A stretch of DNA of 64,000 nucleotides from contig NZ_CP096247.1 in NCBI RefSeq assembly GCF_023204875.1, forward strand, positions 2,294,001 through 2,358,000. The letters are read 5' to 3'. This document shows, one piece after another, positions 1-64,000 of the stretch; positions within the stretch are counted from its first letter, which is position 1, and every line of letters starts with the position of its first letter. This DNA comes from Prevotella sp. E15-22 (lineage in GTDB: Bacteria > Bacteroidota > Bacteroidia > Bacteroidales > Bacteroidaceae). Both the position numbers and the translations under genes were made by a program. The notes below the pieces were generated by a model. The model saw only the letters and a program-made list of their open reading frames with translations, had not been told where the DNA came from and searched no databases.

Positions 1-3000
1 CTGCTGGGCTGGATTATACCACCACTGCTTATCGAGAGGTTCTTTAGGTGTGATGCTAAGTTTCAGCTGCAGCGAGTCGGCACCATAGACCTTGATCTTA
101 TTCTCGTCAACAACCTTCCATTTCACATTCACCTTGCGTCCATCCTTATTACGCGCCGATACTAACAGGCGCTTTGACTTCTTGCCGTGCTGAACCACAA
201 TCTGCGTATCGGGCAGAAGAGTAATCTCCTTCTGGAAGGTATTCTTGTTCTTGGGCAGTTCAGCAGCTTCTTTTTGTTGAGCCTTAGCATCCTTGGGATC
301 CTTCTGGTTCTTCGTATCTTTGGAATCCTTTGATTCATTAGAAGTTGTTGTTGTCTTCTTAGCAGGTTTCTTGGGCTGCGTGCTTATTGCCTTTTTGAAG
401 CGTTCATTAGTCTTCTTGAGGAATGGTATGTGGTTATAAAGCGTCTCCATGTTGAACGTGCCATTGACTGTGAGGTTGCGGTTGTTCGAGATAGTATTAC
501 CCAATGATGTGCCATCGTCGAGTTCTGTGCCACGCAGCCATGAATAGGTAGCAGTATAGGATGCGTCCGACTTCACCCAATCGAGGATGGGCAACTTATC
601 AAGTGGCAACTGATAGCTGGCCGAGAACGACTGCTGATAGTCGAGCGGTGTTCCCCAGTGCTTGATACTAGTCCAAACAGAGTCTTTCCATGCGGTATAA
701 CGATCGGGATAGAGGTCTTTGTTCACAGGAGTATAAGGCTCTTCGATCTCGGCATGGGTGGCACTCTGGAAACTCATGTGGAGGTTCTTGGTGAAATCCC
801 AACGTAACTGAAACTCACGGTTCCAAAGGAACTGCTGACTGAACGTCAACGGGAGACTTGGATTCTCGGTATTCTCGAGGTCACGCTCCTGAAGTTCATA
901 GTAGTTACGCATCAACTCTGAGTTGAATGAGATGTTCTGTGGCAAGTAATTGAAGCCAAGAGCCTTGGGGAACTGCATCCACTTAGACTTACTCTTAGAG
1001 TTCTTAAAGGGCTCCCAGGTCTTATAGACAGGCGAATAGTTGTAATTGACAGAGCCGCGCCACTGGTCATCGTTTTCATAAACGGTGGTCTGACCCGTGG
1101 TGTTACGATGGGCATGACTATACGAGAACGAGAAGTTGGCAGGGTCGATGGGCAACGGGAAACGTTTGTTCTTGATATCAACACGCATGTTGCTCAACGA
1201 GAAATTACGCGAGGTGTGTTTAGTCACAGCGATAGACTCGATAGAATCGCGCTCACGCTTATCGGCAGCCGACTCAAGAGCATCGTCGAGTTCCATATCG
1301 GTATCCAATGGATTGTACTTAGGACTGATAACCTCTTTTGTATAAGAATAATAAAGAGGTGCAGACACCTTGGCCTTTTCAGGGAACAGTTTTCCAAGTT
1401 CGAGGTTGGCCGTCACGGCATATGACTTCTGTGTATCAGTGGAGCGCTGAAGGATAGACTCTTCCAGTCCGCCAAAGCCATCGGTGATATAACGACCTGT
1501 CATGTTCACACTACCGAAGTCAGAAAGTTGTACGTTCAATGCGCCAGAGGCAGCCCAACCGCCTTCGTTGTTCGACTCACGCAGGCGCAACTCGTTGACC
1601 CACACTTCGCCCGACTTGATAGAACTACTGAGGTTGCGCACACCAATGACCATGGTCTTCACCTCGGCTAAGGAGGGGTTACCCACGATACTCACCTTGT
1701 TATTAGGTTTGTTTGGATCGTATTCAGAATACACCGCATTATAGCTGGCCAAGCCCTGACCACGTGCTTTATTTCTGCTTTTCTTCACTGCTGTGAAGAT
1801 GCTCATATCAATATCGAGCATATTTTCCTCGGGCCATACCAAAGGACGGTCGGAAGGCACGTTCCATCGGTAGTTGCCCTGAGGAGTGAGCTTCAAGGGA
1901 ATGAGGTATTCGTAGTAGTTATTCTTGTAGTCGGAACCCAAGCGGATGAAAACGGCTAATTGGTTATCCTCCAACTGGGTGTTGTTGGGCACCAAATGAT
2001 TGGCATGGACAAACATCTGTAGGCGTTTGTACTGACGCAGGTTCAGATTCTGATTCTTATAGACAGCCTTCGACTCGTTCTGTGAGAGGTTCTTTACAGT
2101 GAGACACAGCGCCTGTTCATTGCTCTCGGTGAGCTGAGGTTGGTTGGGGTCGGTCATACGAGTGATGCCTGGAGGCAGCACATAGGCCACAGGCTGGCGG
2201 TCGGTATTCTCCTCGACATTGACGGCACTCATCTCCAGCAAGCCTGTCTCAGCACCTGCCGAGGTCATGAGGTTCTGTTTGTACTGGCGCCACTCACCAC
2301 GAACGAGGTCGAGCGAACCGAAACGGAGGACAATAGGAGCCTCGAAGTTGGTAAGGAACATGCGCATATAGCGGATGCTGGTGAAGCCATTGATAGAACC
2401 AATCTTATCGTCGAACTCCGCCAGGGGAATGCGATACTGATACCAACGTACGGTGAGGGTGTCGCCATTGCGCAACTTGGCGGTGTAGTCACGGTGGTCT
2501 ACGATGTGCGAGTTATCAGACTTAACGCCATGGTTGTAGGCCTGGAGCTCATCATCGTTGATGGGAATATGATACTGATAGTAGCGCTCATACTCATTGA
2601 GGGTGTAGTCCTGATTAATATCCTCAACATCGGGCCCCGTTTTATAAGAGGTGTCATAGCCCTCGGTCTGATTATCGTTAGCAGGCGAGTTACCTTGGGG
2701 GTTGTTGATACGCTTGTAGCGCTCGAGGATACTGGTCTGCTTAGCATCGAAGTCGGAGCCACGGAAGTAATGATAGTCATCGCCAGCAGGATCCTCACGC
2801 CAAGCCTGAAGGAGTGAATCATTGCTCACAACAGAGCTAACACTGTTGAGCCAGTTGGCATAGCCACCATAGTGGCGCTCTTCTTCGTCGGTAAGTCCGT
2901 TTAAACCCACATCCTGCTTTTCGCGTGAGCCACTGGTGGTGGCAAAGGCATAGGTCTGTGTGGCCTGCACGGGAATCTTACCCCATTGAGTCTCTTCAAA

Positions 3001-6000
3001 CTGTGAGGTGCCGTCAACAGGCATGCCGCTCTCGTAGAACTTCTTGCCATCACGCAGTACATCCTCACTCACCTCACCCAGGTTGATATACAGGTCACCA
3101 CTATGTTTTGCAGCCGTACCTTCCTTACGGGTATAAATAAAGGGATCGAGCAACCAAAACTCCACATATTCAATATTAGCCTGTTCGAAGTCGGTGGTCT
3201 CAAGCCGACGCATCATGCCACCCCACTTTTGCTTAGGATTGCGCAGGGTACCATCGGCATTATAGTCGAGAGTCAGATTATAAGGACCTCGCTCCTGGGG
3301 ATAGTATGCCAGGTCGAGGATGGGCAGTGTGGACACAGCACCATTATAACTTGACTGGTCACGGTTGGGATAGAGCTCACGCACATAGACCTCACGAACA
3401 TAGTGGTTAGACAGCTGATCCAAGTCGTTCTTAATGTGTGAAGGTGTCAGACTCGACGAACGACGCGTAAAAATAGGGTCGACATTATACCATGCCAGTA
3501 AGGCACGCTCATAGCCACTGCTCACAGTGGTCTTATCATTGTGATTGGCAAACATGGAGGGGACACTACACAGCACCCAAGCCTTAGGATCACCTACGCC
3601 ACGCAAGTCCTTGGTATTCTCGAAGTCGTCGATATACGAGGCATTATCCTGCGTACCGCTGGCATTACGAGCAATGAGATGAGCAAACTCGCCAGTGAAG
3701 GAGACATGCGAGGGCTGGGTGACGTGAAGCAATGGGAGTTTATCCAAAACGTTCGTCAACCACTGACTCTCCTGCTTCCAGTTGACATTCAAGCCCCATA
3801 TAGTGTTGTTCAAAGGCTCATCACCCATATTCACCTTGGTGGTCATGGGTTGCTCAGTGAGATGCATCAGCGTACCACCCAACTGGAAACTCTTGCTGAA
3901 GTCGTACTCCCAGTTCATACCGAGCATGGTTTTGCGCTGCATGCCGTAGCTGGTATTATCCTCGAGCGACACGCTGACATTTGTTCCTGCATCGATGATG
4001 CTCTGGTTGAGAATAGTGACCTCACCGGCCGAGTAATCGACGGAGTAGTCACTACCTTCCTGAAGACGGACACCACCTGCGGTAACGACGACCGATCCTT
4101 CTGGCACAAAAGCAGCTCCAAGCGAGATAACGTTAGCACTGGTTCCCTTGAACTGACCAGTGAGGATATACTTATTTTTCTCGGCATTCTGTTTGGCAAC
4201 GGTCTTTGTAGAATCGTAGAGTTGGTCGAAGCAATATTTATCAGCCAAATCACCCATACCTTTCGACTCCAAATAATTGCGCAGATAATTACCAAAAGGC
4301 TCAGCGGCTGGCAGGAAGATGCGACCGTTGCTTACGGTATAACCGCTAACAAAGTCGAATTGTCCGTTGGGATGAGGTTTCATGTTGGCATCCAAGCGGT
4401 CCAAACCCATCACTTTCAATAGGGTGGTCTGCTTCAGTTGCTCCTCTGGGAGATAGGTCAAATAGGTACCTGTGGTGTCGCTTTGATACTTGATGTCCAT
4501 CTTGAACTTCTCCTTCTCGACAGTCGAAGCCAGATAATAGACGTTCTTCATCATGAGGCGCCAGTTAGCTTGTTCCGGATAGTTAGAAGTATTCTTCAGC
4601 GACTTCACGAAGAGGCACTTGCTGGTCTGCGTAACATCCGTAGAGAACTCACCCACCTGATAGGTCTGTCCGCCATAGGTATACTCAAAGGCCACAGCCA
4701 ACACCTGATCGGTTTGTAAACCTGTCTTCAGCGACACGTATCCCAAGGCTGTGTTTACCGTATACTCGCTCGATGAGAGTAAGCGAGCTGAGGCCAGTTT
4801 CTCGTAATCGACGCCGCCTACCAGTTTATTACCAAAACCCTCTAAGAACACCGTCACCTGATCAATGCTACGCGATGCGGAGTCGATGTTCTGAACAAGT
4901 GTAGAATAAAGGTCATTGGCCTGGTTACTAGACACCTTCATACCCGTGGGATGCCAGTTGGGGTTGATAATATAACTGTCTTCACCCAGTTCACTGAAGG
5001 CGACAAGGTTTCGAGAATTAGAAGTCGTTCCCGTCTTGTTGGTTACCCAAATCTCCACGCGATTAATCTTCACACCAGTTGTCAGGTTGGGCAGGGTACT
5101 CATAGCCTTGTCGTAATTCTGACGGAAGAAATGACTAAGGAAGAAATGGCGATTATCCTCATAATCGGCCACATTAATCTCGTAAGGATTGGTCTGTGTA
5201 CCACCACGCGAGGACACACTTTTTGAAGTGGACTTCTTCTGAGAGATGACCGTTTGCAGCTTTAACTTTCCAAATTGCATATCGGTGCGGATGCCAAAAA
5301 GGGCCGACGCGCCGTGAACCAAGGAGTTATTAGAGGGGAAGGTCACATTACCAGCCTCAACAAGTTTAATAATCTCGTCCTCCTTACCTTCATATTTCAA
5401 CTTGAGGTTCTTGCTATCGAAATCAAAGGTAGCATCTGTTCTGTAGTCGAGCTTCAAATTAACCTTATCGCCCACCTTACCCGTGACACTCAGGTTCACT
5501 TTCTCATCGAAGTCGAAGGCTGTGGTCTTTCGGTTACGAATAGGCAGTGAGGGATTTTCGATATTCTTCAACGTGGCACCCAACTTCAGTTCGGCCGTTC
5601 CTTGTGTCTTTACGCGAACGCCTCCTGGACCGAAGATTTTCTCGGCAGGACCGAGGTCGAAATGCATATCACTAAAATCGAACTTCTCCTTACCTTTAGC
5701 ACGGGCGGTCTCGGCATCCTTGGTACGGAAGAACTGCTGACGGGCGCGACGTTCGCTCCAGCGCATATATTCGGCAGGAGTCATCACGACGGGGGCGTTC
5801 AGATAACTGTCACCCAACTTCGAACCAATATAATAAAGATTAAGAGAGTCATTATACTCCACCTGCTGCCGCACATTATCGGGCATACGCAGGTCGAGCG
5901 CACTGGTATCCAAGTCGGCCGTAATCACAGGGGCCGTCTTCTGAATCTTCCAGCGTGGATGTGATAATGAATCGGGTGTCTGGGCCGTCGCCCCTACCCC

Positions 6001-6039
6001 TATCATCACTATGAGGAGTAAATATATGAATCGTTTCAA
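1..6039 (-). CDS. sprA: SprA/Sov, T9SS outer-membrane translocon (3' end outside window)
   Basis: SprA is the very large beta-barrel pore through which type IX secretion cargo crosses the outer membrane. The minus-strand frame stays open for 2013 codons and runs off position 1; the family is about 2400 residues, so roughly the last fifth is missing. The start is a TTG at 6037-6039: no ATG lies between it and the upstream in-frame stop, and it yields a good signal peptide (KRFIYLLLIVMIGVGATAQ). The N-terminal region reads PVVMTPAEYMRW, then GPGGVRVKTQGTAELKLG, KLDYRTDATFDFDSKNLKLK and FPSNNSLVHGASALFGIRTD, all typical of SprA. It lies directly downstream of ruvA, as in many Bacteroidota, with a hairpin between them. 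Identity is recognised from memory of the family; the start codon is inferred. Confidence 0.93.
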   Translation of the reverse strand, partial: MKRFIYLLLIVMIGVGATAQTPDSLSHPRWKIQKTAPVITADLDTSALDLRMPDNVRQQVEYNDSLNLYYIGSKLGDSYLNAPVVMTPAEYMRWSERRARQQFFRTKDAETARAKGKEKFDFSDMHFDLGPAEKIFGPGGVRVKTQGTAELKLGATLKNIENPSLPIRNRKTTAFDFDEKVNLSVTGKVGDKVNLKLDYRTDATFDFDSKNLKLKYEGKEDEIIKLVEAGNVTFPSNNSLVHGASALFGIRTDMQFGKLKLQTVISQKKSTSKSVSSRGGTQTNPYEINVADYEDNRHFFLSHFFRQNYDKAMSTLPNLTTGVKINRVEIWVTNKTGTTSNSRNLVAFSELGEDSYIINPNWHPTGMKVSSNQANDLYSTLVQNIDSASRSIDQVTVFLEGFGNKLVGGVDYEKLASARLLSSSEYTVNTALGYVSLKTGLQTDQVLAVAFEYTYGGQTYQVGEFSTDVTQTSKCLFVKSLKNTSNYPEQANWRLMMKNVYYLASTVEKEKFKMDIKYQSDTTGTYLTYLPEEQLKQTTLLKVMGLDRLDANMKPHPNGQFDFVSGYTVSNGRIFLPAAEPFGNYLRNYLESKGMGDLADKYCFDQLYDSTKTVAKQNAEKNKYILTGQFKGTSANVISLGAAFVPEGSVVVTAGGVRLQEGSDYSVDYSAGEVTILNQSIIDAGTNVSVSLEDNTSYGMQRKTMLGMNWEYDFSKSFQLGGTLMHLTEQPMTTKVNMGDEPLNNTIWGLNVNWKQESQWLTNVLDKLPLLHVTQPSHVSFTGEFAHLIARNASGTQDNASYIDDFENTKDLRGVGDPKAWVLCSVPSMFANHNDKTTVSSGYERALLAWYNVDPIFTRRSSSLTPSHIKNDLDQLSNHYVREVYVRELYPNRDQSSYNGAVSTLPILDLAYYPQERGPYNLTLDYNADGTLRNPKQKWGGMMRRLETTDFEQANIEYVEFWLLDPFIYTRKEGTAAKHSGDLYINLGEVSEDVLRDGKKFYESGMPVDGTSQFEETQWGKIPVQATQTYAFATTSGSREKQDVGLNGLTDEEERHYGGYANWLNSVSSVVSNDSLLQAWREDPAGDDYHYFRGSDFDAKQTSILERYKRINNPQGNSPANDNQTEGYDTSYKTGPDVEDINQDYTLNEYERYYQYHIPINDDELQAYNHGVKSDNSHIVDHRDYTAKLRNGDTLTVRWYQYRIPLAEFDDKIGSINGFTSIRYMRMFLTNFEAPIVLRFGSLDLVRGEWRQYKQNLMTSAGAETGLLEMSAVNVEENTDRQPVAYVLPPGITRMTDPNQPQLTESNEQALCLTVKNLSQNESKAVYKNQNLNLRQYKRLQMFVHANHLVPNNTQLEDNQLAVFIRLGSDYKNNYYEYLIPLKLTPQGNYRWNVPSDRPLVWPEENMLDIDMSIFTAVKKSRNKARGQGLASYNAVYSEYDPNKPNNKVSIVGNPSLAEVKTMVIGVRNLSSSIKSGEVWVNELRLRESNNEGGWAASGALNVQLSDFGSVNMTGRYITDGFGGLEESILQRSTDTQKSYAVTANLELGKLFPEKAKVSAPLYYSYTKEVISPKYNPLDTDMELDDALESAADKRERDSIESIAVTKHTSRNFSLSNMRVDIKNKRFPLPIDPANFSFSYSHAHRNTTGQTTVYENDDQWRGSVNYNYSPVYKTWEPFKNSKSKSKWMQFPKALGFNYLPQNISFNSELMRNYYELQERDLENTENPSLPLTFSQQFLWNREFQLRWDFTKNLHMSFQSATHAEIEEPYTPVNKDLYPDRYTAWKDSVWTSIKHWGTPLDYQQSFSASYQLPLDKLPILDWVKSDASYTATYSWLRGTELDDGTSLGNTISNNRNLTVNGTFNMETLYNHIPFLKKTNERFKKAISTQPKKPAKKTTTTSNESKDSKDTKNQKDPKDAKAQQKEAAELPKNKNTFQKEITLLPDTQIVVQHGKKSKRLLVSARNKDGRKVNVKWKVVDENKIKVYGADSLQLKLSITPKEPLDKQWWYNPAQQ

Positions 6040-6074
6040 CGTTGTTCTATAGATTCTTGTTCGTATACATAACG

Positions 6075-6111
6075 AAAAACAGGCACAGATATTGCATCCG
6101 CGCCTGTTTTT
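6075..6111. terminator. Bidirectional hairpin between ruvA and sprA
   Basis: A 10-bp inverted repeat (AAAAACAGGC at 6075-6084 and GCCTGTTTTT at 6102-6111) has A runs on one side and T runs on the other, so it can act on either strand. It falls after the ruvA stop (6127) and before the sprA start (6039). It could end ruvA transcripts or limit read-through into sprA. No clear TAnnTTTG promoter was seen between hairpin and sprA. Confidence 0.6.
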
Positions 6112-6126
6112 TACTGAATATTAGTC

Positions 6127-6729
6127 TTATTTTATTTGCTTCAACGCCAGTTTCACCACTTGCTCAACAGGCAATGTGGGCTGTTCCTGCAGTATCTGGA
6201 CAACCACTTTCTGGGTGGGTGCAGGCGCAAAGCCCAGCATTGTGAGAGCAGCGACAGCCTCGTCACGAACAGCATTATTGACGGGTGCAGAGACTATGCC
6301 TCCTGCAGGAATCTCATCGGCAATACCGAGAGCTACAATCTTATCACGCAAGTCGACGATGATGCGCTGTGCCGTCATCTTACCAATGCCCTTGATGCTC
6401 TGAATAAGTTTCGCATTACCAGTACTGATGGCGGAACAGAGCTCTGAGACACTCATGCCCGAAAGCATCATGCGCGCTGTATTGGCACCTACACCACTAA
6501 CAGTGATGAGCAACAGAAACATCTCGCGCTCCTTCTTATTACAGAAACCGAAAAGCACATGAGCATCCTCGCGAATAGCCTCATAGACATAGAGACGGAC
6601 TTCCTTCTTACCCTGAATGGCACTAAACGTATTGAGCGATATGTTCAAACCATAGCCCACGCCCGCAGCCTCTACGGTGGCCAAAGCGGGGGTCAACTCG
6701 GTCAGTTCGCCCTTAATGTATTCTATCAT
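6127..6729 (-). CDS. ruvA: Holliday junction branch migration protein RuvA
   Basis: RuvA binds four-way junctions as a tetramer and loads the RuvB motor during recombinational repair. The 200-residue product begins [12 protein letters not shown] and has the N-terminal OB-fold, a helix-hairpin-helix region ([17 protein letters not shown], then [19 protein letters not shown]) and the C-terminal helical domain that contacts RuvB (from about residue 150). Length is normal. An in-frame TTG lies three codons upstream at 6738, but the ATG at 6729 matches the usual RuvA start. It precedes sprA on the same strand, separated by a hairpin. Confidence 0.95.
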
Positions 6730-6878
6730 AACTTTCAATTTTGTATATATACATCTATTTAAACGACCAACAATAACAATTTATTGTATTTGTAGGCCAT
6801 AATATTGCAAATTATCACAAAGTGATGGATTTTAGATAATTTATACGTCAGATAGTAACATAATTAATATAAAAGCAT

Positions 6879-6886
6879 TACTTTTG
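6879..6886 (+). promoter_or_regulatory. Probable -7 box for ddh
   Basis: TACTTTTG fits the Bacteroidota -7 consensus TAnnTTTG and lies 42 bases before the ddh start. No convincing TTTG -33 box is visible at the expected spacing, so this is supported by the -7 element alone. Confidence 0.5.
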
Positions 6887-6928
6887 CAACCGCAAATGAT
6901 TAATGGGACAACAAAACACTAAGCAAAA

Positions 6929-7828
6929 ATGAAAAAAATAAGAGCAGCCGTCGTTGGTTACGGCAACATTGGTAAGTATGCACTCGAGGCACTGGAAACA
7001 GCTCCCGATTTTGAAGTGGCAGGCATTGTACGTCGTAACGGCGCAGAGAACAAGCCCGCAGAACTGGCTCCATACGAGGTAGTCAAGGACATCAAGGAGT
7101 TGAAGGACGTAGACGTGGCCATTCTGGCTACTCCTACCCGCTCGTGCGAGGAATATGCCAAGCAGATTCTTCCCTTGGGCATCAACACTGTAGACTCTTT
7201 TGATATCCACGGACTTATTCGCGACTATCGTCGTACTTTGATGGATTTGAATAAGAAAACCAACACAGTAAGTGTAATCGCCGCTGGATGGGATCCAGGT
7301 TCAGACTCCATTGTTCGCACACTGATGCAGAGTCTGGCTCCTAAAGGCCTCTCATATACTAACTTTGGCCCCGGCATGTCAATGGGACACAGCGTGTGTG
7401 TTCGCTCTAAGGAGGGCGTTAAGAACGCACTTTCAATGACTATCCCCTTGGGTGAAGGTATCCACCGTCGTATGGTATATGTTGAGTTGGAAGAGGGTGC
7501 TAAGTTGGAAGAGGTAACTAAGGCTATCAAGGCCGACCCATACTTTGCTAGCGATGAAACACACGTTTTCCAAGTTGAGAGCGTAGATGACGTTCGTGAC
7601 ATGGGTCATGGTGTAAACTTGGTACGCAAGGGTGTGAGCGGTAAGACTCAGAACCAGCGTTTGGAGTTCAATATGAGCATCAATAACCCCGCCCTGACTG
7701 GTCAGGTGCTAGTAAATGTGGCTCGTGCCTCTATGCGTCTGCAGCCTGGTTGCTACACAATGATTGAGATTCCTGTCATTGACATGCTTCCTGGTGACCG
7801 CGAGGACTTGATTAGTCACTTGGTATAA
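6929..7828 (+). CDS. ddh: meso-Diaminopimelate D-dehydrogenase
   Basis: Catalyses the NADPH-dependent reductive amination of L-2-amino-6-oxopimelate to meso-DAP, a one-step route to lysine and the peptidoglycan cross-linking amino acid. The 299-residue protein starts MKKIRAAVVGYGNIGKYALE with a Rossmann GYGNIG loop near residue 10. It contains the family segments ATPTRSCEEYAKQILPLGIN, AAGWDPGSDSIVRTL and the substrate-site stretch FGPGMSMGHSVCVRS. Length equals that of characterised Ddh enzymes. The gene is monocistronic: it has its own promoter and is followed by the trp leader, which carries a separate promoter. Confidence 0.93.
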   Translation: MKKIRAAVVGYGNIGKYALEALETAPDFEVAGIVRRNGAENKPAELAPYEVVKDIKELKDVDVAILATPTRSCEEYAKQILPLGINTVDSFDIHGLIRDYRRTLMDLNKKTNTVSVIAAGWDPGSDSIVRTLMQSLAPKGLSYTNFGPGMSMGHSVCVRSKEGVKNALSMTIPLGEGIHRRMVYVELEEGAKLEEVTKAIKADPYFASDETHVFQVESVDDVRDMGHGVNLVRKGVSGKTQNQRLEFNMSINNPALTGQVLVNVARASMRLQPGCYTMIEIPVIDMLPGDREDLISHLV

Positions 7829-7866
7829 TGAATATTATCACAAAAAGAAAAATAATTGCTTAAAAA

Positions 7867-7898
7867 TTTGGCAGATTAAAAGAAAATATCTACTTTTG
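7867..7898 (+). promoter_or_regulatory. Promoter of the trp operon
   Basis: TTTG at 7867-7870 and TACTTTTG at 7891-7898, 20 bases apart, match the Bacteroidota -33/-7 consensus fully. The predicted start of transcription is only about 20 bases before the leader-peptide ATG. Confidence 0.8.
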
Positions 7899-7925
7899 CT
7901 GACGAATTAAAAAACAATTGTAAAA

Positions 7926-7985
7926 ATGACAATGATTGCAAACAACTATTGGTGGTGGCGCAACTCAAGATTCCAAAGATCGTGA
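7926..7985 (+). CDS. trpL: trp operon leader peptide
   Basis: A 19-codon ORF reads MTMIANNYWWWRNSRFQRS and ends in TGA. Three consecutive Trp codons (7950-7958) in a 19-residue peptide, sited between the operon promoter and a strong hairpin ahead of trpB, are the hallmark of ribosome-mediated attenuation. When charged tRNA-Trp is scarce the ribosome would stall at the Trp codons. The Trp-codon segment GTGGC (7955-7959) can pair with GCCAC (7993-7997), giving a candidate 1:2 hairpin. Function as a peptide is not expected. The call is inferred from sequence arrangement; no experiment is known to me for this gene. Confidence 0.85.
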   Translation: MTMIANNYWWWRNSRFQRS

Positions 7986-8029
7986 GAAGATAGCCACGTA
8001 CCTATAGCAAATGCATAAGGATACAAGAT

Positions 8030-8070
8030 GAGGGGCCTGTCGTTCTTGCGACAGGCCCCTCAAAAGTTTT
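8030..8070 (+). terminator. trp attenuator hairpin
   Basis: A perfect 13-bp stem, GAGGGGCCTGTCG (8030-8042) with CGACAGGCCCCTC (8049-8061), closes a 6-base loop and is followed by AAAAGTTTT. It ends 40 bases before trpB. The T tract is short and interrupted. A candidate antiterminator is weak: GCC (7993-7995) plus CCT (8001-8003) could pair with AGGGGC (8031-8036) around a 5-base bulge. Confidence 0.78.
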
Positions 8071-8100
8071 AGTAGGTTTAACACAAAGACATTTAAAAAT

Positions 8101-9291
8101 ATGAGTAAGTATCAAGTTGACGAAAACGGTTTTTACGGTGAGTTTGGCGGTGCCTATGTGCCCGAGATTCTGTATAAGTGCGTAAAGGACTTGCAGAAGG
8201 CTTATCTGCCTATCATTGAGAGCGAGGAGTTCAAGCAGGAGTATCATGCCCTGCTGAAGGATTACGTGGGTAGACCATCACCTCTGTACTATGCTAGCAG
8301 AATGAGCGAGAAATATGGTTGCAAGCTGTATCTGAAACGCGAGGACCTGAACCACACAGGCGCACACAAGATCAACAACACCATTGGTCAGATTCTATTA
8401 GCAAAAAAGATGGGCAAGACGCGCATCATCGCTGAGACTGGAGCTGGTCAGCATGGTGTGGCCACAGCAACTGTTTGTGCTCTGATGAACATGAAATGCG
8501 AGGTGTTTATGGGCGCGACAGATGTGGAGCGACAGCATACCAACGTGGAGCGCATGAAGATGCTTGGTGCCGAGGTGCATCCTGTCCGAACAGGCAATAT
8601 GACACTCAGCGATGCATGCAGTGAAGCCATTCGCGACTGGTGCTGTCATCCTGCCGATACTTTCTATATTGTTGGCTCTACAATGGGACCGCATCCCTAC
8701 CCCGACCTGGTGGCTAAGATGCAGAGTGTTATCTCGGAGGAAATCAAATGGCAACTTGAAGAGAAGATTGGCCGTAACTACCCTGACTATCTTATTGCAT
8801 GTATCGGTGGCGGATCAAATGCTGCCGGCACCATTTATCACTACATGGACGATGAACGCGTAAAGATTGTGTTGGCTGAGGCTGGCGGACACGGCTGGGA
8901 AACGAACCACACTGCTGCCACCATTCACAAAGGAACGGTGGGCATTCTGCATGGAGCCAAGATGCTGGTGATGCAGAACGAGGACGGTCAGATAGAGGAG
9001 GCCTTTACCATCAGTGCCGGTCTGGACTACCCTGGCGTGGGCCCCATGCACTGCAACATGGCAAAACAAGGTCGCACAAAGGTACTGTCAATTAACGATG
9101 ACGAGGCTATTCGTGGAGGTTACGAGTTGACACGTATGGAGGGCATCATCCCTGCCATCGAGAGCGCTCATGCCATCGCAGCCTTATCGAGACTCAATTT
9201 CAAGAAGGATGATGTGGTGGTGCTCACAGTGAGTGGACGCGGCGACAAAGACATTGAGACTTACTTGAACAACAAAGAAATGGTACAATAA
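8101..9291 (+). CDS. trpB: Tryptophan synthase beta chain
   Basis: The PLP-dependent beta subunit condenses indole with serine to form tryptophan and partners with TrpA in an alpha2-beta2 complex. The 396-residue product has the PLP lysine in TGAHKINN (Lys90), the catalytic and tunnel region AETGAGQHGVATATV, the phosphate-binding GGGSNAAG loop and the C-terminal TVSGRGDKD. Length is standard for TrpB1. It is the first structural gene of the operon, directly behind the attenuator, as in other Bacteroidales trpBEGDCFA operons; trpE starts 2 bases after its stop. Confidence 0.97.
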   Translation: MSKYQVDENGFYGEFGGAYVPEILYKCVKDLQKAYLPIIESEEFKQEYHALLKDYVGRPSPLYYASRMSEKYGCKLYLKREDLNHTGAHKINNTIGQILLAKKMGKTRIIAETGAGQHGVATATVCALMNMKCEVFMGATDVERQHTNVERMKMLGAEVHPVRTGNMTLSDACSEAIRDWCCHPADTFYIVGSTMGPHPYPDLVAKMQSVISEEIKWQLEEKIGRNYPDYLIACIGGGSNAAGTIYHYMDDERVKIVLAEAGGHGWETNHTAATIHKGTVGILHGAKMLVMQNEDGQIEEAFTISAGLDYPGVGPMHCNMAKQGRTKVLSINDDEAIRGGYELTRMEGIIPAIESAHAIAALSRLNFKKDDVVVLTVSGRGDKDIETYLNNKEMVQ

Positions 9292-9293
9292 TC

Positions 9294-10700
9294 ATGGAGA
9301 AAATCTTTCATTATCATACAAGCAGCAAGACTATTCTCGCTGACCTTTATACGCCAGTAGGCGTGTATATGCGTCTGCGCGACCTATATCCGCAGAGCGC
9401 ATTGATGGAGAGTTCAGACTATCACGACCAGAGCAACTCACATTCTTTCATTGGCATTAACCCTATTGCCAGCGTAGCCATCGGACATGGCATCGCAACT
9501 GTCAGTTACCCAGATGGCACGACATTCAAGCACGAGGTAAACAAAGACTATCGTTCGGACAAGGCCATACATGCACTCATAGACCATATTAAGGTGGAAG
9601 GCGAGGATGCGAACGTCTGCGGACTCTTTGGCTACACGTCGTTTAACGCCGTACGTTATTTTGAAGATATCAACGTGAAGGACGAGACACAAATAAAGAA
9701 CGATGCTCCTGACCTGCTTTATATATTATATAAGGTGGTCATCGTATTCGATCATCACAATAACATGCTGAAGGTAGTGAGTATCTCCGAAAGTAATGAG
9801 AGTATTTCTGATATCTCAGACGTTTTGAAAGCCATGAATAAGGCTTCTGTAAAGGCTTACGATTTCCACCCTGTGGGTTCTTTTACATCGCCCTTGACGG
9901 ACGAGGAACACAAGGCCAATATCCGCAAAGGCATTCAGCACTGCTTGCGTGGCGATGTGTTTCAGATTGTACTCTCGCGCCGCTTCATCCAGAAGTACGA
10001 AGGAGATGATTTCAAACTTTATCGTGCATTGAGGAGCATCAACCCAAGTCCTTACTTGTTCTATTTCGATTTTGGCGGTTTCCGCATCTTTGGTTCAAGT
10101 CCCGAGACGCACTGCCGCATAGAAGGACGTAAGGCCTACATTGACCCCATAGCAGGAACAACAAAACGTACGGGTGATGCCGAGGCCGACCGCAAAGGCG
10201 CTGAGTTTCTGCGTAACGATCCGAAAGAGAATGCTGAGCACGTGATGCTGGTAGACCTAGCTCGCAATGATTTATCGAGAAACTGTCATGATGTAAAAGT
10301 AGACTACTACAAAGATATCCAGTACTACTCGCATGTGATTCACCTGGTGTCACGTGTATCAGGAGAACTGGATCAAGAGGCCGATTCCATCAAGGCATTT
10401 ATCGACACCTTCCCTGCCGGAACACTCTCTGGAGCGCCTAAGGTTCGCGCCATGCAACTTATCAGCGACTATGAGCCACACAACCGTGGTGCCTATGGTG
10501 GTTGTATTGGCATCATCGGTCTCGATGGCAGTCTGAATCAGGCCATCACTATCCGTACCTTCGTCAGTCGTAACGGTGAACTATGGTTCCAAGCTGGCGG
10601 TGGCATTGTGGCCAAGAGCAACGAGGAATATGAGTTGCAAGAGGTGAACAACAAATTGGGTGCACTTCGCAGAGCCATTGAGAAGGCAGCTATTCTATAA
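9294..10700 (+). CDS. trpE: Anthranilate synthase component I
   Basis: Converts chorismate to anthranilate using ammonia supplied by TrpG; the first committed step to tryptophan. The 468-residue protein has the N-terminal regulatory region with SALMESS, matching the LLES motif that binds feedback-inhibiting Trp, and the chorismate-binding domain with FQIVLSRRF, PSPYLFYF, the IAGTTKRTGDAEADRK signature, DLARNDLSRNC and FPAGTLSGAPKVRAM. Component I and II are separate genes here (trpE then trpG), so no fusion. It starts 2 bases after trpB, suggesting translational coupling. Confidence 0.95.
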   Translation: MEKIFHYHTSSKTILADLYTPVGVYMRLRDLYPQSALMESSDYHDQSNSHSFIGINPIASVAIGHGIATVSYPDGTTFKHEVNKDYRSDKAIHALIDHIKVEGEDANVCGLFGYTSFNAVRYFEDINVKDETQIKNDAPDLLYILYKVVIVFDHHNNMLKVVSISESNESISDISDVLKAMNKASVKAYDFHPVGSFTSPLTDEEHKANIRKGIQHCLRGDVFQIVLSRRFIQKYEGDDFKLYRALRSINPSPYLFYFDFGGFRIFGSSPETHCRIEGRKAYIDPIAGTTKRTGDAEADRKGAEFLRNDPKENAEHVMLVDLARNDLSRNCHDVKVDYYKDIQYYSHVIHLVSRVSGELDQEADSIKAFIDTFPAGTLSGAPKVRAMQLISDYEPHNRGAYGGCIGIIGLDGSLNQAITIRTFVSRNGELWFQAGGGIVAKSNEEYELQEVNNKLGALRRAIEKAAIL

Positions 10701-10720
10701 CCCATTAGACCCACAGAACA

Positions 10721-11284
10721 ATGAAAGTAGTCATTATTGATAATTACGACTCATTTACCTATAACTTGAGTCACCTAATAAAAGAGCTGGGAGCCGAAGT
10801 CGCCGTACTGCGCAATGACCAATTTAAGCTCTCAGACCTTGAGCCCTACAACAAAATTGTGCTCTCGCCAGGTCCTGGCATTCCATCGGAAGCAGGACTC
10901 CTGCTCGATGTCATTCGCACCTATGCTGGCAAGAAGCCCATTCTGGGTGTCTGCCTAGGGCATCAGGCTATCGGAGAAGCATTTGGCGGAAAACTAGAGA
11001 ACCTATCGGACGTCTTTCATGGTGTGGCAACACCTTGTCACATCGTCGTTGACGACCCTATCTTCAGCGGTGTCGAACGCGACATCACTATTGGCCGCTA
11101 TCATTCCTGGGTGGTTGCTAAGGAAGGATTACCCGAATGTCTAGAGATTACTGCCGTCAGTGACGAGGGACAAATCATGGCGTTGCGTCACAAGACGCTC
11201 AACATCCGAGGCATCCAGTTCCATCCTGAGAGTGTGCTTACACCCGATGGAAGAAAAATGATTCAAAACTTCTTATTCCTATAA
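10721..11284 (+). CDS. trpG: Anthranilate synthase component II (glutamine amidotransferase)
   Basis: Class I glutamine amidotransferase that hydrolyses glutamine and passes ammonia to TrpE. The 187-residue protein shows the nucleophile cysteine in GVCLGHQAIGEAFGG (about residue 77), the oxyanion segment LSPGPGIPSEAG, and the His-Glu pair in QFHPESVLTP near the C-terminus, so the triad is complete. In some bacteria such a subunit is shared with PabB for folate synthesis; its location between trpE and trpD argues that tryptophan synthesis is its main role here. Confidence 0.95.
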   Translation: MKVVIIDNYDSFTYNLSHLIKELGAEVAVLRNDQFKLSDLEPYNKIVLSPGPGIPSEAGLLLDVIRTYAGKKPILGVCLGHQAIGEAFGGKLENLSDVFHGVATPCHIVVDDPIFSGVERDITIGRYHSWVVAKEGLPECLEITAVSDEGQIMALRHKTLNIRGIQFHPESVLTPDGRKMIQNFLFL

Positions 11285-11296
11285 CACAGCACGATT

Positions 11297-12307
11297 ATGG
11301 AACAGACAATGAAAGGCTATCTCTTCCGCCTGTTAAACCACGAAGAGCTTTCCCGAGAGGAGATGAAAACAATCCTGATTGGTATTACCCAGAGTGAATA
11401 TCCCAACGAGCAGATTACAGCGCTGCTCACCTGCCTGCAGATGCGCGGTGTAACCGTCGAGGAGTTATTAGGATTCCGCGACGGCATTCTGGAGACTGGC
11501 GTACCAGCCATTCTCGACTGCGACCGTTACATCGACGTTGTCGGTACTGGTGGCGACCGTAAGAACACATTTAACATCTCGACTACCTCATGTTTCGTGA
11601 TTGCCGGTGCCGGATATAAGGTTGCTAAGCACGGCAACTATGCAGCCACATCGGTGAGCGGTGCCTCTAACGTAATTGCCCATCACGGTATTAAGTTCAC
11701 AGATGACATTGACAAGTTGAACCGTTCACTCAACGAAGTTGGCATCGTATATCTACATGCCCAACTCTTTGCCAAGGCTATGAAGTTTGTGGGACCAATC
11801 CGCAAGGCCCTGCCCTTCCCCACCATATTCAACCTTCTAGGCCCCATTGTCAATCCTAGTCAACCTAAGTGCCAATTACTTGGTGTAGCTAATCTAAACC
11901 AAATGCGTCTTTATCATCAAGTGTATCAGAAACTAGGCATCGACTATGGTATTGTGAACAGCATTGATGGCTATGACGAGATTTCGCTTACCGGCGACTT
12001 CAAAGTAACAACGAAGGACTACGAGCGCATCTTCAAGCCACAAGACCTAGGATTTGAGATTGCAAAGCCAGAGGAGCTCGTTGGCGGTGCAACAGAAGAG
12101 GAGGCCGCAGAAATCTTTGATTCGGTACTCGAAAACCGTGCCCTACCAGCTCAGAAAAACATTGTATTAGCTAATGCTGCCTTTGGCATCCAAGTGCTAG
12201 AAAAAGGACAGAAGAGCATCGAAGAGTGCATTGAGATAGCACGCGAGAGTATTGATAGTGGAGCTGCCCTACGCACATTCAAGAAGTTCGTGGAACTAAA
12301 CTCATAA
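11297..12307 (+). CDS. trpD: Anthranilate phosphoribosyltransferase
   Basis: Transfers the phosphoribosyl group of PRPP to anthranilate. The 336-residue protein has the PRPP-binding glycine-rich loop VVGTGGDRKNTFNISTTS, then KHGNYAATSVSGASN and the FVGPIRKALPFPTIFNLLGP stretch of the family. Length is normal. It follows trpG after 12 bases and is followed by trpC after 3 bases. Confidence 0.95.
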   Translation: MEQTMKGYLFRLLNHEELSREEMKTILIGITQSEYPNEQITALLTCLQMRGVTVEELLGFRDGILETGVPAILDCDRYIDVVGTGGDRKNTFNISTTSCFVIAGAGYKVAKHGNYAATSVSGASNVIAHHGIKFTDDIDKLNRSLNEVGIVYLHAQLFAKAMKFVGPIRKALPFPTIFNLLGPIVNPSQPKCQLLGVANLNQMRLYHQVYQKLGIDYGIVNSIDGYDEISLTGDFKVTTKDYERIFKPQDLGFEIAKPEELVGGATEEEAAEIFDSVLENRALPAQKNIVLANAAFGIQVLEKGQKSIEECIEIARESIDSGAALRTFKKFVELNS

Positions 12308-12310
12308 GAC

Positions 12311-13045
12311 ATGGATATTCTTCAAGAAATTGTTGCTTATAAGCATCTAGAACTAGAGCGTCTCTGCGCAAAGAAGCCTTCTTTGCGCGAGGCTCTGCTC
12401 CAAAGCAACACGGGTATCATTGCCGAGTTTAAACGCCGTTCTCCATCAAAAGGATGGATTAAAGAAGAAGGACGCGCCGACATCATCCCGCTATCATACC
12501 AGCAAAATGGCGCTGCTGCCCTGAGCATCCTTACCGATGAGCATTACTTTGGAGGCAGCGATGACTTTATCCGTCAGGCTCGTCTAAGCGGTGTTACACT
12601 TCCCATTCTCTATAAGAACTTCGTTATCAACGAAGCGCAACTATATGCGGCTGCGCTCTGCGGGGCATCGGCAGTTCTACTGATTGCCGCCTGTCTTTCG
12701 AAACAGGAATGCAAGCAATTGATGGATAAGGCGCATGCATTGGGACTAGAGGTACTGCTTGAGATGCACTCGGAAGCGGAGCTAGAGTATGCCGAACTGG
12801 AGCCTGATGTATGTGGCATCAACAATCGTAATCTGGGGTCGTTTGTCACGGATGTAGAGAACTCATTCCGTTTGGCTGAGCTTCTGCCAAAGGACGCTGT
12901 CAAGGTGAGCGAAAGCGGCATTTCGAACCCAGAGACGGTCAAGACTCTCCGTTCGGCAGGGTTCCGTGGCTTCCTCATTGGCGAGAACTTCATGAAGACA
13001 GCCGACCCTGGTAAGTCATTAAACGAATTCATCTCACAGTTATGA
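12311..13045 (+). CDS. trpC: Indole-3-glycerol phosphate synthase
   Basis: Closes the ring of CdRP to form indole-3-glycerol phosphate, with loss of CO2 and water. The 244-residue TIM barrel carries the catalytic motif IIAEFKRRSPSKGWI (about residues 36-50), LSILTDEHYFGG, LYKNFVINEAQ, GINNRNLGSF and the phosphate-binding VSESGI and GFLIGENFM. It is a stand-alone enzyme, not fused to TrpF. Its end overlaps trpF by 4 bases. Confidence 0.95.
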   Translation: MDILQEIVAYKHLELERLCAKKPSLREALLQSNTGIIAEFKRRSPSKGWIKEEGRADIIPLSYQQNGAAALSILTDEHYFGGSDDFIRQARLSGVTLPILYKNFVINEAQLYAAALCGASAVLLIAACLSKQECKQLMDKAHALGLEVLLEMHSEAELEYAELEPDVCGINNRNLGSFVTDVENSFRLAELLPKDAVKVSESGISNPETVKTLRSAGFRGFLIGENFMKTADPGKSLNEFISQL

Positions 13046-13635
13046 TTGTTAAGGTTTGTGGAATGAGGGATACGGAGAATATCCGAGAGGCAGAGGCCCT
13101 GGGCATCAACCTAATGGGCTTCATCTTCTGGCCAAAGTCCAGTCGATTTGTCAGCGAACGCCCTGCATATTTGCCCAACAGGGTAAAACGTGTAGGGGTA
13201 TTTGTGAATGAAGACATTGAAACTGTCAAAAGTCTTTCGGACGAATATAACCTTGATTACATACAACTCCATGGGCATGAGTCACCCGAATATGTTGCAC
13301 AGATGGAACGTCCTGTCATAAAAGCTATCAGTGTTAACGACCGTGACGACATCGCAACATACAAGGCATATGAAGACGTCGTGGAATATTTTCTTTTCGA
13401 CACAAAATGTCTATCCGTTGGAGGCAGTGGTAAGCAGTTCGATTGGAGCATTCTCTCGGCTTATGACGGAAAGAAGCCTTTCCTACTCAGCGGTGGCATC
13501 GGGTCTGATGATGCAGAGAAAGTAAAAAACATCCGTCATCCAAAGTGTATAGGCATTGACCTAAACTCTCGTTTCGAAATAACACCAGGAATCAAAGATA
13601 TCAATAAACTCAAACAATTCTTAGAACAGTTATGA
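13042..13635 (+). CDS. trpF: Phosphoribosylanthranilate isomerase
   Basis: Isomerises phosphoribosyl-anthranilate to CdRP by an Amadori rearrangement. The 197-residue TIM barrel begins [17 protein letters not shown], with the catalytic Cys in KVCGM, then [22 protein letters not shown] and the C-terminal phosphate-binding [14 protein letters not shown] and GIDLNSRFE. It overlaps trpC and trpA by 4 bases at each end, which implies tight translational coupling of these three genes. Confidence 0.94.
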
Positions 13636-14411
13636 ACAAGATTAATTCTCTATTCGAAAATAAGAAGAACGAAAAACTCCTTTCGCTCTATTTCTGTGCA
13701 GGCTGTCCAACACTTGAAGGTACGGCCGACGTGATTCTCGCCATGCAGCACCGCGGCATTGCCATGATCGAGGTGGGTATTCCTTTCAGCGACCCATTGG
13801 CTGATGGGCCTGTCATCCAGAGTGCAGCTACACAGGCGCTGAAGAACGGCATGACCCTGAAGACGCTCTTCGGTCAGCTGAAGGACATTAAAGAACAAGT
13901 GGAGATTCCCCTCGTGCTCATGGGCTATCTGAATCCTATTCTGCATTACGGCATCGAAGCGTTTTGTCAGAGTTGTGTAGAGGCGGGCGTCAGTGGTGCC
14001 ATCATCCCCGACCTTCCCTTTGATGACTATCTGAACATTGTAAAGCCCATTGCCGACAAATACGACCTACGCATCATCATGCTTATCACCCCAGAGACCA
14101 GCGAAGAGCGCATCCGCTTTATTGACGAGCATACCGATGGATTTATCTATATGGTTAGCTCTGCCTCCATCACTGGTACTCAGAAATCATTCGACGAACA
14201 GAAACAGGAATATTTCCGCCGTATCAACGCCATGAACCTGCGCAATCCTCGCATGATTGGTTTTGGCATCAGTAACGCTCAAACGTTAAAAGCTGCACAA
14301 GACAATGCAACCGGTGCTATCATCGGCTCAAAATTTGTTACGCTTTTGAACGAAGCCAATGGTAATGCAGACGTTGCTCTCGACCATCTGTATGAGGCCT
14401 TGAACAAATAA
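13632..14411 (+). CDS. trpA: Tryptophan synthase alpha chain
   Basis: Cleaves indole-3-glycerol phosphate to indole and glyceraldehyde-3-phosphate; indole passes through a tunnel to TrpB. The 259-residue protein shows [18 protein letters not shown] with catalytic Glu and Asp residues, [25 protein letters not shown], and [17 protein letters not shown]. Last gene of the operon. No clear intrinsic terminator lies in the 63 bases before the next gene, which has its own probable -7 box (TATCTTTG, 14446-14453). Confidence 0.95.
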
Positions 14412-14474
14412 GTGTGGTTTTCTTTTTCATTTCGGATATAATTCGTATCTTTGTGCACGTTTAAACAATAGACT

Positions 14475-15899
14475 ATGACCAATAAGTTATGGATACTAAG
14501 CAGTCTACTGTGCTTTGTACTGAGTACATGGGCTATCGACTATAATACGTGCTACAAAGATTTACCCACACAAGTAAAGGCAGTGGAAGCATTTGCAATT
14601 CCACAGAACGAGATAAACCTGAAAGATGTAGGAGGCATAGGTGACGGTATCACTCTATGCACGGATGCTTTTGAGAAAGGGTTGACGCAGTTGACCGAGC
14701 AGGGAGGAGGTCGTCTCATTGTGCCAGAAGGTGTGTGGCTCACTGGGCCTATCATCCTGAGAAATAATACAGAATTGCATCTGGAACGCAATGCCATCGT
14801 GGTGTTCTCTCCAGACAAGCGTCTTTATCTTGAGAAGAATGACGAAATCAGACGCGTTCATCCTTGTATCCGTGCCTCCAAACAGAAAAACATCGCTATC
14901 ACAGGGCAAGGCATTATAGATGGCAATGGTCAGCAATGGCGTCCTGTTAAACGTCTGAAATCGAGTAACACAGAATGGGAACGTTATTTGGATATGGGTG
15001 GACAAGTGACTGAGAAAGGCGACCTGTGGTATCCTTGGCAGATGGCCAATGGTTATCCCGATATTGCTGATGATGCCAAGAAACAGGAAGGAATGCGTAA
15101 TGACCTTATCAGACTAACCGACTGTCAAAACATCCTACTGGAAGGAGTTACCATTCAGAACGCACCACGATTTCATGTGCATCCCTGCTTCTGCGAGAAC
15201 ATCATCATTGATGGAATCACCGTACGCTCTGAATGGAACGTTCAAAATGCTGACGGCATCGACCTGTCTGATTGTAGACGAGCCTTGATTGTCAACTGTA
15301 ATGTTAGTGTGGGTGATGACGGCATCTGTCTGAAAAGCAACAAGCCAACCAAAGGACGTGACATCGCTGGATGCGAAGACATGGTGATTATGAACAACAC
15401 CGTGAACCATGCCCATGGTGGCTTTGTGTTAGGTAGTGAGATTGCCAGCGGCATCCGTCGCATAGTGGTAAGAGACAACACTTTCAGTGGTACAGACGTA
15501 GGTCTGAGATTCAAGAGTTCATTAAGCCGAGGTGGACGAACGGAAGCGCTCTATTTTAGTAATATCATGATGAACGACATTGCTGGCGAGGCCATCAGCT
15601 TTCAATGCGACTATGTTAATCGGCAGGCAGGCGACAACAGCGAAATACCTGTATTTTCAAAGGTCGACCGACAATGGGTACCACAGTTTCAAGATATCCA
15701 CATCAACAATGTGGTATGTTACAACTGCAAAACAGGTATCAAAGCAAAAGGTATCAAGGGATTGTCATGTGTTAAGAACATAAACATCAGCAACTGCACC
15801 ATTGTCTATAACAAGAATGAGCACTTGATAGACCAAGAGACAGCACAGTTGCTGATGAACAACGTGAGATTTTTAAGACTGGGCAGCAGTCAGCAGTAA
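14475..15899 (+). CDS. Secreted glycoside hydrolase family 28 (polygalacturonase-like)
   Basis: A right-handed beta-helix enzyme expected to hydrolyse alpha-linked galacturonic acid bonds in pectin. The 474-residue protein has a signal peptide (about residues 1-20, ending near STWAID) without lipobox cysteine, so it is probably periplasmic. GH28 active-site motifs are present in order: NADGIDLSDC (family NTDG), VGDDGICLKS (paired Asp), AHGGFVLGSE (family GHG) and RFKSS (family RxK). No SusC/D genes lie nearby, so it is an isolated carbohydrate enzyme. Its last 27 bases overlap the convergent lpd gene. Exact substrate (homogalacturonan, rhamnogalacturonan or other) cannot be read from sequence. 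Confidence 0.88.
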   Translation: MTNKLWILSSLLCFVLSTWAIDYNTCYKDLPTQVKAVEAFAIPQNEINLKDVGGIGDGITLCTDAFEKGLTQLTEQGGGRLIVPEGVWLTGPIILRNNTELHLERNAIVVFSPDKRLYLEKNDEIRRVHPCIRASKQKNIAITGQGIIDGNGQQWRPVKRLKSSNTEWERYLDMGGQVTEKGDLWYPWQMANGYPDIADDAKKQEGMRNDLIRLTDCQNILLEGVTIQNAPRFHVHPCFCENIIIDGITVRSEWNVQNADGIDLSDCRRALIVNCNVSVGDDGICLKSNKPTKGRDIAGCEDMVIMNNTVNHAHGGFVLGSEIASGIRRIVVRDNTFSGTDVGLRFKSSLSRGGRTEALYFSNIMMNDIAGEAISFQCDYVNRQAGDNSEIPVFSKVDRQWVPQFQDIHINNVVCYNCKTGIKAKGIKGLSCVKNINISNCTIVYNKNEHLIDQETAQLLMNNVRFLRLGSSQQ

Positions 15900-17096
15900 T
15901 TCATTGACTGTGGGATGAATATGCACCATGTCGCGCAATTGTGAGACAGTTGTATCACGACACATCAGCACACTGACTTCCTGCACCATATCGGCACTAT
16001 GGGCGCCAAAGACATGACACCCAAGAATACGTCCTGCTTCAGGTTCCGAGAAGAGTTTCAACATTCCCTCTGTCTCGTTCATCGTTAAAGCCTTTCCATT
16101 TACACGATGGAATGCTTTGCGACATTCATAGGCATAACCTTGCTCTTTGAGTTGATCCTCAGTGAGGCCAACGCAAGCAGCCTCGGGAGTAGTAAAGATG
16201 GCAGCAGGCATGATATCGAAACGAATAGCATCCTCCTTGTTAAGGATATGATTCACAGCATGCACAGCCTGCATCTCAGCAGCGTGGGCCAACATCTGCT
16301 TACCATTTACATCGCCTATTGCATAAATACCATTCACGGCTGTCTTGAAGTTCTCATCTACAGCTACACCCTTACGTTCATCATACTCTACGCCAGCATT
16401 GGCAAAGTCAGCCTGCACACGAGGCTTTCTGCCTGTTGCCATCAGTACCACGTCAGCATCTATATCTGCGATATCCTCTACGGCAGTCTTCATCTTGAAG
16501 GTGATGCCCTGCTTTTCCAGATACTTGCGCAGACGCTTGGCGATGTCGCTATCCAGGGCAGGCAAGCATTCCTTTAGATACTCGATGACCGTAACCTCAG
16601 AACCAAATCGATTGAATACTGAGGCAAACTCCATACCGATTACTCCAGCGCCGATTATAGTAAGACGCTTGGGGAGAGTCTCTAGCTGTAGCAGGCCTGT
16701 GCTATCTACCACACGAGGATCATCAACGCCCTTAATTGGAAGCCATTTGGTTTCAGAACCTGTGGCGATGATGATGTTATCAGCGGTGTAGTCGCCAACG
16801 GTATGAGCATCCACAAACACACCTTTCTCACGAACCAGCGTGATGTTAGGATGAGAGAGGATGCCCTCAACACCTTGACGAAGTTGGGTCACAACCGTAG
16901 CCATACGCTCACGCGCCTCATCAAAAGAAGCGCTATGCACGTAGGTCTTAGTAGGAATACAACCCACATTCAAGCAGGTTCCACCCACCTCAGAGCCTTC
17001 GAAAATAGCTACCTTTAAGCCCTGCTTAGCAGCATATTCAGCGGCGCGGTAACCTCCAGGGCCCGCGCCGATGATAATCAAATCAGTTTTGTTCAT
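15873..17096 (-). CDS. lpdA: Dihydrolipoyl dehydrogenase (short form)
   Basis: FAD flavoenzyme (L-protein) that re-oxidises the dihydrolipoyl group of GcvH with NAD+. The 407-residue product has the FAD loop [16 protein letters not shown], the redox disulfide [19 protein letters not shown], the NAD loop [15 protein letters not shown], the second FAD motif [11 protein letters not shown], and the C-terminal [10 protein letters not shown] with the catalytic His-Glu pair. It is 40-60 residues shorter than usual; the missing part lies after CIPTK and at the extreme C-terminus, while all catalytic motifs are intact. It is the last gene of the gcv operon, its start overlapping gcvPB by 14 bases. Confidence 0.92.
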
Positions 17097-18492
17097 TCTT
17101 TAACTGTTTATAAGTCGTAACAGGATGCTTGGCTGCAAGGACATCGTCGACACGTCCGATAGGCGTAGTGTGTGGAGCACTCTTCACCATCTCAGGATCG
17201 GTCTTAGCCTCCTCGGCAATCTTACGCATCACGTTAATGAATCCATCGAGTGTCTCCTTCGACTCATTCTCTGTGGGCTCAACCATCAAACTCTCGTGGA
17301 AGAGCAACGGGAAGTAGATGGTGGGAGCATGATAACCATAGTCAAGCAGTCGCTTAGCCACATCCATCGTAGTTACACCCGTACTCTTATCCTTAAGGCC
17401 GTCGAACACAAACTCATGACAGCACAGGCCATCGATGGGCAGTTCGTAGGCATCCTTCAGGCACTCTTTGATATAGTTAGCGTTAAGCACTGCCAACGGC
17501 CCAACCTCCTTAACATGCTCACGACCCAACGAGAGGATGTAAGCATAAGCACGCATCATCACAGCATAGTTGCCATGATAGGGCGACACGAAGGGGAAGC
17601 AATCCTGCAATCCCTCGCGAACACCTACAGGACCTGAGCCAGGACCGCCGCCACCATGAGGCGTTGAGAATGTTTTGTGCAGATTGATGTGCATCACATC
17701 AAATCCCATATCGCCAGGGCGACATGCACCAAGCATAGGATTCAGGTTGGCACCATCGTAATACATCAGTCCACCACAGTCGTGGATGAGTTTCGCTATC
17801 TCAGGGATACGAGTTTCGAATAGGCCGAGTGTATTTGGATTGGTCATCATCATAGCAGCAATCTCCTGACCTTGTTCAGCCACGATACGCTGCAGATCCT
17901 CGAAATCAACCTGACCGTTGGCCAGAGATTTTACCTCAACAATCTCCAATCCGCATACTGCAGCCGAGGCTGGATTAGTGCCATGTGCGCTATCAGGTAC
18001 AATTACCTTTTTACGCTGCATGTCACCACGATGGCGATGATAGTTATCGATAGTCATCAGTCCCGTCAACTCACCATGAGCACCAGCGTATGGCTTAAAG
18101 GTGAAGTGAGCCAAACCAGTAAGCTCGCAGAGCGATTTCTCCAACAGTGATACCAAGGCCAAGGCACCCATCACCGTCTTCTGAGGCTGCTCTGGATGCA
18201 GATTCTGGAACTGAGGCAGAGCGGCCATCTCCTCGTTGATTTTAGGATTATACTTCATGGTACAAGAGCCCAACGGATAGAAGCCGGTATCTACACCAAA
18301 GTTATTATTCGACAGATTGGTGTAGTGGCGCACCACGGTAAGCTCGTCGCACTCAGGAAGTTCAGCATCCCCAGCACGCTTCATCGAAGCAGGTATCTCG
18401 TAACTGCCATAGTTATTCCTTGGCAGACTGTATCCTTTGCGCCCCTCCTTTGAGAGTTCAAAGATCAGATTTCCATATAGTCGGTTGTTCAT
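17083..18492 (-). CDS. gcvPB: Glycine dehydrogenase (decarboxylating) subunit 2
   Basis: C-terminal half of the split P-protein; with GcvPA it decarboxylates glycine using PLP and transfers the aminomethyl group to lipoyl-GcvH. The 469-residue protein carries the PLP lysine in [19 protein letters not shown], with [10 protein letters not shown] and [11 protein letters not shown] upstream in the active site. The start of [20 protein letters not shown] is typical of subunit 2. Its 5' end overlaps gcvPA by 4 bases. Confidence 0.96.
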
Positions 18493-19793
18493 ACGGCAGC
18501 AATCTTTACGAGGTTATCAATTTCTTCCTTAGTACGCTTCTCAGTAACAGCGAAAAGGATGCCATCGGCAAACTTAACGCCACCAAGGAATCCGGCATCG
18601 ATGAAACGCTTCTGCAATTTATCCACATCCCCGGCATACTTCACATAGAACTCATTGAAGAAAGGCTGATTATAAACCAGATGGAAGTTACCTGTTTCAA
18701 CAAGTTTATCGCAGAGATAGTGAGCTCCTGCATACGATAGTTCAGCAGCCTCCTTCACGCCCTGTTTTCCCATCAACGAGAGATAGATGGTAACAAAGAG
18801 CGCCATCAGACTCTGATTCGAGCAGATATTTGATGTTGCCTTCTGGCGACGGATATGTTGCTCGCGAGCCTGAAGGGTAAGCACGAAAGCACGCTGGTCG
18901 CGATTGTCCTTGGTCATACCTACGATACGACCAGGCATCTTACGAATCAACTTCTCCGTACAACACATATAGCCCACATAAGGACCACCAAACAACATAG
19001 GAATACCTAACGACTGACCATCGCCAACAGCGATATCAGCGCCCCACTCTCCAGGAGTCTTGAGCACAGCCAAATCAGCAGCAACACTATCCATAATGAA
19101 GAGAGCCTTATGTTCATGACATGTATCGGCAAAACCTGTGAAGTCTTCAACTATACCATAAACATTTGGCTGCTGAACTATGACACCAGCAACACCGTCG
19201 AAGTTGGCTGTTGAGATGTCGGTAACACCATCTTTGAGAGGTATATTTACCAGCTCAATGCCCTGATGAAGGGCATAGGTATCAAGAACCTTGCGTGTCT
19301 TTGGATTCAAGCCCTCAGACACTAGCACCTTGTTTACTTTCTTGCCGGCAGCCACAGCCATCATCATCGCCTCGGCAGTAGCAGTCGTTCCATCGTACAT
19401 CGATGCATTGCTGATGTCCATGCCTGTCAGTTCGGCCATCATACTCTGGTACTCAAAGATATAGTGCAGTGTGCCCTGAGAAATCTCTGCCTGATACGGA
19501 GTATATGACGTAAGGAATTCTGAGCGCTGCAGCAGACTTGGTATTACCGATGGTGTGTAGTGATCGTATACACCATAGCCGGCAAAGCATGTCATCTGTT
19601 GATTCTGCGAGCCTAGTTTGTCAAACAACTGACGAACCTCTATCTCACTCATCTCCGATGGCAGCTGATAGTCGTTCTTAAAGCGGATGGCATCAGGTAT
19701 CTGGGCATAAAGACTATCCAGGTCTTTCACTCCCACCTTATCCATCATCGCCTTCAGGTCATCCTCTGTATGGGGAAAATACTTATAATCCAT
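18489..19793 (-). CDS. gcvPA: Glycine dehydrogenase (decarboxylating) subunit 1
   Basis: N-terminal half of the split P-protein. The 434-residue product begins [17 protein letters not shown] and contains [39 protein letters not shown], and [19 protein letters not shown], all characteristic of subunit 1, which lacks the PLP lysine. The ATG at 19793 is preferred; an in-frame TTG two codons upstream is possible. It sits 12 bases after gcvH and is coupled to gcvPB by a 4-base overlap. Confidence 0.95.
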
Positions 19794-19805
19794 TATCAAA
19801 CATGA

Positions 19806-20186
19806 TTATTTCTCACAGTATTTTGCATATGCCTTGGCATCCATCAGATTGTCAAGTTGCGACTTATCACTCAGTTCAACCTTAACAATCCAGTTCTCAT
19901 AAGGATCCTGATTGATAAGTTCGGGTTGATCGTCAAGTACATCATTAACCTCAACGACAGTACCACTGACAGGAGCAAACAAATCACTGGCAGCCTTAAC
20001 ACTCTCCACGGCACCGAACTCCTCACCAGCCTCAATCTCGTCATCCACATCGGGCATATCGACGTATACAACATTGCCCAAGGCATGCTGAGCATAATCA
20101 CTGATACCGATGTAACCAATGTTACCTTCAACTTTTACATACTCGTGTGACTCACTATAAAAGAGTCCGTCAATTACTTTAGCCAT
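19806..20186 (-). CDS. gcvH: Glycine cleavage system H protein
   Basis: Small lipoyl carrier that shuttles the aminomethyl intermediate between P-, T- and L-proteins. The 126-residue protein has the lipoyl-attachment lysine in GAVESVKAASDLFAPVSG (about residue 63) and the conserved N-terminal SESHEYVKVEG. Length is normal. The lipoate ligase gene at the head of the same operon is the likely enzyme that modifies it. Confidence 0.96.
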   Translation of the reverse strand: MAKVIDGLFYSESHEYVKVEGNIGYIGISDYAQHALGNVVYVDMPDVDDEIEAGEEFGAVESVKAASDLFAPVSGTVVEVNDVLDDQPELINQDPYENWIVKVELSDKSQLDNLMDAKAYAKYCEK

Positions 20187-20204
20187 AGTATTAATTTTAA
20201 GTTT

Positions 20205-21305
20205 TTAGTTTTTATAACTCTTATGATAGAATTGTTTCTTCACTATTTTTCCAGGGAACACCTTCTTGCGAATCTGAATTTCCACCTCAGTTCCCAATGC
20301 AGCATAATCAGCATCGATAAGGGCCATACATACGCTCTTATCTACTGATATCCCATGATATCCTGTAGTAACCTCACCAATGGGGGTTCCATTTTTTAGA
20401 ACAGTATAACCATGGCGAGGAATTGCCTTATCCTCTAACTCAATGCCAACAAGTTTCTTCGCCGGTCCCTCGGCCTTCTGTTTAGCCAGCGCCTCTTTAC
20501 CGACAAACTCCTGCTTGTCAAGTTTAACAAACATACCCAATCCTGCCATGATGGGAGATATTTCTTCAGATAACTCATCGCCATAAAGAGGTAAACCGAC
20601 TTCGAAACGCAGGGTATCGCGACAACCTAATCCGCAAGGTTGAACGCCGGCATCAATCAATTTATCCCAACAACGCTGGATATAATCGTGCGAAGCATAC
20701 ACCTCGAATCCATCCTCACCCGTATAACCCGTTCGCGACACAATGACGCCATCAATGGTTTTACAGGTATAAAAAGCCATCTCGCGACATGGTAATCCCA
20801 AGACCTCCTCCATACGTTGCTCAGCTTCTGGTCCTTGCAAGGCTATCTGTCCATAGAAGTCACTACGATCCTGCAAAACAATGTCAAATCCCTTAGCTTG
20901 CTGTTGCATCCATGCCCAATCCTTATCAATGTTAGCTGCATTGATTACCAAGAAGAAATCATTCTCACCCATTTTATAAACCAGCAGGTCGTCCACCGTG
21001 CCACCGTTCTCGTAGCACATCATACCATAATATATCTTACCAATGGGAGCCTCAGCGATGTTGTTTGTAAAGATATGTTGGACATAGCGCTCAGCATCCT
21101 TTCCCTTTACAGTGACCTCGCCCATGTGTGAAACATCAAACAATCCGCAATTATGACGCACTGCTAAATGTTCCAATTGGATATTGCGATATTGAATAGG
21201 CATGCAGAAATTTGCAAACGGAGCCATAAAAGCCCCCTCTGCTATATGTCTTTCATACAGACATGTTCTTTTTTCGCGGTCTTGCTTTTCTTGTTTTATT
21301 GCCAT
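20205..21305 (-). CDS. gcvT: Aminomethyltransferase (T-protein)
   Basis: Transfers the one-carbon unit from aminomethyl-lipoyl GcvH to tetrahydrofolate, releasing ammonia. The 366-residue protein shows FDVSHMGEVTVKGKDAERYV, the NNIAEAPIGKIYYGMMCYENGG-type folate region (from about residue 90), RTGYTGEDGFEVY and GLGCRDTLRFEVGLPLYG, with the late GEVTTGYHG segment. Length matches the family. It is followed by gcvH after 18 bases and preceded by the lipoate ligase gene 31 bases upstream. Confidence 0.95.
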   Translation of the reverse strand: MAIKQEKQDREKRTCLYERHIAEGAFMAPFANFCMPIQYRNIQLEHLAVRHNCGLFDVSHMGEVTVKGKDAERYVQHIFTNNIAEAPIGKIYYGMMCYENGGTVDDLLVYKMGENDFFLVINAANIDKDWAWMQQQAKGFDIVLQDRSDFYGQIALQGPEAEQRMEEVLGLPCREMAFYTCKTIDGVIVSRTGYTGEDGFEVYASHDYIQRCWDKLIDAGVQPCGLGCRDTLRFEVGLPLYGDELSEEISPIMAGLGMFVKLDKQEFVGKEALAKQKAEGPAKKLVGIELEDKAIPRHGYTVLKNGTPIGEVTTGYHGISVDKSVCMALIDADYAALGTEVEIQIRKKVFPGKIVKKQFYHKSYKN

Positions 21306-21336
21306 TGTTTTAAGTTTTTAGTATAATCGATAAAAA

Positions 21337-22050
21337 TCAGTGTATACGGTTGATAAACTCTTCTTTCAGATAGGTTTGTTCTAATTGCTCAATGCCCGAT
21401 ACATCTTCGGACGTCAACAATCGTTCTCCCTGACATAATGTCTGCCGGACAAGAGCCTTAAACTCCTCTAACGACAGTGAAGTATGGTCTTTTAGCAAGG
21501 TGATACGTTGTCGCACACTCTTGATGCCCTTTGACTCCAGCTTTTCCTTACTGGGTGTGATCGCATGAAGCATATGTTCCATATCTGTATCATAAAGCAT
21601 CGTACTATGCACTATACTGCGACCTGGCAGATGATAAAAAGCCGCGCCACTCACTTTTCGATCTCCAATCATCACATCGTTGTGAGTGGTGCTTGTTGCT
21701 TCAATACCCATCCTCCGCAGCACCAACAACAACATGTTGACAAAGCGATTAAAGGTGAGAGCCACATTCTCTTCCTTCGACACAAACGACAACATAACGT
21801 TGCTTCTATCTGCATACACACAACCACCACCACTCTTGCGCCTATACATCTCAATGCAATGTGTTCGACAGTAATCCACATTAACCTCACTTTCCATCAA
21901 TTGGTTGCGTCCGAAGATAACCGTTGGCTTCACTTGCCACATAAAGAACAAATCGTCATCATCTCCCATATGGCGAGCGACATACTCCTCCATAGCAAGA
22001 TAAAATGACAATCGTCTATCCGTTTGATCCTTCAGGACAACATACTTCAT
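21337..22050 (-). CDS. Lipoate-protein ligase family protein (catalytic domain only)
   Basis: Expected to attach lipoate or octanoate to the lysine of GcvH. The 237-residue protein has the biotin/lipoate transferase fold signature: PTVIFGRNQ, YRRKSGGGCVYADRSN (family RRxSGGG) and the catalytic lysine in GDRKVSGAAFY. It is about 100 residues shorter than E. coli LplA and lacks the C-terminal accessory domain, so it may need a partner or work as an octanoyl/lipoyl transferase (LipM/LipL-like). The ATG at 22050 gives MKYVVLKDQ; a TTG three codons upstream is an alternative. First gene of the gcv operon, behind a full-consensus promoter. Confidence 0.82.
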   Translation of the reverse strand: MKYVVLKDQTDRRLSFYLAMEEYVARHMGDDDDLFFMWQVKPTVIFGRNQLMESEVNVDYCRTHCIEMYRRKSGGGCVYADRSNVMLSFVSKEENVALTFNRFVNMLLLVLRRMGIEATSTTHNDVMIGDRKVSGAAFYHLPGRSIVHSTMLYDTDMEHMLHAITPSKEKLESKGIKSVRQRITLLKDHTSLSLEEFKALVRQTLCQGERLLTSEDVSGIEQLEQTYLKEEFINRIH

Positions 22051-22081
22051 TGTTGGCAAATTATAGGATATGATTTGCTTG

Positions 22082-22113
22082 CAAATTTATGAAATAAATA
22101 TGTAACAGCCAAA
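22082..22113 (-). promoter_or_regulatory. Promoter of the lipoate ligase-gcv operon
   Basis: On the minus strand TTTG (22113-22110) is followed after 20 bases by TAAATTTG (22089-22082), a full match to the Bacteroidota consensus. The ligase ATG is about 31 bases downstream. No glycine riboswitch is apparent in this short leader. Confidence 0.75.
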
Positions 22114-22129
22114 AAAATTAGACTAAGTT

Positions 22130-22160
22130 TTTGAAATATGAACGAATATTTGTAACTTTG
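22130..22160 (+). promoter_or_regulatory. Promoter of the dxs-trkA-trkH operon
   Basis: TTTG at 22130-22133 and TAACTTTG at 22153-22160 are separated by 19 bases, a full match to the Bacteroidota consensus. It is back-to-back with the gcv promoter, with the two -33 boxes only 16 bases apart. Confidence 0.75.
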
Positions 22161-22185
22161 TCGCCCAAATGATTATTCTTAAATC

Positions 22186-24057
22186 GTGGAACATAGTAAT
22201 CTAAAGATACTCAATAGCATTGACAACCCAAGCCAACTGAGGCAAATGAATATCGATTTGCTGCCTAGGCTCTGCTCAGAATTACGACAAGATATCGTTG
22301 AAGAGCTAGCCGAGAATCCAGGTCATCTGGCTTCCAGTTTAGGCGTAATTGAACTTACCGTTGCACTTCACTATGTCTTTAATACACCAGAAGACCGCAT
22401 CGTATGGGATGTTGGTCATCAGGCTTATGGACATAAGATCCTGACAGGTCGCCGCGAGCAATTCTATACAAACCGCAAACTAGGTGGCATTCGCCCCTTC
22501 CCCACTCCCGAAGAGAGCAAATACGATTCATTCATCTGTGGACATGCCAGCAATAGCATCTCCGCAGCCCTCGGCATGGCTGTAGCAGCCAAGGACACTC
22601 GCAAAGTGGTAGCCGTCATTGGCGATGGTGCCATGAGTGGCGGTTTAGCTTTTGAGGGACTCAACAACGTATCAAGCACCCCCAACGATCTACTGATAAT
22701 CCTCAACGACAACGACATGTCTATTGACCGATCAGTGGGTGGTATGAAAGAATATCTGCTTAACCTGAGTACTAACGAGACATACAACTCGTTACGCTAT
22801 AAGGCAGCCAAGTGGCTAGTCCAGCAAGGCTTGCTTTCCGAGGCACGCAAAAAGGGGCTCATCCGTCTGAGCAATGCCGTAAAGAGCGCCATCTCCGAAC
22901 AGCAGAACATCTTCGAAGGCATGAATATCCGTTACTTTGGTCCTTTCGATGGGCACAATGTTTTGGAACTTGTTCGCATCCTGAAACAGTTGAAGGACAT
23001 GAAAGGTCCCAAGCTGCTCCACCTACACACAAAAAAGGGCCATGGCTATGCCCCTGCCGAAAACTACAAGCCCGTGTGGCATGCACCTGGAAAGTTCGAC
23101 CCTGACACTGGCGAGCTAATAACCAACGACACTGGCGACATGCCTCCGAAATATCAGGACGTCTTTGGACACACCCTATTGGAGTTGGCTCGTAGCAATC
23201 CAAAGATTGTGGGTGTCACTCCTGCCATGCCTACAGGTTGTTCCATGAACATCCCAATGAAAGAAATGCCTGACAGGATGTTTGACGTTGGCATAGCCGA
23301 AGGACATGCTGTAACATTCTCCGCAGGAATGGCCAAGGAAGGACTTCAGCCCTTCTGCAACATCTATAGTGCCTTTGCACAACGCGCTTACGACAATATT
23401 ATCCACGACGTAGCAATCCTCAAGTTGCCTGTCGTTCTCTGTTTCGACCGTGCCGGTTTGGTTGGCGAAGACGGCCCCACCCATCATGGTGCTTTTGACA
23501 TGGCAGCTTTGCGCCCCATTCCCAATCTCACCATTGCTTCGCCAATGAACGAGCACGAATTGAGAAACCTGATGTACACTGCCCAGCTTGAAGGTAAAGG
23601 TCCTTTCATCATCCGCTATCCGCGAGGTCGTGGTGTACTGGTTGATTGGCGTTGTCCCTTCCAGGAAATTTCCATAGGAACAGGACGCAAACTCTGTGAT
23701 GGCGACGACGTAGCAGTGCTAACCATCGGTCCCATTGGCAATGATGTTCAGGAAATTATTAGCGAATTATCAGAAAAATCCGTCGCCCACTACGACATGC
23801 GTTTCTTGAAACCTCTTGACGAGACTATTCTCGAAGAGGTTGGCCGCAAGTTTAAGCGCATCATCACCATTGAGGACGGTGTGCGCAATGGTGGCATGGG
23901 TAGTGCTGTGATGGAGTGGATGAACGATCACGGCTATCAGCCCTGCATTACTCGCATGGGCTTACCAGATAGATTTGTGGAGCACGGCACTGTTGACGAG
24001 CTTCGTCATATTGTGGGTATCGATAAAGAATCCATTAAGAAAGTAATACTGTCATGA
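22186..24057 (+). CDS. dxs: 1-Deoxy-D-xylulose-5-phosphate synthase
   Basis: Thiamine-diphosphate enzyme joining pyruvate and glyceraldehyde-3-phosphate in the first step of the MEP isoprenoid pathway. The 623-residue protein has [17 protein letters not shown], the ThDP motif [16 protein letters not shown] with [12 protein letters not shown], and the transketolase domain [17 protein letters not shown] and [21 protein letters not shown] start is chosen: an in-frame TAA lies two codons upstream and the next ATG (codon 21) would remove conserved N-terminal sequence. It overlaps trkA by 4 bases, an unexpected link between isoprenoid synthesis and potassium uptake. Confidence 0.94.
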
Positions 24058-25412
24058 AAATTGTGATTGCGGGCGCAGGAGCCGTGGGCACACACCTATC
24101 GAAGCTCCTTTCAACAGAACACCACGACTGTGTGCTGATTGATGATGACGAGAATCGTTTGGGCGGCATGGACTCAAACTACGACATCATGGCCGTCAAT
24201 GCCTCACCTACTAGCATCAAAGCCTTGAAAGATGCCGGTGTAGGAAGTGCAGACCTTTTCGTTGGTGTCACACGCTATGAGAGTCGTAACATCACGGCAT
24301 GTACATTGGCCCATGCTTTAGGAGCCAAAAAGACCGTTGCCCGCATCGACAATTATGAATATCTATCCCCCCAGAACCTGCCATTCTTCCACGATCTGGG
24401 TATCGATTCGCTGGTCTATCCAGAGGTACTGGCAGCCACAGACATCATCAACGGACTAAAACTGTCATGGGTGCGTCAGCGCTGGGATGTCCATAATGGT
24501 GCGCTTGTACTATTGGGCATTAAATTGCGCGAAGGATGCGAAATTCTAAACCAGCCCTTAAAAGATCTTATCGGTCCAGAAGACCCCTATCATGTGGTAG
24601 CCATCAAACGAGGACAGGAGACCATTATCCCTGGTGGTTTGGACGAATTATTGCTTCACGATTTGGCCTATTTCATGACCACCAGCGAATATATCCCTTA
24701 TATCCGTAAGATTGTAGGTAAGGAGCACTATGAGGACGTTCACAACGTCATCATCATGGGTGGCGGAAAGACAGCTGTAAGAGCTGCCTTAACCATGCCC
24801 GATTACATGAACACCAAAATCATTGAGATTAACCCCGACCGATGTGAGCGTCTGAACCAGCTGCTCTCCGAGACCGATGCGATGGTGATTCACGGTGATG
24901 GACGCGATTTAGGACTGCTCAACGAAGAAGGCATCAAGCACACACAGGCCTTTGTAGCACTTACAGGCAATGCCGAGACCAACATCCTTGCTTGTCTCAC
25001 AGCCAAGAAGCTAGGCGTTAGAAAAACCGTTGCCATGGTAGAAAACCTCGACTACGTGCCAATGGCCGACAGCTTGGATATAGGAACCGTCATCAATAAA
25101 AAAACAGTGGCAGCCAGTCATATTTTCCAGATGATGCTTAAGGCCGATGTGCGTAATCTACGCTCACTGATGATGGTCGACGCCGACGTAGCCGAGTTTG
25201 TGGCTGCTGAAGGCTCGAAGGTCACAAAAAAACCGGTGAAGGAGTTGGGATTACCTTTTGGTATCACTATTGGCGGACTGGTACGCGATGGCAAGGGTAT
25301 CCTTGTTAATGGTAATACTCAGATACTGACTGGCGACTCCGTTATGGTGTTTTGCCATAGACATCACCTAGAGCAAGCCGAGAAATTTTTCAAAAAATCC
25401 CTCTTATGGTAA
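24054..25412 (+). CDS. trkA: Trk potassium uptake regulatory subunit TrkA
   Basis: Cytoplasmic nucleotide-binding subunit that gates the TrkH potassium channel. The 452-residue protein is a tandem of two RCK modules: Rossmann loops at [16 protein letters not shown] (residues about 3-18) and [16 protein letters not shown] (about 231-246), each followed by a TrkA-C domain. Both ends overlap neighbours (4 bases with dxs, 7 with trkH), indicating one translationally coupled operon. Confidence 0.95.
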
Positions 25413-26860
25413 ACTTCCGCATCATATCGAAGATCATTGGATCATTGCTCTTCCTCGAGTCGTTCTTCATGGCTATTTGTCTGGCCATGGCCTTCTCTTT
25501 CCACGAGGACGATGTAATGGCCTTCATGACCTCGACCTTGATGACTTTTGGAAGTGGTTGCATCTTTATGTTCTTCGGACACGAAGCAGAAAACTCTTTG
25601 AGTCGCCGCGATGCCTATGTCGTGGTGACACTCACCTGGGTGGTCTTCTCGTTCTTCGGCATGTTCCCGTTTTTGATTCATGGTTCCGTCCCAAGCGTCA
25701 CCGATGCCTATTTCGAGACCATGTCGGGTTTCACAACGACAGGTGCCACCGTTATAGACGATGTAGAGTCGCTGCCTCACGGACTCCTTTTCTGGCGTTC
25801 ACTGATGCAATGGATTGGTGGTTTGGGAATCGTATTCTTTACTATCGCCATTCTTCCTTCACTCGTAGGAGGAAGCGTCAGGGTATTTGCTGCTGAAGCA
25901 ACTGGTCCCATGCGCTCAAAGATGCATCCCCGCCTATCAACCTCAGCCAAATGGATTTGGAGTATCTATTTGCTGCTCACCATTGCCTGTGGTCTATCGT
26001 TTTGGTTAGCAGGCATGGAATGGTTTGATGCCACCAACTATTCTATGTCCACCACAGCCACAGGTGGTTTCTCTACGCACAACGGAACTATCTTCCTGGC
26101 CTCACCACTCATTGAGTATTTGGCCATTCTGTTCCAGTTCTTGGCTGGCATCAATTTTACCTTACTCTACGTCAGTATTTTCAAGTTCAAGGTCAGTACG
26201 CTATTCAAGAACTCGGAGTTCAAGGTATATATTACCACTATCATCATTGCCACCCTGTGGATTATGTATTTGCTGCTCACCCGCATGGGCTACGACTTCG
26301 AATTAGCCTTCCGCTCGGCCTTATTCCAAGTAGTTTCATTCATCACCACCACAGGTCTTAGTAATATGGACGCTGGCACATGGCCCCATATCACGTGGGC
26401 TATTCTGGGTGTACTGATGTTCATGGGTGCTTGTGCAGGTTCCACCACAGGTGGTTTCAAAAGTATACGCGTGATGATGCTGTTCAAGGTACTCCGTAAT
26501 GAGTTCCGACACATCATCCATCCCAATGCTGTTCTACCAGTGAAGATGAACGGTCAGAGTATTCCTCAGAGTCGTTTGACCACCCTTCTCGCTTTCTTCA
26601 CTATCTATGTCATCGCCTTGGCTCTCACCACCATCATCATGATGGAATCGGGGGTCGACATTACCAACGCTGCCACCATATCGATAAGTCTCATCAGCAA
26701 TGTTGGAGCAGGACTTGACACCAACATCGGACCACAGATGTCATGGGCCGACTTAAGCATTGGCGTGAAGTGGCTTTGCTCATTCCTGATGTTAGTAGGA
26801 CGTCTGGAAATTATCGCCGTATTAGTATTGTTCACTCGAGCGTTCTGGAAGGAGAACTAA
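25406..26860 (+). CDS. trkH: Trk potassium uptake transmembrane protein TrkH
   Basis: Ion-conducting inner-membrane subunit of the Trk system. The 484-residue protein is strongly hydrophobic throughout and has the pore-loop signatures FETMSGFTTTGATV, MSTTATGGFSTHNG, VVSFITTTGLSNMD and a last loop near SNVGAGLDTNIGP, plus the CAGSTTGGFKSIRV element. Length is normal. The last 29 bases overlap the convergent DUF4435 gene. Confidence 0.95.
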   Translation: MVNFRIISKIIGSLLFLESFFMAICLAMAFSFHEDDVMAFMTSTLMTFGSGCIFMFFGHEAENSLSRRDAYVVVTLTWVVFSFFGMFPFLIHGSVPSVTDAYFETMSGFTTTGATVIDDVESLPHGLLFWRSLMQWIGGLGIVFFTIAILPSLVGGSVRVFAAEATGPMRSKMHPRLSTSAKWIWSIYLLLTIACGLSFWLAGMEWFDATNYSMSTTATGGFSTHNGTIFLASPLIEYLAILFQFLAGINFTLLYVSIFKFKVSTLFKNSEFKVYITTIIIATLWIMYLLLTRMGYDFELAFRSALFQVVSFITTTGLSNMDAGTWPHITWAILGVLMFMGACAGSTTGGFKSIRVMMLFKVLRNEFRHIIHPNAVLPVKMNGQSIPQSRLTTLLAFFTIYVIALALTTIIMMESGVDITNAATISISLISNVGAGLDTNIGPQMSWADLSIGVKWLCSFLMLVGRLEIIAVLVLFTRAFWKEN

Positions 26861-27854
26861 CTGGGGAATCCAAATACCTACGTATGTCTTCCTGTAATTG
26901 CACGAAGCGCGGTGCCCGCTGATAGCCCGTATTCTTTTTAAGCATCGACTTGATATCCTCTTGCGAGTTCTCGTAGCACGACATCTCATTACGTTTCTGT
27001 GTACGATGAGCCTGCGAGTAGTATATCTCGACCTGTCGCTCCTGCCGTAACACATTACAAACCTTCGTCATGATAGGTGTCACCACCGTATCAAACAGAT
27101 GATGCCCCTGCATATAAAGATAAGTTGTCTGTGGAGTAATCCCCAGTTCCAAGAGGTCAGTCTTCACTTTCAGATAAGCCTCTTTATTGTTGGGAAACAA
27201 GCGTTGCAGTTCGTGAACCTTAGTCTTCACCTTGCGTCTCATATGCTCTATGGATGCCTGAGGATTCTGAACGGTAAATCCACCCGGGTCTACCACACGG
27301 TTGAAGTCGGACAACGAGAAACGACCATGGTGCCCTGTACGATAAGCCCACACGGACCACACGAAGAGCGGAAAGCAGGCCTCACTATACTGACGGAAAT
27401 ACTCCTGGAAATCAAAAATACGATGGTCATTAAGCGTCACTGCCACACATACATCATGAAGCGATGGCGCAAAGCACTGGTAGTTTTCAATGGCATAGAC
27501 GTAGGTGTGAAACACATAGGGACTCTCCAACACCCTGCGCGACTGCTCAGTGACACCCTGTAACAGATAGTCGTAGTCGGCATCCACACAGGCAATCATA
27601 TCTGGGCCAACATGGTCGCCCACGAAATTCATCAGCACCGACTTCTTACCACGCGTCAGGTTCATCTTCGATGGCAACATCACCTCGAAATAGCGGTTCT
27701 CATCCTCAAAACGGTTGAGTACCGTGCGCCAGAAATAGATATCGTCATAACTCTCAACGTAGGCCACAATCCTACGTCGCGCCCGTTTTCCCCTCAGCGC
27801 GTTGGCCGCCTCAAAGTAACGGCTATCTATATTATCTATCAGTCGACTAGCCAT
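26832..27854 (-). CDS. DUF4435 protein, TOPRIM-like nuclease candidate (AriB-like)
   Basis: The 340-residue protein matches the DUF4435 pattern: an acidic YVESYDD motif (Glu34) followed by ACVDADYDYLL (Asp91 and Asp93), the arrangement of a TOPRIM metal-binding site. DUF4435 proteins paired with a P-loop ATPase occur in PARIS anti-phage systems, where the DUF4435 subunit (AriB) is the toxic nuclease. Here the gene overlaps its ATPase partner by 8 bases, so the two are surely co-expressed. Against a defence role: the neighbourhood is housekeeping and no other defence or mobility genes are nearby. Family assignment is from recognised motifs; function is inferred. The 3' end overlaps trkH convergently by 29 bases. 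Confidence 0.68.
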   Translation of the reverse strand: MASRLIDNIDSRYFEAANALRGKRARRRIVAYVESYDDIYFWRTVLNRFEDENRYFEVMLPSKMNLTRGKKSVLMNFVGDHVGPDMIACVDADYDYLLQGVTEQSRRVLESPYVFHTYVYAIENYQCFAPSLHDVCVAVTLNDHRIFDFQEYFRQYSEACFPLFVWSVWAYRTGHHGRFSLSDFNRVVDPGGFTVQNPQASIEHMRRKVKTKVHELQRLFPNNKEAYLKVKTDLLELGITPQTTYLYMQGHHLFDTVVTPIMTKVCNVLRQERQVEIYYSQAHRTQKRNEMSCYENSQEDIKSMLKKNTGYQRAPRFVQLQEDIRRYLDSPVSSPSRTLE

Positions 27855-28689
27855 TGACAGTAATCTCGCTCACCTCAGTCACATGATCTGCCCAACCATT
27901 CATCACCACGGCAGGCGAATGAGTGGTCATAATAATCTGTACGTTAGGGTTCAACTCCATCACCAGATCGATAAGTCGCTTCTGCCACTCCATATGCAGA
28001 CTAACCTCAGGCTCGTCCATAAAGAGCACATAAGGCTGATCGTCCTGCACCAACACAGTGAGCAGAATGGCCAACACCTGTTTCTCGCCGCTCGACAACT
28101 GATAAGGCACCAACACCTCACCAATCTGAGTAAAGCGAATCTCATTCTCCGTTCTAACAATCTTCTTACCCGTCTCAGCAAAAAGCTCGTCCACTATATC
28201 CTGGAAGCGCGTCTTCTTCTGCGACAGTTGTTGAGCAGCATCCGCATGTCCCTGCTGTAGTTGCTCAATGATTCGATTGCCGATGTTCACCTGATAGTCC
28301 AGATATTTTCGTTGCAGATTATACAGTTGAATATCAAGTAGTGAACCACCACCAACGCCAGCCAGGGCCGTCAAAGCCTGGCGCACAAAACCATCACTCT
28401 CTGTGAATGCCTGCGACAAGTTCGAATCAAGTGAGCGAATCATATCATAACGAATCCACTTGCATTCCTCTGGCATCACCTCCAGTCTTACCCCCTTCAG
28501 CATATGACTGGGGAACTCGCCACCAGCAACCAGACCTTTTACAACCTTATTCAGAATCGTACTCTTGCCCACACCGTTGATGCCACTCAAGATATTCACA
28601 TGCGGGTCTAGTTCCCACACAATATGTTTCTTGCCGCTCCACAATGCGTCAATCTCAATTTTCTTGATATAATTCGCGTACTTCTGCAT
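27847..28689 (-). CDS. AAA/ABC-type ATPase, partner of the DUF4435 protein
   Basis: A soluble SMC/RecF-like ATPase of 280 residues. It shows Walker A GINGVGKST (residues 36-44), an ABC signature LSSGEKQVLAILL, and Walker B LFMDEPEVSLHMEWQ followed by the H-loop region IIMTTHSPAVVMNGW, as in OLD-family and AAA_15/AAA_21 proteins. The short helical insert between the motifs (about residues 110-190) is much smaller than in SMC proteins, and the protein is shorter than typical AriA (400 or more residues). It may sense a trigger and control the DUF4435 effector. A -7 box, TATATTTG, lies on the minus strand at 28721-28714. Confidence 0.75.
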   Translation of the reverse strand: MQKYANYIKKIEIDALWSGKKHIVWELDPHVNILSGINGVGKSTILNKVVKGLVAGGEFPSHMLKGVRLEVMPEECKWIRYDMIRSLDSNLSQAFTESDGFVRQALTALAGVGGGSLLDIQLYNLQRKYLDYQVNIGNRIIEQLQQGHADAAQQLSQKKTRFQDIVDELFAETGKKIVRTENEIRFTQIGEVLVPYQLSSGEKQVLAILLTVLVQDDQPYVLFMDEPEVSLHMEWQKRLIDLVMELNPNVQIIMTTHSPAVVMNGWADHVTEVSEITVNG

Positions 28690-28870
28690 AGCTATCAGTT
28701 TTTAATTATGACGCAAATATACAACATATTTCCGACATGGCCTCTATCCATGCTCACATTTTTCTCAAAGAAATGTTAAATACTCGTCTTGTTCCCCAAA
28801 TTTCTTATTTTTCGATTATCCATTCTCAATTATTTTATGTACCTTTGCATCCGCTTAAGAAAAAAGACCT

Positions 28871-28944
28871 GTCGGCATAGCTCAGTTGGTTAGAGTATCA
28901 CCTTGACATGGTGGGGGTCCTTGGTTCGAATCCAAGTGTCGACA
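28871..28944 (+). tRNA. tRNA-Val (anticodon GAC)
   Basis: A complete 74-base cloverleaf: acceptor GTCGGCA with TGTCGAC, D arm GCTC/GAGT, anticodon stem TCACC/GGTGG with loop TTGACAT (anticodon GAC), and T arm with GGTTCGAATCC. The 3' CCA is not encoded. A TACCTTTG -7 box lies at 28840-28847, about 24 bases upstream, without a clear -33 box. Confidence 0.93.
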
Positions 28945-28954
28945 CAGAAGAAAA

Positions 28955-28989
28955 AAAAAATCCGAATCGGCTATCGATTCGGATTTTTT
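28955..28989. terminator. Bidirectional terminator after tRNA-Val and the FKBP gene
   Basis: The inverted repeat AAAAAATCCGAATCG / CGATTCGGATTTTTT (stem about 15 bp, 5-base loop) is flanked by A and T runs, so it can terminate the plus-strand tRNA transcript and the minus-strand glyS-FKBP transcript. Confidence 0.85.
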
Positions 28990-29011
28990 ATATCTATCAT
29001 TTATTATTTTT

Positions 29012-29629
29012 TTACTGCCAAGGATCCATCACCTGCCCCACTGGACTATAATCCACAAGGACAAGATCGAAGACGAGGACACTGGAACCAGGTAAAGAAG
29101 TGCCGTTACCTGCAGTGCCATAACCCAAACCGCTGGGAATATAGACACGCCAGTAGTCGCCTACATGCATTTTCTGAAGAGCAGTTGTGAAACCCGTAAC
29201 AACCCCTGAGACACTGAAACGTGCCGTAGAGCTGGTGGCCACAGAGAAAGTACCAACAGCAGTTCCCTTATCAAAGAACTTACCACGGGGATAAGATGCA
29301 GAAGGCATCAGACGTCCCTGATACATCACACGAACAGAATCAGTGAAAGCGGGCGAGCCCTGTTTATTAACACCAAGGTCATAATGAGCTATACTGTCAA
29401 CATAGATATAGTCACTGATACCACCCTCTACAGAATCGTTCAGCGAATAATTCTTGATACGCTGCCAGCCTGCCTGCTTCATCGAGTCGGTGGCAATAGA
29501 GGCCAGATACTGCTCATTGCGTACGGCCCAGTCAGCAAACTCGTTGTCCTCCTCGGTCTCCTCGCTACACGACGACAGGCCACAAAGACCCATCGTCATA
29601 GCGAACAGATAAATGATATACTTTTTCAT
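29012..29629 (-). CDS. FKBP-type peptidyl-prolyl isomerase, lipoprotein
   Basis: Envelope folding catalyst that isomerises X-Pro peptide bonds. The 205-residue precursor has a lipoprotein signal peptide with LSSC (Cys21) followed by acidic residues, a linker region, then an FKBP domain (about residues 95-200) with VVTGFTTALQKMHVGDYWRV, IPSGLGYGTAGNG and VLVFDLVLVDY. Its ATG shares a base with the glyS stop (TAATG), implying translational coupling to glycyl-tRNA synthetase; the pairing has no obvious functional reason. Confidence 0.9.
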   Translation of the reverse strand: MKKYIIYLFAMTMGLCGLSSCSEETEEDNEFADWAVRNEQYLASIATDSMKQAGWQRIKNYSLNDSVEGGISDYIYVDSIAHYDLGVNKQGSPAFTDSVRVMYQGRLMPSASYPRGKFFDKGTAVGTFSVATSSTARFSVSGVVTGFTTALQKMHVGDYWRVYIPSGLGYGTAGNGTSLPGSSVLVFDLVLVDYSPVGQVMDPWQ

Positions 29630-31170
29630 TACTGAAGCTTCTTCAACAGACTTGCAATGCTAACCTTGTCCTCGATGATTGAAGCCAAGTCGCTAATCTT
29701 CACGCGCTCCTGCTCCATGGTGTCGCGGAAACGCAGAGTAACACAACCATCGTTCAGTGTGTCGTGGTCAACGGTAACACAGTAAGGTGTACCGATGGCA
29801 TCCTGACGGCGATAGCGCTTACCAATAGAATCCTTCTCGTCGTACTGACAGTTGAAGTGGAACTTCAGGTCGTTGATAATCTCGCGTGCCTTCTCGGGCA
29901 GACCATCTTTCTTCACCAGAGGCATCACAGCCAGTTTAACAGGAGCCAAGGCTGCGGGCAACTTCAGAACTACGCGAGTCTCGCCATTCTCCAGTTTCTC
30001 TTCGCAGTAAGAGTGGCACATGATAGAAAGGAACATACGGTCGACACCGATAGAGGTTTCTATCACATACGGAGTGTAGCTCTCGTTGGTCTGAGGATCG
30101 AAGTACTTGATGCTCTTACCAGAGAACTTCTCGTGCTGAGACAGGTCGAAGTTAGTACGAGAGTGAATACCCTCAACCTCCTTGAAGCCGAACGGCATCT
30201 TGAACTCGATATCGGTAGCGGCATTAGCATAGTGAGCCAACTTGTCATGGTCGTGGAAACGATAGTTCTCAGCGCCGAAGCCCAGAGCCTGGTGCCAAGC
30301 CATACGAGTCTGCTTCCACTTGGGGAACCACTCCAACTCAGTGCCAGGAGCTACGAAGAACTGCATCTCCATCTGCTCGAACTCGCGCATACGAAAGATG
30401 AACTGGCGAGCCACAATCTCGTTACGGAAAGCCTTACCAATCTGAGCGATACCAAAAGGAATCTTCATGCGACCAGTCTTCTGAACATTCAGGTAGTTCA
30501 CAAAGATACCCTGAGCCGTCTCAGGACGCAGATAAACCTTCATGGAACCATCGGCACTAGCACCCATCTCTGTTGAGAACATCAGGTTGAACTGACGCAC
30601 GTCGGTCCAGTTCTTAGTTCCGCTGATGGGGTCAACAATCTCCTCGTCGAGGATAATCTGCTTCAGAGCCTCCAGATCGGGACCCTGCATAGCCTCAGCA
30701 TAACGGGCGTGCAGAGCGTCGCGCTTCTCCTTAGCTTCCTTCACGCGCTCGCTAGTCTCCATATATTTAGCCTCATCGAAAGAGTCACCAAAGCGCTTAC
30801 GAGCCTTCTCAACCTCTTTCTGAATCTTCTCGTCGTATTTGGCAATCTGGTCCTCAATCAGCACGTCAGCACGATAACGCTTCTTACTGTCACGATTATC
30901 GATGAGGGGGTCGTTGAAAGCATCCACGTGGCCAGAAGCCTTCCAGATGGTGGGGTGCATAAAAATAGCAGAGTCAATACCCACGATATTCTCGTGCAGC
31001 AAAACCATTGACTTCCACCAATACTGTTTAATGTTGTTCTTCAACTCCACGCCGTTCTGTCCATAGTCATAAACAGCGCCCAGTCCGTCGTAGATATCAC
31101 TTGAGGGGAACACAAAACCATATTCCTTACAATGCGATACAATCTTCTTAAATACGTCTTCTTGTGCCAT
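29629..31170 (-). CDS. glyS: Glycyl-tRNA synthetase (homodimer type)
   Basis: Class II synthetase that charges tRNA-Gly. The 513-residue protein opens with AQEDVFKKIVSHCKEYGFVFPSSD-type sequence (from residue 2) and has YDYGQNGVELKNNIKQYWW, motif 2 region GKAFRNEIVARQFIFRMREF with EQMEMQFF, and motif 3 around TSIGVDRMFLSIM. The anticodon-binding domain forms the last 100 residues. It is the single-chain alpha2 type, not alpha/beta. The ATG at 31170 is chosen over a TTG ten codons upstream. A -7 box TACCTTTG lies on the minus strand at 31205-31198. Confidence 0.96.
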   Translation of the reverse strand: MAQEDVFKKIVSHCKEYGFVFPSSDIYDGLGAVYDYGQNGVELKNNIKQYWWKSMVLLHENIVGIDSAIFMHPTIWKASGHVDAFNDPLIDNRDSKKRYRADVLIEDQIAKYDEKIQKEVEKARKRFGDSFDEAKYMETSERVKEAKEKRDALHARYAEAMQGPDLEALKQIILDEEIVDPISGTKNWTDVRQFNLMFSTEMGASADGSMKVYLRPETAQGIFVNYLNVQKTGRMKIPFGIAQIGKAFRNEIVARQFIFRMREFEQMEMQFFVAPGTELEWFPKWKQTRMAWHQALGFGAENYRFHDHDKLAHYANAATDIEFKMPFGFKEVEGIHSRTNFDLSQHEKFSGKSIKYFDPQTNESYTPYVIETSIGVDRMFLSIMCHSYCEEKLENGETRVVLKLPAALAPVKLAVMPLVKKDGLPEKAREIINDLKFHFNCQYDEKDSIGKRYRRQDAIGTPYCVTVDHDTLNDGCVTLRFRDTMEQERVKISDLASIIEDKVSIASLLKKLQ

Positions 31171-31335
31171 AAAATTATTATTTCTAGAAATTTTGTGCAA
31201 AGGTAATAAATTTAATGAAAAATGAGAAATGAGAATTGATAAATTATGGGAATTTAAGGGATTTTTCTGACATCAGCACACTTTATTCAGTTTTTTTTTG
31301 TAATTTTGCAAACAAACTGAAAACCATAGTAGATA

Positions 31336-34071
31336 ATGGACGACGAAATAAAGGACGAAATTTTGGAGAACTCAGAAGGCACTGAGGGCTCCGAGAACTC
31401 TGAGACCCCAGAGGGCTCTGAGGGTCATTCTGACTATAAGCCCGTGAATCGCTTCGACGCCTCAGTGGTACACCACCTGAGCGGCATGTATCAGAACTGG
31501 TTTCTGGACTACGCCTCGTATGTGATTCTGGAGCGTGCCGTTCCGCATATCGAGGACGGACTAAAGCCCGTGCAGCGCCGTATCCTTCATTCTATGAAGC
31601 GTATGGACGACGGACGATACAATAAGGTGGCCAACATCGTTGGTCACACCATGCAGTTTCACCCCCATGGTGACGCTAGTATTGGCGATGCCTTGGTGCA
31701 ACTGGGACAGAAGGACCTGCTGATTGACACGCAGGGAAACTGGGGCAACATCCTTACTGGCGACCGTGCGGCCGCACCCCGATATATTGAGGCGCGTCTC
31801 TCGAAGTTTGCCCTCGACACGGTCTTTAATCCCAAGACCACCGACTGGCAGTTATCCTACGACGGTCGTAACAAGGAGCCTATCACGCTTCCTGTCAAGT
31901 ACCCCCTCCTCCTGAGTCAAGGTGCCGAGGGTATTGCCGTAGGTCTGTCATCCAAGATTCTCCCTCACAATTTCTGTGAGATTTGCGATGCTGCCATCAG
32001 CTACCTGCATGGCGAGGAGTTCCATCTGTATCCCGACTTCCAGACGGGTGGCTCTATCGACGTATCAAAATACAACGACGGACAGCGTTGCGGCGTGGTG
32101 AAGGTACGCGCAAAGATTGAGAAGTTGGATCAGAAGACGCTGGTCATTCGCGAGCTCCCCTACTCCAAGACAGTTTCCACACTTATCGAGAGTATCACAC
32201 GTGCCATCGAGAAAGGAAAGATTAAGGCACGCAACGTCACCGACCTCACCTCGGCCGAGGTAGAGATTCAGGTACATCTGGCTCCTGGTGTATCGAGCGA
32301 CAAGACCATCGACGCCCTCTATGCTTTCACCGACTGCGAGATTAACATCTCGCCCAACTGCTGTGTCATCAAGGACGAGAAGCCTCAGTTCCTCACTGTG
32401 AGCGATGTGCTTATCCACAGTGCCGAGCGTACTAAGGACCTCATTCGCCAGGAGTTGGAGATTCGCAAGAACGAACTGCTGGAGCAGTTGCATTTCTGCT
32501 CGCTCGAGAAGATCTTCATTGAGGAGCGCATCTACAAGGACAAGAAGTTCGAGGAAGCGCCTAATGTGGACAAGGTGTGCGAACATATTGACAACCGACT
32601 GACACCTTACTACCCACAACTGGTGCGCGAGGTAACGAAGGACGATATCCTGCGTCTGCTGGAAATCAAGATGCAGCGCATCCTGAAGTTCAACAAGGAG
32701 AAGGCCGACGAGCTGATGGCACGCATCAAGGCCGAGATTGACGAGATAGACCGCGACCTGGCTAACCTCACTGAGGTAACAGCAGCCTGGTTCCAGTTCC
32801 TCAAGGACAAATATGGTAAGGAGCATCCACGACTCACAGAGATTCGCAACTTCGACACCATTGAGGCCTCAAAAGTGGCCGAGGCCAACCAGAAGCTCTA
32901 CATCAACCGTGGCGAGGGTTTCATTGGCACAGGACTGAAGAAGGACGAGTTTGTGTGTAACTGCTCGGACATCGACGATATCATCATCTTTTATCGCGAT
33001 GGCAAGTTCAAGGTGGTGCGCGTAGCCGAGAAGTTGTTTGTAGGCAAGAACGTCATCTGGCTTGGCGTATTCAAAAAGAACGACAAGCGAACCATTTATA
33101 ATATGGTATATCGCGACGGCAGGGCTGGCACGTGCTATATCAAGCGTTTCAATGTGACTGGCGTGACACGCGATCGCGAGGTGGACCTCACCATGGGCAC
33201 ACCAGGCACACGCGTACTCTACTTCACCGCCAACCCCAATGGCGAGGCAGAAATCATCAAGATAACCCTCGAGGCTACTGTGCTCAACGATCATCCACGC
33301 ATGAGTCTCTTCCTGGAGCGCTCGTTTGCAGCCATCGACATCAAGGGACGTTCATCGAAAGGCAACATCCTCACGAAGTTCCCCGTTCATCGCATCACAC
33401 TGAAGAGTCAGGGACACTCCACATTGGGTGGCCGCAAGGTGTGGTTCGACCCAGACGTCAACCGTCTTAACTACGACGAGCACGGCCGTCTTCTGGGCGA
33501 GTTCTTCGACGACGACCAGATTCTGGTGATACTGAAGAATGGCGATTATTACCTCACCAACTTCGACGCCAACAACCACTACGAGGAAAATATCCTACGC
33601 ATTGAGAAGTTCCAGGCCGACAAGGTATGGACGTGCGTACTCTTCGATGCTGACAACCAGGGATATCCCTATATGAAGCGCTTCCTCATGGAGGGCAACA
33701 AACGCAAGCAGAACTTCCTGGGCGACAATCCACAGTCGCAAATGGTATTACTCACAGACGTGGTCTATCCGCTTGTCAAAATAACCTATGGTGGTGCCGA
33801 TGAGTTCCGCGGCTCAGAAGAGATTGATGCAGAGCAGTTTATCGCCGTCAAGGGCTTTAAGGCCAAGGGCAAGCGACTGAGCACCTACCAGATAGAGAGC
33901 ATCGTGGAACTAGAGCCAGTGCGTTTCCCTGAAGAGTCGGAAGCCACAGAGGAAACTGCTTCAGAAGTTATTCCTGAGGAACCCGATGTTGATCCTGACG
34001 CAGGTAAGAGTCAGCAGCAGATTATCGACGAGATGACTGGTCAGCTAAGACTCTTCGACGACGAGGCATAA
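31336..34071 (+). CDS. parC: DNA topoisomerase IV subunit A
   Basis: Breaks and rejoins DNA to decatenate daughter chromosomes together with ParE. The 911-residue protein has the catalytic tyrosine in RAAAPRYIEARLS (Tyr150), the quinolone-determining stretch HPHGDASIGDALVQLGQ, and a long coiled-coil region (about residues 370-480). A short Ser/Glu/Gly-rich N-terminal tail (SEGTEGSENSETPEGSEG) and an acidic C-terminal tail flank the core. The sequence style fits Bacteroidota ParC rather than GyrA; the partner subunit is not in this window. A -7 box TAATTTTG lies at 31301-31308. Confidence 0.88.
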   Translation: MDDEIKDEILENSEGTEGSENSETPEGSEGHSDYKPVNRFDASVVHHLSGMYQNWFLDYASYVILERAVPHIEDGLKPVQRRILHSMKRMDDGRYNKVANIVGHTMQFHPHGDASIGDALVQLGQKDLLIDTQGNWGNILTGDRAAAPRYIEARLSKFALDTVFNPKTTDWQLSYDGRNKEPITLPVKYPLLLSQGAEGIAVGLSSKILPHNFCEICDAAISYLHGEEFHLYPDFQTGGSIDVSKYNDGQRCGVVKVRAKIEKLDQKTLVIRELPYSKTVSTLIESITRAIEKGKIKARNVTDLTSAEVEIQVHLAPGVSSDKTIDALYAFTDCEINISPNCCVIKDEKPQFLTVSDVLIHSAERTKDLIRQELEIRKNELLEQLHFCSLEKIFIEERIYKDKKFEEAPNVDKVCEHIDNRLTPYYPQLVREVTKDDILRLLEIKMQRILKFNKEKADELMARIKAEIDEIDRDLANLTEVTAAWFQFLKDKYGKEHPRLTEIRNFDTIEASKVAEANQKLYINRGEGFIGTGLKKDEFVCNCSDIDDIIIFYRDGKFKVVRVAEKLFVGKNVIWLGVFKKNDKRTIYNMVYRDGRAGTCYIKRFNVTGVTRDREVDLTMGTPGTRVLYFTANPNGEAEIIKITLEATVLNDHPRMSLFLERSFAAIDIKGRSSKGNILTKFPVHRITLKSQGHSTLGGRKVWFDPDVNRLNYDEHGRLLGEFFDDDQILVILKNGDYYLTNFDANNHYEENILRIEKFQADKVWTCVLFDADNQGYPYMKRFLMEGNKRKQNFLGDNPQSQMVLLTDVVYPLVKITYGGADEFRGSEEIDAEQFIAVKGFKAKGKRLSTYQIESIVELEPVRFPEESEATEETASEVIPEEPDVDPDAGKSQQQIIDEMTGQLRLFDDEA

Positions 34072-34097
34072 TGACACACTAGAAAAACAACTCGACA

Positions 34098-34871
34098 ATG
34101 AAGCAGAAGATAGGTATCCTACTCATGGCGCTCCTGCTGGCTCCACTGAATGCGCTGGCACAAAAGAGTTTTCAGTTGGGCATAGGTCCCACGCAGATTC
34201 TGGACACCTATCTCTCGCAGGAAAAATTTAAAGGTACAGGCTTGACGTTTCTCACCACCAGTGAGAGCGTCAAGCTTTTTTCTAATGCCAAGCACTATTC
34301 TCGCTGGTCGTGGCTGTGGCAGCACCAGCTCAACCTTTCCTCCACAGAGGACAGAGCCAAGAACGGCACTGAATTGGAGGGTGCCTACAACCTTTATCTG
34401 GGACGCTACCATACGTGGCACCTTCTCAGCGGAAAACTGAAGCTGCAGGCAGGCGGCATGGCCAACCTGGGACTTGGATTTATCTACAACACACGCAACG
34501 GCAACAACCCTGCCCAGGCACGTGTGGGTCTGCAACTACGCCCATCGGGCATTGCCACCTACTATCTACCAAAACAGTTCAGACTGCGCTACGAGATTGA
34601 CCTGCCACTCTGCGGCCTTGTGTTCAGTCCCAACTACGGTCAATCATACTACGAGATTTTCACTCAGGGCAACTACGACCACAATGTTGTGCCCACCACG
34701 TTTATCTCAGCCCCCAGCTTCCGCCAGCAGTTCACCGTTTCGTGGCAGCTCAGCTGTCGCACAGCCCTCTCGCTGGGCTATCTGGGCGACTATCAGCAGT
34801 TACAGGTGAACAACCTGAAGCAGCATGTGCTCACTCATCGCCTCATGGTGGGCGTCAGCTACGGACTGTAA
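34098..34871 (+). CDS. Exported protein, DUF3316-like
   Basis: A 257-residue protein of unknown function with a clear signal peptide ([22 protein letters not shown]) and no lipobox. The mature part is rich in alternating aromatic and polar residues (for example [21 protein letters not shown]) and ends in MVGVSYGL, a pattern expected for an outer-membrane beta-barrel. It resembles the Bacteroidota DUF3316 family, by memory only. It starts 26 bases after parC and may be co-transcribed. Confidence 0.6.
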
Positions 34872-34957
34872 CAAAAAAGATGATGGGCATCACTTGCATT
34901 TCTTGATAACAAGTGACACCCCTCAATCAACTAACAAAACCTATTTTACTTAATTAC

Positions 34958-35821
34958 TTATTTTCTCATACGCTCACGATATTCCTGTGGTGTGATATCC
35001 GTCTGCTTGCGAAACATGCGGATAAAATAACTATGGTCACTGAAACCCAACTGATAGGCCACCTCCTTCACAGGCATATCCGTGGTATAGAGCAGCAGTT
35101 GCGCACGCTCCACCTTTTTCTTGTTGATATACTGTACAGGCGATGTGCCAAACTCACGCTTAAACAAGCGGATAAGATAAGGCTTCGTCACGCAAGCCAC
35201 ATCGGCCAACTCCTCCACATCAATATTATGACATATATGCGAATGGATATGCTCCTGCACACGTTTCATTCTGTCGTCCGATGTCCACATATGCAGTACA
35301 GCCTTGCGCAGGAAGCGCGAGAAGAGCATGAGGATAGCACCACGAAGTTCCATCTTCTGCCATAAAGGCATATCACGATAGCGCTCCACATAGTCAGAAA
35401 ACTGCGTGGCATTGTCGTAAGCCTGTGGGTTACTCTCTGGGAGTCGTGCCTGCGGATGCTGTTCACACATACGCTGAAGCAACAACTCGTCGTCATGACT
35501 GCCCTGCACCTCGCTAGGGAAGTCATACTGCTCCACCAAGTTCATCTCTGCCGTAACCCCCTCATACACATGCAGATAGTAATGTACAAACACGCCATTA
35601 CACTCGTAAGAATGCAGTGTATAGGCAGGGACAATATACAAGTTACCTGGGCACAGATGAACCGTTTTATTAGGCAGTCGCACCCAAGCCTCACCCTCTG
35701 TCACATAGAAAATACGCGTAAAGGGAGAGTTCACATTCTTCCAGTTCCAGTCGCCATTGTGGTGTGCCAGTCCCACATTGAGCATCTGCAGATTAAAGGA
35801 TTCGATAGGAATTTGCATCAT
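34958..35821 (-). CDS. AraC-family transcriptional regulator
   Basis: A 287-residue regulator with an N-terminal cupin-type sensing domain (about residues 25-100; PNKTVHLCPGNLYIVPAYTLH) and a C-terminal double helix-turn-helix (about 185-285) including VEELADVACVTKPYLIRLFK and GFSDHSYFIRMFRKQTDITP. It lies 28 bases downstream of a rhamnose mutarotase gene on the same strand, so it probably senses rhamnose or a related sugar and controls genes elsewhere. No other rhamnose catabolic gene is present here. Confidence 0.88.
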   Translation of the reverse strand: MMQIPIESFNLQMLNVGLAHHNGDWNWKNVNSPFTRIFYVTEGEAWVRLPNKTVHLCPGNLYIVPAYTLHSYECNGVFVHYYLHVYEGVTAEMNLVEQYDFPSEVQGSHDDELLLQRMCEQHPQARLPESNPQAYDNATQFSDYVERYRDMPLWQKMELRGAILMLFSRFLRKAVLHMWTSDDRMKRVQEHIHSHICHNIDVEELADVACVTKPYLIRLFKREFGTSPVQYINKKKVERAQLLLYTTDMPVKEVAYQLGFSDHSYFIRMFRKQTDITPQEYRERMRK

Positions 35822-35849
35822 AGTTTTAGTTCATATGGTCGTTAAAGGT

Positions 35850-36224
35850 TTAATAAAGTCGGAAGATGCGCTCGGCCGGCTGCCATTTCTCGTCACTGCG
35901 AGCCTCAGCATTGCAACCTTGGAAGCGAGCCACGAAGGCCTCCCACTCCGCCTGCCTGGGCAAAGTAGCCAAGCGGTCCATCGCCTCCTGCCAGTTAAAG
36001 TCGGCAGGTGTATCAACAATCATCACCAATCGATTGTCAAGCATATATATTTCCATCTCGAGGATACCCACGGCCTTGATACCTTCGCGTATCTCCTGCC
36101 AGTGGTGTTCCTCCGAGTGCCAGTAGCGATATTGTGCTATCAGCTCTGGATCATTATTAATCTCAAGAAACTGCACATATCGCTTTATTGTTCCATTTGA
36201 TATCGTCTGAATATAGCCTTCCAT
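35850..36224 (-). CDS. rhaM: L-rhamnose mutarotase family protein
   Basis: Interconverts alpha and beta anomers of L-rhamnose (or a similar 6-deoxy sugar). The 124-residue product has the family pattern: KRYVQFLEINNDPELIAQYR, YWHSEEHHWQEIREGIKAVG, MEIYMLDNRLVMIVDTPADF and a C-terminal AERIFRL. The start at 36224 (MEGYIQTISN) is preferred over longer in-frame options because family members begin close to this point. A minus-strand -7 box TATCTTTG (36265-36258), with ATTG 19 bases further upstream, is a probable promoter for this gene and the AraC regulator. Confidence 0.82.
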   Translation of the reverse strand: MEGYIQTISNGTIKRYVQFLEINNDPELIAQYRYWHSEEHHWQEIREGIKAVGILEMEIYMLDNRLVMIVDTPADFNWQEAMDRLATLPRQAEWEAFVARFQGCNAEARSDEKWQPAERIFRLY

Positions 36225-36381
36225 ATAGTGTAACCATTTGTGTATTAAATGATGATGCAAAGATAGTAAAAAAAACACTTATTTCAATATCACAATTCGT
36301 ACTATTTATAGGACAATATTATCTTTGTTCTTTTTTGTCCTATTTTTACAACTTTTCCAGAAGAAAAAGTATCAGAAATCA

Positions 36382-36413
36382 TTTGGTAGTTAGCAGGGAT
36401 TGCGCTACCTTTG
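36382..36413 (+). promoter_or_regulatory. Promoter of the S41 peptidase gene
   Basis: TTTG at 36382-36385 and TACCTTTG at 36406-36413, 20 bases apart, fit the Bacteroidota consensus fully. The gene start is 27 bases downstream. Confidence 0.8.
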
Positions 36414-36440
36414 CAGTGATAAACAACATCAATCGAGATT

Positions 36441-37463
36441 ATGAAACAACTATTCTCTTGGCTGACTCTCTGTTTATGGCTCTGCGCACTCCCACTGCTC
36501 ACGGCCTGCGTCGACGAGGAGGAGTTTGACAACACCCCACAAGGCAACTTCGAGGCACTGTGGAAGATTATCGACGAGCACTACTGCTTCCTGAACTACA
36601 AGCACGAGGCCTACGGACTGGACTGGCAGCAGGTGTACGACAAATATCGCGTGCGCATTGACAACGATATGAGCAACAAGCAACTCTTCGAGGTGCTTGC
36701 TGGCATGCTGGGCGAACTGCGCGACGGCCATGTGAACCTGAACGCTGCCCACGACATGGGTCGCTACTGGTCGTGGTACGAGGACTACCCCACCAACTTC
36801 AGCGACACGCTGCTACGCCGCTATATGGGTACCGACTACCAGATTGCCTCAGGCATCAAATACAAGATTCTTGACGACAACATCGGCTACATGCGCTATG
36901 AGAGTTTCAACGATGGCATTGGCGAAGGCAACCTCGACGAGGTGTTTAAGCACATGCTCCTCTGTCGCGGCCTCATCATTGACATACGCAACAACAGCGG
37001 CGGCATGCTCACCAACGCCGAGAAACTGGCGGCCCGCTTCTGTCACAAGCTAACGCTCGTGGGTTATTATCAGCACAAGACAGGTCCTGGACATAGCGAC
37101 TTTTCCAGTCGCGAGGAGCGCTATCTGGCACCATCGGCCAACCTGCGCTGGAACAAGCCAGCCGTGGTGCTCACCAACCGCCGTGTGTTTAGTGCCGCCA
37201 ACGAGTTTGCAGTCTATATGAAAACCCTGCCCAACGTCTTTCTGGTGGGCGACCATACAGGAGGCGGAGCCGGCATGCCCTTCAACAGCAGTCTGCCCAA
37301 CGGCTGGAGCGTTCGCTTCTCGGCCGTGCCCATGTACGATGCTCAGGGCGAGGCCTGCGAGTTTGGCATCGAGCCCCACTATAATGTTCAGCAGACCGAC
37401 GACGACTTCGCTAAAGGGCGAGACACTATCATCGAGTATGCCCGCAGGCTGCTCGCCCAATAG
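36441..37463 (+). CDS. S41-family peptidase, lipoprotein
   Basis: A 340-residue lipoprotein: signal peptide with lipobox LTAC (Cys23) followed by an acidic stretch (DEEEFD) consistent with Bacteroidota surface-export signals. The fold is the tail-specific protease type: an N-terminal region (residues about 35-120, with LAGMLGELRDGHVNL), then the catalytic domain with GLIIDIRNNSGG (about residues 174-185) and the nucleophile serine in RRVFSAANEFAVYM (Ser251), followed by GDHTGGGAGMPF. Substrate is unknown. It stands alone with its own promoter and a probable downstream terminator. Confidence 0.85.
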   Translation: MKQLFSWLTLCLWLCALPLLTACVDEEEFDNTPQGNFEALWKIIDEHYCFLNYKHEAYGLDWQQVYDKYRVRIDNDMSNKQLFEVLAGMLGELRDGHVNLNAAHDMGRYWSWYEDYPTNFSDTLLRRYMGTDYQIASGIKYKILDDNIGYMRYESFNDGIGEGNLDEVFKHMLLCRGLIIDIRNNSGGMLTNAEKLAARFCHKLTLVGYYQHKTGPGHSDFSSREERYLAPSANLRWNKPAVVLTNRRVFSAANEFAVYMKTLPNVFLVGDHTGGGAGMPFNSSLPNGWSVRFSAVPMYDAQGEACEFGIEPHYNVQQTDDDFAKGRDTIIEYARRLLAQ

Positions 37464-37520
37464 GTTTGTCAAGAAATAGTGCCGAAAAACAGGGTTCTGA
37501 AAAAATGCAAACTAGAACGG

Positions 37521-37547
37521 AAAAATGGGGCTTTTGGCCCCTTTTTT
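37521..37547 (+). terminator. Probable terminator after the S41 peptidase gene
   Basis: GGGGC (37527-37531) pairs with GCCCC (37537-37541) around a TTTTG loop and is followed by six T residues; A residues precede the stem. It lies 60 bases past the stop codon. Confidence 0.65.
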
Positions 37548-37570
37548 CATACCCCTATCGATTTCACCAT

Positions 37571-37657
37571 GCAACGGAGGCTGTTTTACAACCCAACGGA
37601 GGCTGTTTTACCATGCAAAACAGCCTCCGTTGCAGTGTAACTCAGGCTCCGTTACAC
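37571..37657. repeat. Compound direct/inverted repeat element
   Basis: CAACGGAGGCTGTTTTAC occurs twice as a direct repeat (37572-37589 and 37594-37611). The reverse complement of its first 17 bases, AAAACAGCCTCCGTTGC, follows at 37617-37633, so a long cruciform or hairpin can form. A further inverted pair GTGTAAC (37635-37641) / GTTACAC (37651-37657) flanks a partial copy of the core, CAGGCTCCGTT. It looks like a dispersed intergenic repeat; other copies cannot be checked within this window. Confidence 0.75.
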
Positions 37658-37956
37658 CCTAAACGAATATTCGATTGCGTTCTAAATCTTTACACTTTTC
37701 GAGCCAATTTTGTAAACCTCTCATTTTCAACGATTTACAAACTCTCTCATATTTCGCCTGTACGCACAGAAAAAATTTTTGGCTCAGAATTTTTAAATCT
37801 CAGAGGCGCTATTGTCCGCAAATTTCAAAACCACTTCAAGAGTAATCTTGTTTTTCTTTATCCCAATCATTCGTCAGATTACAAAAAAGATTGTATCTTT
37901 GCATTCAGAATAATAAAACACCATATATATAAAAAAGAACTAAGCTATACATCGTT

Positions 37957-39009
37957 ATGAAGAAGTTGATAACATGTTTATTGACTGCGCTGGGACTGAC
38001 AACAGCCTGCGGTCAGGGAAATTTCGAGAATGCCGACGTGGAGGCGTTCGCAAAGTTGATAACCGAAAAGGGCGTTGTGACACTGGATGTGCGCAGCGCT
38101 GAGGAATATGCGGAAGGACACATCGCTGGTGCCCTGCTCATTGACCAGAACCAAGATGATTTCATGGAGAAAGCCAAGGCTATGCTTCAGAAAGAGAAGA
38201 CCATTGCCGTTTACTGTCGCAGTGGTCGCCGTTCGGCCAATGCCGCTGGCCTACTGGCTGCCGAGGGTTATAAGTGCGTGAACCTGAAGGGCGGCATCAG
38301 GGCATGGAAAGAAGCTGGCAAGGCTGTGATCACTGATGCCTACGAGGTGGATGCGTTTCAGACGAAGAGTGGCAAGACGGTGAGGTTTCACGCCTTGATG
38401 CATTCGTGCATCAGGATTGAGTTCGACGGCAAGGAGATTGAGATCGACCCAGTGGCGAAGTTGGGCAATCGCACCATCGACTACGGCACCATGCCCAAGG
38501 CCGACTATATTTTTGTGACCCACGAGCATGGTGATCACTACGACGCCTCGACCATCAGGCTGCTGTCAACAGAGAAGACGCAACTCATCATGAACAAGCG
38601 CTGTGCCGAGATGTTTGGCGCAGGAAAGGCAATGAGCAACGGACAAACAGAAGTGATCGACGGCATAAAGGTTGAGGCCGTGCCAGCCTATAACACATCG
38701 GAAGGGCGCACACAGTTCCACCCCAAGGGTCGCGACAATGGATATATACTGACCATCGACGGTCTGCGCGTGTATATAGCCGGCGACACAGAGGATATTC
38801 CTGAGATGTCAGCCATCAAGGATATCGATGTGGCTTTCCTGCCCTGCAACCAGCCCTATACGATGACGACGGAGCAACTGGTAAAGGCTGCCAAGACAAT
38901 CAAACCCAAGGTTCTCTTTCCCTATCACTATGGTCAGACGGATGTCACAACGATTCCTTCGCAACTCGCAAGCGAGGGCATTGATGTAAGAATCAGGCAT
39001 TATGAATAA
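37957..39009 (+). CDS. Lipoprotein with rhodanese and metallo-beta-lactamase-fold domains
   Basis: A 350-residue two-domain protein. The signal peptide ends at TTAC (Cys18). The rhodanese domain (about residues 25-125) has LDVRSAEEYAEGHIAGALLI and the active-site loop YCRSGRRS (Cys87). The second domain (about 135-350) is a UlaG-like metallo-hydrolase with THEHGDH (residues 188-194), the metal Asp in YIAGDTED and a late HYG. The usual order in MBL-rhodanese persulfide dioxygenases is reversed, and here the protein is anchored to the envelope. A role in periplasmic sulfur chemistry or detoxification is possible but not shown. Confidence 0.83.
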   Translation: MKKLITCLLTALGLTTACGQGNFENADVEAFAKLITEKGVVTLDVRSAEEYAEGHIAGALLIDQNQDDFMEKAKAMLQKEKTIAVYCRSGRRSANAAGLLAAEGYKCVNLKGGIRAWKEAGKAVITDAYEVDAFQTKSGKTVRFHALMHSCIRIEFDGKEIEIDPVAKLGNRTIDYGTMPKADYIFVTHEHGDHYDASTIRLLSTEKTQLIMNKRCAEMFGAGKAMSNGQTEVIDGIKVEAVPAYNTSEGRTQFHPKGRDNGYILTIDGLRVYIAGDTEDIPEMSAIKDIDVAFLPCNQPYTMTTEQLVKAAKTIKPKVLFPYHYGQTDVTTIPSQLASEGIDVRIRHYE

Positions 39010-39062
39010 AAATTGATTTACGTCACGATTTCGCCAAAATCACCATGATTCCATACCAAACA

Positions 39063-39094
39063 TTTGGTAGTTCCAGGGAATAACGGTAACTTTG
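39063..39094 (+). promoter_or_regulatory. Promoter of the small-ORF transcript
   Basis: TTTG (39063-39066) and TAACTTTG (39087-39094) with a 20-base spacer match the Bacteroidota consensus fully. The only feature downstream before a terminator is the short ORF at 39181. Confidence 0.8.
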
Positions 39095-39127
39095 CACATC
39101 CTTAGCGTAGGATAAAAATTAGTATTA

Positions 39128-39159
39128 ATGATGCACCTCAATGACAAAGGGTCGTGAGG
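39128..39159 (+). other. Short upstream ORF and hairpin in the small-ORF leader
   Basis: A 9-codon ORF reading MMHLNDKGS (39128-39157, stop TGA) lies in the leader. It coincides with a hairpin: CCTCA (39136-39140) with TGAGG (39155-39159), extended by TGAC/GTCG. Translation of the upstream ORF would melt the hairpin, so the arrangement could be regulatory. This is speculative. Confidence 0.35.
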
Positions 39160-39180
39160 ATTAAAGAAGAAAGGAAAAAG

Positions 39181-39282
39181 ATGAATATGAAAAAGATTGC
39201 AAAGAAGATGGTGAAGACCATCGCCAAGAACTGGAACGAGATTAACGAACTCATGGTTAAGACTTCAGTTTACAGTCTGTAA
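39181..39282 (+). CDS. 33-residue small protein, unknown function
   Basis: ATG at 39181, TAA at 39280-39282. The peptide starts MNMKKIAKKMVKTIAKNW and ends LMVKTSVYSL; the N-terminal half is lysine-rich with hydrophobic residues at three- to four-residue spacing, which would give an amphipathic basic helix. There is no signal peptide. An A/G-rich stretch (AAGAAGAAAGGAAAAAG) precedes the start. It is flanked by its own full-consensus promoter and a strong terminator, so it is an independent transcript of about 250 bases. It could also be a small RNA that happens to carry an ORF. I do not recognise the family. Confidence 0.6.
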   Translation: MNMKKIAKKMVKTIAKNWNEINELMVKTSVYSL

Positions 39283-39323
39283 AAAGACTACCCCCCCAAG
39301 AAATTAATAATAAACATAAAAAG

Positions 39324-39358
39324 AATCGGGCTGAAAGCATTTGCTCTCAGCCCGATTT
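39324..39358. terminator. Bidirectional terminator between small ORF and B12 operon
   Basis: AATCGGGCTGA (39324-39334) pairs with TCAGCCCGATT (39347-39357), with an inner AGC/GCT extension. On the plus strand it follows the small ORF; on the minus strand it lies 26 bases after the btuC-like stop and is followed by a T-rich tract, so it can end both transcripts. Confidence 0.85.
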
Positions 39359-39383
39359 CATTTTGGTTGCTTCACACCAGGAA

Positions 39384-40397
39384 TCATTGCTTCCGCCTGG
39401 CAATGATATAGATAATCACAGGGGCTCCCATTACAGGAGTGACAGCATTCAGGGGAATGACGCCCGACTCGCCCGGCAGGAAACAAATGGCATTGCAAAT
39501 CAAGGCGATGACAGCGCCACAGAGGATAGTGCCAGGCATCAGGATGCGATGGTTTGACTGGCGAAACAAGAGATTAGCAATATGAGGCACTGCCAGTCCG
39601 ATGAACATAATGGGGCCACAATAGGCCGTGGTGATAGCCGTCAAAAGGCCTGTGACAATGATGAGCCAATTGCGCACTCTGCGTGTGTTCACACCCAGGT
39701 TCTCAGCATACTGCTCGCCTAAGAGCAAGGCGTTGAGGGGTTTCACAAGGAGCAGGGCACCCACCAGTCCCACCATGCAGAGAGATGAAAAGAGGGGAAT
39801 CTGACTCATCGGCACGCCACCAAAGGAGCCCATGCCCCACACCATATAGGATTTAACGCCCTCGTCGGTGGCAAAGAAATTGAGTAGTGCCACCACGCTA
39901 TTGGCGATATAACCAATCATGATGCCCACGATGAGCAGCATCACATTATTGCGCACCATGGTACTGAAAAGGAAGATAAGTCCCATCACGACCATCGCTC
40001 CCACGAAAGCAGCAGCAAGCACGGCCATAAAGCCCGAGATACTGACAGAACCCACGGAGAGCGAGCCTCCCAGTGCCAGCATCACCAAGGCCACGCCAAC
40101 GCCTGCGCCACTGTTAATGCCAAAGATGCTGGGGCCTGCCAAGGGATTCTTGAACGCCGTCTGGAGCATCAGTCCACTCACTGCCAACGAGCCTCCACAG
40201 AGCATCGCCGTGATAGCCTGTGGCAGTCGACTCTCCATGATAATAAAATGCCATGAGGGACGGGCTGCCTGGTGACCAGTGACAATGCTGACAACATCGC
40301 GAAGTGGAATGGATACCGACCCCACGGCCAGGTTGACGGCCAGCAGCACAACAACCATCAAAGCCAGCAGACAACAAATGACAACGCCTCGCTTCAC
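39384..40397 (-). CDS. btuC: FecCD/BtuC-type ABC transporter permease
   Basis: Inner-membrane permease, here probably for cobalamin because it lies in a cobalamin-riboswitch operon. The 337-residue protein is almost entirely hydrophobic (about nine to ten membrane segments) with the family signatures ITAMLCGGSLAVSGLMLQ, NPLAGPSIFGINSGAGVGV, LLLGEQYAENLGVN (the loop that contacts the ATPase) and GPIMFIGLAVPHIANLL. It uses a GTG start at 40397; the stop upstream in frame is only a few codons away and the first membrane segment begins right after it. The partner ATPase (BtuD) is not encoded on either side. Confidence 0.9.
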   Translation of the reverse strand: MKRGVVICCLLALMVVVLLAVNLAVGSVSIPLRDVVSIVTGHQAARPSWHFIIMESRLPQAITAMLCGGSLAVSGLMLQTAFKNPLAGPSIFGINSGAGVGVALVMLALGGSLSVGSVSISGFMAVLAAAFVGAMVVMGLIFLFSTMVRNNVMLLIVGIMIGYIANSVVALLNFFATDEGVKSYMVWGMGSFGGVPMSQIPLFSSLCMVGLVGALLLVKPLNALLLGEQYAENLGVNTRRVRNWLIIVTGLLTAITTAYCGPIMFIGLAVPHIANLLFRQSNHRILMPGTILCGAVIALICNAICFLPGESGVIPLNAVTPVMGAPVIIYIIARRKQ

Positions 40398-40412
40398 TTT
40401 CTTGCTTCCTTT

Positions 40413-41552
40413 TTACTCTTTTATCTTTTTATAATAACGCAAAGACGACATTCCTATTATGTCAGGATGCAGAATTTGCATAAAATCGCTGAGCAGGCGT
40501 TCTGGATGGAAAGGTGTGTCCTCATAGAATGACGAGAGTTCCACATTGCAGCCATAGACCTCACGATTGCGGAAGGCTCTTAATTGACTATAGCCATGAT
40601 AATCAGACAGCAGTTCATCATAGGTCAGCTCGTGGTCACTCGAATAACGCAGCATCCACACATCGGCCTCCCCTGCCCTTTCGAGTACGGCCTCAAAAGG
40701 CAATGACAGCGAGCCACTCTGCTCGTCATCAGCCCATGGATAACGGGCTCCCGCATCCTTCAGCATCTGTCCAATGGTACTTTTTCCGCCAGGCATATAC
40801 CATACCGTTCCTGCAATCTTGTCAATGATAACTGAACGACCAGGCCCTATCTTCTCACACTGTTGCTTATAGGCCGTATAGCAGCTGTTCACCTGATGGA
40901 AGAGTCGATCAGCCTTCTCGCTCACGCCAAAGAGCAGACCATAGAAGCGCATCCACTCGGCTCGCGCCAGAGGTGAGGTCTCCATATACTCGGCACATTC
41001 GATGATTGGGATGCCTATCTCTTCAGTCTTGCCGTAGCCTCCGCTATTTTCGAAGGGCGACAGCAGAATGGCATCGGGCTTTACGTCCATAATCTTCTCG
41101 ACCACAGGATTCAAGCCATTGCCACAATCCACAATGCGGCCCGCCTTGAGTTGCTGCTGAACATAGGGCACCTTGACATACTTCGCATCGGCCACCGCCA
41201 CAATATGACTACCCAGTCCTAACTCAGTTAGTAAGGCGCAATGAACGGTGGTGAAAACGGCTGCGCGCTGAATGGGCGTACGAACGATGGTGCCATCGGA
41301 GAAGTCGGATGACTGGATGTCAATGTCCGATTCGCGAGGCACAAGGTAATAACGATGCAGAAGCTTGCCCGGCTTCCACGGATTACTGATATCGGCCACC
41401 GTATAGCCATCGTGCTCAACAACAGAAAGCAGCGACGAATAATGAAAGACCAACGTATCGCCAACCTCCTGTTGGCGAACGGAATGTCCGCCACAGGAGG
41501 TCAGGAATACGAAGATCGATATACAGAGAGAATAATAAATAGAATGTCTCAT
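40413..41552 (-). CDS. btuF: ABC transporter substrate-binding lipoprotein, BtuF-like
   Basis: A 379-residue binding protein of the cluster A-2 (BtuF/FepB) type that would deliver cobalamin to the BtuC permease. Lipobox LTSC (Cys20). The two lobes are separated by a long helix (about residues 205-245); recognisable parts are VVEKIMDVKPDAILLSPFEN, IIECAEYMETSPLARAEWMR and WYMPGGKSTIGQMLKDAG. It is the fourth gene of the operon, 3 bases after the large surface protein and 15 bases before btuC. Confidence 0.87.
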   Translation of the reverse strand: MRHSIYYSLCISIFVFLTSCGGHSVRQQEVGDTLVFHYSSLLSVVEHDGYTVADISNPWKPGKLLHRYYLVPRESDIDIQSSDFSDGTIVRTPIQRAAVFTTVHCALLTELGLGSHIVAVADAKYVKVPYVQQQLKAGRIVDCGNGLNPVVEKIMDVKPDAILLSPFENSGGYGKTEEIGIPIIECAEYMETSPLARAEWMRFYGLLFGVSEKADRLFHQVNSCYTAYKQQCEKIGPGRSVIIDKIAGTVWYMPGGKSTIGQMLKDAGARYPWADDEQSGSLSLPFEAVLERAGEADVWMLRYSSDHELTYDELLSDYHGYSQLRAFRNREVYGCNVELSSFYEDTPFHPERLLSDFMQILHPDIIGMSSLRYYKKIKE

Positions 41553-41555
41553 CGA

Positions 41556-44500
41556 TTACTTCACAACGATTTTGCGAACAGAGCCATCAGGCATGCGAAC
41601 GATATTCACACCCTTGTGCAGGCCAGATGCGTTCACACCCTTCAGGTCGTAATAGTTCTTCTGCATCTTGGCAGCAGAGAATTCGCTGATACCTGTTGTG
41701 ATGTCTACATTCTTCTCAGGCAGCACCTCTTCACCCTCGGCTCCAAAGTTGTCGAAGCAGAAGTAGGCAGGTGTGTTCATACCCCAGTCGCCATTGTCAG
41801 TGCTGGTAAGTGCGAAGCTCAACTTGCTCACCTTGCCAAGACCAGAAAGGTCGACATAGCGCCAGTCGTTGATGATATAAGCCTTAGCCTCATCACGCAA
41901 GTCGGCCAGATAATATTCCTTCGTGCCAGTCTCTGCACCTTCAGCGTCGTAGCCCTTGATAGTCAGTTTGAACCAGTCGTCCTTGCCGAACTTCTTTGAA
42001 TAGGCATCGCCATTGAGCATGGAGGTATAGGCATAAGCAGAGTTGGTGATATAGAAGCCAGGAACGACAATGCCACCCTCATGATTCAAAACAGTGATGT
42101 TGCAAGGACCATAGTAGGCTGAAGCATAACCTACGCCATAGTTCTTTGAGCCATCGTAGCCACCGCCCACGATATTGTTCCACTGGTCATCAAGACTCTC
42201 GTACTTCGTGGAAGTGCTGTTGGCATAGCCAAAGAACCACCAAGAAGCCCACTCACTCATGCAACCAGTAGAGAACTGGAAGTCGCCACTTGTAAACTCT
42301 GTGCGTTCGTCATCTTCAGCAGTAGATACACTCATATGGCTCTCTGCTGCCAATTCGAGGTTCTCGAAGTCGGCCATCTCAAGTGGGAACTCTACGTTCT
42401 TCTCAGGCAGCACCTCCTCGCCTTCGGCACCAAAGTTATCGAAACAGAAGTAAGCAGGTGTGTTCATGCCCCAGTCGCCATTGTCAGTGCTGCTAAGCTC
42501 GAAGCCGAGCTTGCTCACCTTGCCCAGACCAGAGAGGTCGACATAACGCCAATCGTTGATGATGTAAGCCTTATTGGGGTCACGAAGGTCGGCCAGATAG
42601 AAGTCCTTCGTGCCAGTCACTTCGTTGTTAGCGTCATAACCTGTGATAGTCACCTTGAACCAGTCGCCCTTACCAAACTTCTTAGCAAAGCTGTCGCCAC
42701 CCGTCAGGGAGTTGTAGGCATAGGCTGAGTTGGTGATATAGAAGCCAGGAACGACATCACCTGTTGAGTTATGCATCACGTCAACATAGCAAGGACCATT
42801 GAAGGCTGCAGCATAGGCCACGCCATAGTTCTTTGAACCAGCATAGCCACCACCTACGACGTTCTTCCACTGGTCATCGAGCGAAGCGTAGGTATTGTCA
42901 CTATGGCTGGCATAGCCAAACCAGTACCAGTAGTCCCAGTCGCTCATGCAACCAGTATGGAACTGGTATGTACCACTGGTAAACTCAGTGCGTTCGTCGT
43001 CCTCAGCAGTAGTCACACTCATATGACTCTCAGCAGCCAGTTCGATATCTTCAAAGTCGGCTACTTTCGCATCAACAACAACAGGAGCATAACTAACGAA
43101 CAGTGTCGAATCGGAAGTAACCTCGCTGATAGCCTCGCCATTCTCCTGTGTCAGCCATGTGGGATAGAGGCCATTGACAGGTTCGAACTCAGGCAGAGCA
43201 CCGTTGGTATAAATTGAATCGCTGTCCTCAGAGAGGCTAGTGGTGAACTTCACCATAAACACCTTTGGACCATCGATAACAGGATGTGCATCAGTGCCAA
43301 GGGTCTGACCAAAGGCCTCACCCAGCAGGCGAGCCACATAGCCCGACTTCATCTGCTCATCAGTAACAGTGGTCTGACTGGTAACAATGCCATATTCCTG
43401 TGTTGCGAAGGCATTCTTCACATTATCCTTCTTCGTGGTTCCACCCACACAAGCACCAACGGTGGTACCTTCAACAGCACCCACGTTGAATACATTCTCG
43501 ATGACAGCTGAAGCATTGTTTGAACCTGCAACACCGCCACAGTTGGTAGTACCTGTTATGTTGCCAGTATTATAACTGTTGGTCACCTTCGCCGTCTGAA
43601 CGCCTGCATAACCAGTGATACCACCTACATAAGTAGAAGCACCTGTAATCTTGGCATTATTCACACAACGGTCGATAGTTGAATTGGCACCCATATTAGC
43701 CGCAATACCAGCCACATACTGTTTGGCAGAAACCTCACCCTCGACAGTCACATTGCTGATAGTAGCATCCTTCAGATAAGCAAAGAGGGCCTGATAGGTT
43801 GCTGTAGCATTGGTGATATAGAGACCCTTAACGGTATGTCCCTTACCATCAAACGCGCCCTGATAAGCCTTGGCTGTTGTGGTGCCACCAATAGGTGTCC
43901 ATGCATAGTCGCCCAGGTCGATATCAGCAGTCAGCACGGCTTTCGTCTTATATTGTCCGCCATTCACCTGATTAGCAAACCAAGCCAGTTCTGCGCCTGT
44001 GCCAATCTGATAAACATCCTCTACGACAGCAGGCTCAGTCTGTGTTGCTCCGTCCCATGTAGCAGCATCGGCAGCAGTCAATGCTACGTTGAAGGTCTGC
44101 TCACCCTCAGCATCATCGGCAATGGTATAGGTATGGCGATAGCAGCGATAGCCTGCTTTCGAAGCTGTCAGCGCATAGTCACCATAGGTACCTGTATAAG
44201 TTCCATCGTCATTGAGAGCAACAGCCACGCCATTGCGTGTCAGAGTATAGTTGACATCCTCCTGGTCGCACAGCAAACGAATGATGAACTGCTTGGCTTC
44301 CTTGATGGGAATACGAACCTCTGGAATAGCACCAAAATAGGTCTTGTGTGCAATAGCCGCGAAATTGGCCGAGCGTCCCGTCAGGCGACTGGTGTTACGA
44401 TGGTTTCCAATAGGATCGCCATAACCGTTCACCTGGATTACGCCCTCGTTCAACAGCAATGCTTCGCTACCATCATCAGGAATGGTCACCGTAACGGCCT

Positions 44501-46322
44501 GAGCTGCAGGAACAGAACCAAAGGTATACTGACCACTACCCAGAATCAGAGAAGTGCCGTTGGGGATGCCGTTATAGGTCACATAGGCCGACATATTATA
44601 GATACCAGCCATCTTATTGGCAGGATGGCGCAGACCAGAGTATTGAATCTTCACCTGGTCACCAGGAATGAAGGTCGTACTGTTATTACGGGTGACATTA
44701 GTAATGTCGCGATGACATTTCTTGGCAGTCAGCACCTGATAAACAGAATTGCCAGCAATATCGGTCAGTCGAACAATCTGACGACCTTCTTTCAACAATA
44801 AGGTGTAAGAACCGTCTTCGTTCTTGGTTACACCTGTCGTTCCGAAGCCTGTATAGGTTGCCATCTGCTCGCCTATTGTGGGATAGGCAATTTCTACATT
44901 CTCTACACCAGTAGGTTTGAAGGTATAGGCAAAGCCTTCTTCTGTATCCAGATAGTAGAACACATCGTGCTCGGCATCAACGTATTTGCCGGCCAGTTTC
45001 TTGGTGTCCTCATTGTATGATTCATTGATCACCATATTAGGCTCGATAGCTGTAACACCACCACCCACGGTCACCACATAGGCTGCAGTATTCTCTGGCC
45101 AGATGGCACTCCAATACTCACCACCCATATAGGTGTTCTTCGTCGTATTGCTATAGTAGTTCAGTCCGATGGCATCATAGGTCACAAGCACAATAGCCGT
45201 GCCGTTTCCTACAGCCTTGATGGTAGCCCAAGGATCGCCTGCAGTCTCTTCGATAGCAATCACATCGGTGCTGGGAGTACCATCAAGTCCGATTACAGTA
45301 TAGTGGAAGTCGGGCTCCATGAAATAGTTGTTCGTAGAGTTGTCGGTCAACTCCCATGAACGCATGGCATGCGCATCAAAGGTGTCGCCCACATTCAGCT
45401 TCAGGTGACCACGCTCATTGATATTCACAAAGATATCACCTGTTTCATAGCCACCATTCCAATGCACATCGTGCTTGATGGTTTTTGCGCCAAAGGCCTC
45501 GTAGTCGGCATCGGTAAAGGCCAGCACAGGACGTTTGGTCTCGTCCAGATTCATGGTAAAATAGCCTGCCTGTGTCAGTCCGCCACTCTTCCATGTACGA
45601 TAGTTATATGTCTGACTATTAGCCAAGCGATAGGTCAGTTTCTTGTTGCCGCCCTCGTTTTCCACAGCCTTTGGTTCAACCTTGGTGAAGGCAATAAAAT
45701 GACTGAACTTCATGCCCAAGAAGAACTCGGCATCAGCGGGCACTGTGATGGTATAGTCGGCTCCCTGAGGAATAGCACCAGAGATATTAATACCTCCAGT
45801 CAGCGTACCCTGCTTGTAGAGCGTCATGTAGTCCTCTGCCTGATGAGCTTCACTGGGAATCAGGGCAGCATAATAACTATTTCCATTCAAAGCCAGGAAC
45901 GTCTTGCGATTGGCAGTAATGCTGTTACCAATGGTAATCGTCTGCTTGACTCCTTCACGAGTGTTCACAGTCACCTCGATGGTGTAGTCATTGTCAACCA
46001 CCCAATCTTTGTTGGTGGCATAAATGGTGTTAGTAAGCACCTTGAACTCCTGTTCAGCCTCATCGGTCACATTGAGCTCAATGGTACCGTTAACAGTGTT
46101 GTCCTTCGTGCCATAGGCTGTCAGCACATAGACACCAGGAGCAACATCGAACGAATAGATCTTGCCACTTGGTTCGCCTACGTCAACGGCATCGCCTGTG
46201 GTTTTCTCAGCCAGACTCATGGTGGGCGATGTACTGTTCATCTCCACCTTTACGCTGGCTGCATTAGCAATGTTTACTACAAACATAACTAATGCCATGA
46301 TACTTAGTAATAGTCTTTTCAT
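41556..46322 (-). CDS. 1588-residue surface protein with tandem DUF4465 domains (BtuH-like)
   Basis: A very large exported protein within the B12 operon. It has a signal peptide (MKRLLLSIMALVMFVVNIANA) with no lipobox. Regions: N-terminal beta-rich part (about 25-430); repeated carbohydrate- or Ig-like modules (430-760); GLUG-type repeats around residues 870-980 (GGITGYAGVQTAKVTNSYN); two nearly identical DUF4465 domains (about 1085-1300 and 1312-1530), each with VPGFYITNSAYAY and INDWRYVDLSGLGKVSKL; and a C-terminal segment YYDLKGV...GSVRKIVVK resembling T9SS sorting tails. From memory, DUF4465-type proteins (BtuH) bind B12 on the Bacteroides surface. Cobalamin binding by this protein is inferred from locus and domain; the role of the long N-terminal part is unknown. 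Confidence 0.75.
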   Translation of the reverse strand: MKRLLLSIMALVMFVVNIANAASVKVEMNSTSPTMSLAEKTTGDAVDVGEPSGKIYSFDVAPGVYVLTAYGTKDNTVNGTIELNVTDEAEQEFKVLTNTIYATNKDWVVDNDYTIEVTVNTREGVKQTITIGNSITANRKTFLALNGNSYYAALIPSEAHQAEDYMTLYKQGTLTGGINISGAIPQGADYTITVPADAEFFLGMKFSHFIAFTKVEPKAVENEGGNKKLTYRLANSQTYNYRTWKSGGLTQAGYFTMNLDETKRPVLAFTDADYEAFGAKTIKHDVHWNGGYETGDIFVNINERGHLKLNVGDTFDAHAMRSWELTDNSTNNYFMEPDFHYTVIGLDGTPSTDVIAIEETAGDPWATIKAVGNGTAIVLVTYDAIGLNYYSNTTKNTYMGGEYWSAIWPENTAAYVVTVGGGVTAIEPNMVINESYNEDTKKLAGKYVDAEHDVFYYLDTEEGFAYTFKPTGVENVEIAYPTIGEQMATYTGFGTTGVTKNEDGSYTLLLKEGRQIVRLTDIAGNSVYQVLTAKKCHRDITNVTRNNSTTFIPGDQVKIQYSGLRHPANKMAGIYNMSAYVTYNGIPNGTSLILGSGQYTFGSVPAAQAVTVTIPDDGSEALLLNEGVIQVNGYGDPIGNHRNTSRLTGRSANFAAIAHKTYFGAIPEVRIPIKEAKQFIIRLLCDQEDVNYTLTRNGVAVALNDDGTYTGTYGDYALTASKAGYRCYRHTYTIADDAEGEQTFNVALTAADAATWDGATQTEPAVVEDVYQIGTGAELAWFANQVNGGQYKTKAVLTADIDLGDYAWTPIGGTTTAKAYQGAFDGKGHTVKGLYITNATATYQALFAYLKDATISNVTVEGEVSAKQYVAGIAANMGANSTIDRCVNNAKITGASTYVGGITGYAGVQTAKVTNSYNTGNITGTTNCGGVAGSNNASAVIENVFNVGAVEGTTVGACVGGTTKKDNVKNAFATQEYGIVTSQTTVTDEQMKSGYVARLLGEAFGQTLGTDAHPVIDGPKVFMVKFTTSLSEDSDSIYTNGALPEFEPVNGLYPTWLTQENGEAISEVTSDSTLFVSYAPVVVDAKVADFEDIELAAESHMSVTTAEDDERTEFTSGTYQFHTGCMSDWDYWYWFGYASHSDNTYASLDDQWKNVVGGGYAGSKNYGVAYAAAFNGPCYVDVMHNSTGDVVPGFYITNSAYAYNSLTGGDSFAKKFGKGDWFKVTITGYDANNEVTGTKDFYLADLRDPNKAYIINDWRYVDLSGLGKVSKLGFELSSTDNGDWGMNTPAYFCFDNFGAEGEEVLPEKNVEFPLEMADFENLELAAESHMSVSTAEDDERTEFTSGDFQFSTGCMSEWASWWFFGYANSTSTKYESLDDQWNNIVGGGYDGSKNYGVGYASAYYGPCNITVLNHEGGIVVPGFYITNSAYAYTSMLNGDAYSKKFGKDDWFKLTIKGYDAEGAETGTKEYYLADLRDEAKAYIINDWRYVDLSGLGKVSKLSFALTSTDNGDWGMNTPAYFCFDNFGAEGEEVLPEKNVDITTGISEFSAAKMQKNYYDLKGVNASGLHKGVNIVRMPDGSVRKIVVK
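41730..43065 (-). repeat. Tandem duplication encoding two DUF4465 domains
   Basis: Two adjacent units of about 650 bases (roughly 41730-42385 and 42405-43065) encode DUF4465 domains that differ at few residues. Nucleotide identity is high too, for example CAGGTGTGTTCAT and CCCCAGTCGCCATTGTCAGT occur in both at matching offsets. This points to a fairly recent in-frame duplication, or ongoing gene conversion. Confidence 0.85.
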
Positions 46323-46353
46323 AATTGGTAATTATTAAAAAAGTTTGTTTATT

Positions 46354-47619
46354 CTATTTCGCAATGAATGTCTTACCATCTCTGACGTACAGGCGTCCAT
46401 GCTGAGGAACAGCGATGCGCTGTCCTTGCATGTTGAACAGCATTGATACTTGAGATTGGGGATTCACAGTTTGTACAATACCATTGGACTGTTCATCGGG
46501 CTGAAGGGCCAGGAAGTGGGCCGGATTAATATAAACCTTATGTTTGCCCAGCAGTTCTCCTTCTGGTGACCATTGATAAAGCAGGCCTGCAGCAGCAAAC
46601 GAGCCAGCATCAGTTCCGTAGATATAACCTGTGTAGGGATTGACATACAGGCCATAGGGCATACCCATCTGTTTAATGTCGTCCAACACATTGCCTGGCA
46701 ACGTCTCTTCCACGCCGCTACCTCCCAAGCTAGTCATCACTTCCTCTGGATCAATCGTGATATAATTGAACTCGTACTCATTCGTGTAGTATGAGAAACG
46801 AGAACCTATAGCCAAGAACTTACCATCGAGAGTGGTACAACTATAGGTAGAGGCATAGTCTAACTTCACAAAGCAATCTGCATCGCCCTGCAGGGCCTTT
46901 TCGCAATCGAAGATGATGCAGGCAGCAGGGATTTCATAGTAGTCGCCAGGTGAGTTGATGCAGAGGTAGCGACCACTTTGCGGCATCTTGCCATACAGGT
47001 TAATTTGCTCTACATCGACATTCTTCTCCAGTTCCATTGTGGCGGCATTAACAATGCTCACTGTGGTTTCATATTCGTGGTCTTCTTCAAAGGCATAGCC
47101 ACCCGTATTGGCCACAAAAAGCCTGCCATCATAGAGGGCGATGCCTTCTGGTTCGTAGCCTACCTCGGTAGCAGCAACGACCTTGAAGGTGGACACGTCA
47201 ATCTTGGCCACATACCCCTTTTCGAAGTATTTCATGCCATCCACCGTGGCGCACTCGTGTCCGTAGCTGGTGATATAGACATACTGCCCATCGGAGCACA
47301 GTTTGCGATTGTTGGGAATATCCTCAGTAGCTGCCACAGCTGTGCCATCAGGCCTAATGAACTGCACGATGTTCGACCAGTTGACAGCAATGGCGATGAG
47401 GGTGTCGTTCACCTGAATAATATCGTTGGGAGTGTCGCCTATCTTCATGCCGTTCTTTTCGCGAAACCACTGATTGCTCACCACATGGTCGTCTTCAAAA
47501 TAGGTAACGCGTCCGTTGTCGGCCTGCCACATGCCTTCGTTCAGCAGGATGAGTTTCTCTTGGGCATCGACAACGATGACCAGCAGAAACGACAGGGTTA
47601 GAAGGATATATTTCTTCAT
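46354..47619 (-). CDS. btuG: BtuG-like beta-propeller, cobalamin surface-binding candidate
   Basis: A 421-residue YncE-type seven-bladed propeller: repeated blade signatures such as GQYVYITSYG, KGYVAKIDVSTFKVVA, EPEGIALYDGRLFVANTGG and PYGLYVNPYTGYIYGTDAG. In Bacteroides, BtuG is a surface lipoprotein that binds B12 very tightly and caps BtuB. Here the gene directly follows the BtuB-like receptor. Unlike known BtuG, it has a plain signal peptide (MKKYILLTLSFLLVIVVDAQ) without cysteine, and ends in LFNMQGQRI...GRLYVRDGKTFIAK, a T9SS-like tail. The ATG at 47619 is preferred over a TTG at 47640. Confidence 0.8.
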   Translation of the reverse strand: MKKYILLTLSFLLVIVVDAQEKLILLNEGMWQADNGRVTYFEDDHVVSNQWFREKNGMKIGDTPNDIIQVNDTLIAIAVNWSNIVQFIRPDGTAVAATEDIPNNRKLCSDGQYVYITSYGHECATVDGMKYFEKGYVAKIDVSTFKVVAATEVGYEPEGIALYDGRLFVANTGGYAFEEDHEYETTVSIVNAATMELEKNVDVEQINLYGKMPQSGRYLCINSPGDYYEIPAACIIFDCEKALQGDADCFVKLDYASTYSCTTLDGKFLAIGSRFSYYTNEYEFNYITIDPEEVMTSLGGSGVEETLPGNVLDDIKQMGMPYGLYVNPYTGYIYGTDAGSFAAAGLLYQWSPEGELLGKHKVYINPAHFLALQPDEQSNGIVQTVNPQSQVSMLFNMQGQRIAVPQHGRLYVRDGKTFIAK

Positions 47620-47629
47620 CTCAGAATGA

Positions 47630-49597
47630 TTAAATTCCAAATGTCAATGTCAATTTGTAATTACGCCCCGGCATCGGATAGCGAGGGATATGCTCATACT
47701 GTTCGTCGAGTAAATCGATGATTTCCAAGCAGGCTCCCACAGAGGTCTTTCCTATTGTAGTACTATATGAGAGCTTTGCATCAATGTTATGATAGGGCTT
47801 CAGGATATCCTCTGGGTCGGCATAGCTCCACATACGTTCGCCCACATACATATGGCTGACCGTAAGCGATAACTGGCGCCAAGCAGCGATGGCAGTGATG
47901 GTGTGCGACAGGCGGGGTGAATAGCAGATAGGCTTGTCGTAGGTATCTTCATCATTAGGATCGGTGCGATTCACATCACGCTGCCAGGTCAGTGTGCCCA
48001 ACAACGACAATTGCCAATCACGAAGTTGATAGCGACCAGAGGCGGTGGCATTGAGTCCTTGACAGAAAGTATAGCCATAGTTCATCATTGTCCAGGTATA
48101 GGTGCCTTTCAGGGGCAGACAAACGATACGGTTCTCTATCTTGTTCTGATAGGCATCGGCCTGAACATTCAATGCCCATTGCCTGTTATTCCAATGGTAT
48201 TCCATCCCGATGTTCCACTGTTTCGTGTATTCTGGCTGCAAGTCGCGGTTACCCACCTGCGTATAATAAAGGTCGTTGAGTGTGGGAGCACGGAAAATCT
48301 TCTTGTACCAAGCACGAAGGGTTAATTCACTCTGTGAACTGCTTGGATTGAAGGTATAGGCCAGTGACACAGCTGGCGTCCAGCGATCCAAAGGGTCGGC
48401 AGCACCTGCATGCACATTGGTGAAGTCGTGCAGATGTTGATGAAGCATCGATACGGCAGCCTGAACACCTTTGAGATTCATCTGCGCAGCCACCACCTCT
48501 TTTTGATCCAAACGGAACACACTACTGAAGCGTTTCAAGTCGGCCCACAATTTACTATAACGCACATCATAACTCGTGGATAACGAGAGCCAGGTCCAAG
48601 GCATATAGCCATAGCACAGAGCGCCATAGCCATCCTCCTGTCGATAGTGGTTATCCACGCGGGCAGTGTTTTGATTCTCAGGATAGTCAGTGCAATAGCG
48701 CAGATACTCGTTGGTATATTTGGCATTGGCCTTCACACGATGATGGTCCAAGAACTCCTGCTGATAACTGGCTTGCACAAAGAAGTCTCTGTCCCACTCA
48801 CGACCCACATTGATATACTTGTCACTCAGTCGGCGCACGATGCCTCCAGGACAACCACGTTCTGAGTCATAATAATAAAGATGTGATGAAAAGCCACCCT
48901 TGAACAGGGCGCCCTCAACGCGACCATAGCGGATATCACTGTTGGCACGACGCCCCACGGTGTCCTCATACTCAGAGTGATAGCGGAATGGATAGTCTCC
49001 CTCAGAATCGCACCACTCGCCATCAAGGAAACCACTCCACCCTCTCCACGCAAACTGGGCGTTGGCTTTGACCATATAGGTTGAGAAGGAGGCACGGCGT
49101 AACTGTACTGACAAGGAATCGCTGATGGGTCGACGGGTACGCAGATAGACCGTGGCACCAGAGGCATACTCGCTGGCCGACTGGCAGTTGTCCAACTTAT
49201 TGGCATTATAAAGCGACACGCTCTCCATCGACGATAATGAGAACTTACCCAAGTCTACAGTACCATTCTGGGCATTGGTGATGCAAATGCCATCCACATA
49301 GACACCCACATGCTGGGCACCCATCGAGCGAACATTGATGGTCTTCAAGCCACCCAGTCCGCCATAGTCCTTAATCTGCACACCAGAGAAATACTTCAGG
49401 GCATCGGCCACCGATGTGGTGGACAGAGCCTGAAGATCGGCACCACGCAGGGTCTGTGCTGTGGCAAGTGGTCGTTTTCCATACACCTCCACTTCGCTAA
49501 TCTCTTGCAAAGAGTCAAGACTAGCGGGTTGCTGCGAATGGGCAACAACAAATGAAGCAAGGATGCACAGCAAAAGCAACGCACAACGTTTTGTCAT
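47630..49597 (-). CDS. btuB: TonB-dependent receptor, BtuB-like (cobalamin)
   Basis: Outer-membrane beta-barrel transporter energised by TonB. The 655-residue precursor has a signal peptide (cleavage near VVAHSQ), a TonB-box-like EISEVEVYGKR, a plug domain (about 45-160; DALKYFSGVQIKDYGGLGGL, NVRSMGAQHVGVYVDGI) and a barrel ending in the aromatic/hydrophobic C-terminus YKLTLTFGI. It is the first gene behind a cobalamin riboswitch, which gives the substrate. The lack of an N-terminal carboxypeptidase-like domain and its size separate it from SusC-type receptors. Confidence 0.93.
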   Translation of the reverse strand: MTKRCALLLLCILASFVVAHSQQPASLDSLQEISEVEVYGKRPLATAQTLRGADLQALSTTSVADALKYFSGVQIKDYGGLGGLKTINVRSMGAQHVGVYVDGICITNAQNGTVDLGKFSLSSMESVSLYNANKLDNCQSASEYASGATVYLRTRRPISDSLSVQLRRASFSTYMVKANAQFAWRGWSGFLDGEWCDSEGDYPFRYHSEYEDTVGRRANSDIRYGRVEGALFKGGFSSHLYYYDSERGCPGGIVRRLSDKYINVGREWDRDFFVQASYQQEFLDHHRVKANAKYTNEYLRYCTDYPENQNTARVDNHYRQEDGYGALCYGYMPWTWLSLSTSYDVRYSKLWADLKRFSSVFRLDQKEVVAAQMNLKGVQAAVSMLHQHLHDFTNVHAGAADPLDRWTPAVSLAYTFNPSSSQSELTLRAWYKKIFRAPTLNDLYYTQVGNRDLQPEYTKQWNIGMEYHWNNRQWALNVQADAYQNKIENRIVCLPLKGTYTWTMMNYGYTFCQGLNATASGRYQLRDWQLSLLGTLTWQRDVNRTDPNDEDTYDKPICYSPRLSHTITAIAAWRQLSLTVSHMYVGERMWSYADPEDILKPYHNIDAKLSYSTTIGKTSVGACLEIIDLLDEQYEHIPRYPMPGRNYKLTLTFGI

Positions 49598-49657
49598 ATC
49601 GTTTGTTATTATCGCCTCGTGCCCTTACATCGAGAGCAGTCGGCAGTATTTCTAATG

Positions 49658-49838
49658 AAGGCTGGTCTTCTGACTTTCCTCCACCCCAAGAGGCCTTCTC
49701 ATCCAATTGGACAATGGCATTTGTTCCTTAGGGCATAATGAAGTTCACAGCTGCGGGACAGTCGGGGATTCTCACCCAATCCATTTCATGGACCTACGTT
49801 CCCAATTAAGCGCGGCTAAGCGCACCTCCATAGGCCTT
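49658..49838 (-). ncRNA. Cobalamin riboswitch (AdoCbl type)
   Basis: On the minus strand the leader shows the conserved cobalamin-element blocks in order: GGTGCGCTTAGCC, TTGGGAACG, GGTGAGAATCCCCGACTGTC, CCCGCAGCTGTGA, AATGCCATTG and the 3' signature AGTCAGAAGACCAGCC (49675-49660). The ends AAGGC (49838-49834) and GCCTT (49662-49658) can form the closing stem. It lies 61 bases before the btuB-like start and should repress the operon when B12 is plentiful, probably by blocking ribosome access, as no strong terminator follows. Confidence 0.93.
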
Positions 49839-49861
49839 ACTCGAAAAAGTAAATGCAGTTG

Positions 49862-49892
49862 CAAAGGTAGTAATTAAAACTGAAACGCCAAA
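49862..49892 (-). promoter_or_regulatory. Promoter of the B12 operon
   Basis: On the minus strand TTTG (49892-49889) and TACCTTTG (49869-49862) are 19 bases apart. The predicted start of transcription is just upstream of the riboswitch. Confidence 0.8.
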
Positions 49893-49908
49893 GAATTGTC
49901 TGATTTTC

Positions 49909-49940
49909 TTTGGTTTATACTTAGTTTTAACGTACCTTTG
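49909..49940 (+). promoter_or_regulatory. Promoter of the DUF4252/sigma operon
   Basis: TTTG at 49909-49912 and TACCTTTG at 49933-49940 with a 20-base spacer. It is divergent from the B12 promoter, only 16 bases apart. The leader to the first gene is about 130 bases and shows no clear structure. Confidence 0.8.
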
Positions 49941-50081
49941 TGGCGCAAAAAAAACTTTTTTCAAAAAAACATGCATCTTGTTGTAACAAACTCAAAAGAA
50001 TACTCGTATGTATAGATAGAAGCGTTCATCGATGACACTTTTGAGAATAAAAGAAACAACAAATAATAATAAAAACAAAAA

Positions 50082-50627
50082 ATGATGAAGTATTTAACTG
50101 AAACAATCAGCCCCATGCAGGCTTTGAAAAAACTGGCCATTTGTGCCGCATTAGTATTCGCTTGTGTCAACATCAATGCCCAGTGCAAAGACTTCGACAA
50201 GTTGGCAAAGATAAAAGGCGTGGAGCTCCAGCATGTTAACAAGGAGATGATCGGCCTTGCCGCAAAGAGTGGCCAAGGCCTGCAGTTAGGAGAAGTTGTC
50301 AACCTGGGTGGTAGTGATGATGCAAAGTTCCTTGACCAGTTTGACGATGTGAAGGTTTTCTCGTGCGAAGAGAAGAGTAGCATTAAAGCTTTCACGAAGG
50401 CAACCTTGAAGTTGCTGAAAAACAAGAAATGGGAGACGCTCATTGATACAAAAGGTGATGACGGTGAGATTGTCAAGATCTATCTTACAAAGCAGGGAGA
50501 GCGTTCAACCAATGTCGTTCTGGCTATAGAAGATGACGAGGCCCATCTGGTGGTTATCGACGGAACCTTCGACCTCAAGAAAATGATGGAACAAGGCATG
50601 AATGCGAACATAGAGGTTAACAACTAA
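50082..50627 (+). CDS. DUF4252 exported protein
   Basis: A 181-residue protein of the Bacteroidota DUF4252 family, function unknown. It begins with two ATGs; a later ATG at 50115 would give a cleaner signal peptide (MQALKKLAICAALVFACVNINAQ-like, cleaved after NAQ), so the true start may be there. The mature domain has VELQHVNKEMIGLAAKSG, LDQFDDVKVFSCEEKSS and a final LVVIDGTFDLKKMM. First of five genes that also encode a sigma factor and a second DUF4252 protein. Confidence 0.8.
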   Translation: MMKYLTETISPMQALKKLAICAALVFACVNINAQCKDFDKLAKIKGVELQHVNKEMIGLAAKSGQGLQLGEVVNLGGSDDAKFLDQFDDVKVFSCEEKSSIKAFTKATLKLLKNKKWETLIDTKGDDGEIVKIYLTKQGERSTNVVLAIEDDEAHLVVIDGTFDLKKMMEQGMNANIEVNN

Positions 50628-50643
50628 TCAAACTCATAACAAC

Positions 50644-51246
50644 ATGAAACAGTTATTACTGTCCTTAACCATGCTGATCTGCGTAGGCTATGCCTTCGGA
50701 CAGACACCAGCAAAGTTGATTGAGAAATACAAGGCGATGCCTGGTGCTGTATACGAGAATACAACAGATCAGAGCCTGAAGGATCTTGATAAGGAGGATT
50801 CCATTCTGTCTGTCGAAGAAATCGCCAAGTTGAAGAAATACTTCAAGAAGAGCGAACAGGTGCAGATTCAGAATGTCAGTGAAGAGTTACTAGCACAAGT
50901 AGACAAAGACATCAAGGCACTAAAGAACCACGAACTAATTTTCGAGACTACCCGTAATATCAGTTTGGAAGAGGGTTTGAAAGACTCGGAAACTTCGGAA
51001 GATGCTAATAACATCATTAAACAGATGTTCTCTTTTGCTCTGAACCCGAGTATCAAATTTCAATGCTACGGTAAGACGGATGACGAAATAGTTAGTGACC
51101 TACTGCTACGCGTTGAAATATCCAACGTTAACATATGGAATACGGTGGTACTATCGCATATTGACACTAAGATTGACAAGGATATCTGGATGAAGTTGAT
51201 GGAAAGTAGTAGTTTTTCTCTCGACAACGATAAAGAGCAGGAATAA
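50644..51246 (+). CDS. Exported protein of unknown function in the sigma-factor operon
   Basis: A 200-residue protein with a signal peptide (MKQLLLSLTMLICVGYAFGQ) and no lipobox. The mature part is charged and helical-looking (EEIAKLKKYFKKSEQVQIQ, EELLAQVDKDIKALKNHEL), ending in an acidic tail. I do not recognise a named domain with confidence. It lies 16 bases after a DUF4252 gene and 3 bases before the sigma factor gene, so it likely acts in the same envelope pathway. Confidence 0.75.
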   Translation: MKQLLLSLTMLICVGYAFGQTPAKLIEKYKAMPGAVYENTTDQSLKDLDKEDSILSVEEIAKLKKYFKKSEQVQIQNVSEELLAQVDKDIKALKNHELIFETTRNISLEEGLKDSETSEDANNIIKQMFSFALNPSIKFQCYGKTDDEIVSDLLLRVEISNVNIWNTVVLSHIDTKIDKDIWMKLMESSSFSLDNDKEQE

Positions 51247-51249
51247 CGA

Positions 51250-51762
51250 ATGGACGCACGAGAGTTTAAGCAGCGGTTTATGCCTCACTATAAGTTGCTC
51301 TACAGGGTGGCTTATCACCTGACAAGCAACGCACAGGACGCCGAAGACCTGCTTCAGGACCTATACCTGAAGCTATGGCAGAAGCGTGACGAATTGCCCG
51401 ATGAGGCGATGAAGGAGGCTTATCTCGTGACGATGATACGACACCTGTTCGTTGACCAGCATCGTTTGAAACGCCTAGACACGTCGGCAGAACTGAAAGA
51501 GGAAGCATCGCCCCCCGACGAACGTAGTCTGGATCATCAGATAGACGCCAAAGACGAGGCACAGAAGATGGAGGGACTCATCAACGAACTGCCAGGAAGG
51601 GATGCTAAGATCATCCGGATGCACGTGGTGGACAATCTCTCCTACGAAGAGATAGAACAGGACACTGGACTCTCACAAGGTAATATCCGCATCATCGTGA
51701 TGCGAACGAAAAAGAAGTTGAAACAACAATTTAATAATATCACGAAGACATGGACGAATTAG
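51250..51762 (+). CDS. ECF-type RNA polymerase sigma factor
   Basis: A 170-residue sigma-70 family factor of the extracytoplasmic-function group. Region 2 (about residues 5-75) has LYRVAYHLTSNAQDAEDLLQ and LVTMIRHLFVDQHR; region 4 (about 105-160) has LPGRDAKIIRMHVVDNLSYE and GLSQGNIRIIVMRTKKKLKQ. Region 3 is absent as in ECF factors. Its end overlaps the next gene, a probable membrane-bound anti-sigma factor, by 13 bases. Confidence 0.92.
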   Translation: MDAREFKQRFMPHYKLLYRVAYHLTSNAQDAEDLLQDLYLKLWQKRDELPDEAMKEAYLVTMIRHLFVDQHRLKRLDTSAELKEEASPPDERSLDHQIDAKDEAQKMEGLINELPGRDAKIIRMHVVDNLSYEEIEQDTGLSQGNIRIIVMRTKKKLKQQFNNITKTWTN

Positions 51763-52148
51763 ATTACAAAGCGTTAGAACAGATACCTATTCCAGAAGGA
51801 CTGGAAGAGCGTCTCTCGGCCAAAATTGACGAATGGGAGAAGGAAGAGAAGCAGCAGAAGGCCCAGCACCGTACACTTCTGCCCAGAACTCTGCGCTATA
51901 CAGCTGTTGCAGCCAGTGTCGCCCTCGTCTTTGGTGTGGGATATCATCTGCTGAGTCAGGAACAATATGTGAATCTGGCCGAACAGGACACTTACCAAGA
52001 CCCACTACTGGCAAAACAGGAGGCTGAACGCGCCCTCACCTTACTGGCAGTAAACCTGAACAAAGGCATGGGACACTTGGAAAAGGCAAAGGCCTTGGGC
52101 GACAAGACAGAAAAGACATTAAACGAACAATTAAAGGTATTGAAATAA
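51750..52148 (+). CDS. Small membrane protein, probable anti-sigma factor
   Basis: A 132-residue protein with a charged N-terminal cytoplasmic part (about 1-48), one membrane segment (YTAVAASVALVFGVGYHLL, about 50-68) and an outer helical tail (about 75-132). Overlap with an ECF sigma gene and this topology suggest an anti-sigma factor, although the N-terminal part is short and no zinc-binding motif (HxxxCxxC) is present. No homologous family recognised. Confidence 0.6.
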   Translation: MDELDYKALEQIPIPEGLEERLSAKIDEWEKEEKQQKAQHRTLLPRTLRYTAVAASVALVFGVGYHLLSQEQYVNLAEQDTYQDPLLAKQEAERALTLLAVNLNKGMGHLEKAKALGDKTEKTLNEQLKVLK

Positions 52149-52149
52149 T

Positions 52150-52623
52150 ATGAAACAAACATTTATCAAATTTCTCCTTTGCACGGTGGTCGCCATGTGC
52201 AGCCTTAACGCCAATGCGCAGGTTAAAGCATTTGAGAAATATGCCGATATGAAGAACGTGACCTACGTGTTCATCTCAAAATACATGCTAGGATTGGCAG
52301 GCAAGAACTCAGCCTTGTCTGTACCTGGTGTCGACGTCAAATCACTATCGAACAAACTGACTGGCATACAGATTATCAGTTGTGAGAGCAGAGGAGCACA
52401 GGCCAAGATGAAAAACGACGTTAAGAACATCATTGCAAAGGACAAGTACGAGCTGATGATGCAGGTGAATGAGGACGACAGCAAGGTCAACATCTATCAT
52501 CATATAGGCAAACAGCAGTCGGCCGTCATCATGCAGGTTGATGATGACGATGAACTGACGATCCTCGTCTTCTCAGGCAAGTTCACACTGGAAGATGTGA
52601 TGAAGATGACGGAGTCGCGATAG
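52150..52623 (+). CDS. DUF4252 exported protein (second copy)
   Basis: A 157-residue DUF4252 protein with a signal peptide (MKQTFIKFLLCTVVAMCSLNANAQ-like, cleaved after NAQ). The mature part has VTYVFISKYMLGLAGKNSA, LTGIQIISCESRGAQAKM and a final LVFSGKFTLEDVMKM, clearly related to the first gene of this operon. It starts 1 base after the anti-sigma candidate. Paired DUF4252 proteins around an ECF factor suggest they sense or answer an envelope stress. Confidence 0.82.
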   Translation: MKQTFIKFLLCTVVAMCSLNANAQVKAFEKYADMKNVTYVFISKYMLGLAGKNSALSVPGVDVKSLSNKLTGIQIISCESRGAQAKMKNDVKNIIAKDKYELMMQVNEDDSKVNIYHHIGKQQSAVIMQVDDDDELTILVFSGKFTLEDVMKMTESR

Positions 52624-52644
52624 ACTCAGACTAACTTTCAGCCT

Positions 52645-53133
52645 TTACTCAAGAGGAATGTCAGGATGCTGCACTGCAAGGGGCAGGTCTTTCTGAGAGA
52701 GGTAGAACATATAGAGGATGACGGGCTTGGTGCCACGATTCTCACCATGATGAATGGTACCAACCATCTCGACGACAGCCTCACCCTCATGAACAACCTT
52801 CGTCTTGCCATCCTGGCCAATGATTGTCAGTTCTCCCTGAACCAGAACACCATAGTTCATGGCTACATGGTGGTGCCATCCTAACTTCTGACCAACCGGA
52901 AAGACATACTTCACGGCAACGAGTTCAGGACGCCCCTCAAAATAGTCGGGCAACTCTACCCCATCCCAACTCTGAGAGGTGCGAATAAGTTCAACACTTT
53001 CCACCTGCTGCACATCGTCAGTCTTGGCTTCCGCCTTATCGCAAGAGACGAGATTAATGCTCATGATTACAATACTGCAGAACAGTACATCCGCAAGTAT
53101 CGACAACTTGAATTGTTTATCTTGGTAATACAT
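52645..53133 (-). CDS. Cupin-domain lipoprotein
   Basis: A 162-residue protein with a lipoprotein signal (LVSC, Cys31) and a single cupin barrel (about residues 70-155). Motif 1 is WHHHVAMNYGVLVQGE with three histidines and the glutamate as candidate metal ligands; motif 2 is around MVGTIHHGENRG. It may bind a metal and a small ligand or be an envelope dioxygenase or isomerase; the substrate cannot be inferred. It is convergent with the sigma operon and has its own promoter. Confidence 0.8.
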   Translation of the reverse strand: MYYQDKQFKLSILADVLFCSIVIMSINLVSCDKAEAKTDDVQQVESVELIRTSQSWDGVELPDYFEGRPELVAVKYVFPVGQKLGWHHHVAMNYGVLVQGELTIIGQDGKTKVVHEGEAVVEMVGTIHHGENRGTKPVILYMFYLSQKDLPLAVQHPDIPLE

Positions 53134-53164
53134 AGGTTAATAGATTATTAGACTTTATTATTTG

Positions 53165-53195
53165 CAAAGATAGCAATTAATTCGAAAACAACAAA
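53165..53195 (-). promoter_or_regulatory. Promoter of the cupin lipoprotein gene
   Basis: On the minus strand TTTG (53195-53192) and TATCTTTG (53172-53165) are 19 bases apart, a full consensus match, 31 bases before the ATG. Confidence 0.75.
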
Positions 53196-53230
53196 GAAAC
53201 TTCAACAGAAAATTATTTTTTAGGGAATAA

Positions 53231-53262
53231 TTTGGCAATCTCGCCAAAAATTAGTACTTTTG
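53231..53262 (+). promoter_or_regulatory. Promoter of tRNA-Leu
   Basis: TTTG at 53231-53234 and TACTTTTG at 53255-53262 with a 20-base spacer; the tRNA begins 32 bases later. Confidence 0.8.
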
Positions 53263-53294
53263 CACCCGCAATTCCTGCGACATCAGAAAAAGTT

Positions 53295-53376
53295 GCGCCT
53301 GTGGCGGAATTGGTAGACGCGCTAGACTTAGGATCTAGTTTCTCGCGAAGTGCAGGTTCGAGTCCTGTCAGGCGCA
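53295..53376 (+). tRNA. tRNA-Leu (anticodon TAG)
   Basis: An 82-base type II tRNA: acceptor GCGCCTG with CAGGCGC, D arm with GGAATTGGTAGAC, anticodon arm CTAGA-CTTAGGA-TCTAG with anticodon TAG, a variable arm (TTTCTCGCGAAG) and T arm GCAGGTTCGAGTCCTGT. CCA is not encoded. A bidirectional terminator follows 4 bases later. Confidence 0.94.
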
Positions 53377-53379
53377 CAT

Positions 53380-53420
53380 AAAAAAGAGGAGATACTCAAT
53401 TGAGCATCTCCTCTTTTTTT
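53380..53420. terminator. Bidirectional terminator between tRNA-Leu and the GH2 gene
   Basis: A nearly perfect palindrome: AAAAAAGAGGAGAT, a short middle CTCAATTGAG, then ATCTCCTCTTTTTTT. It ends the tRNA transcript on the plus strand and the PUL transcript on the minus strand; the GH2 stop codon is 5 bases away. Confidence 0.88.
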
Positions 53421-53424
53421 ATTA

Positions 53425-56400
53425 TCAAAGAATCACCTTCTTGCCTTGCGACAGATAGATTCCTTTTGTAGGATGTTTCACACGGCGACCATGAAGATCA
53501 TAGTAACCCTGCGAACGAGGGACATAGCTAGTCTCCGTAGACTGGATAGCAGTGACGTCGGCCTCAGCCTGAATGCCAATCTCGGCAGCTGATGTCCAAG
53601 CATTACCATTAATCTCACTCTTGGCCACGAACTTCAGGTAGCGAGCCACCTTAGGAGTCTTCAACTTAGCCACCTGCAGAGATGTAGTATTCTTGAACTC
53701 TCCTGTAGCCACTGCATTGCCCCATGTCTTACCATCGGTACTCAGATAAACCTCATAGGCCTTCACCATACCGTTCTGATTACCATCCTGGCGAGCCAGA
53801 TAGGTAAAGGCCGTTACCTTATAGGTGTTGGTCATATCGACAATCAACGTATGTGGGCACTGGGGCTCGTTAGCGCCCCATGCGGTGTGCCAGAAGGTGT
53901 CGTTCTTTCCATCAAAAGCATACTTGGGCTCGTTGCCGCCCTGATAGCTATCGGCGCTAACCAGCTTCCAACCCGTCTTATTGATAAAGAGGTCGAACTT
54001 ATAGGTCATCACAGGACTGTCCAGTAAACCATCGGCTGTACAGTAGGTCTTGATGGTACAGCCATCGTTATTATTCACAACGGAAGTGTACTTCTGATAT
54101 TCACCACCATCAATACTATACCAGATTGTGGCGTTCTTGGTCGACGTGGTCATCTTGATGCGACCATTACTCTGACGCTCGCAACTAACAGGCTGGCATA
54201 CGGGCATCTCTACGCGTGACACGTCAGCAGCCTTCACACCAGGAACAAGAGGCATGATGAAAAAGCGGAAAGGTGTATTAGCAGCTTTCAACTCGTACAT
54301 ATCGCGCACATCAGGACCGCAAGAAGCGTTACCCAAGCCGCGGGTGGCGGCATCGAGCGAGACAACTGCCGTCTGGCAGGTCTTGAACTGATAGGTGTGT
54401 TTTGAGCGGTTGTTGCCATCGGTATAGTTATCCTCGGCACGGAAGTGTACCGCAGAAGCTGCCATCTGATCAGGAGCAACGAAAACGAGTCCTTGGCCAT
54501 CGGTATTGGCAAGTGCCATCCAGCGAACCTCCTGCTTGGTGCCATGCTCCTGAGGCTTAATATAATCCTCACGCTGATCGGTCACCGTACTGGTGTAGAT
54601 TCCAGGCAAGCATGCCTCCTTGCGATCGCGATAGTTGTCCCATGGTCCACGACCAAACCACTGCAGCTGCTCAAAGGCGGCTGGCATCTCCAAACGGAAA
54701 CCTATCTTGGGAATAATGGTACCTGTGACAGAGGGTCGAATGAAAGAGTTGACCATGATGTTACCATCGGCACAAACAATAAAGTTGAGATTTACATCGA
54801 ACGATGTACCGTTCTTACCCGTATGGGTGCTGTTCATCGAGATAGTGACAGTCTTCTCGTCCTCTGCCGTCTTAACATCTGTATCGATGCCCTTAACGGT
54901 GAGCTTACGCAGACCCATATTGTCCCAGGTTCCACTCTGGCGTCCATCGTTATCGGTGGGCAGACGGAAAGTATTCAGCAGCAAAGGCTTACTGATGAGC
55001 TGCACATTGTCATAGGTATAACTTGAGAGTGTGCCTTGCGACTTTGAGAATACGGCCTTGAAATGGCTGTTGGAAACGGTGACAGTCGAAGAGGTGTTGC
55101 TAACCGTCAGAGCTTCATTCTCAGTCAACTTGTTGACATCGTACATGGGCTTTTGCGCTGTCTGTACAGGAAGTTTCTCCTCGGCTACCACATAACCGGC
55201 ATCAGCCCAAAGGGTATTCTCCTTTTGTGTGGCAGTAAAGCGGATAAAGGCCTCCTTGGTTTTATCAACTGACGACAAAGAAGAGAGGTCGATGGTTACG
55301 ACGGTGCTGTCATTGGCAGCTACCTCTTGGTCAATGGTACCATTGGCAAGCACCTGACCTTCCTCGTCCTCCACAACATAGCGTACATCATATGTGGTAC
55401 TGGGAAGGAAGGCCATCTTGTTCTTAACGCGGAACTGGTTGGTCTTACCCTTGATAACCTTGAACTCTAATGGCTGATAGACCTTCTTTGTGTTATACGA
55501 CTTGGCCGTCAGACTCCAGTCAGGACGCACCAAGCCATTAATACAGAAGTTTCCGTCATTAGGATTGTCGCCAAAGTCGCCACCATAAGCCCAAAATGCA
55601 GTACCTGTGCTGGTCTTGGTAAGCAGACCCTGATCTTTGAAGTCCCATATAAATTCACCAGTGAGACAGGGATACTTCTCATAGAGATCGAACATGTCGC
55701 GCACATTGCCCATGGAATTACCCATAGAATGCGAGTTCTCACACTGGATATGAGGTTTCTGACCAGTTTTTCCCTGACGTGAAGAGCCAATGTTCAGAAT
55801 TGTCTCGTAACTGCCATACATGGTAGAAGAAACATCGGCATAGTCACTATTGCCTTCGTAGTGAGTCAGGCGGGTCTTGTCGAGTGCCTTGATGGCTTGA
55901 GCAACATACTTGAAGTTCTCGCCACCCCCACTCTCGTTACCAAAAGACCAGATAAAAATACAGGGATGATTGCGCATCCAACGTACGTGGTTCTCAGAAC
56001 GCTCGACCATTGCTGGACGGAAAAGTTCGAGAGAAGACAGCTTCTGGTGGGCATGGCACTCCACATCGGCCTCAGCCAAGACGTAGAGGCCGTACTTATC
56101 GCAAAGATCATAGAAGATAGGATCATTGGGATAATGACTAGTACGCACGGCATTGATATTGAGGCGCTTCATGGTCTTAATATCCTCCTCTATCTCAGCA
56201 TCGGTGATGGCACGACCATTCTCAGGTGAGAAGTCATGACGGTTGACACCATGGAAAACCATACGTTTGCCATTGATAATCAAAGCACCATCACTACGGA
56301 TACCCACCTCACGGAAACCGACCTTGCCACCACGGATGTCCTTCACCTGTCCGTTAGCATCCTTCAACGTCAAGACAAGATCATAGAGATTAGGCGTCTC

Positions 56401-57387
56401 GGCACTCCACAAACGAGGAGCAGTAACGTCCATATCAAGACTAAGCTCTGAGGGTTGAGAGGTGAAGGCTGAGGTCTGTGAGGCAATAACAGTAGCGCCA
56501 TCCAGGATTTTAGCCTCAACCGAGCCATTAGACAAATCGCCAGCCACCTTAACCTTCACATTGGCCTTCGCATTCACATATTGGTTGTCAAGATCAGTGG
56601 TAAAGAAGTAATCGCGTATCTGCGCCTTGGGAGCTGCCCACAAGAAGCAATGACGCTGAATACCCGTCAGGCGCCAATAATCCTGACACTCAAGGAAAGA
56701 ACCACTGGTGAAGCGGTACACCTGCAGAGCCATCACATTGTCACCCTCTGTCAGATAGTTTGTAATATCAAACTCAGCAGGCACATACGAGTCCTCGCTA
56801 TAGCCTATGCGCTGACCATTAATCCACAGATAGAAGCCGTGACCCACACCGTGGAAACGCACATAGACATTGTGGCCTGCCAGCATATCGGCCGAGACAT
56901 TGAAATGACGGCGATATGTGCCCACGGGGTTGGGCATATTGGCATTGTACGTAAACCAACTGGGGCGATCAGCCATCACGCTGTAGGTGGACTCATTGAA
57001 CGAGAAGGGATAAGCCACATTGCAATAAAGGGGCTTATCCCAGGATTTGTTATGATGCAGTCCCCATACCTGCCAGCTACTGGGCACGTCGATATCGGTC
57101 CAAGAGGCATCGTTATAGTCTGTGGCACACATGGCTGACGTGGCTTTCGACGGGGTGTTCACCCAATTGAACTTCCAGACGCCATCAAGCGACTGATAGA
57201 AGGGCGACAAGGTGCGATCGTTCTTGGTCACATCGGTCTCACTGGCCATTGGCAATGCCATGGTGTGGGCCACCTCTCGGTTCACACTGGTAATCTTGGG
57301 ATCGTCCCATTCCTTACCTGTTTGAGCATAAGTGGCACTGATGTAAGTCAGTGCCACTATGCTAAGAATAGTTCTTTTAATATTCAT
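53425..57387 (-). CDS. GH2 beta-galactosidase with discoidin-like domain and T9SS-like tail
   Basis: A 1320-residue exported LacZ-type enzyme, expected to release terminal beta-galactose. Signal peptide MNIKRTILSIVALTYISATYA without lipobox. GH2 domains follow in order: jelly-roll (about 60-230), Ig-like, TIM barrel with acid/base WSFGNESGGG (Glu485) and nucleophile IQCENSHSMGN (Glu550), then the LacZ small-chain domain (about 770-1050, ending VPGVKAADVSRVEMP). A chitobiase/Ig-type module and an F5/8-type (discoidin) carbohydrate-binding domain (about 1145-1275, FDGKNDTFWHTAWG) are added. The end YYDLHGRRV...GIYLSQGKKVIL resembles T9SS sorting tails, suggesting surface display or release. Last gene of the PUL, 11 bases after susD. 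Confidence 0.9.
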   Translation of the reverse strand: MNIKRTILSIVALTYISATYAQTGKEWDDPKITSVNREVAHTMALPMASETDVTKNDRTLSPFYQSLDGVWKFNWVNTPSKATSAMCATDYNDASWTDIDVPSSWQVWGLHHNKSWDKPLYCNVAYPFSFNESTYSVMADRPSWFTYNANMPNPVGTYRRHFNVSADMLAGHNVYVRFHGVGHGFYLWINGQRIGYSEDSYVPAEFDITNYLTEGDNVMALQVYRFTSGSFLECQDYWRLTGIQRHCFLWAAPKAQIRDYFFTTDLDNQYVNAKANVKVKVAGDLSNGSVEAKILDGATVIASQTSAFTSQPSELSLDMDVTAPRLWSAETPNLYDLVLTLKDANGQVKDIRGGKVGFREVGIRSDGALIINGKRMVFHGVNRHDFSPENGRAITDAEIEEDIKTMKRLNINAVRTSHYPNDPIFYDLCDKYGLYVLAEADVECHAHQKLSSLELFRPAMVERSENHVRWMRNHPCIFIWSFGNESGGGENFKYVAQAIKALDKTRLTHYEGNSDYADVSSTMYGSYETILNIGSSRQGKTGQKPHIQCENSHSMGNSMGNVRDMFDLYEKYPCLTGEFIWDFKDQGLLTKTSTGTAFWAYGGDFGDNPNDGNFCINGLVRPDWSLTAKSYNTKKVYQPLEFKVIKGKTNQFRVKNKMAFLPSTTYDVRYVVEDEEGQVLANGTIDQEVAANDSTVVTIDLSSLSSVDKTKEAFIRFTATQKENTLWADAGYVVAEEKLPVQTAQKPMYDVNKLTENEALTVSNTSSTVTVSNSHFKAVFSKSQGTLSSYTYDNVQLISKPLLLNTFRLPTDNDGRQSGTWDNMGLRKLTVKGIDTDVKTAEDEKTVTISMNSTHTGKNGTSFDVNLNFIVCADGNIMVNSFIRPSVTGTIIPKIGFRLEMPAAFEQLQWFGRGPWDNYRDRKEACLPGIYTSTVTDQREDYIKPQEHGTKQEVRWMALANTDGQGLVFVAPDQMAASAVHFRAEDNYTDGNNRSKHTYQFKTCQTAVVSLDAATRGLGNASCGPDVRDMYELKAANTPFRFFIMPLVPGVKAADVSRVEMPVCQPVSCERQSNGRIKMTTSTKNATIWYSIDGGEYQKYTSVVNNNDGCTIKTYCTADGLLDSPVMTYKFDLFINKTGWKLVSADSYQGGNEPKYAFDGKNDTFWHTAWGANEPQCPHTLIVDMTNTYKVTAFTYLARQDGNQNGMVKAYEVYLSTDGKTWGNAVATGEFKNTTSLQVAKLKTPKVARYLKFVAKSEINGNAWTSAAEIGIQAEADVTAIQSTETSYVPRSQGYYDLHGRRVKHPTKGIYLSQGKKVIL

Positions 57388-57398
57388 CTTATCTCAAT

Positions 57399-59258
57399 TT
57401 ATTTCAAAGGGAGATACCAGTTCCTCTCGTCAGCAAGCGACTTGCTGGGGTTCTTGTAGGCCAGTTTACGAGCCAGCCACAACGAACCGAAGTTAGCGCT
57501 ATAAAGACCCTGCTTGTTCTTATGACGAGCGAAACGAGTCAGATCGCCAAAACGATTACCCTCGAATGCCAGCTCAAGAGCCATCTCATCGCAAATCAGA
57601 TCCTCGACAGCATTGATGGTATCATTGAGGGTTCCTGTGGGAACGATACCATAAAGAGTCTTCAGCTCATCCATCTTCATTGATACGAGGGTATCCAACT
57701 GATAGGGAGAGAAAGAACCCATGGTATAGTTCGTGCCACGAGCATGAATACCCCAGTTGTATTCAAAGAGTGCGCTATTCTCAACTGACAAGAAAGGAAC
57801 CTTTGTGGTCAGGAACTCAAGCGTGCTCATACGACTGCCAGGTGTGCTGTCCACAGGGTGGAAGTAATCATAGTTCGTAGAAGAAGACGAATTGATACCA
57901 TCCTTCAAGATTGCGAAGGCTGCCTCAGGCTGTCCCATACGGTTCATAGCCTCTGCCAGGCGGAGGTAGATGGTTGCCGTACGATAGATGGGCACGTTGG
58001 CACTGAAGAACTTTGTCATCACTGAGAAGGTAGAGTCCTCCTTGGTAATCTGCTTCATTGTAACGAAACGACGCAAATCACCCAAATCGGCCGACTTCAC
58101 GATAGTAGTACCTGTTCCAACAGTATTGGCAGGAACATAATACCAACTCTGACTCTTGCTCAGGTTTAAGTAAGCAGAAGAAGCATCGATTTGACGCTCT
58201 ACCAGATAGCGGTCGTTTGAAGATGTTCCAGAGGTGGTGCTATAGAAGTCGAAACCAAAGAAGCGAGGCAACTCAGTGACGACACCACGAAGTCTGTTAG
58301 ATGCCAAGGGAATATAAGTAACAATATCCTGTGGATCCGAAGTACTGAAGATAGAACTCCATGAGAAATATCTTGAGTCATCACTATTAACATAGTAATC
58401 CATCTCGTCAGTGAGTTTATCCATCAACAAGGTTGAGAAACTATAAGGACTGATATATGCCTGATGAGCCACCAACTTATTAGTCTTGATATAGTTGAAA
58501 TAATACTTGGCAGCCTCTTCATACTCGTTGGTCTCCAGATAGAGGTCGCCCAACACAGCGTCAATAGGCAGCATAATCTTTGATGACTGCACTGTCTTCT
58601 CCTCAGAAGAGCCCTCGCCATTCAATACGCCTGCAGAGATGTTACCATAGTTGGGCACCACAGTACCACTATATCTAATCATCTGGGGAGCAAGAGAATC
58701 ACGGATAGCCTCAAGATCCAGAGAAGGCAACTCACGATTAGCCTCATCAATACTTACGATAGGATCGGTATAGAAAGGAACCTTTCCATAGGTCTTTGCC
58801 AACTGCATATAAGCCCATGCACGCACAGCCAATGCCTCAACATACTCAGGAATAGCAACCTTACGGCTACCAGTGAGAAGCATGGTATCGCGATGAGCGA
58901 TATAATAGTTACAGTTGTTAATCACATTGTAATACAGGTAAGCCTGATTGAACTTGTTCGAGGTTCCAGCAGAGAAGTCGGCCAACTCGCGCAAATCCGT
59001 CTCTGTGTAGATGTTGGTTGCAACAAGGTCGCCACGCATCTCGCCCGTCATCACATACTGATCGGCCACCTGCTGAAGGCCTTTCATGATGCCAAGCGTA
59101 TAGAACATTGAGTCGGTTTTCTCGCCCAAAGCCGGATCAAAGATCTGGCGGTCAGAGTCAGTCTCGAAGAAATCCTCACAACCTGTGAAAATCAAAATAT
59201 TAAATAATGAAAATATGATAATACTTAAACGTCTCATAACTTTAGTCTTTTTATTCAT
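57399..59258 (-). CDS. SusD/RagB-family glycan-binding lipoprotein
   Basis: Surface lipoprotein that captures glycans and caps the SusC channel. The 619-residue protein has a lipoprotein signal (FTGC, Cys27) followed by EDFFETDSD, the typical acidic export signal and SusD opening. Helical TPR-like features include YVEALAVRAWAYMQLAKTYG and the C-terminal family pattern ELAFEGNRFGDLTRFARHKN. It lies 13 bases after susC and 11 bases before the GH2 gene. Confidence 0.94.
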   Translation of the reverse strand: MNKKTKVMRRLSIIIFSLFNILIFTGCEDFFETDSDRQIFDPALGEKTDSMFYTLGIMKGLQQVADQYVMTGEMRGDLVATNIYTETDLRELADFSAGTSNKFNQAYLYYNVINNCNYYIAHRDTMLLTGSRKVAIPEYVEALAVRAWAYMQLAKTYGKVPFYTDPIVSIDEANRELPSLDLEAIRDSLAPQMIRYSGTVVPNYGNISAGVLNGEGSSEEKTVQSSKIMLPIDAVLGDLYLETNEYEEAAKYYFNYIKTNKLVAHQAYISPYSFSTLLMDKLTDEMDYYVNSDDSRYFSWSSIFSTSDPQDIVTYIPLASNRLRGVVTELPRFFGFDFYSTTSGTSSNDRYLVERQIDASSAYLNLSKSQSWYYVPANTVGTGTTIVKSADLGDLRRFVTMKQITKEDSTFSVMTKFFSANVPIYRTATIYLRLAEAMNRMGQPEAAFAILKDGINSSSSTNYDYFHPVDSTPGSRMSTLEFLTTKVPFLSVENSALFEYNWGIHARGTNYTMGSFSPYQLDTLVSMKMDELKTLYGIVPTGTLNDTINAVEDLICDEMALELAFEGNRFGDLTRFARHKNKQGLYSANFGSLWLARKLAYKNPSKSLADERNWYLPLK

Positions 59259-59271
59259 TAATCTTTCAATA

Positions 59272-62200
59272 TTACAGGTTAATCCTCATACCGACAGTGA
59301 ATGCACGTCCCATGGCCACATTACCGGCATCAATACCCTGATACAACACTGAGTTATTAACAGAGAACTCAGGATCACTACCCAGATAATGAGTAAAGGT
59401 CAGGAGATTGTTTGCCTCTGCCCATACAGAGAGACCCTGCAACCAGTCAGAAGCAACGGGAACCTTATAGCTCAGACGGAGAGTCTTCAGACGCAAGTAA
59501 GAACCATCCTCAATCCAACGATCGCTGAAGCGACTGTTACCCATGGGGTCACCATAGCTGATGCGAGGAACATCGGTCTGCTGACCTTCAGCACGCCAGC
59601 GGTTGGTCATAGTCGTAGACTGGTTGTAGAAGTTGTTACCACCCTCAAGGATACTACGCTGATAGTTGAACACATCGTTGCCAACAGAATAATTGAAGCC
59701 CATATAGAGAGTGAAGTTCTTCCAACTAACGTTAGCAAAGATATTACCGTAGATGTCAGGATTGGGGTTACCAATGATTGTCTTATCAGCCTCAGAGATC
59801 TCACCATCGTTGTTGAGGTCCTGGAAATAAACATCACCAGCCTTGAAATACTGATTTGCACCAGTAGCATCCTTCATATAGAGATATCCCTCAGGATTCT
59901 CGGCTGTCACCTTACCCACGCGAGCAGCAGCATCGGTGCTAAACACGCCATTGGTACGATAACCGTAGAACACACCAAGAGACTGACCAACGATAGTAGC
60001 AACATTATCTGTGCCATAGATTGAAGAAGTGTAGCCCTGGGCAGACTTTACACCATCCACATAAATCAGATCATCATTGGGCAATGACTTCACCTTATTT
60101 ACATAATGTCCCATAGAAGCACCCAGTTCCAACTGCAAATCCTTCGAAACAATAGGCTTACCAGTCAGTGTCAATTCAAAACCAGTGTTAGTCAGCGAAC
60201 CGCCATTACTCCAGTAGTTAAGAATACCTGCCACAGGATTTTCAAACTCCTTCAGAGTCAACAGATTGCTAGTACGATGATGATAATAGTCGAAGTCAAC
60301 ACCTATACGGTTGTTCAGGAAATAAGCCTTGAAGCCAATGTTCAATTTACGAGTCTGTTCCCAAGAGATTTCCTCGTTACCAATATTATCAAGCTGGGCA
60401 GCAGTAGACTTCCACAAGTACTTGCTAACACCAAAAGAGGTACGAGCAGCATAGTTACTGATATCGTCGTTACCACTCAGGTCCCAACCTGCACGCACCA
60501 ACAAATAGTTAACAAACTCATTCTTGGGGAACCATGACTCGTTAGTAACGGCCCAACCCAACTGAACACTGGGGAACACGCCCCACTTCACGCCACCAAA
60601 CTTAATGCCTTCAGCCTTCTTACCAAATCGGCTATTTCCTTCCAGACTCAGTGAAGCCTGAACATAATAGCGATTACGATAGTTATAGTCCGCATTGGCA
60701 TACCATGTCAAACTACGCCATTCATCGTTAGCACCTATAGCATCATAGAAGTCCATGTTTGTACTGATGTTAGGCGTCTGGTCGTTAGCAGCACTCTTAT
60801 ACTGACCCTCAGGCTGGTTATTATCGAATGCGAATGACAGCAAGCGAGCACCAACGAAAGTATTCAGATAGTGTGCACCAAACTGCTTTTCGAACTGCAA
60901 GCGAGTGTCGCTACTGATGCTCGTCTCCTTAGAGAACATTGACATTGCCATGTTCTGAACACGACCGATACCATCAATCAGGAAAGTAGGCATACCACCC
61001 GCTGGGCGATAATAACGCTGCGAGATACGATCCAGAGTATAGCTGAAGGTCTCAGTCAGTGTGAGATAACGATTAATCTCATAACGCGGAGCAATAACAG
61101 CATTGAAGTGAGTAGACTCAAAACGGTTCTTGTTGATACCATTACCATTATCCAAGATAGCCGTGGGGTTACCCAGACTCAAATCCTGATCAAGCATCGT
61201 CAGAAAGTCATCAGCATTAGAAAGCGTTGACGAGAAACGATGTGTCACATTATTAAATGTATAAGGATTCAGGAAAGGCGACTTAATCAGTGCCAAGAAA
61301 GTGGGTGAAGATACAGGACCAGTAGTAAAGTCCTCTGGTGCACCGTTATCAAACACATCACGGTTCACCTTTGTATACGACATATCAAAACGTGTAGACA
61401 GGTGGTTGATGATGTTGATATCCGTATTGAAACGTACATTCAGGCGGTTAAAGCCATTCTCCTTAGCAGTGCTCTGACCATCGGTATAACCCAAAGACAG
61501 GTTATACATACCAATGTTATCACCACCCTGCACATTGATATTATAGTTCTGTGTCATGGCTGTACGATATACCTCCTTCGACCAGTCCGTATCATTGTGA
61601 TACATGGCATAGTAGTACTTTGAGGGATCATCGACCAAGAACTTGAAAGCATCAGCCTCCTTAAACTGAGAGATTGTGGGATACGTTCCCAACATCTCAG
61701 ATGCATAGATACGATAGTCAGAAGCGTTCATCACCTTTGGCAGACGAGGCTGCAAAGAAACGCCCACGCCAATGTTTGCATCAATACGAGTAGCCATAGA
61801 GTGGCCGCGCTTGGTTTCAATCAAGATAACACCATTGCCGCCTCTGGCACCGTAGAGAGCCGTAGCATTCTTCAGCACAGTCACCTTATCAATATCCTCA
61901 GGATTGATGTTCAGCAACAGGTTGGCATAGTCGCCGTCATGCAAAGTAGAACGAGTCTGCTGCATATCCTGCACCACGCCATCGATAACGATCAGCGGCT
62001 GAGCATTCGCAGTCAGCGAGTTCAAACCACGAATAAACATAGCGGCACCATAGCCAGGGCCACCCGAACGAGTGATAGCACGAACATCAGCACCCATCAG
62101 TCCTTCGATATCAGTGTCGATGGTCTGAGAGGTTGTATTCGTGATGCTCTGTGTGTTAGAAGCAGTGATGTCCGTTTGCGTAGTATACATTGGACGGAAC

Positions 62201-62580
62201 TTATCTGCCAGCATCTCAATGCGCAGCTGCTTGCCATCATTGCCAATAGCCACCTGCTGACTCAGGTACTGGGGAGTGTGAACATAAAGAGCAGTTGCGA
62301 AAACTGGCACTTTAATAACGAACTCACCATTATCCTCTGTCATTGCCGTATAATTAGCATGACCGAGAGCCTGAATCATGATACCTGACAGGGGAGCCTT
62401 CGTAGCAGCATCCACACAGATACCCTTGATTTCCTTTGTAGGATAAGTAGGCAAAACAGCCTTCTTTTCCTTCTTCACCACCTTTATCTCTTCACTGTCA
62501 GTGTCGTCATCCTGTGCAAGAACAGGCATGGCTACAAAAGCACTAAAAAGAGAAAGTATTATAATATTGAATTGTTTCAT
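59272..62580 (-). CDS. SusC/RagA-family TonB-linked outer-membrane receptor
   Basis: TonB-dependent importer of oligosaccharides paired with the following SusD. The 1102-residue protein has a signal peptide (cleavage after VLAQ), a charged spacer (DDDTDSEEIKVVKKEKK), a carboxypeptidase-like regulatory domain (about 50-130; GICVDAATKAPLSGI), a plug domain with AMFIRGLNSLTANAQPLIVI and the SusC signature KNATALYGARGGNGVILIET, and a long barrel ending in FTVGMRINL. It starts 21 bases after the fasciclin-domain gene. Likely substrate, judged only from the GH2 enzyme, is a beta-galactose-containing glycan. Confidence 0.95.
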   Translation of the reverse strand: MKQFNIIILSLFSAFVAMPVLAQDDDTDSEEIKVVKKEKKAVLPTYPTKEIKGICVDAATKAPLSGIMIQALGHANYTAMTEDNGEFVIKVPVFATALYVHTPQYLSQQVAIGNDGKQLRIEMLADKFRPMYTTQTDITASNTQSITNTTSQTIDTDIEGLMGADVRAITRSGGPGYGAAMFIRGLNSLTANAQPLIVIDGVVQDMQQTRSTLHDGDYANLLLNINPEDIDKVTVLKNATALYGARGGNGVILIETKRGHSMATRIDANIGVGVSLQPRLPKVMNASDYRIYASEMLGTYPTISQFKEADAFKFLVDDPSKYYYAMYHNDTDWSKEVYRTAMTQNYNINVQGGDNIGMYNLSLGYTDGQSTAKENGFNRLNVRFNTDINIINHLSTRFDMSYTKVNRDVFDNGAPEDFTTGPVSSPTFLALIKSPFLNPYTFNNVTHRFSSTLSNADDFLTMLDQDLSLGNPTAILDNGNGINKNRFESTHFNAVIAPRYEINRYLTLTETFSYTLDRISQRYYRPAGGMPTFLIDGIGRVQNMAMSMFSKETSISSDTRLQFEKQFGAHYLNTFVGARLLSFAFDNNQPEGQYKSAANDQTPNISTNMDFYDAIGANDEWRSLTWYANADYNYRNRYYVQASLSLEGNSRFGKKAEGIKFGGVKWGVFPSVQLGWAVTNESWFPKNEFVNYLLVRAGWDLSGNDDISNYAARTSFGVSKYLWKSTAAQLDNIGNEEISWEQTRKLNIGFKAYFLNNRIGVDFDYYHHRTSNLLTLKEFENPVAGILNYWSNGGSLTNTGFELTLTGKPIVSKDLQLELGASMGHYVNKVKSLPNDDLIYVDGVKSAQGYTSSIYGTDNVATIVGQSLGVFYGYRTNGVFSTDAAARVGKVTAENPEGYLYMKDATGANQYFKAGDVYFQDLNNDGEISEADKTIIGNPNPDIYGNIFANVSWKNFTLYMGFNYSVGNDVFNYQRSILEGGNNFYNQSTTMTNRWRAEGQQTDVPRISYGDPMGNSRFSDRWIEDGSYLRLKTLRLSYKVPVASDWLQGLSVWAEANNLLTFTHYLGSDPEFSVNNSVLYQGIDAGNVAMGRAFTVGMRINL

Positions 62581-62601
62581 AACTCATTCAGTTTTTTATT
62601 A

Positions 62602-64000
62602 TTAGAGACCTCGGTCATATTTATAGTCGGGATGCTCCTTGATATAAGTATCAAGGTTCTTCGGACGAAGAATGATACAGTCAATACGCATCGTACGGTC
62701 GTAAATAGCAGTCTGCTTGCTACCTACGCGACTTCTAATACGCACATAAGGAGCATAAGTCTGATTAGAACCAGACATACCCACATAAGATGTTGGGAAC
62801 GTCACATCACCAATGTAGGTAGTATCAACCTTAGCAGTCATGCCTTCAACGTTCTGCAGTGAGTCAACTGCGGGGTCAATATCCTTAAAGGTAATGTCCT
62901 TCGTCTTTCCCTTCTCGTCAGCATAATAGAAGGTCACTTCAACATGATTCTTCTTCAGAGGCTCTGAATAGTATTTACTGTTGATGTTTGCAGGAACAAA
63001 GACAATATATGCGCTATACTCTGTTGAGCGAACACCAGGGAGATAGAAGTTAACCTCAGGGTTCACTGCCTTACTGGCAGGAGTAATCTCCAAGTAACTA
63101 TTGTTAGACACCTTACCATCAACTTCCTCGTTCTTTCTGTTTACAGAAACAGCCTCAGCACTACCATTGCTTACATAAGCAAGGAATCGTGAATACTCAG
63201 TTTCGAAACGCAGTTCAGGGTTCCACAAGTTCCATGTACGAACATGCAAGCTGTCGTCTGCCGTCACCCATATAGCGCCGTTACTCTTATCAACACGCGT
63301 TGTATGGGCAAACAGATTGGCAGCATCCTCAGAATAAGACTTCGCTCCGATTGTTGACATCAGAGAGTCCATTTTCAAAGATGCACCATCCTGCTGGTTC
63401 TTCAGTTTCTTGTTGTCGTAGATATTGTTGTTGTAGAACAGCTCACCAGCAAGGTAAATCTTAGCAATAGAGTCAGTTATAGCAGCAGCATCATCCAGTT
63501 TAACCTTCTGGATAGTCTGGTTCTCAACGCTCTCCATAAACTCAAACTCAGGCACGTACTTAAAGAACGAGCTAACCGTTGCATATGCCTTATTCCAAGC
63601 CTTATTAGTAGGAGCAACCATAGTATAGCTACTATCCTCTACATTGATATAGGCATCATAGATATCATAGAGGTCATTGTGCTCATAGTACACCGTATCA
63701 AGATAAGTCTGTTCGCCATGGAGCACTGGGCCCTTCTTACTCTTAGACTCATCAATTTTCTTCTCATCGTAACTCTTGATGAAGGCGCTGATTGAGTCAA
63801 GTTCATAGTCGTAGTTATTCAACGACTCGTAGATACTCGACAAGAAAGGCACCTTACCATCAACAGCATGCAGTGTACCGTTGCTGCAACTGCTCAGGTT
63901 GGGAATAGCCAGTTTCACACCCTGAATAGAGTAGTCAGATGCACCATCAAAAGACATCTTCTTCTCATTCAGCATATAGATCTTCTTATTCACCACACCC
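62602..64000 (-). CDS. Fasciclin (FAS1)-domain protein (5' end outside window)
   Basis: The minus-strand frame is open to the window edge, so the N-terminus, probably with a signal peptide and a first part of a FAS1 domain, is missing. About 466 codons are visible. FAS1 hallmarks occur near the visible start: NGTLHAVDGKVPF (family NGxIHxID) and, from residue about 120, SSYTMVAPTNKAWNKAY (family FAPTNxAF), indicating two FAS1 modules. The C-terminal half (about 250-464) is a beta-rich region I do not recognise. It is the first visible gene of the SusC-SusD-GH2 operon; FAS1 proteins are adhesion-like, so it may help bind the glycan or host material. Confidence 0.78.
   Translation of the reverse strand, partial: GVVNKKIYMLNEKKMSFDGASDYSIQGVKLAIPNLSSCSNGTLHAVDGKVPFLSSIYESLNNYDYELDSISAFIKSYDEKKIDESKSKKGPVLHGEQTYLDTVYYEHNDLYDIYDAYINVEDSSYTMVAPTNKAWNKAYATVSSFFKYVPEFEFMESVENQTIQKVKLDDAAAITDSIAKIYLAGELFYNNNIYDNKKLKNQQDGASLKMDSLMSTIGAKSYSEDAANLFAHTTRVDKSNGAIWVTADDSLHVRTWNLWNPELRFETEYSRFLAYVSNGSAEAVSVNRKNEEVDGKVSNNSYLEITPASKAVNPEVNFYLPGVRSTEYSAYIVFVPANINSKYYSEPLKKNHVEVTFYYADEKGKTKDITFKDIDPAVDSLQNVEGMTAKVDTTYIGDVTFPTSYVGMSGSNQTYAPYVRIRSRVGSKQTAIYDRTMRIDCIILRPKNLDTYIKEHPDYKYDRGL

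Follow-up and report, generated by a model that had tools for sequence, protein, structure and literature searches.

The two B12-capture proteins encoded side by side in a riboswitch-led operon of Prevotella sp. E15-22, a BtuG-type beta-propeller and a large DUF4465 protein, are likely to be exported by T9SS, with a short C-terminal tail taking the place of the lipid anchor, a reading to which we assign a probability of roughly 0.86 from the sequences. In gut Bacteroides, the proteins of this kind that have been studied are surface lipoproteins, and the lack of a fatty anchor together with a C-terminal export tag therefore suggests a secretion machine other than the one used in Bacteroides.

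The operon lies on the minus strand of the window, the whole analysed stretch of 64,000 nucleotides, as do all features mentioned below. It is preceded by a cobalamin riboswitch (RF00174, 49643..49844, 79.4 bits at a gathering score of 31.5), followed by the genes for a btuB-like TonB-dependent transporter of 655 amino acids (47630..49597), the propeller (46354..47619, 421 amino acids from the ATG), the DUF4465 protein (41556..46322, 1588 amino acids), a btuF-like substrate-binding lipoprotein (40413..41552; PF01497, 83.3 bits) and a btuC-like permease (39384..40397; PF01032, 245.6 bits), in agreement with the riboswitch and the btuB-, btuG-, btuF- and btuC-like genes named in the original prediction. 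The best NCBIfam matches of the btuB and btuC products, TIGR01779 TonB-B12 (107.6 bits) and BtuC NF003001 (187.5 bits), stay under their equivalog cut-offs, and the Pfam plug and barrel domains of the btuB product score above cut-off. The propeller gene adjoins btuB under the cobalamin riboswitch, and the operon would be expressed when B12 is scarce. The riboswitch recurs at related loci (10/10 in one scanned set, 7/7 in another), and of the 80 named loci retained for analysis from 129, 73 have btuB directly upstream of the propeller gene.

The propeller finds its closest relatives in the solved BtuG structures, which are its top matches in both sequence and fold comparison. The ligand-holding loop Asn54-Thr64 of BtuG2 (residue numbering with an offset of 31, as deduced in this analysis) aligns with the segment NEGMWQADNGR, and Tyr316 with Y322, a residue shared without exception by the 37 A2 rows and the 42 lipid-type rows; the VIA-align rows comprise residues 14-378 of the predicted model only, and the tail is modelled at a pLDDT of 62-70. 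Recruitment of some other seven-bladed ligand-binding propeller, not binding B12, to the operon would fit the identity of only about 20% to the BtuG structures, the long stem branch of the tail-type propellers (2.74 substitutions/site from known BtuG), the Phe at the position of BtuG2 Tyr335, and the location of Trp194 and Trp272 outside the sequence alignment. However, the top rank of the BtuG structures, the aligned loop and tyrosine, and the riboswitch and BtuB as neighbours make such a recruitment highly improbable. The closeness to the BtuG structures and the setting beside btuB under the riboswitch uphold the earlier btuG-like assignment, the ligand-contact residues giving a mixed picture, and the propeller is a divergent BtuG with predicted B12 binding; because of the long stem branch, one-to-one orthology between tail-type and lipid-type BtuG is not claimed. 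As described in the relevant passages of PMC10404256, BtuG caps BtuB from the outside in the solved complexes, and the known BtuG, including BtuG1-3 of Bacteroides thetaiotaomicron, are N-terminally lipidated surface lipoproteins with a linker running along EL2/EL11 of BtuB, whereas the propeller described here has neither lipobox nor linker and carries a C-terminal T9SS-type tail.

The 1588-residue protein is a BtuJ-like (DUF4465) putative B12 binder. It contains two DUF4465 domains (PF14717, 358.7 bits), at residues 1128-1297 (42432..42941, 193.4 bits) and 1357-1526 (41745..42254, 193.9 bits), each showing the (N)TPAY loop in the form MNTPAY, and six PDB chains that match it belong to DUF4465 or are related hypothetical proteins, among them BtuJ1 (9FCT) and BtuJ2 (9I2L). 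It shares two full domains, the NTPAY motif and an ITNSAYAY segment with the BtuJ/DUF4465 family (IPR027828), but while BtuJ1 and BtuJ2 are presented as lipoproteins in the part of PMC12751083 concerned with them, it combines tandem domains with an SPI-type signal and a tail. The protein had initially been called btuH-like, a label abandoned here in view of the Pfam assignment to DUF4465, the BtuJ family, and of the BtuJ structures among its matches. BtuH, too, binds B12 at the surface and is encoded in Bacteroides operons, as stated in the section of PMC8941943 on these proteins, but its family differs from that assigned here.

Both N-termini carry plain signal peptides without a lipobox cysteine, as had been noticed originally: no cysteine occurs in that of the propeller (MKKYILL..VDAQEK, SPI-type, with the site between DA and QE) or that of the DUF4465 protein (MKRLLLS..NIANAAS), and BtuF from the same operon does show a lipobox (FLTSCGG). 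The propeller thus lacks the mark of a surface lipoprotein, and its N-terminal spacing amounts to 8 residues. These signal-peptide and lipobox calls follow simple rules rather than SignalP. A cysteine fitting the loose lipobox rule occurs in 7/51 tail proteins of the own genome, 17/120 near propeller homologs, 1/11 tail-type propellers and 1/14 tail-type DUF4465 proteins of the family set, and 3/39 tail-type DUF4465 proteins of the named loci. In the sequences viewed (8 of the 17 in the case of the near propeller homologs), it mostly falls within the hydrophobic core and is followed by an SPI-like site, though by this rule some of these tail proteins may still be lipidated.

The C-terminal tails proposed for both proteins are present, comprising the 30 C-terminal residues in the propeller (46357..46446) and, in the DUF4465 protein, the stretch encoded at window positions 41559..41660. 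A tail profile, A1, was built from 17 rows of near homologs including both operon tails, which rank first (E 2.5e-15) and sixth (E 3.1e-9), beyond chance, among the 66 own-genome places at E<=10; since both are rows of the model, it is the remaining places that are independent of it. The tail family amounts to 52 places at E<0.005, 51 of which were read (all except 368210-368266, E 0.00387). The tail ends 0-3 codons ahead of the stop in 50 of these 51, and an equal number have a signal-peptide-like N-terminus. It is thus carried by some 50 otherwise unlike proteins, including a LacZ-type beta-galactosidase. Reversed tails, used as a control, gave 0/240 matches among the listed near homologs.

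The resemblance of these tails to T9SS signals, also part of the original prediction, is borne out by profile similarity but not by the stock T9SS models which it had proposed for comparison with the C-termini. All NCBIfam and Pfam-A models, assumed to include TIGR04131 and PF18962 (the latter named after a review passage), yielded no T9SS match for either protein at E<=1, and neither operon place appears among the 16 places found with TIGR04183 over the own genome at E<=1; both proteins accordingly stay outside its curated cut-off. Only the nine places above cut-off were counted, because matches at E<=1 also arise in 13/14 control genomes. The failure to match any T9SS model, named beforehand as grounds for rejecting the proposal, is thus what the stock models give; as they miss the short form, they were replaced as detector by the tail profile. 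When aligned with 11 classical CTDs of the own genome (the nine above cut-off plus two others of the 16), this profile scores 24.3 in hhalign on the second half of the CTD, which corresponds to motifs D-E as named in the review PMC10202324; the best of 100 column-permuted controls reaches 15.7, and none of them 24.3, at an hhalign probability of only 66.7%. As judged from profile and permutation, motifs D and E thus stand at the extreme C-terminus, and the tail is a short form of about 30 residues that aligns with the two final motifs found in classical sorting domains. The proteins are like T9SS type A cargo (TIGR04183 CTD) in possessing a signal peptide and a C-terminal signal and in belonging to a genome with PorU, PorV, PorM and SprA, but the CTD is given as 70-100 residues in the pertinent text of PMC11285876, while the first half is absent here.

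The own genome encodes all four T9SS components searched for, the sortase PorU (987 bits), PorV (432), PorM/GldM (556) and SprA (2220). As previously pointed out, the gene for SprA/Sov is located in the window (1..6039; TIGR04189, 2219.8 bits), with the C-terminal end cut off by its edge; its proximity was discarded as evidence, as it is 33 kb away and encodes a general T9SS component. Among 151 genomes of the family of the organism, the tail is present in 106 of 113 PorU-positive and 0 of 38 PorU-negative genomes, two with weak PorU matches (G027, G083) being classed as negative and the tail counts per genome representing lower bounds, with at most 54 candidates scored in each. No tail match was obtained in the PorU-positive genomes G089, G098 and G115 (g3) and G004 and G099 (own genus). 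This association is confounded by phylogeny, with one within-genus contrast in its favour: in g6, G080 is both the sole PorU-positive genome and the sole tail bearer. A location of both proteins in the periplasm, with the tail as a structural end-piece and B12 buffered behind BtuB, would agree with the failure of the stock models, but appears very unlikely in the light of the absence of tails from all PorU-negative genomes, their occurrence on so many unlike proteins, a likeness to motifs D-E beyond that of the permuted controls, and the position of BtuG on the outer face of BtuB.

A view on the relatives shows that lipobox and tail are alternatives in both families, as far as the sequence-based calls go. 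The 76 propeller homologs, which extend as far as distant YncE-like lipoproteins at E 3e-11, divide into 11 tail types, all PorU-positive, and 65 lipobox types (39 PorU-positive, 26 PorU-negative). The 64 DUF4465 homologs (from 69 places) comprise 14 tail types, again all PorU-positive, 46 lipobox types (25 PorU-positive, 21 PorU-negative) and four with neither, namely G009 with a classical-looking end, G018 and G037 with weak tail-like ends, and G070:C14, which shows LASCDESE and was treated as lipobox in the tree. Among the best 120 nearest homologs listed for each protein, the tail was recorded in 119 propellers and 112 DUF4465 proteins, the other eight of the latter being five with a dockerin at the tail position and three narrow misses. 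Similarly, 78 of the 80 propellers of the named loci carry it (L272 is a narrow miss at E 0.0019, and L313 has a dockerin), as do 39 of their 49 DUF4465 proteins; five of the latter run off the contig end, one has a dockerin by pattern, and of the remaining four, L245 contains a dockerin according to Pfam, L276 looks dockerin-like by eye, and L289 and L314 narrowly miss the tail. No tail-type propeller occurs outside the own family among 27 places read, those with loci out of 55 order-level places with at most 7 candidates scored per genome; 25 have a lipobox and two (L222, L228) N-termini that are not callable. The tail forms constitute one clade in the propeller tree (62/76 rows, matches <250 amino acids left out and tails trimmed; a quick method with long-branch warnings). 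The DUF4465 tree, where the long branches G142:C70 and G057 are placed with little certainty, contains five state changes, four of them forced by starred branches; the anchor state thus switched at least four times, and the direction may be either gain or loss. The distance from the mature N-terminus to the Glu of strand 1 is 8 residues in 10/11 tail-type propellers and has a median of 31 in 42 lipid types, so about 23 residues of N-terminal linker are absent and the tether therefore seems to have changed ends, from N-terminal to C-terminal. The proposal of T9SS-type tails instead of lipid anchors is therefore supported by PorU co-occurrence, alternation, the lost linker and the similarity to motifs D-E.

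In two loci a type I dockerin replaces the tail on one protein and its neighbour retains it: in L313 the dockerin is on the propeller, in L245 on the DUF4465 protein. The dockerin-rich genomes are all PorU-positive (10/10), which is weak by itself because 113/151 genomes are. In four of them, where 20 places were read from the top matches, most dockerins terminate proteins that begin with a signal peptide; in PorU-negative genomes, 6/19 places were read. The C-terminal module might then be an exchangeable address label, with the dockerin acting either as a second, so far unrecognised T9SS export signal or as a mount on a cohesin scaffold of the cell surface in a cellulosome-like B12 collector, an idea we regard as rather doubtful.

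If T9SS export applies, the tail would be read in the periplasm by PorM and PorV, the protein would pass through SprA, and PorU would cut off the tail, after which the mature protein would either stay on the surface, where it may be attached to LPS, or be set free. BtuG would capture B12 and pass it to BtuB, with its surface tether shifted from the N-terminal lipid and linker to the C-terminus, and the BtuJ-like protein may serve as an extra B12 collector. Release by PorU, which would turn the BtuJ-like protein, and possibly the propeller too, into soluble B12 scavengers instead of a fixed lid, is possible but the less expected outcome. According to the review PMC10202324, the T9SS substrates that are released form a significant subset, the BtuJ of B. 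thetaiotaomicron is vesicle-borne and active there, as reported in PMC12751083, and the DUF4465 protein is large and multi-domain; the regular position of btuB directly upstream of the propeller gene, however, argues for a lid on BtuB. Release would be one variant of the T9SS reading and does not contradict it, and the sequence favours neither release nor attachment.

A 2026 survey describes non-lipoprotein DUF4465 proteins as bearing periplasmic targeting signals. If the tails are T9SS signals, part of this set would be extracellular, and the stock T9SS model would miss the short form carried by some 50 proteins in a single genome. Lipid anchor and C-terminal export tag would then have been exchanged repeatedly, with the two devices sitting at opposite ends of the protein in the case of BtuG, and the competition for B12 among Prevotella-like gut bacteria would be T9SS-dependent.

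The original prediction of a cobalamin-riboswitch operon with btuB, a propeller, a large protein, btuF and btuC is borne out in the window, which is part of one 3.3-Mb contig. A cobalamin riboswitch (49844..49643, minus strand, 79.4 bits) is followed on the same strand by five genes in close succession, namely btuB (49597..47630) and the genes for the BtuG-type beta-propeller (47619..46354), a 1588-residue BtuJ-like protein with DUF4465 domains (46322..41556), BtuF (41552..40413) and BtuC (40397..39384). No btuD adjoins btuF and btuC (39384-41552), the next downstream ORF lying on the opposite strand. A lipobox is present in BtuF; the propeller and the DUF4465 protein carry the plain signal peptides proposed for them, with no cysteine in either. 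The propeller site DA↓Q fits the Q after the cleavage site described for most Bacteroidetes SPI substrates (PMC5837995).

The T9SS-like tails claimed for both proteins are retained as a resemblance to the second half of classical T9SS C-terminal domains (CTDs), but not as a match to any stock T9SS model, since full NCBIfam and Pfam scans (E<=1) gave none for either protein. When aligned by hhalign with 11 classical CTDs that this genome also encodes, the tail matched their second half with a score of 24.3 (probability 66.7%), compared with <=15.7 for 100 column-permuted versions. Among the nearest homologs listed, 120 for each protein, the tail recurs in 119 propellers and in 112 DUF4465 proteins, and no reversed tail gives a match. 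With the CTD model TIGR04183, the genome yields 16 places at E<=1, of which 9 exceed the cut-off and none lies in the B12 operon. A profile of 17 rows, in which the DUF4465 tail is combined with those of close relatives of the propeller, matches 66 places in this genome at E<=10, of which 52 have E<0.005. The propeller takes rank 1 and the DUF4465 protein rank 6, but both are themselves rows of the profile; all other places are independent of it. As read in 51 tail proteins of this genome, the tail lies 0-3 codons before the stop in 50, a signal-peptide-like N-terminus is present in 50, and a cysteine meeting a loose lipobox rule occurs in seven; it lies inside the hydrophobic stretch or at its end in six of these and follows an AQ site in the other. 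The TIGR04183 and short-tail places (E<=1 and E<=10, respectively) are nearly disjoint, overlapping by coordinates at two places only, both weak in either search. A third tail protein within the window is a LacZ-type beta-galactosidase of 1320 residues (53425-57387, minus strand), which has a plain signal peptide and the short tail (E 3.1e-8) and is encoded downstream of a SusC/SusD-like pair.

All T9SS components searched for in the genome are present: PorU (987 bits), two proteins of the PorV family (best 432 bits), PorM/GldM (556 bits) and SprA, which is indeed encoded within the window (2220 bits over the part inside it). PorU exceeds the cut-off in 113 of the 151 genomes of the family set, and the tail profile (E<=0.001) matches 106 genomes, all with PorU, and none of the 38 PorU-negative ones (Fisher p 6e-29, uncorrected for phylogeny). 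In genus g6, the sole genome with PorU (G080) is also the sole one with tails. As evidence in the other direction, seven PorU-positive genomes are without a tail match, namely G004 and G099 (own genus), G089, G098 and G115 (genus g3), and G005 and G029.

Lipobox and tail alternate among the propeller homologs, all 76 of which were read (68 of the 151 genomes): 11 have the tail, all in PorU-positive genomes, and 65 a lipobox with acidic residues behind it (39 PorU-positive, 26 PorU-negative). One tail-type propeller (G037) has an additional cysteine in the hydrophobic core. In a quick tree of 62 rows, the 11 tail forms are set apart from all others by a branch of length 2.74 (SH-aLRT 100). The mature N-terminus precedes the conserved strand-1 glutamate by a median of 31 residues in the lipid forms (42 rows), and by 8 in 10 of the 11 tail forms. 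In solved BtuB2G2 (PMC10404256), the N-terminal stretch is a linker along EL2/EL11 of BtuB and a possible hinge; the tail form is therefore devoid of this N-terminal linker, and instead a C-terminal linker precedes its tail. None of the 27 order-level propellers read outside the family (of 55 places) has a tail. Within the 15 genomes searched of the own genus, a tail-type propeller occurs only in the present one, lipid-type homologs in three and no homolog in 11, so the operon is patchy in the genus, by transfer or loss.

DUF4465 occurs in 54 of the 151 genomes (69 places, 64 proteins), with a tail in 14 proteins, all PorU-positive, a lipobox in 46 (25 PorU-positive, 21 PorU-negative) and neither in four; non-lipoprotein DUF4465 proteins have been described as bearing periplasmic targeting signals (PMC13398666). 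Five changes of the tail state, which may be gains or losses, are required by the domain tree, four of them forced by starred branches; as far as these branches hold, a single origin is ruled out. Since two genomes (G025, G124) combine a lipoprotein BtuG with a tailed DUF4465 protein, the anchor exchange of the latter is independent of BtuG. Near homologs of the DUF4465 protein (P0148, P0196 and longer ones) reach 2557 residues, and two scanned ones have three DUF4465 domains.

In some relatives a C-terminal dockerin takes the place of the tail. In locus L313 the C-terminus of the propeller (8998-10338) is a type I dockerin (PF00404, 43.1 bits), beside a tailed DUF4465 neighbour, and L245 has the reverse arrangement, with the dockerin on the DUF4465 protein (10270-14421, 36.4 bits) and the tail on the propeller. 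Terminal dockerins occur in five of the 120 near DUF4465 homologs (P0148, P0214, P0216, P0222, P0230), assigned by Pfam in two (32.7 and 38.5 bits) and by a precomputed label plus DxNxDG repeats in three. The ten genomes with >=11 dockerin matches are all PorU-positive, a coincidence weak by itself because 113 of the 151 are. In four such genomes, the dockerin lies <=32 codons from the stop in 17 of 20 places read (15 with a signal-peptide-like N-terminus, one without, one not covered); in PorU-negative genomes it lies 137-152 codons inside in all six places read of 19 listed. Dockerin exchange as a mechanism is best regarded as a lead.

Of 129 named loci from a scan of genome contigs 80 were retained, many of them labelled as Prevotella, Prevotellaceae or Bacteroidaceae MAGs from the ruminant gut; 78 of the 80 propellers are tailed, and btuB is immediately upstream in 73. 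A cobalamin riboswitch was found in all seven of these loci scanned and in all ten related loci scanned in another set. In one related locus (L262:6363-6458, minus strand), a TPP riboswitch adjoins the cobalamin riboswitch on the opposite strand.

In the literature covered, no link of BtuG, DUF4465 or B12 uptake to the T9SS was found, absence being unproven with preprints and most subscription journals outside this scope, and the sole co-mention of BtuG and type IX secretion there has both terms in the reference list only. The operon, its riboswitch, the protein families, the missing lipobox, the tail, the T9SS genes and the lipobox/tail alternation can be read from the sequence. The system is a BtuG and BtuJ pair with the lipid anchor exchanged for a short T9SS-type tail. 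Both proteins would pass through SprA, PorU would remove the tail, and they would then be attached or released, presumably binding B12 and cooperating with BtuB.
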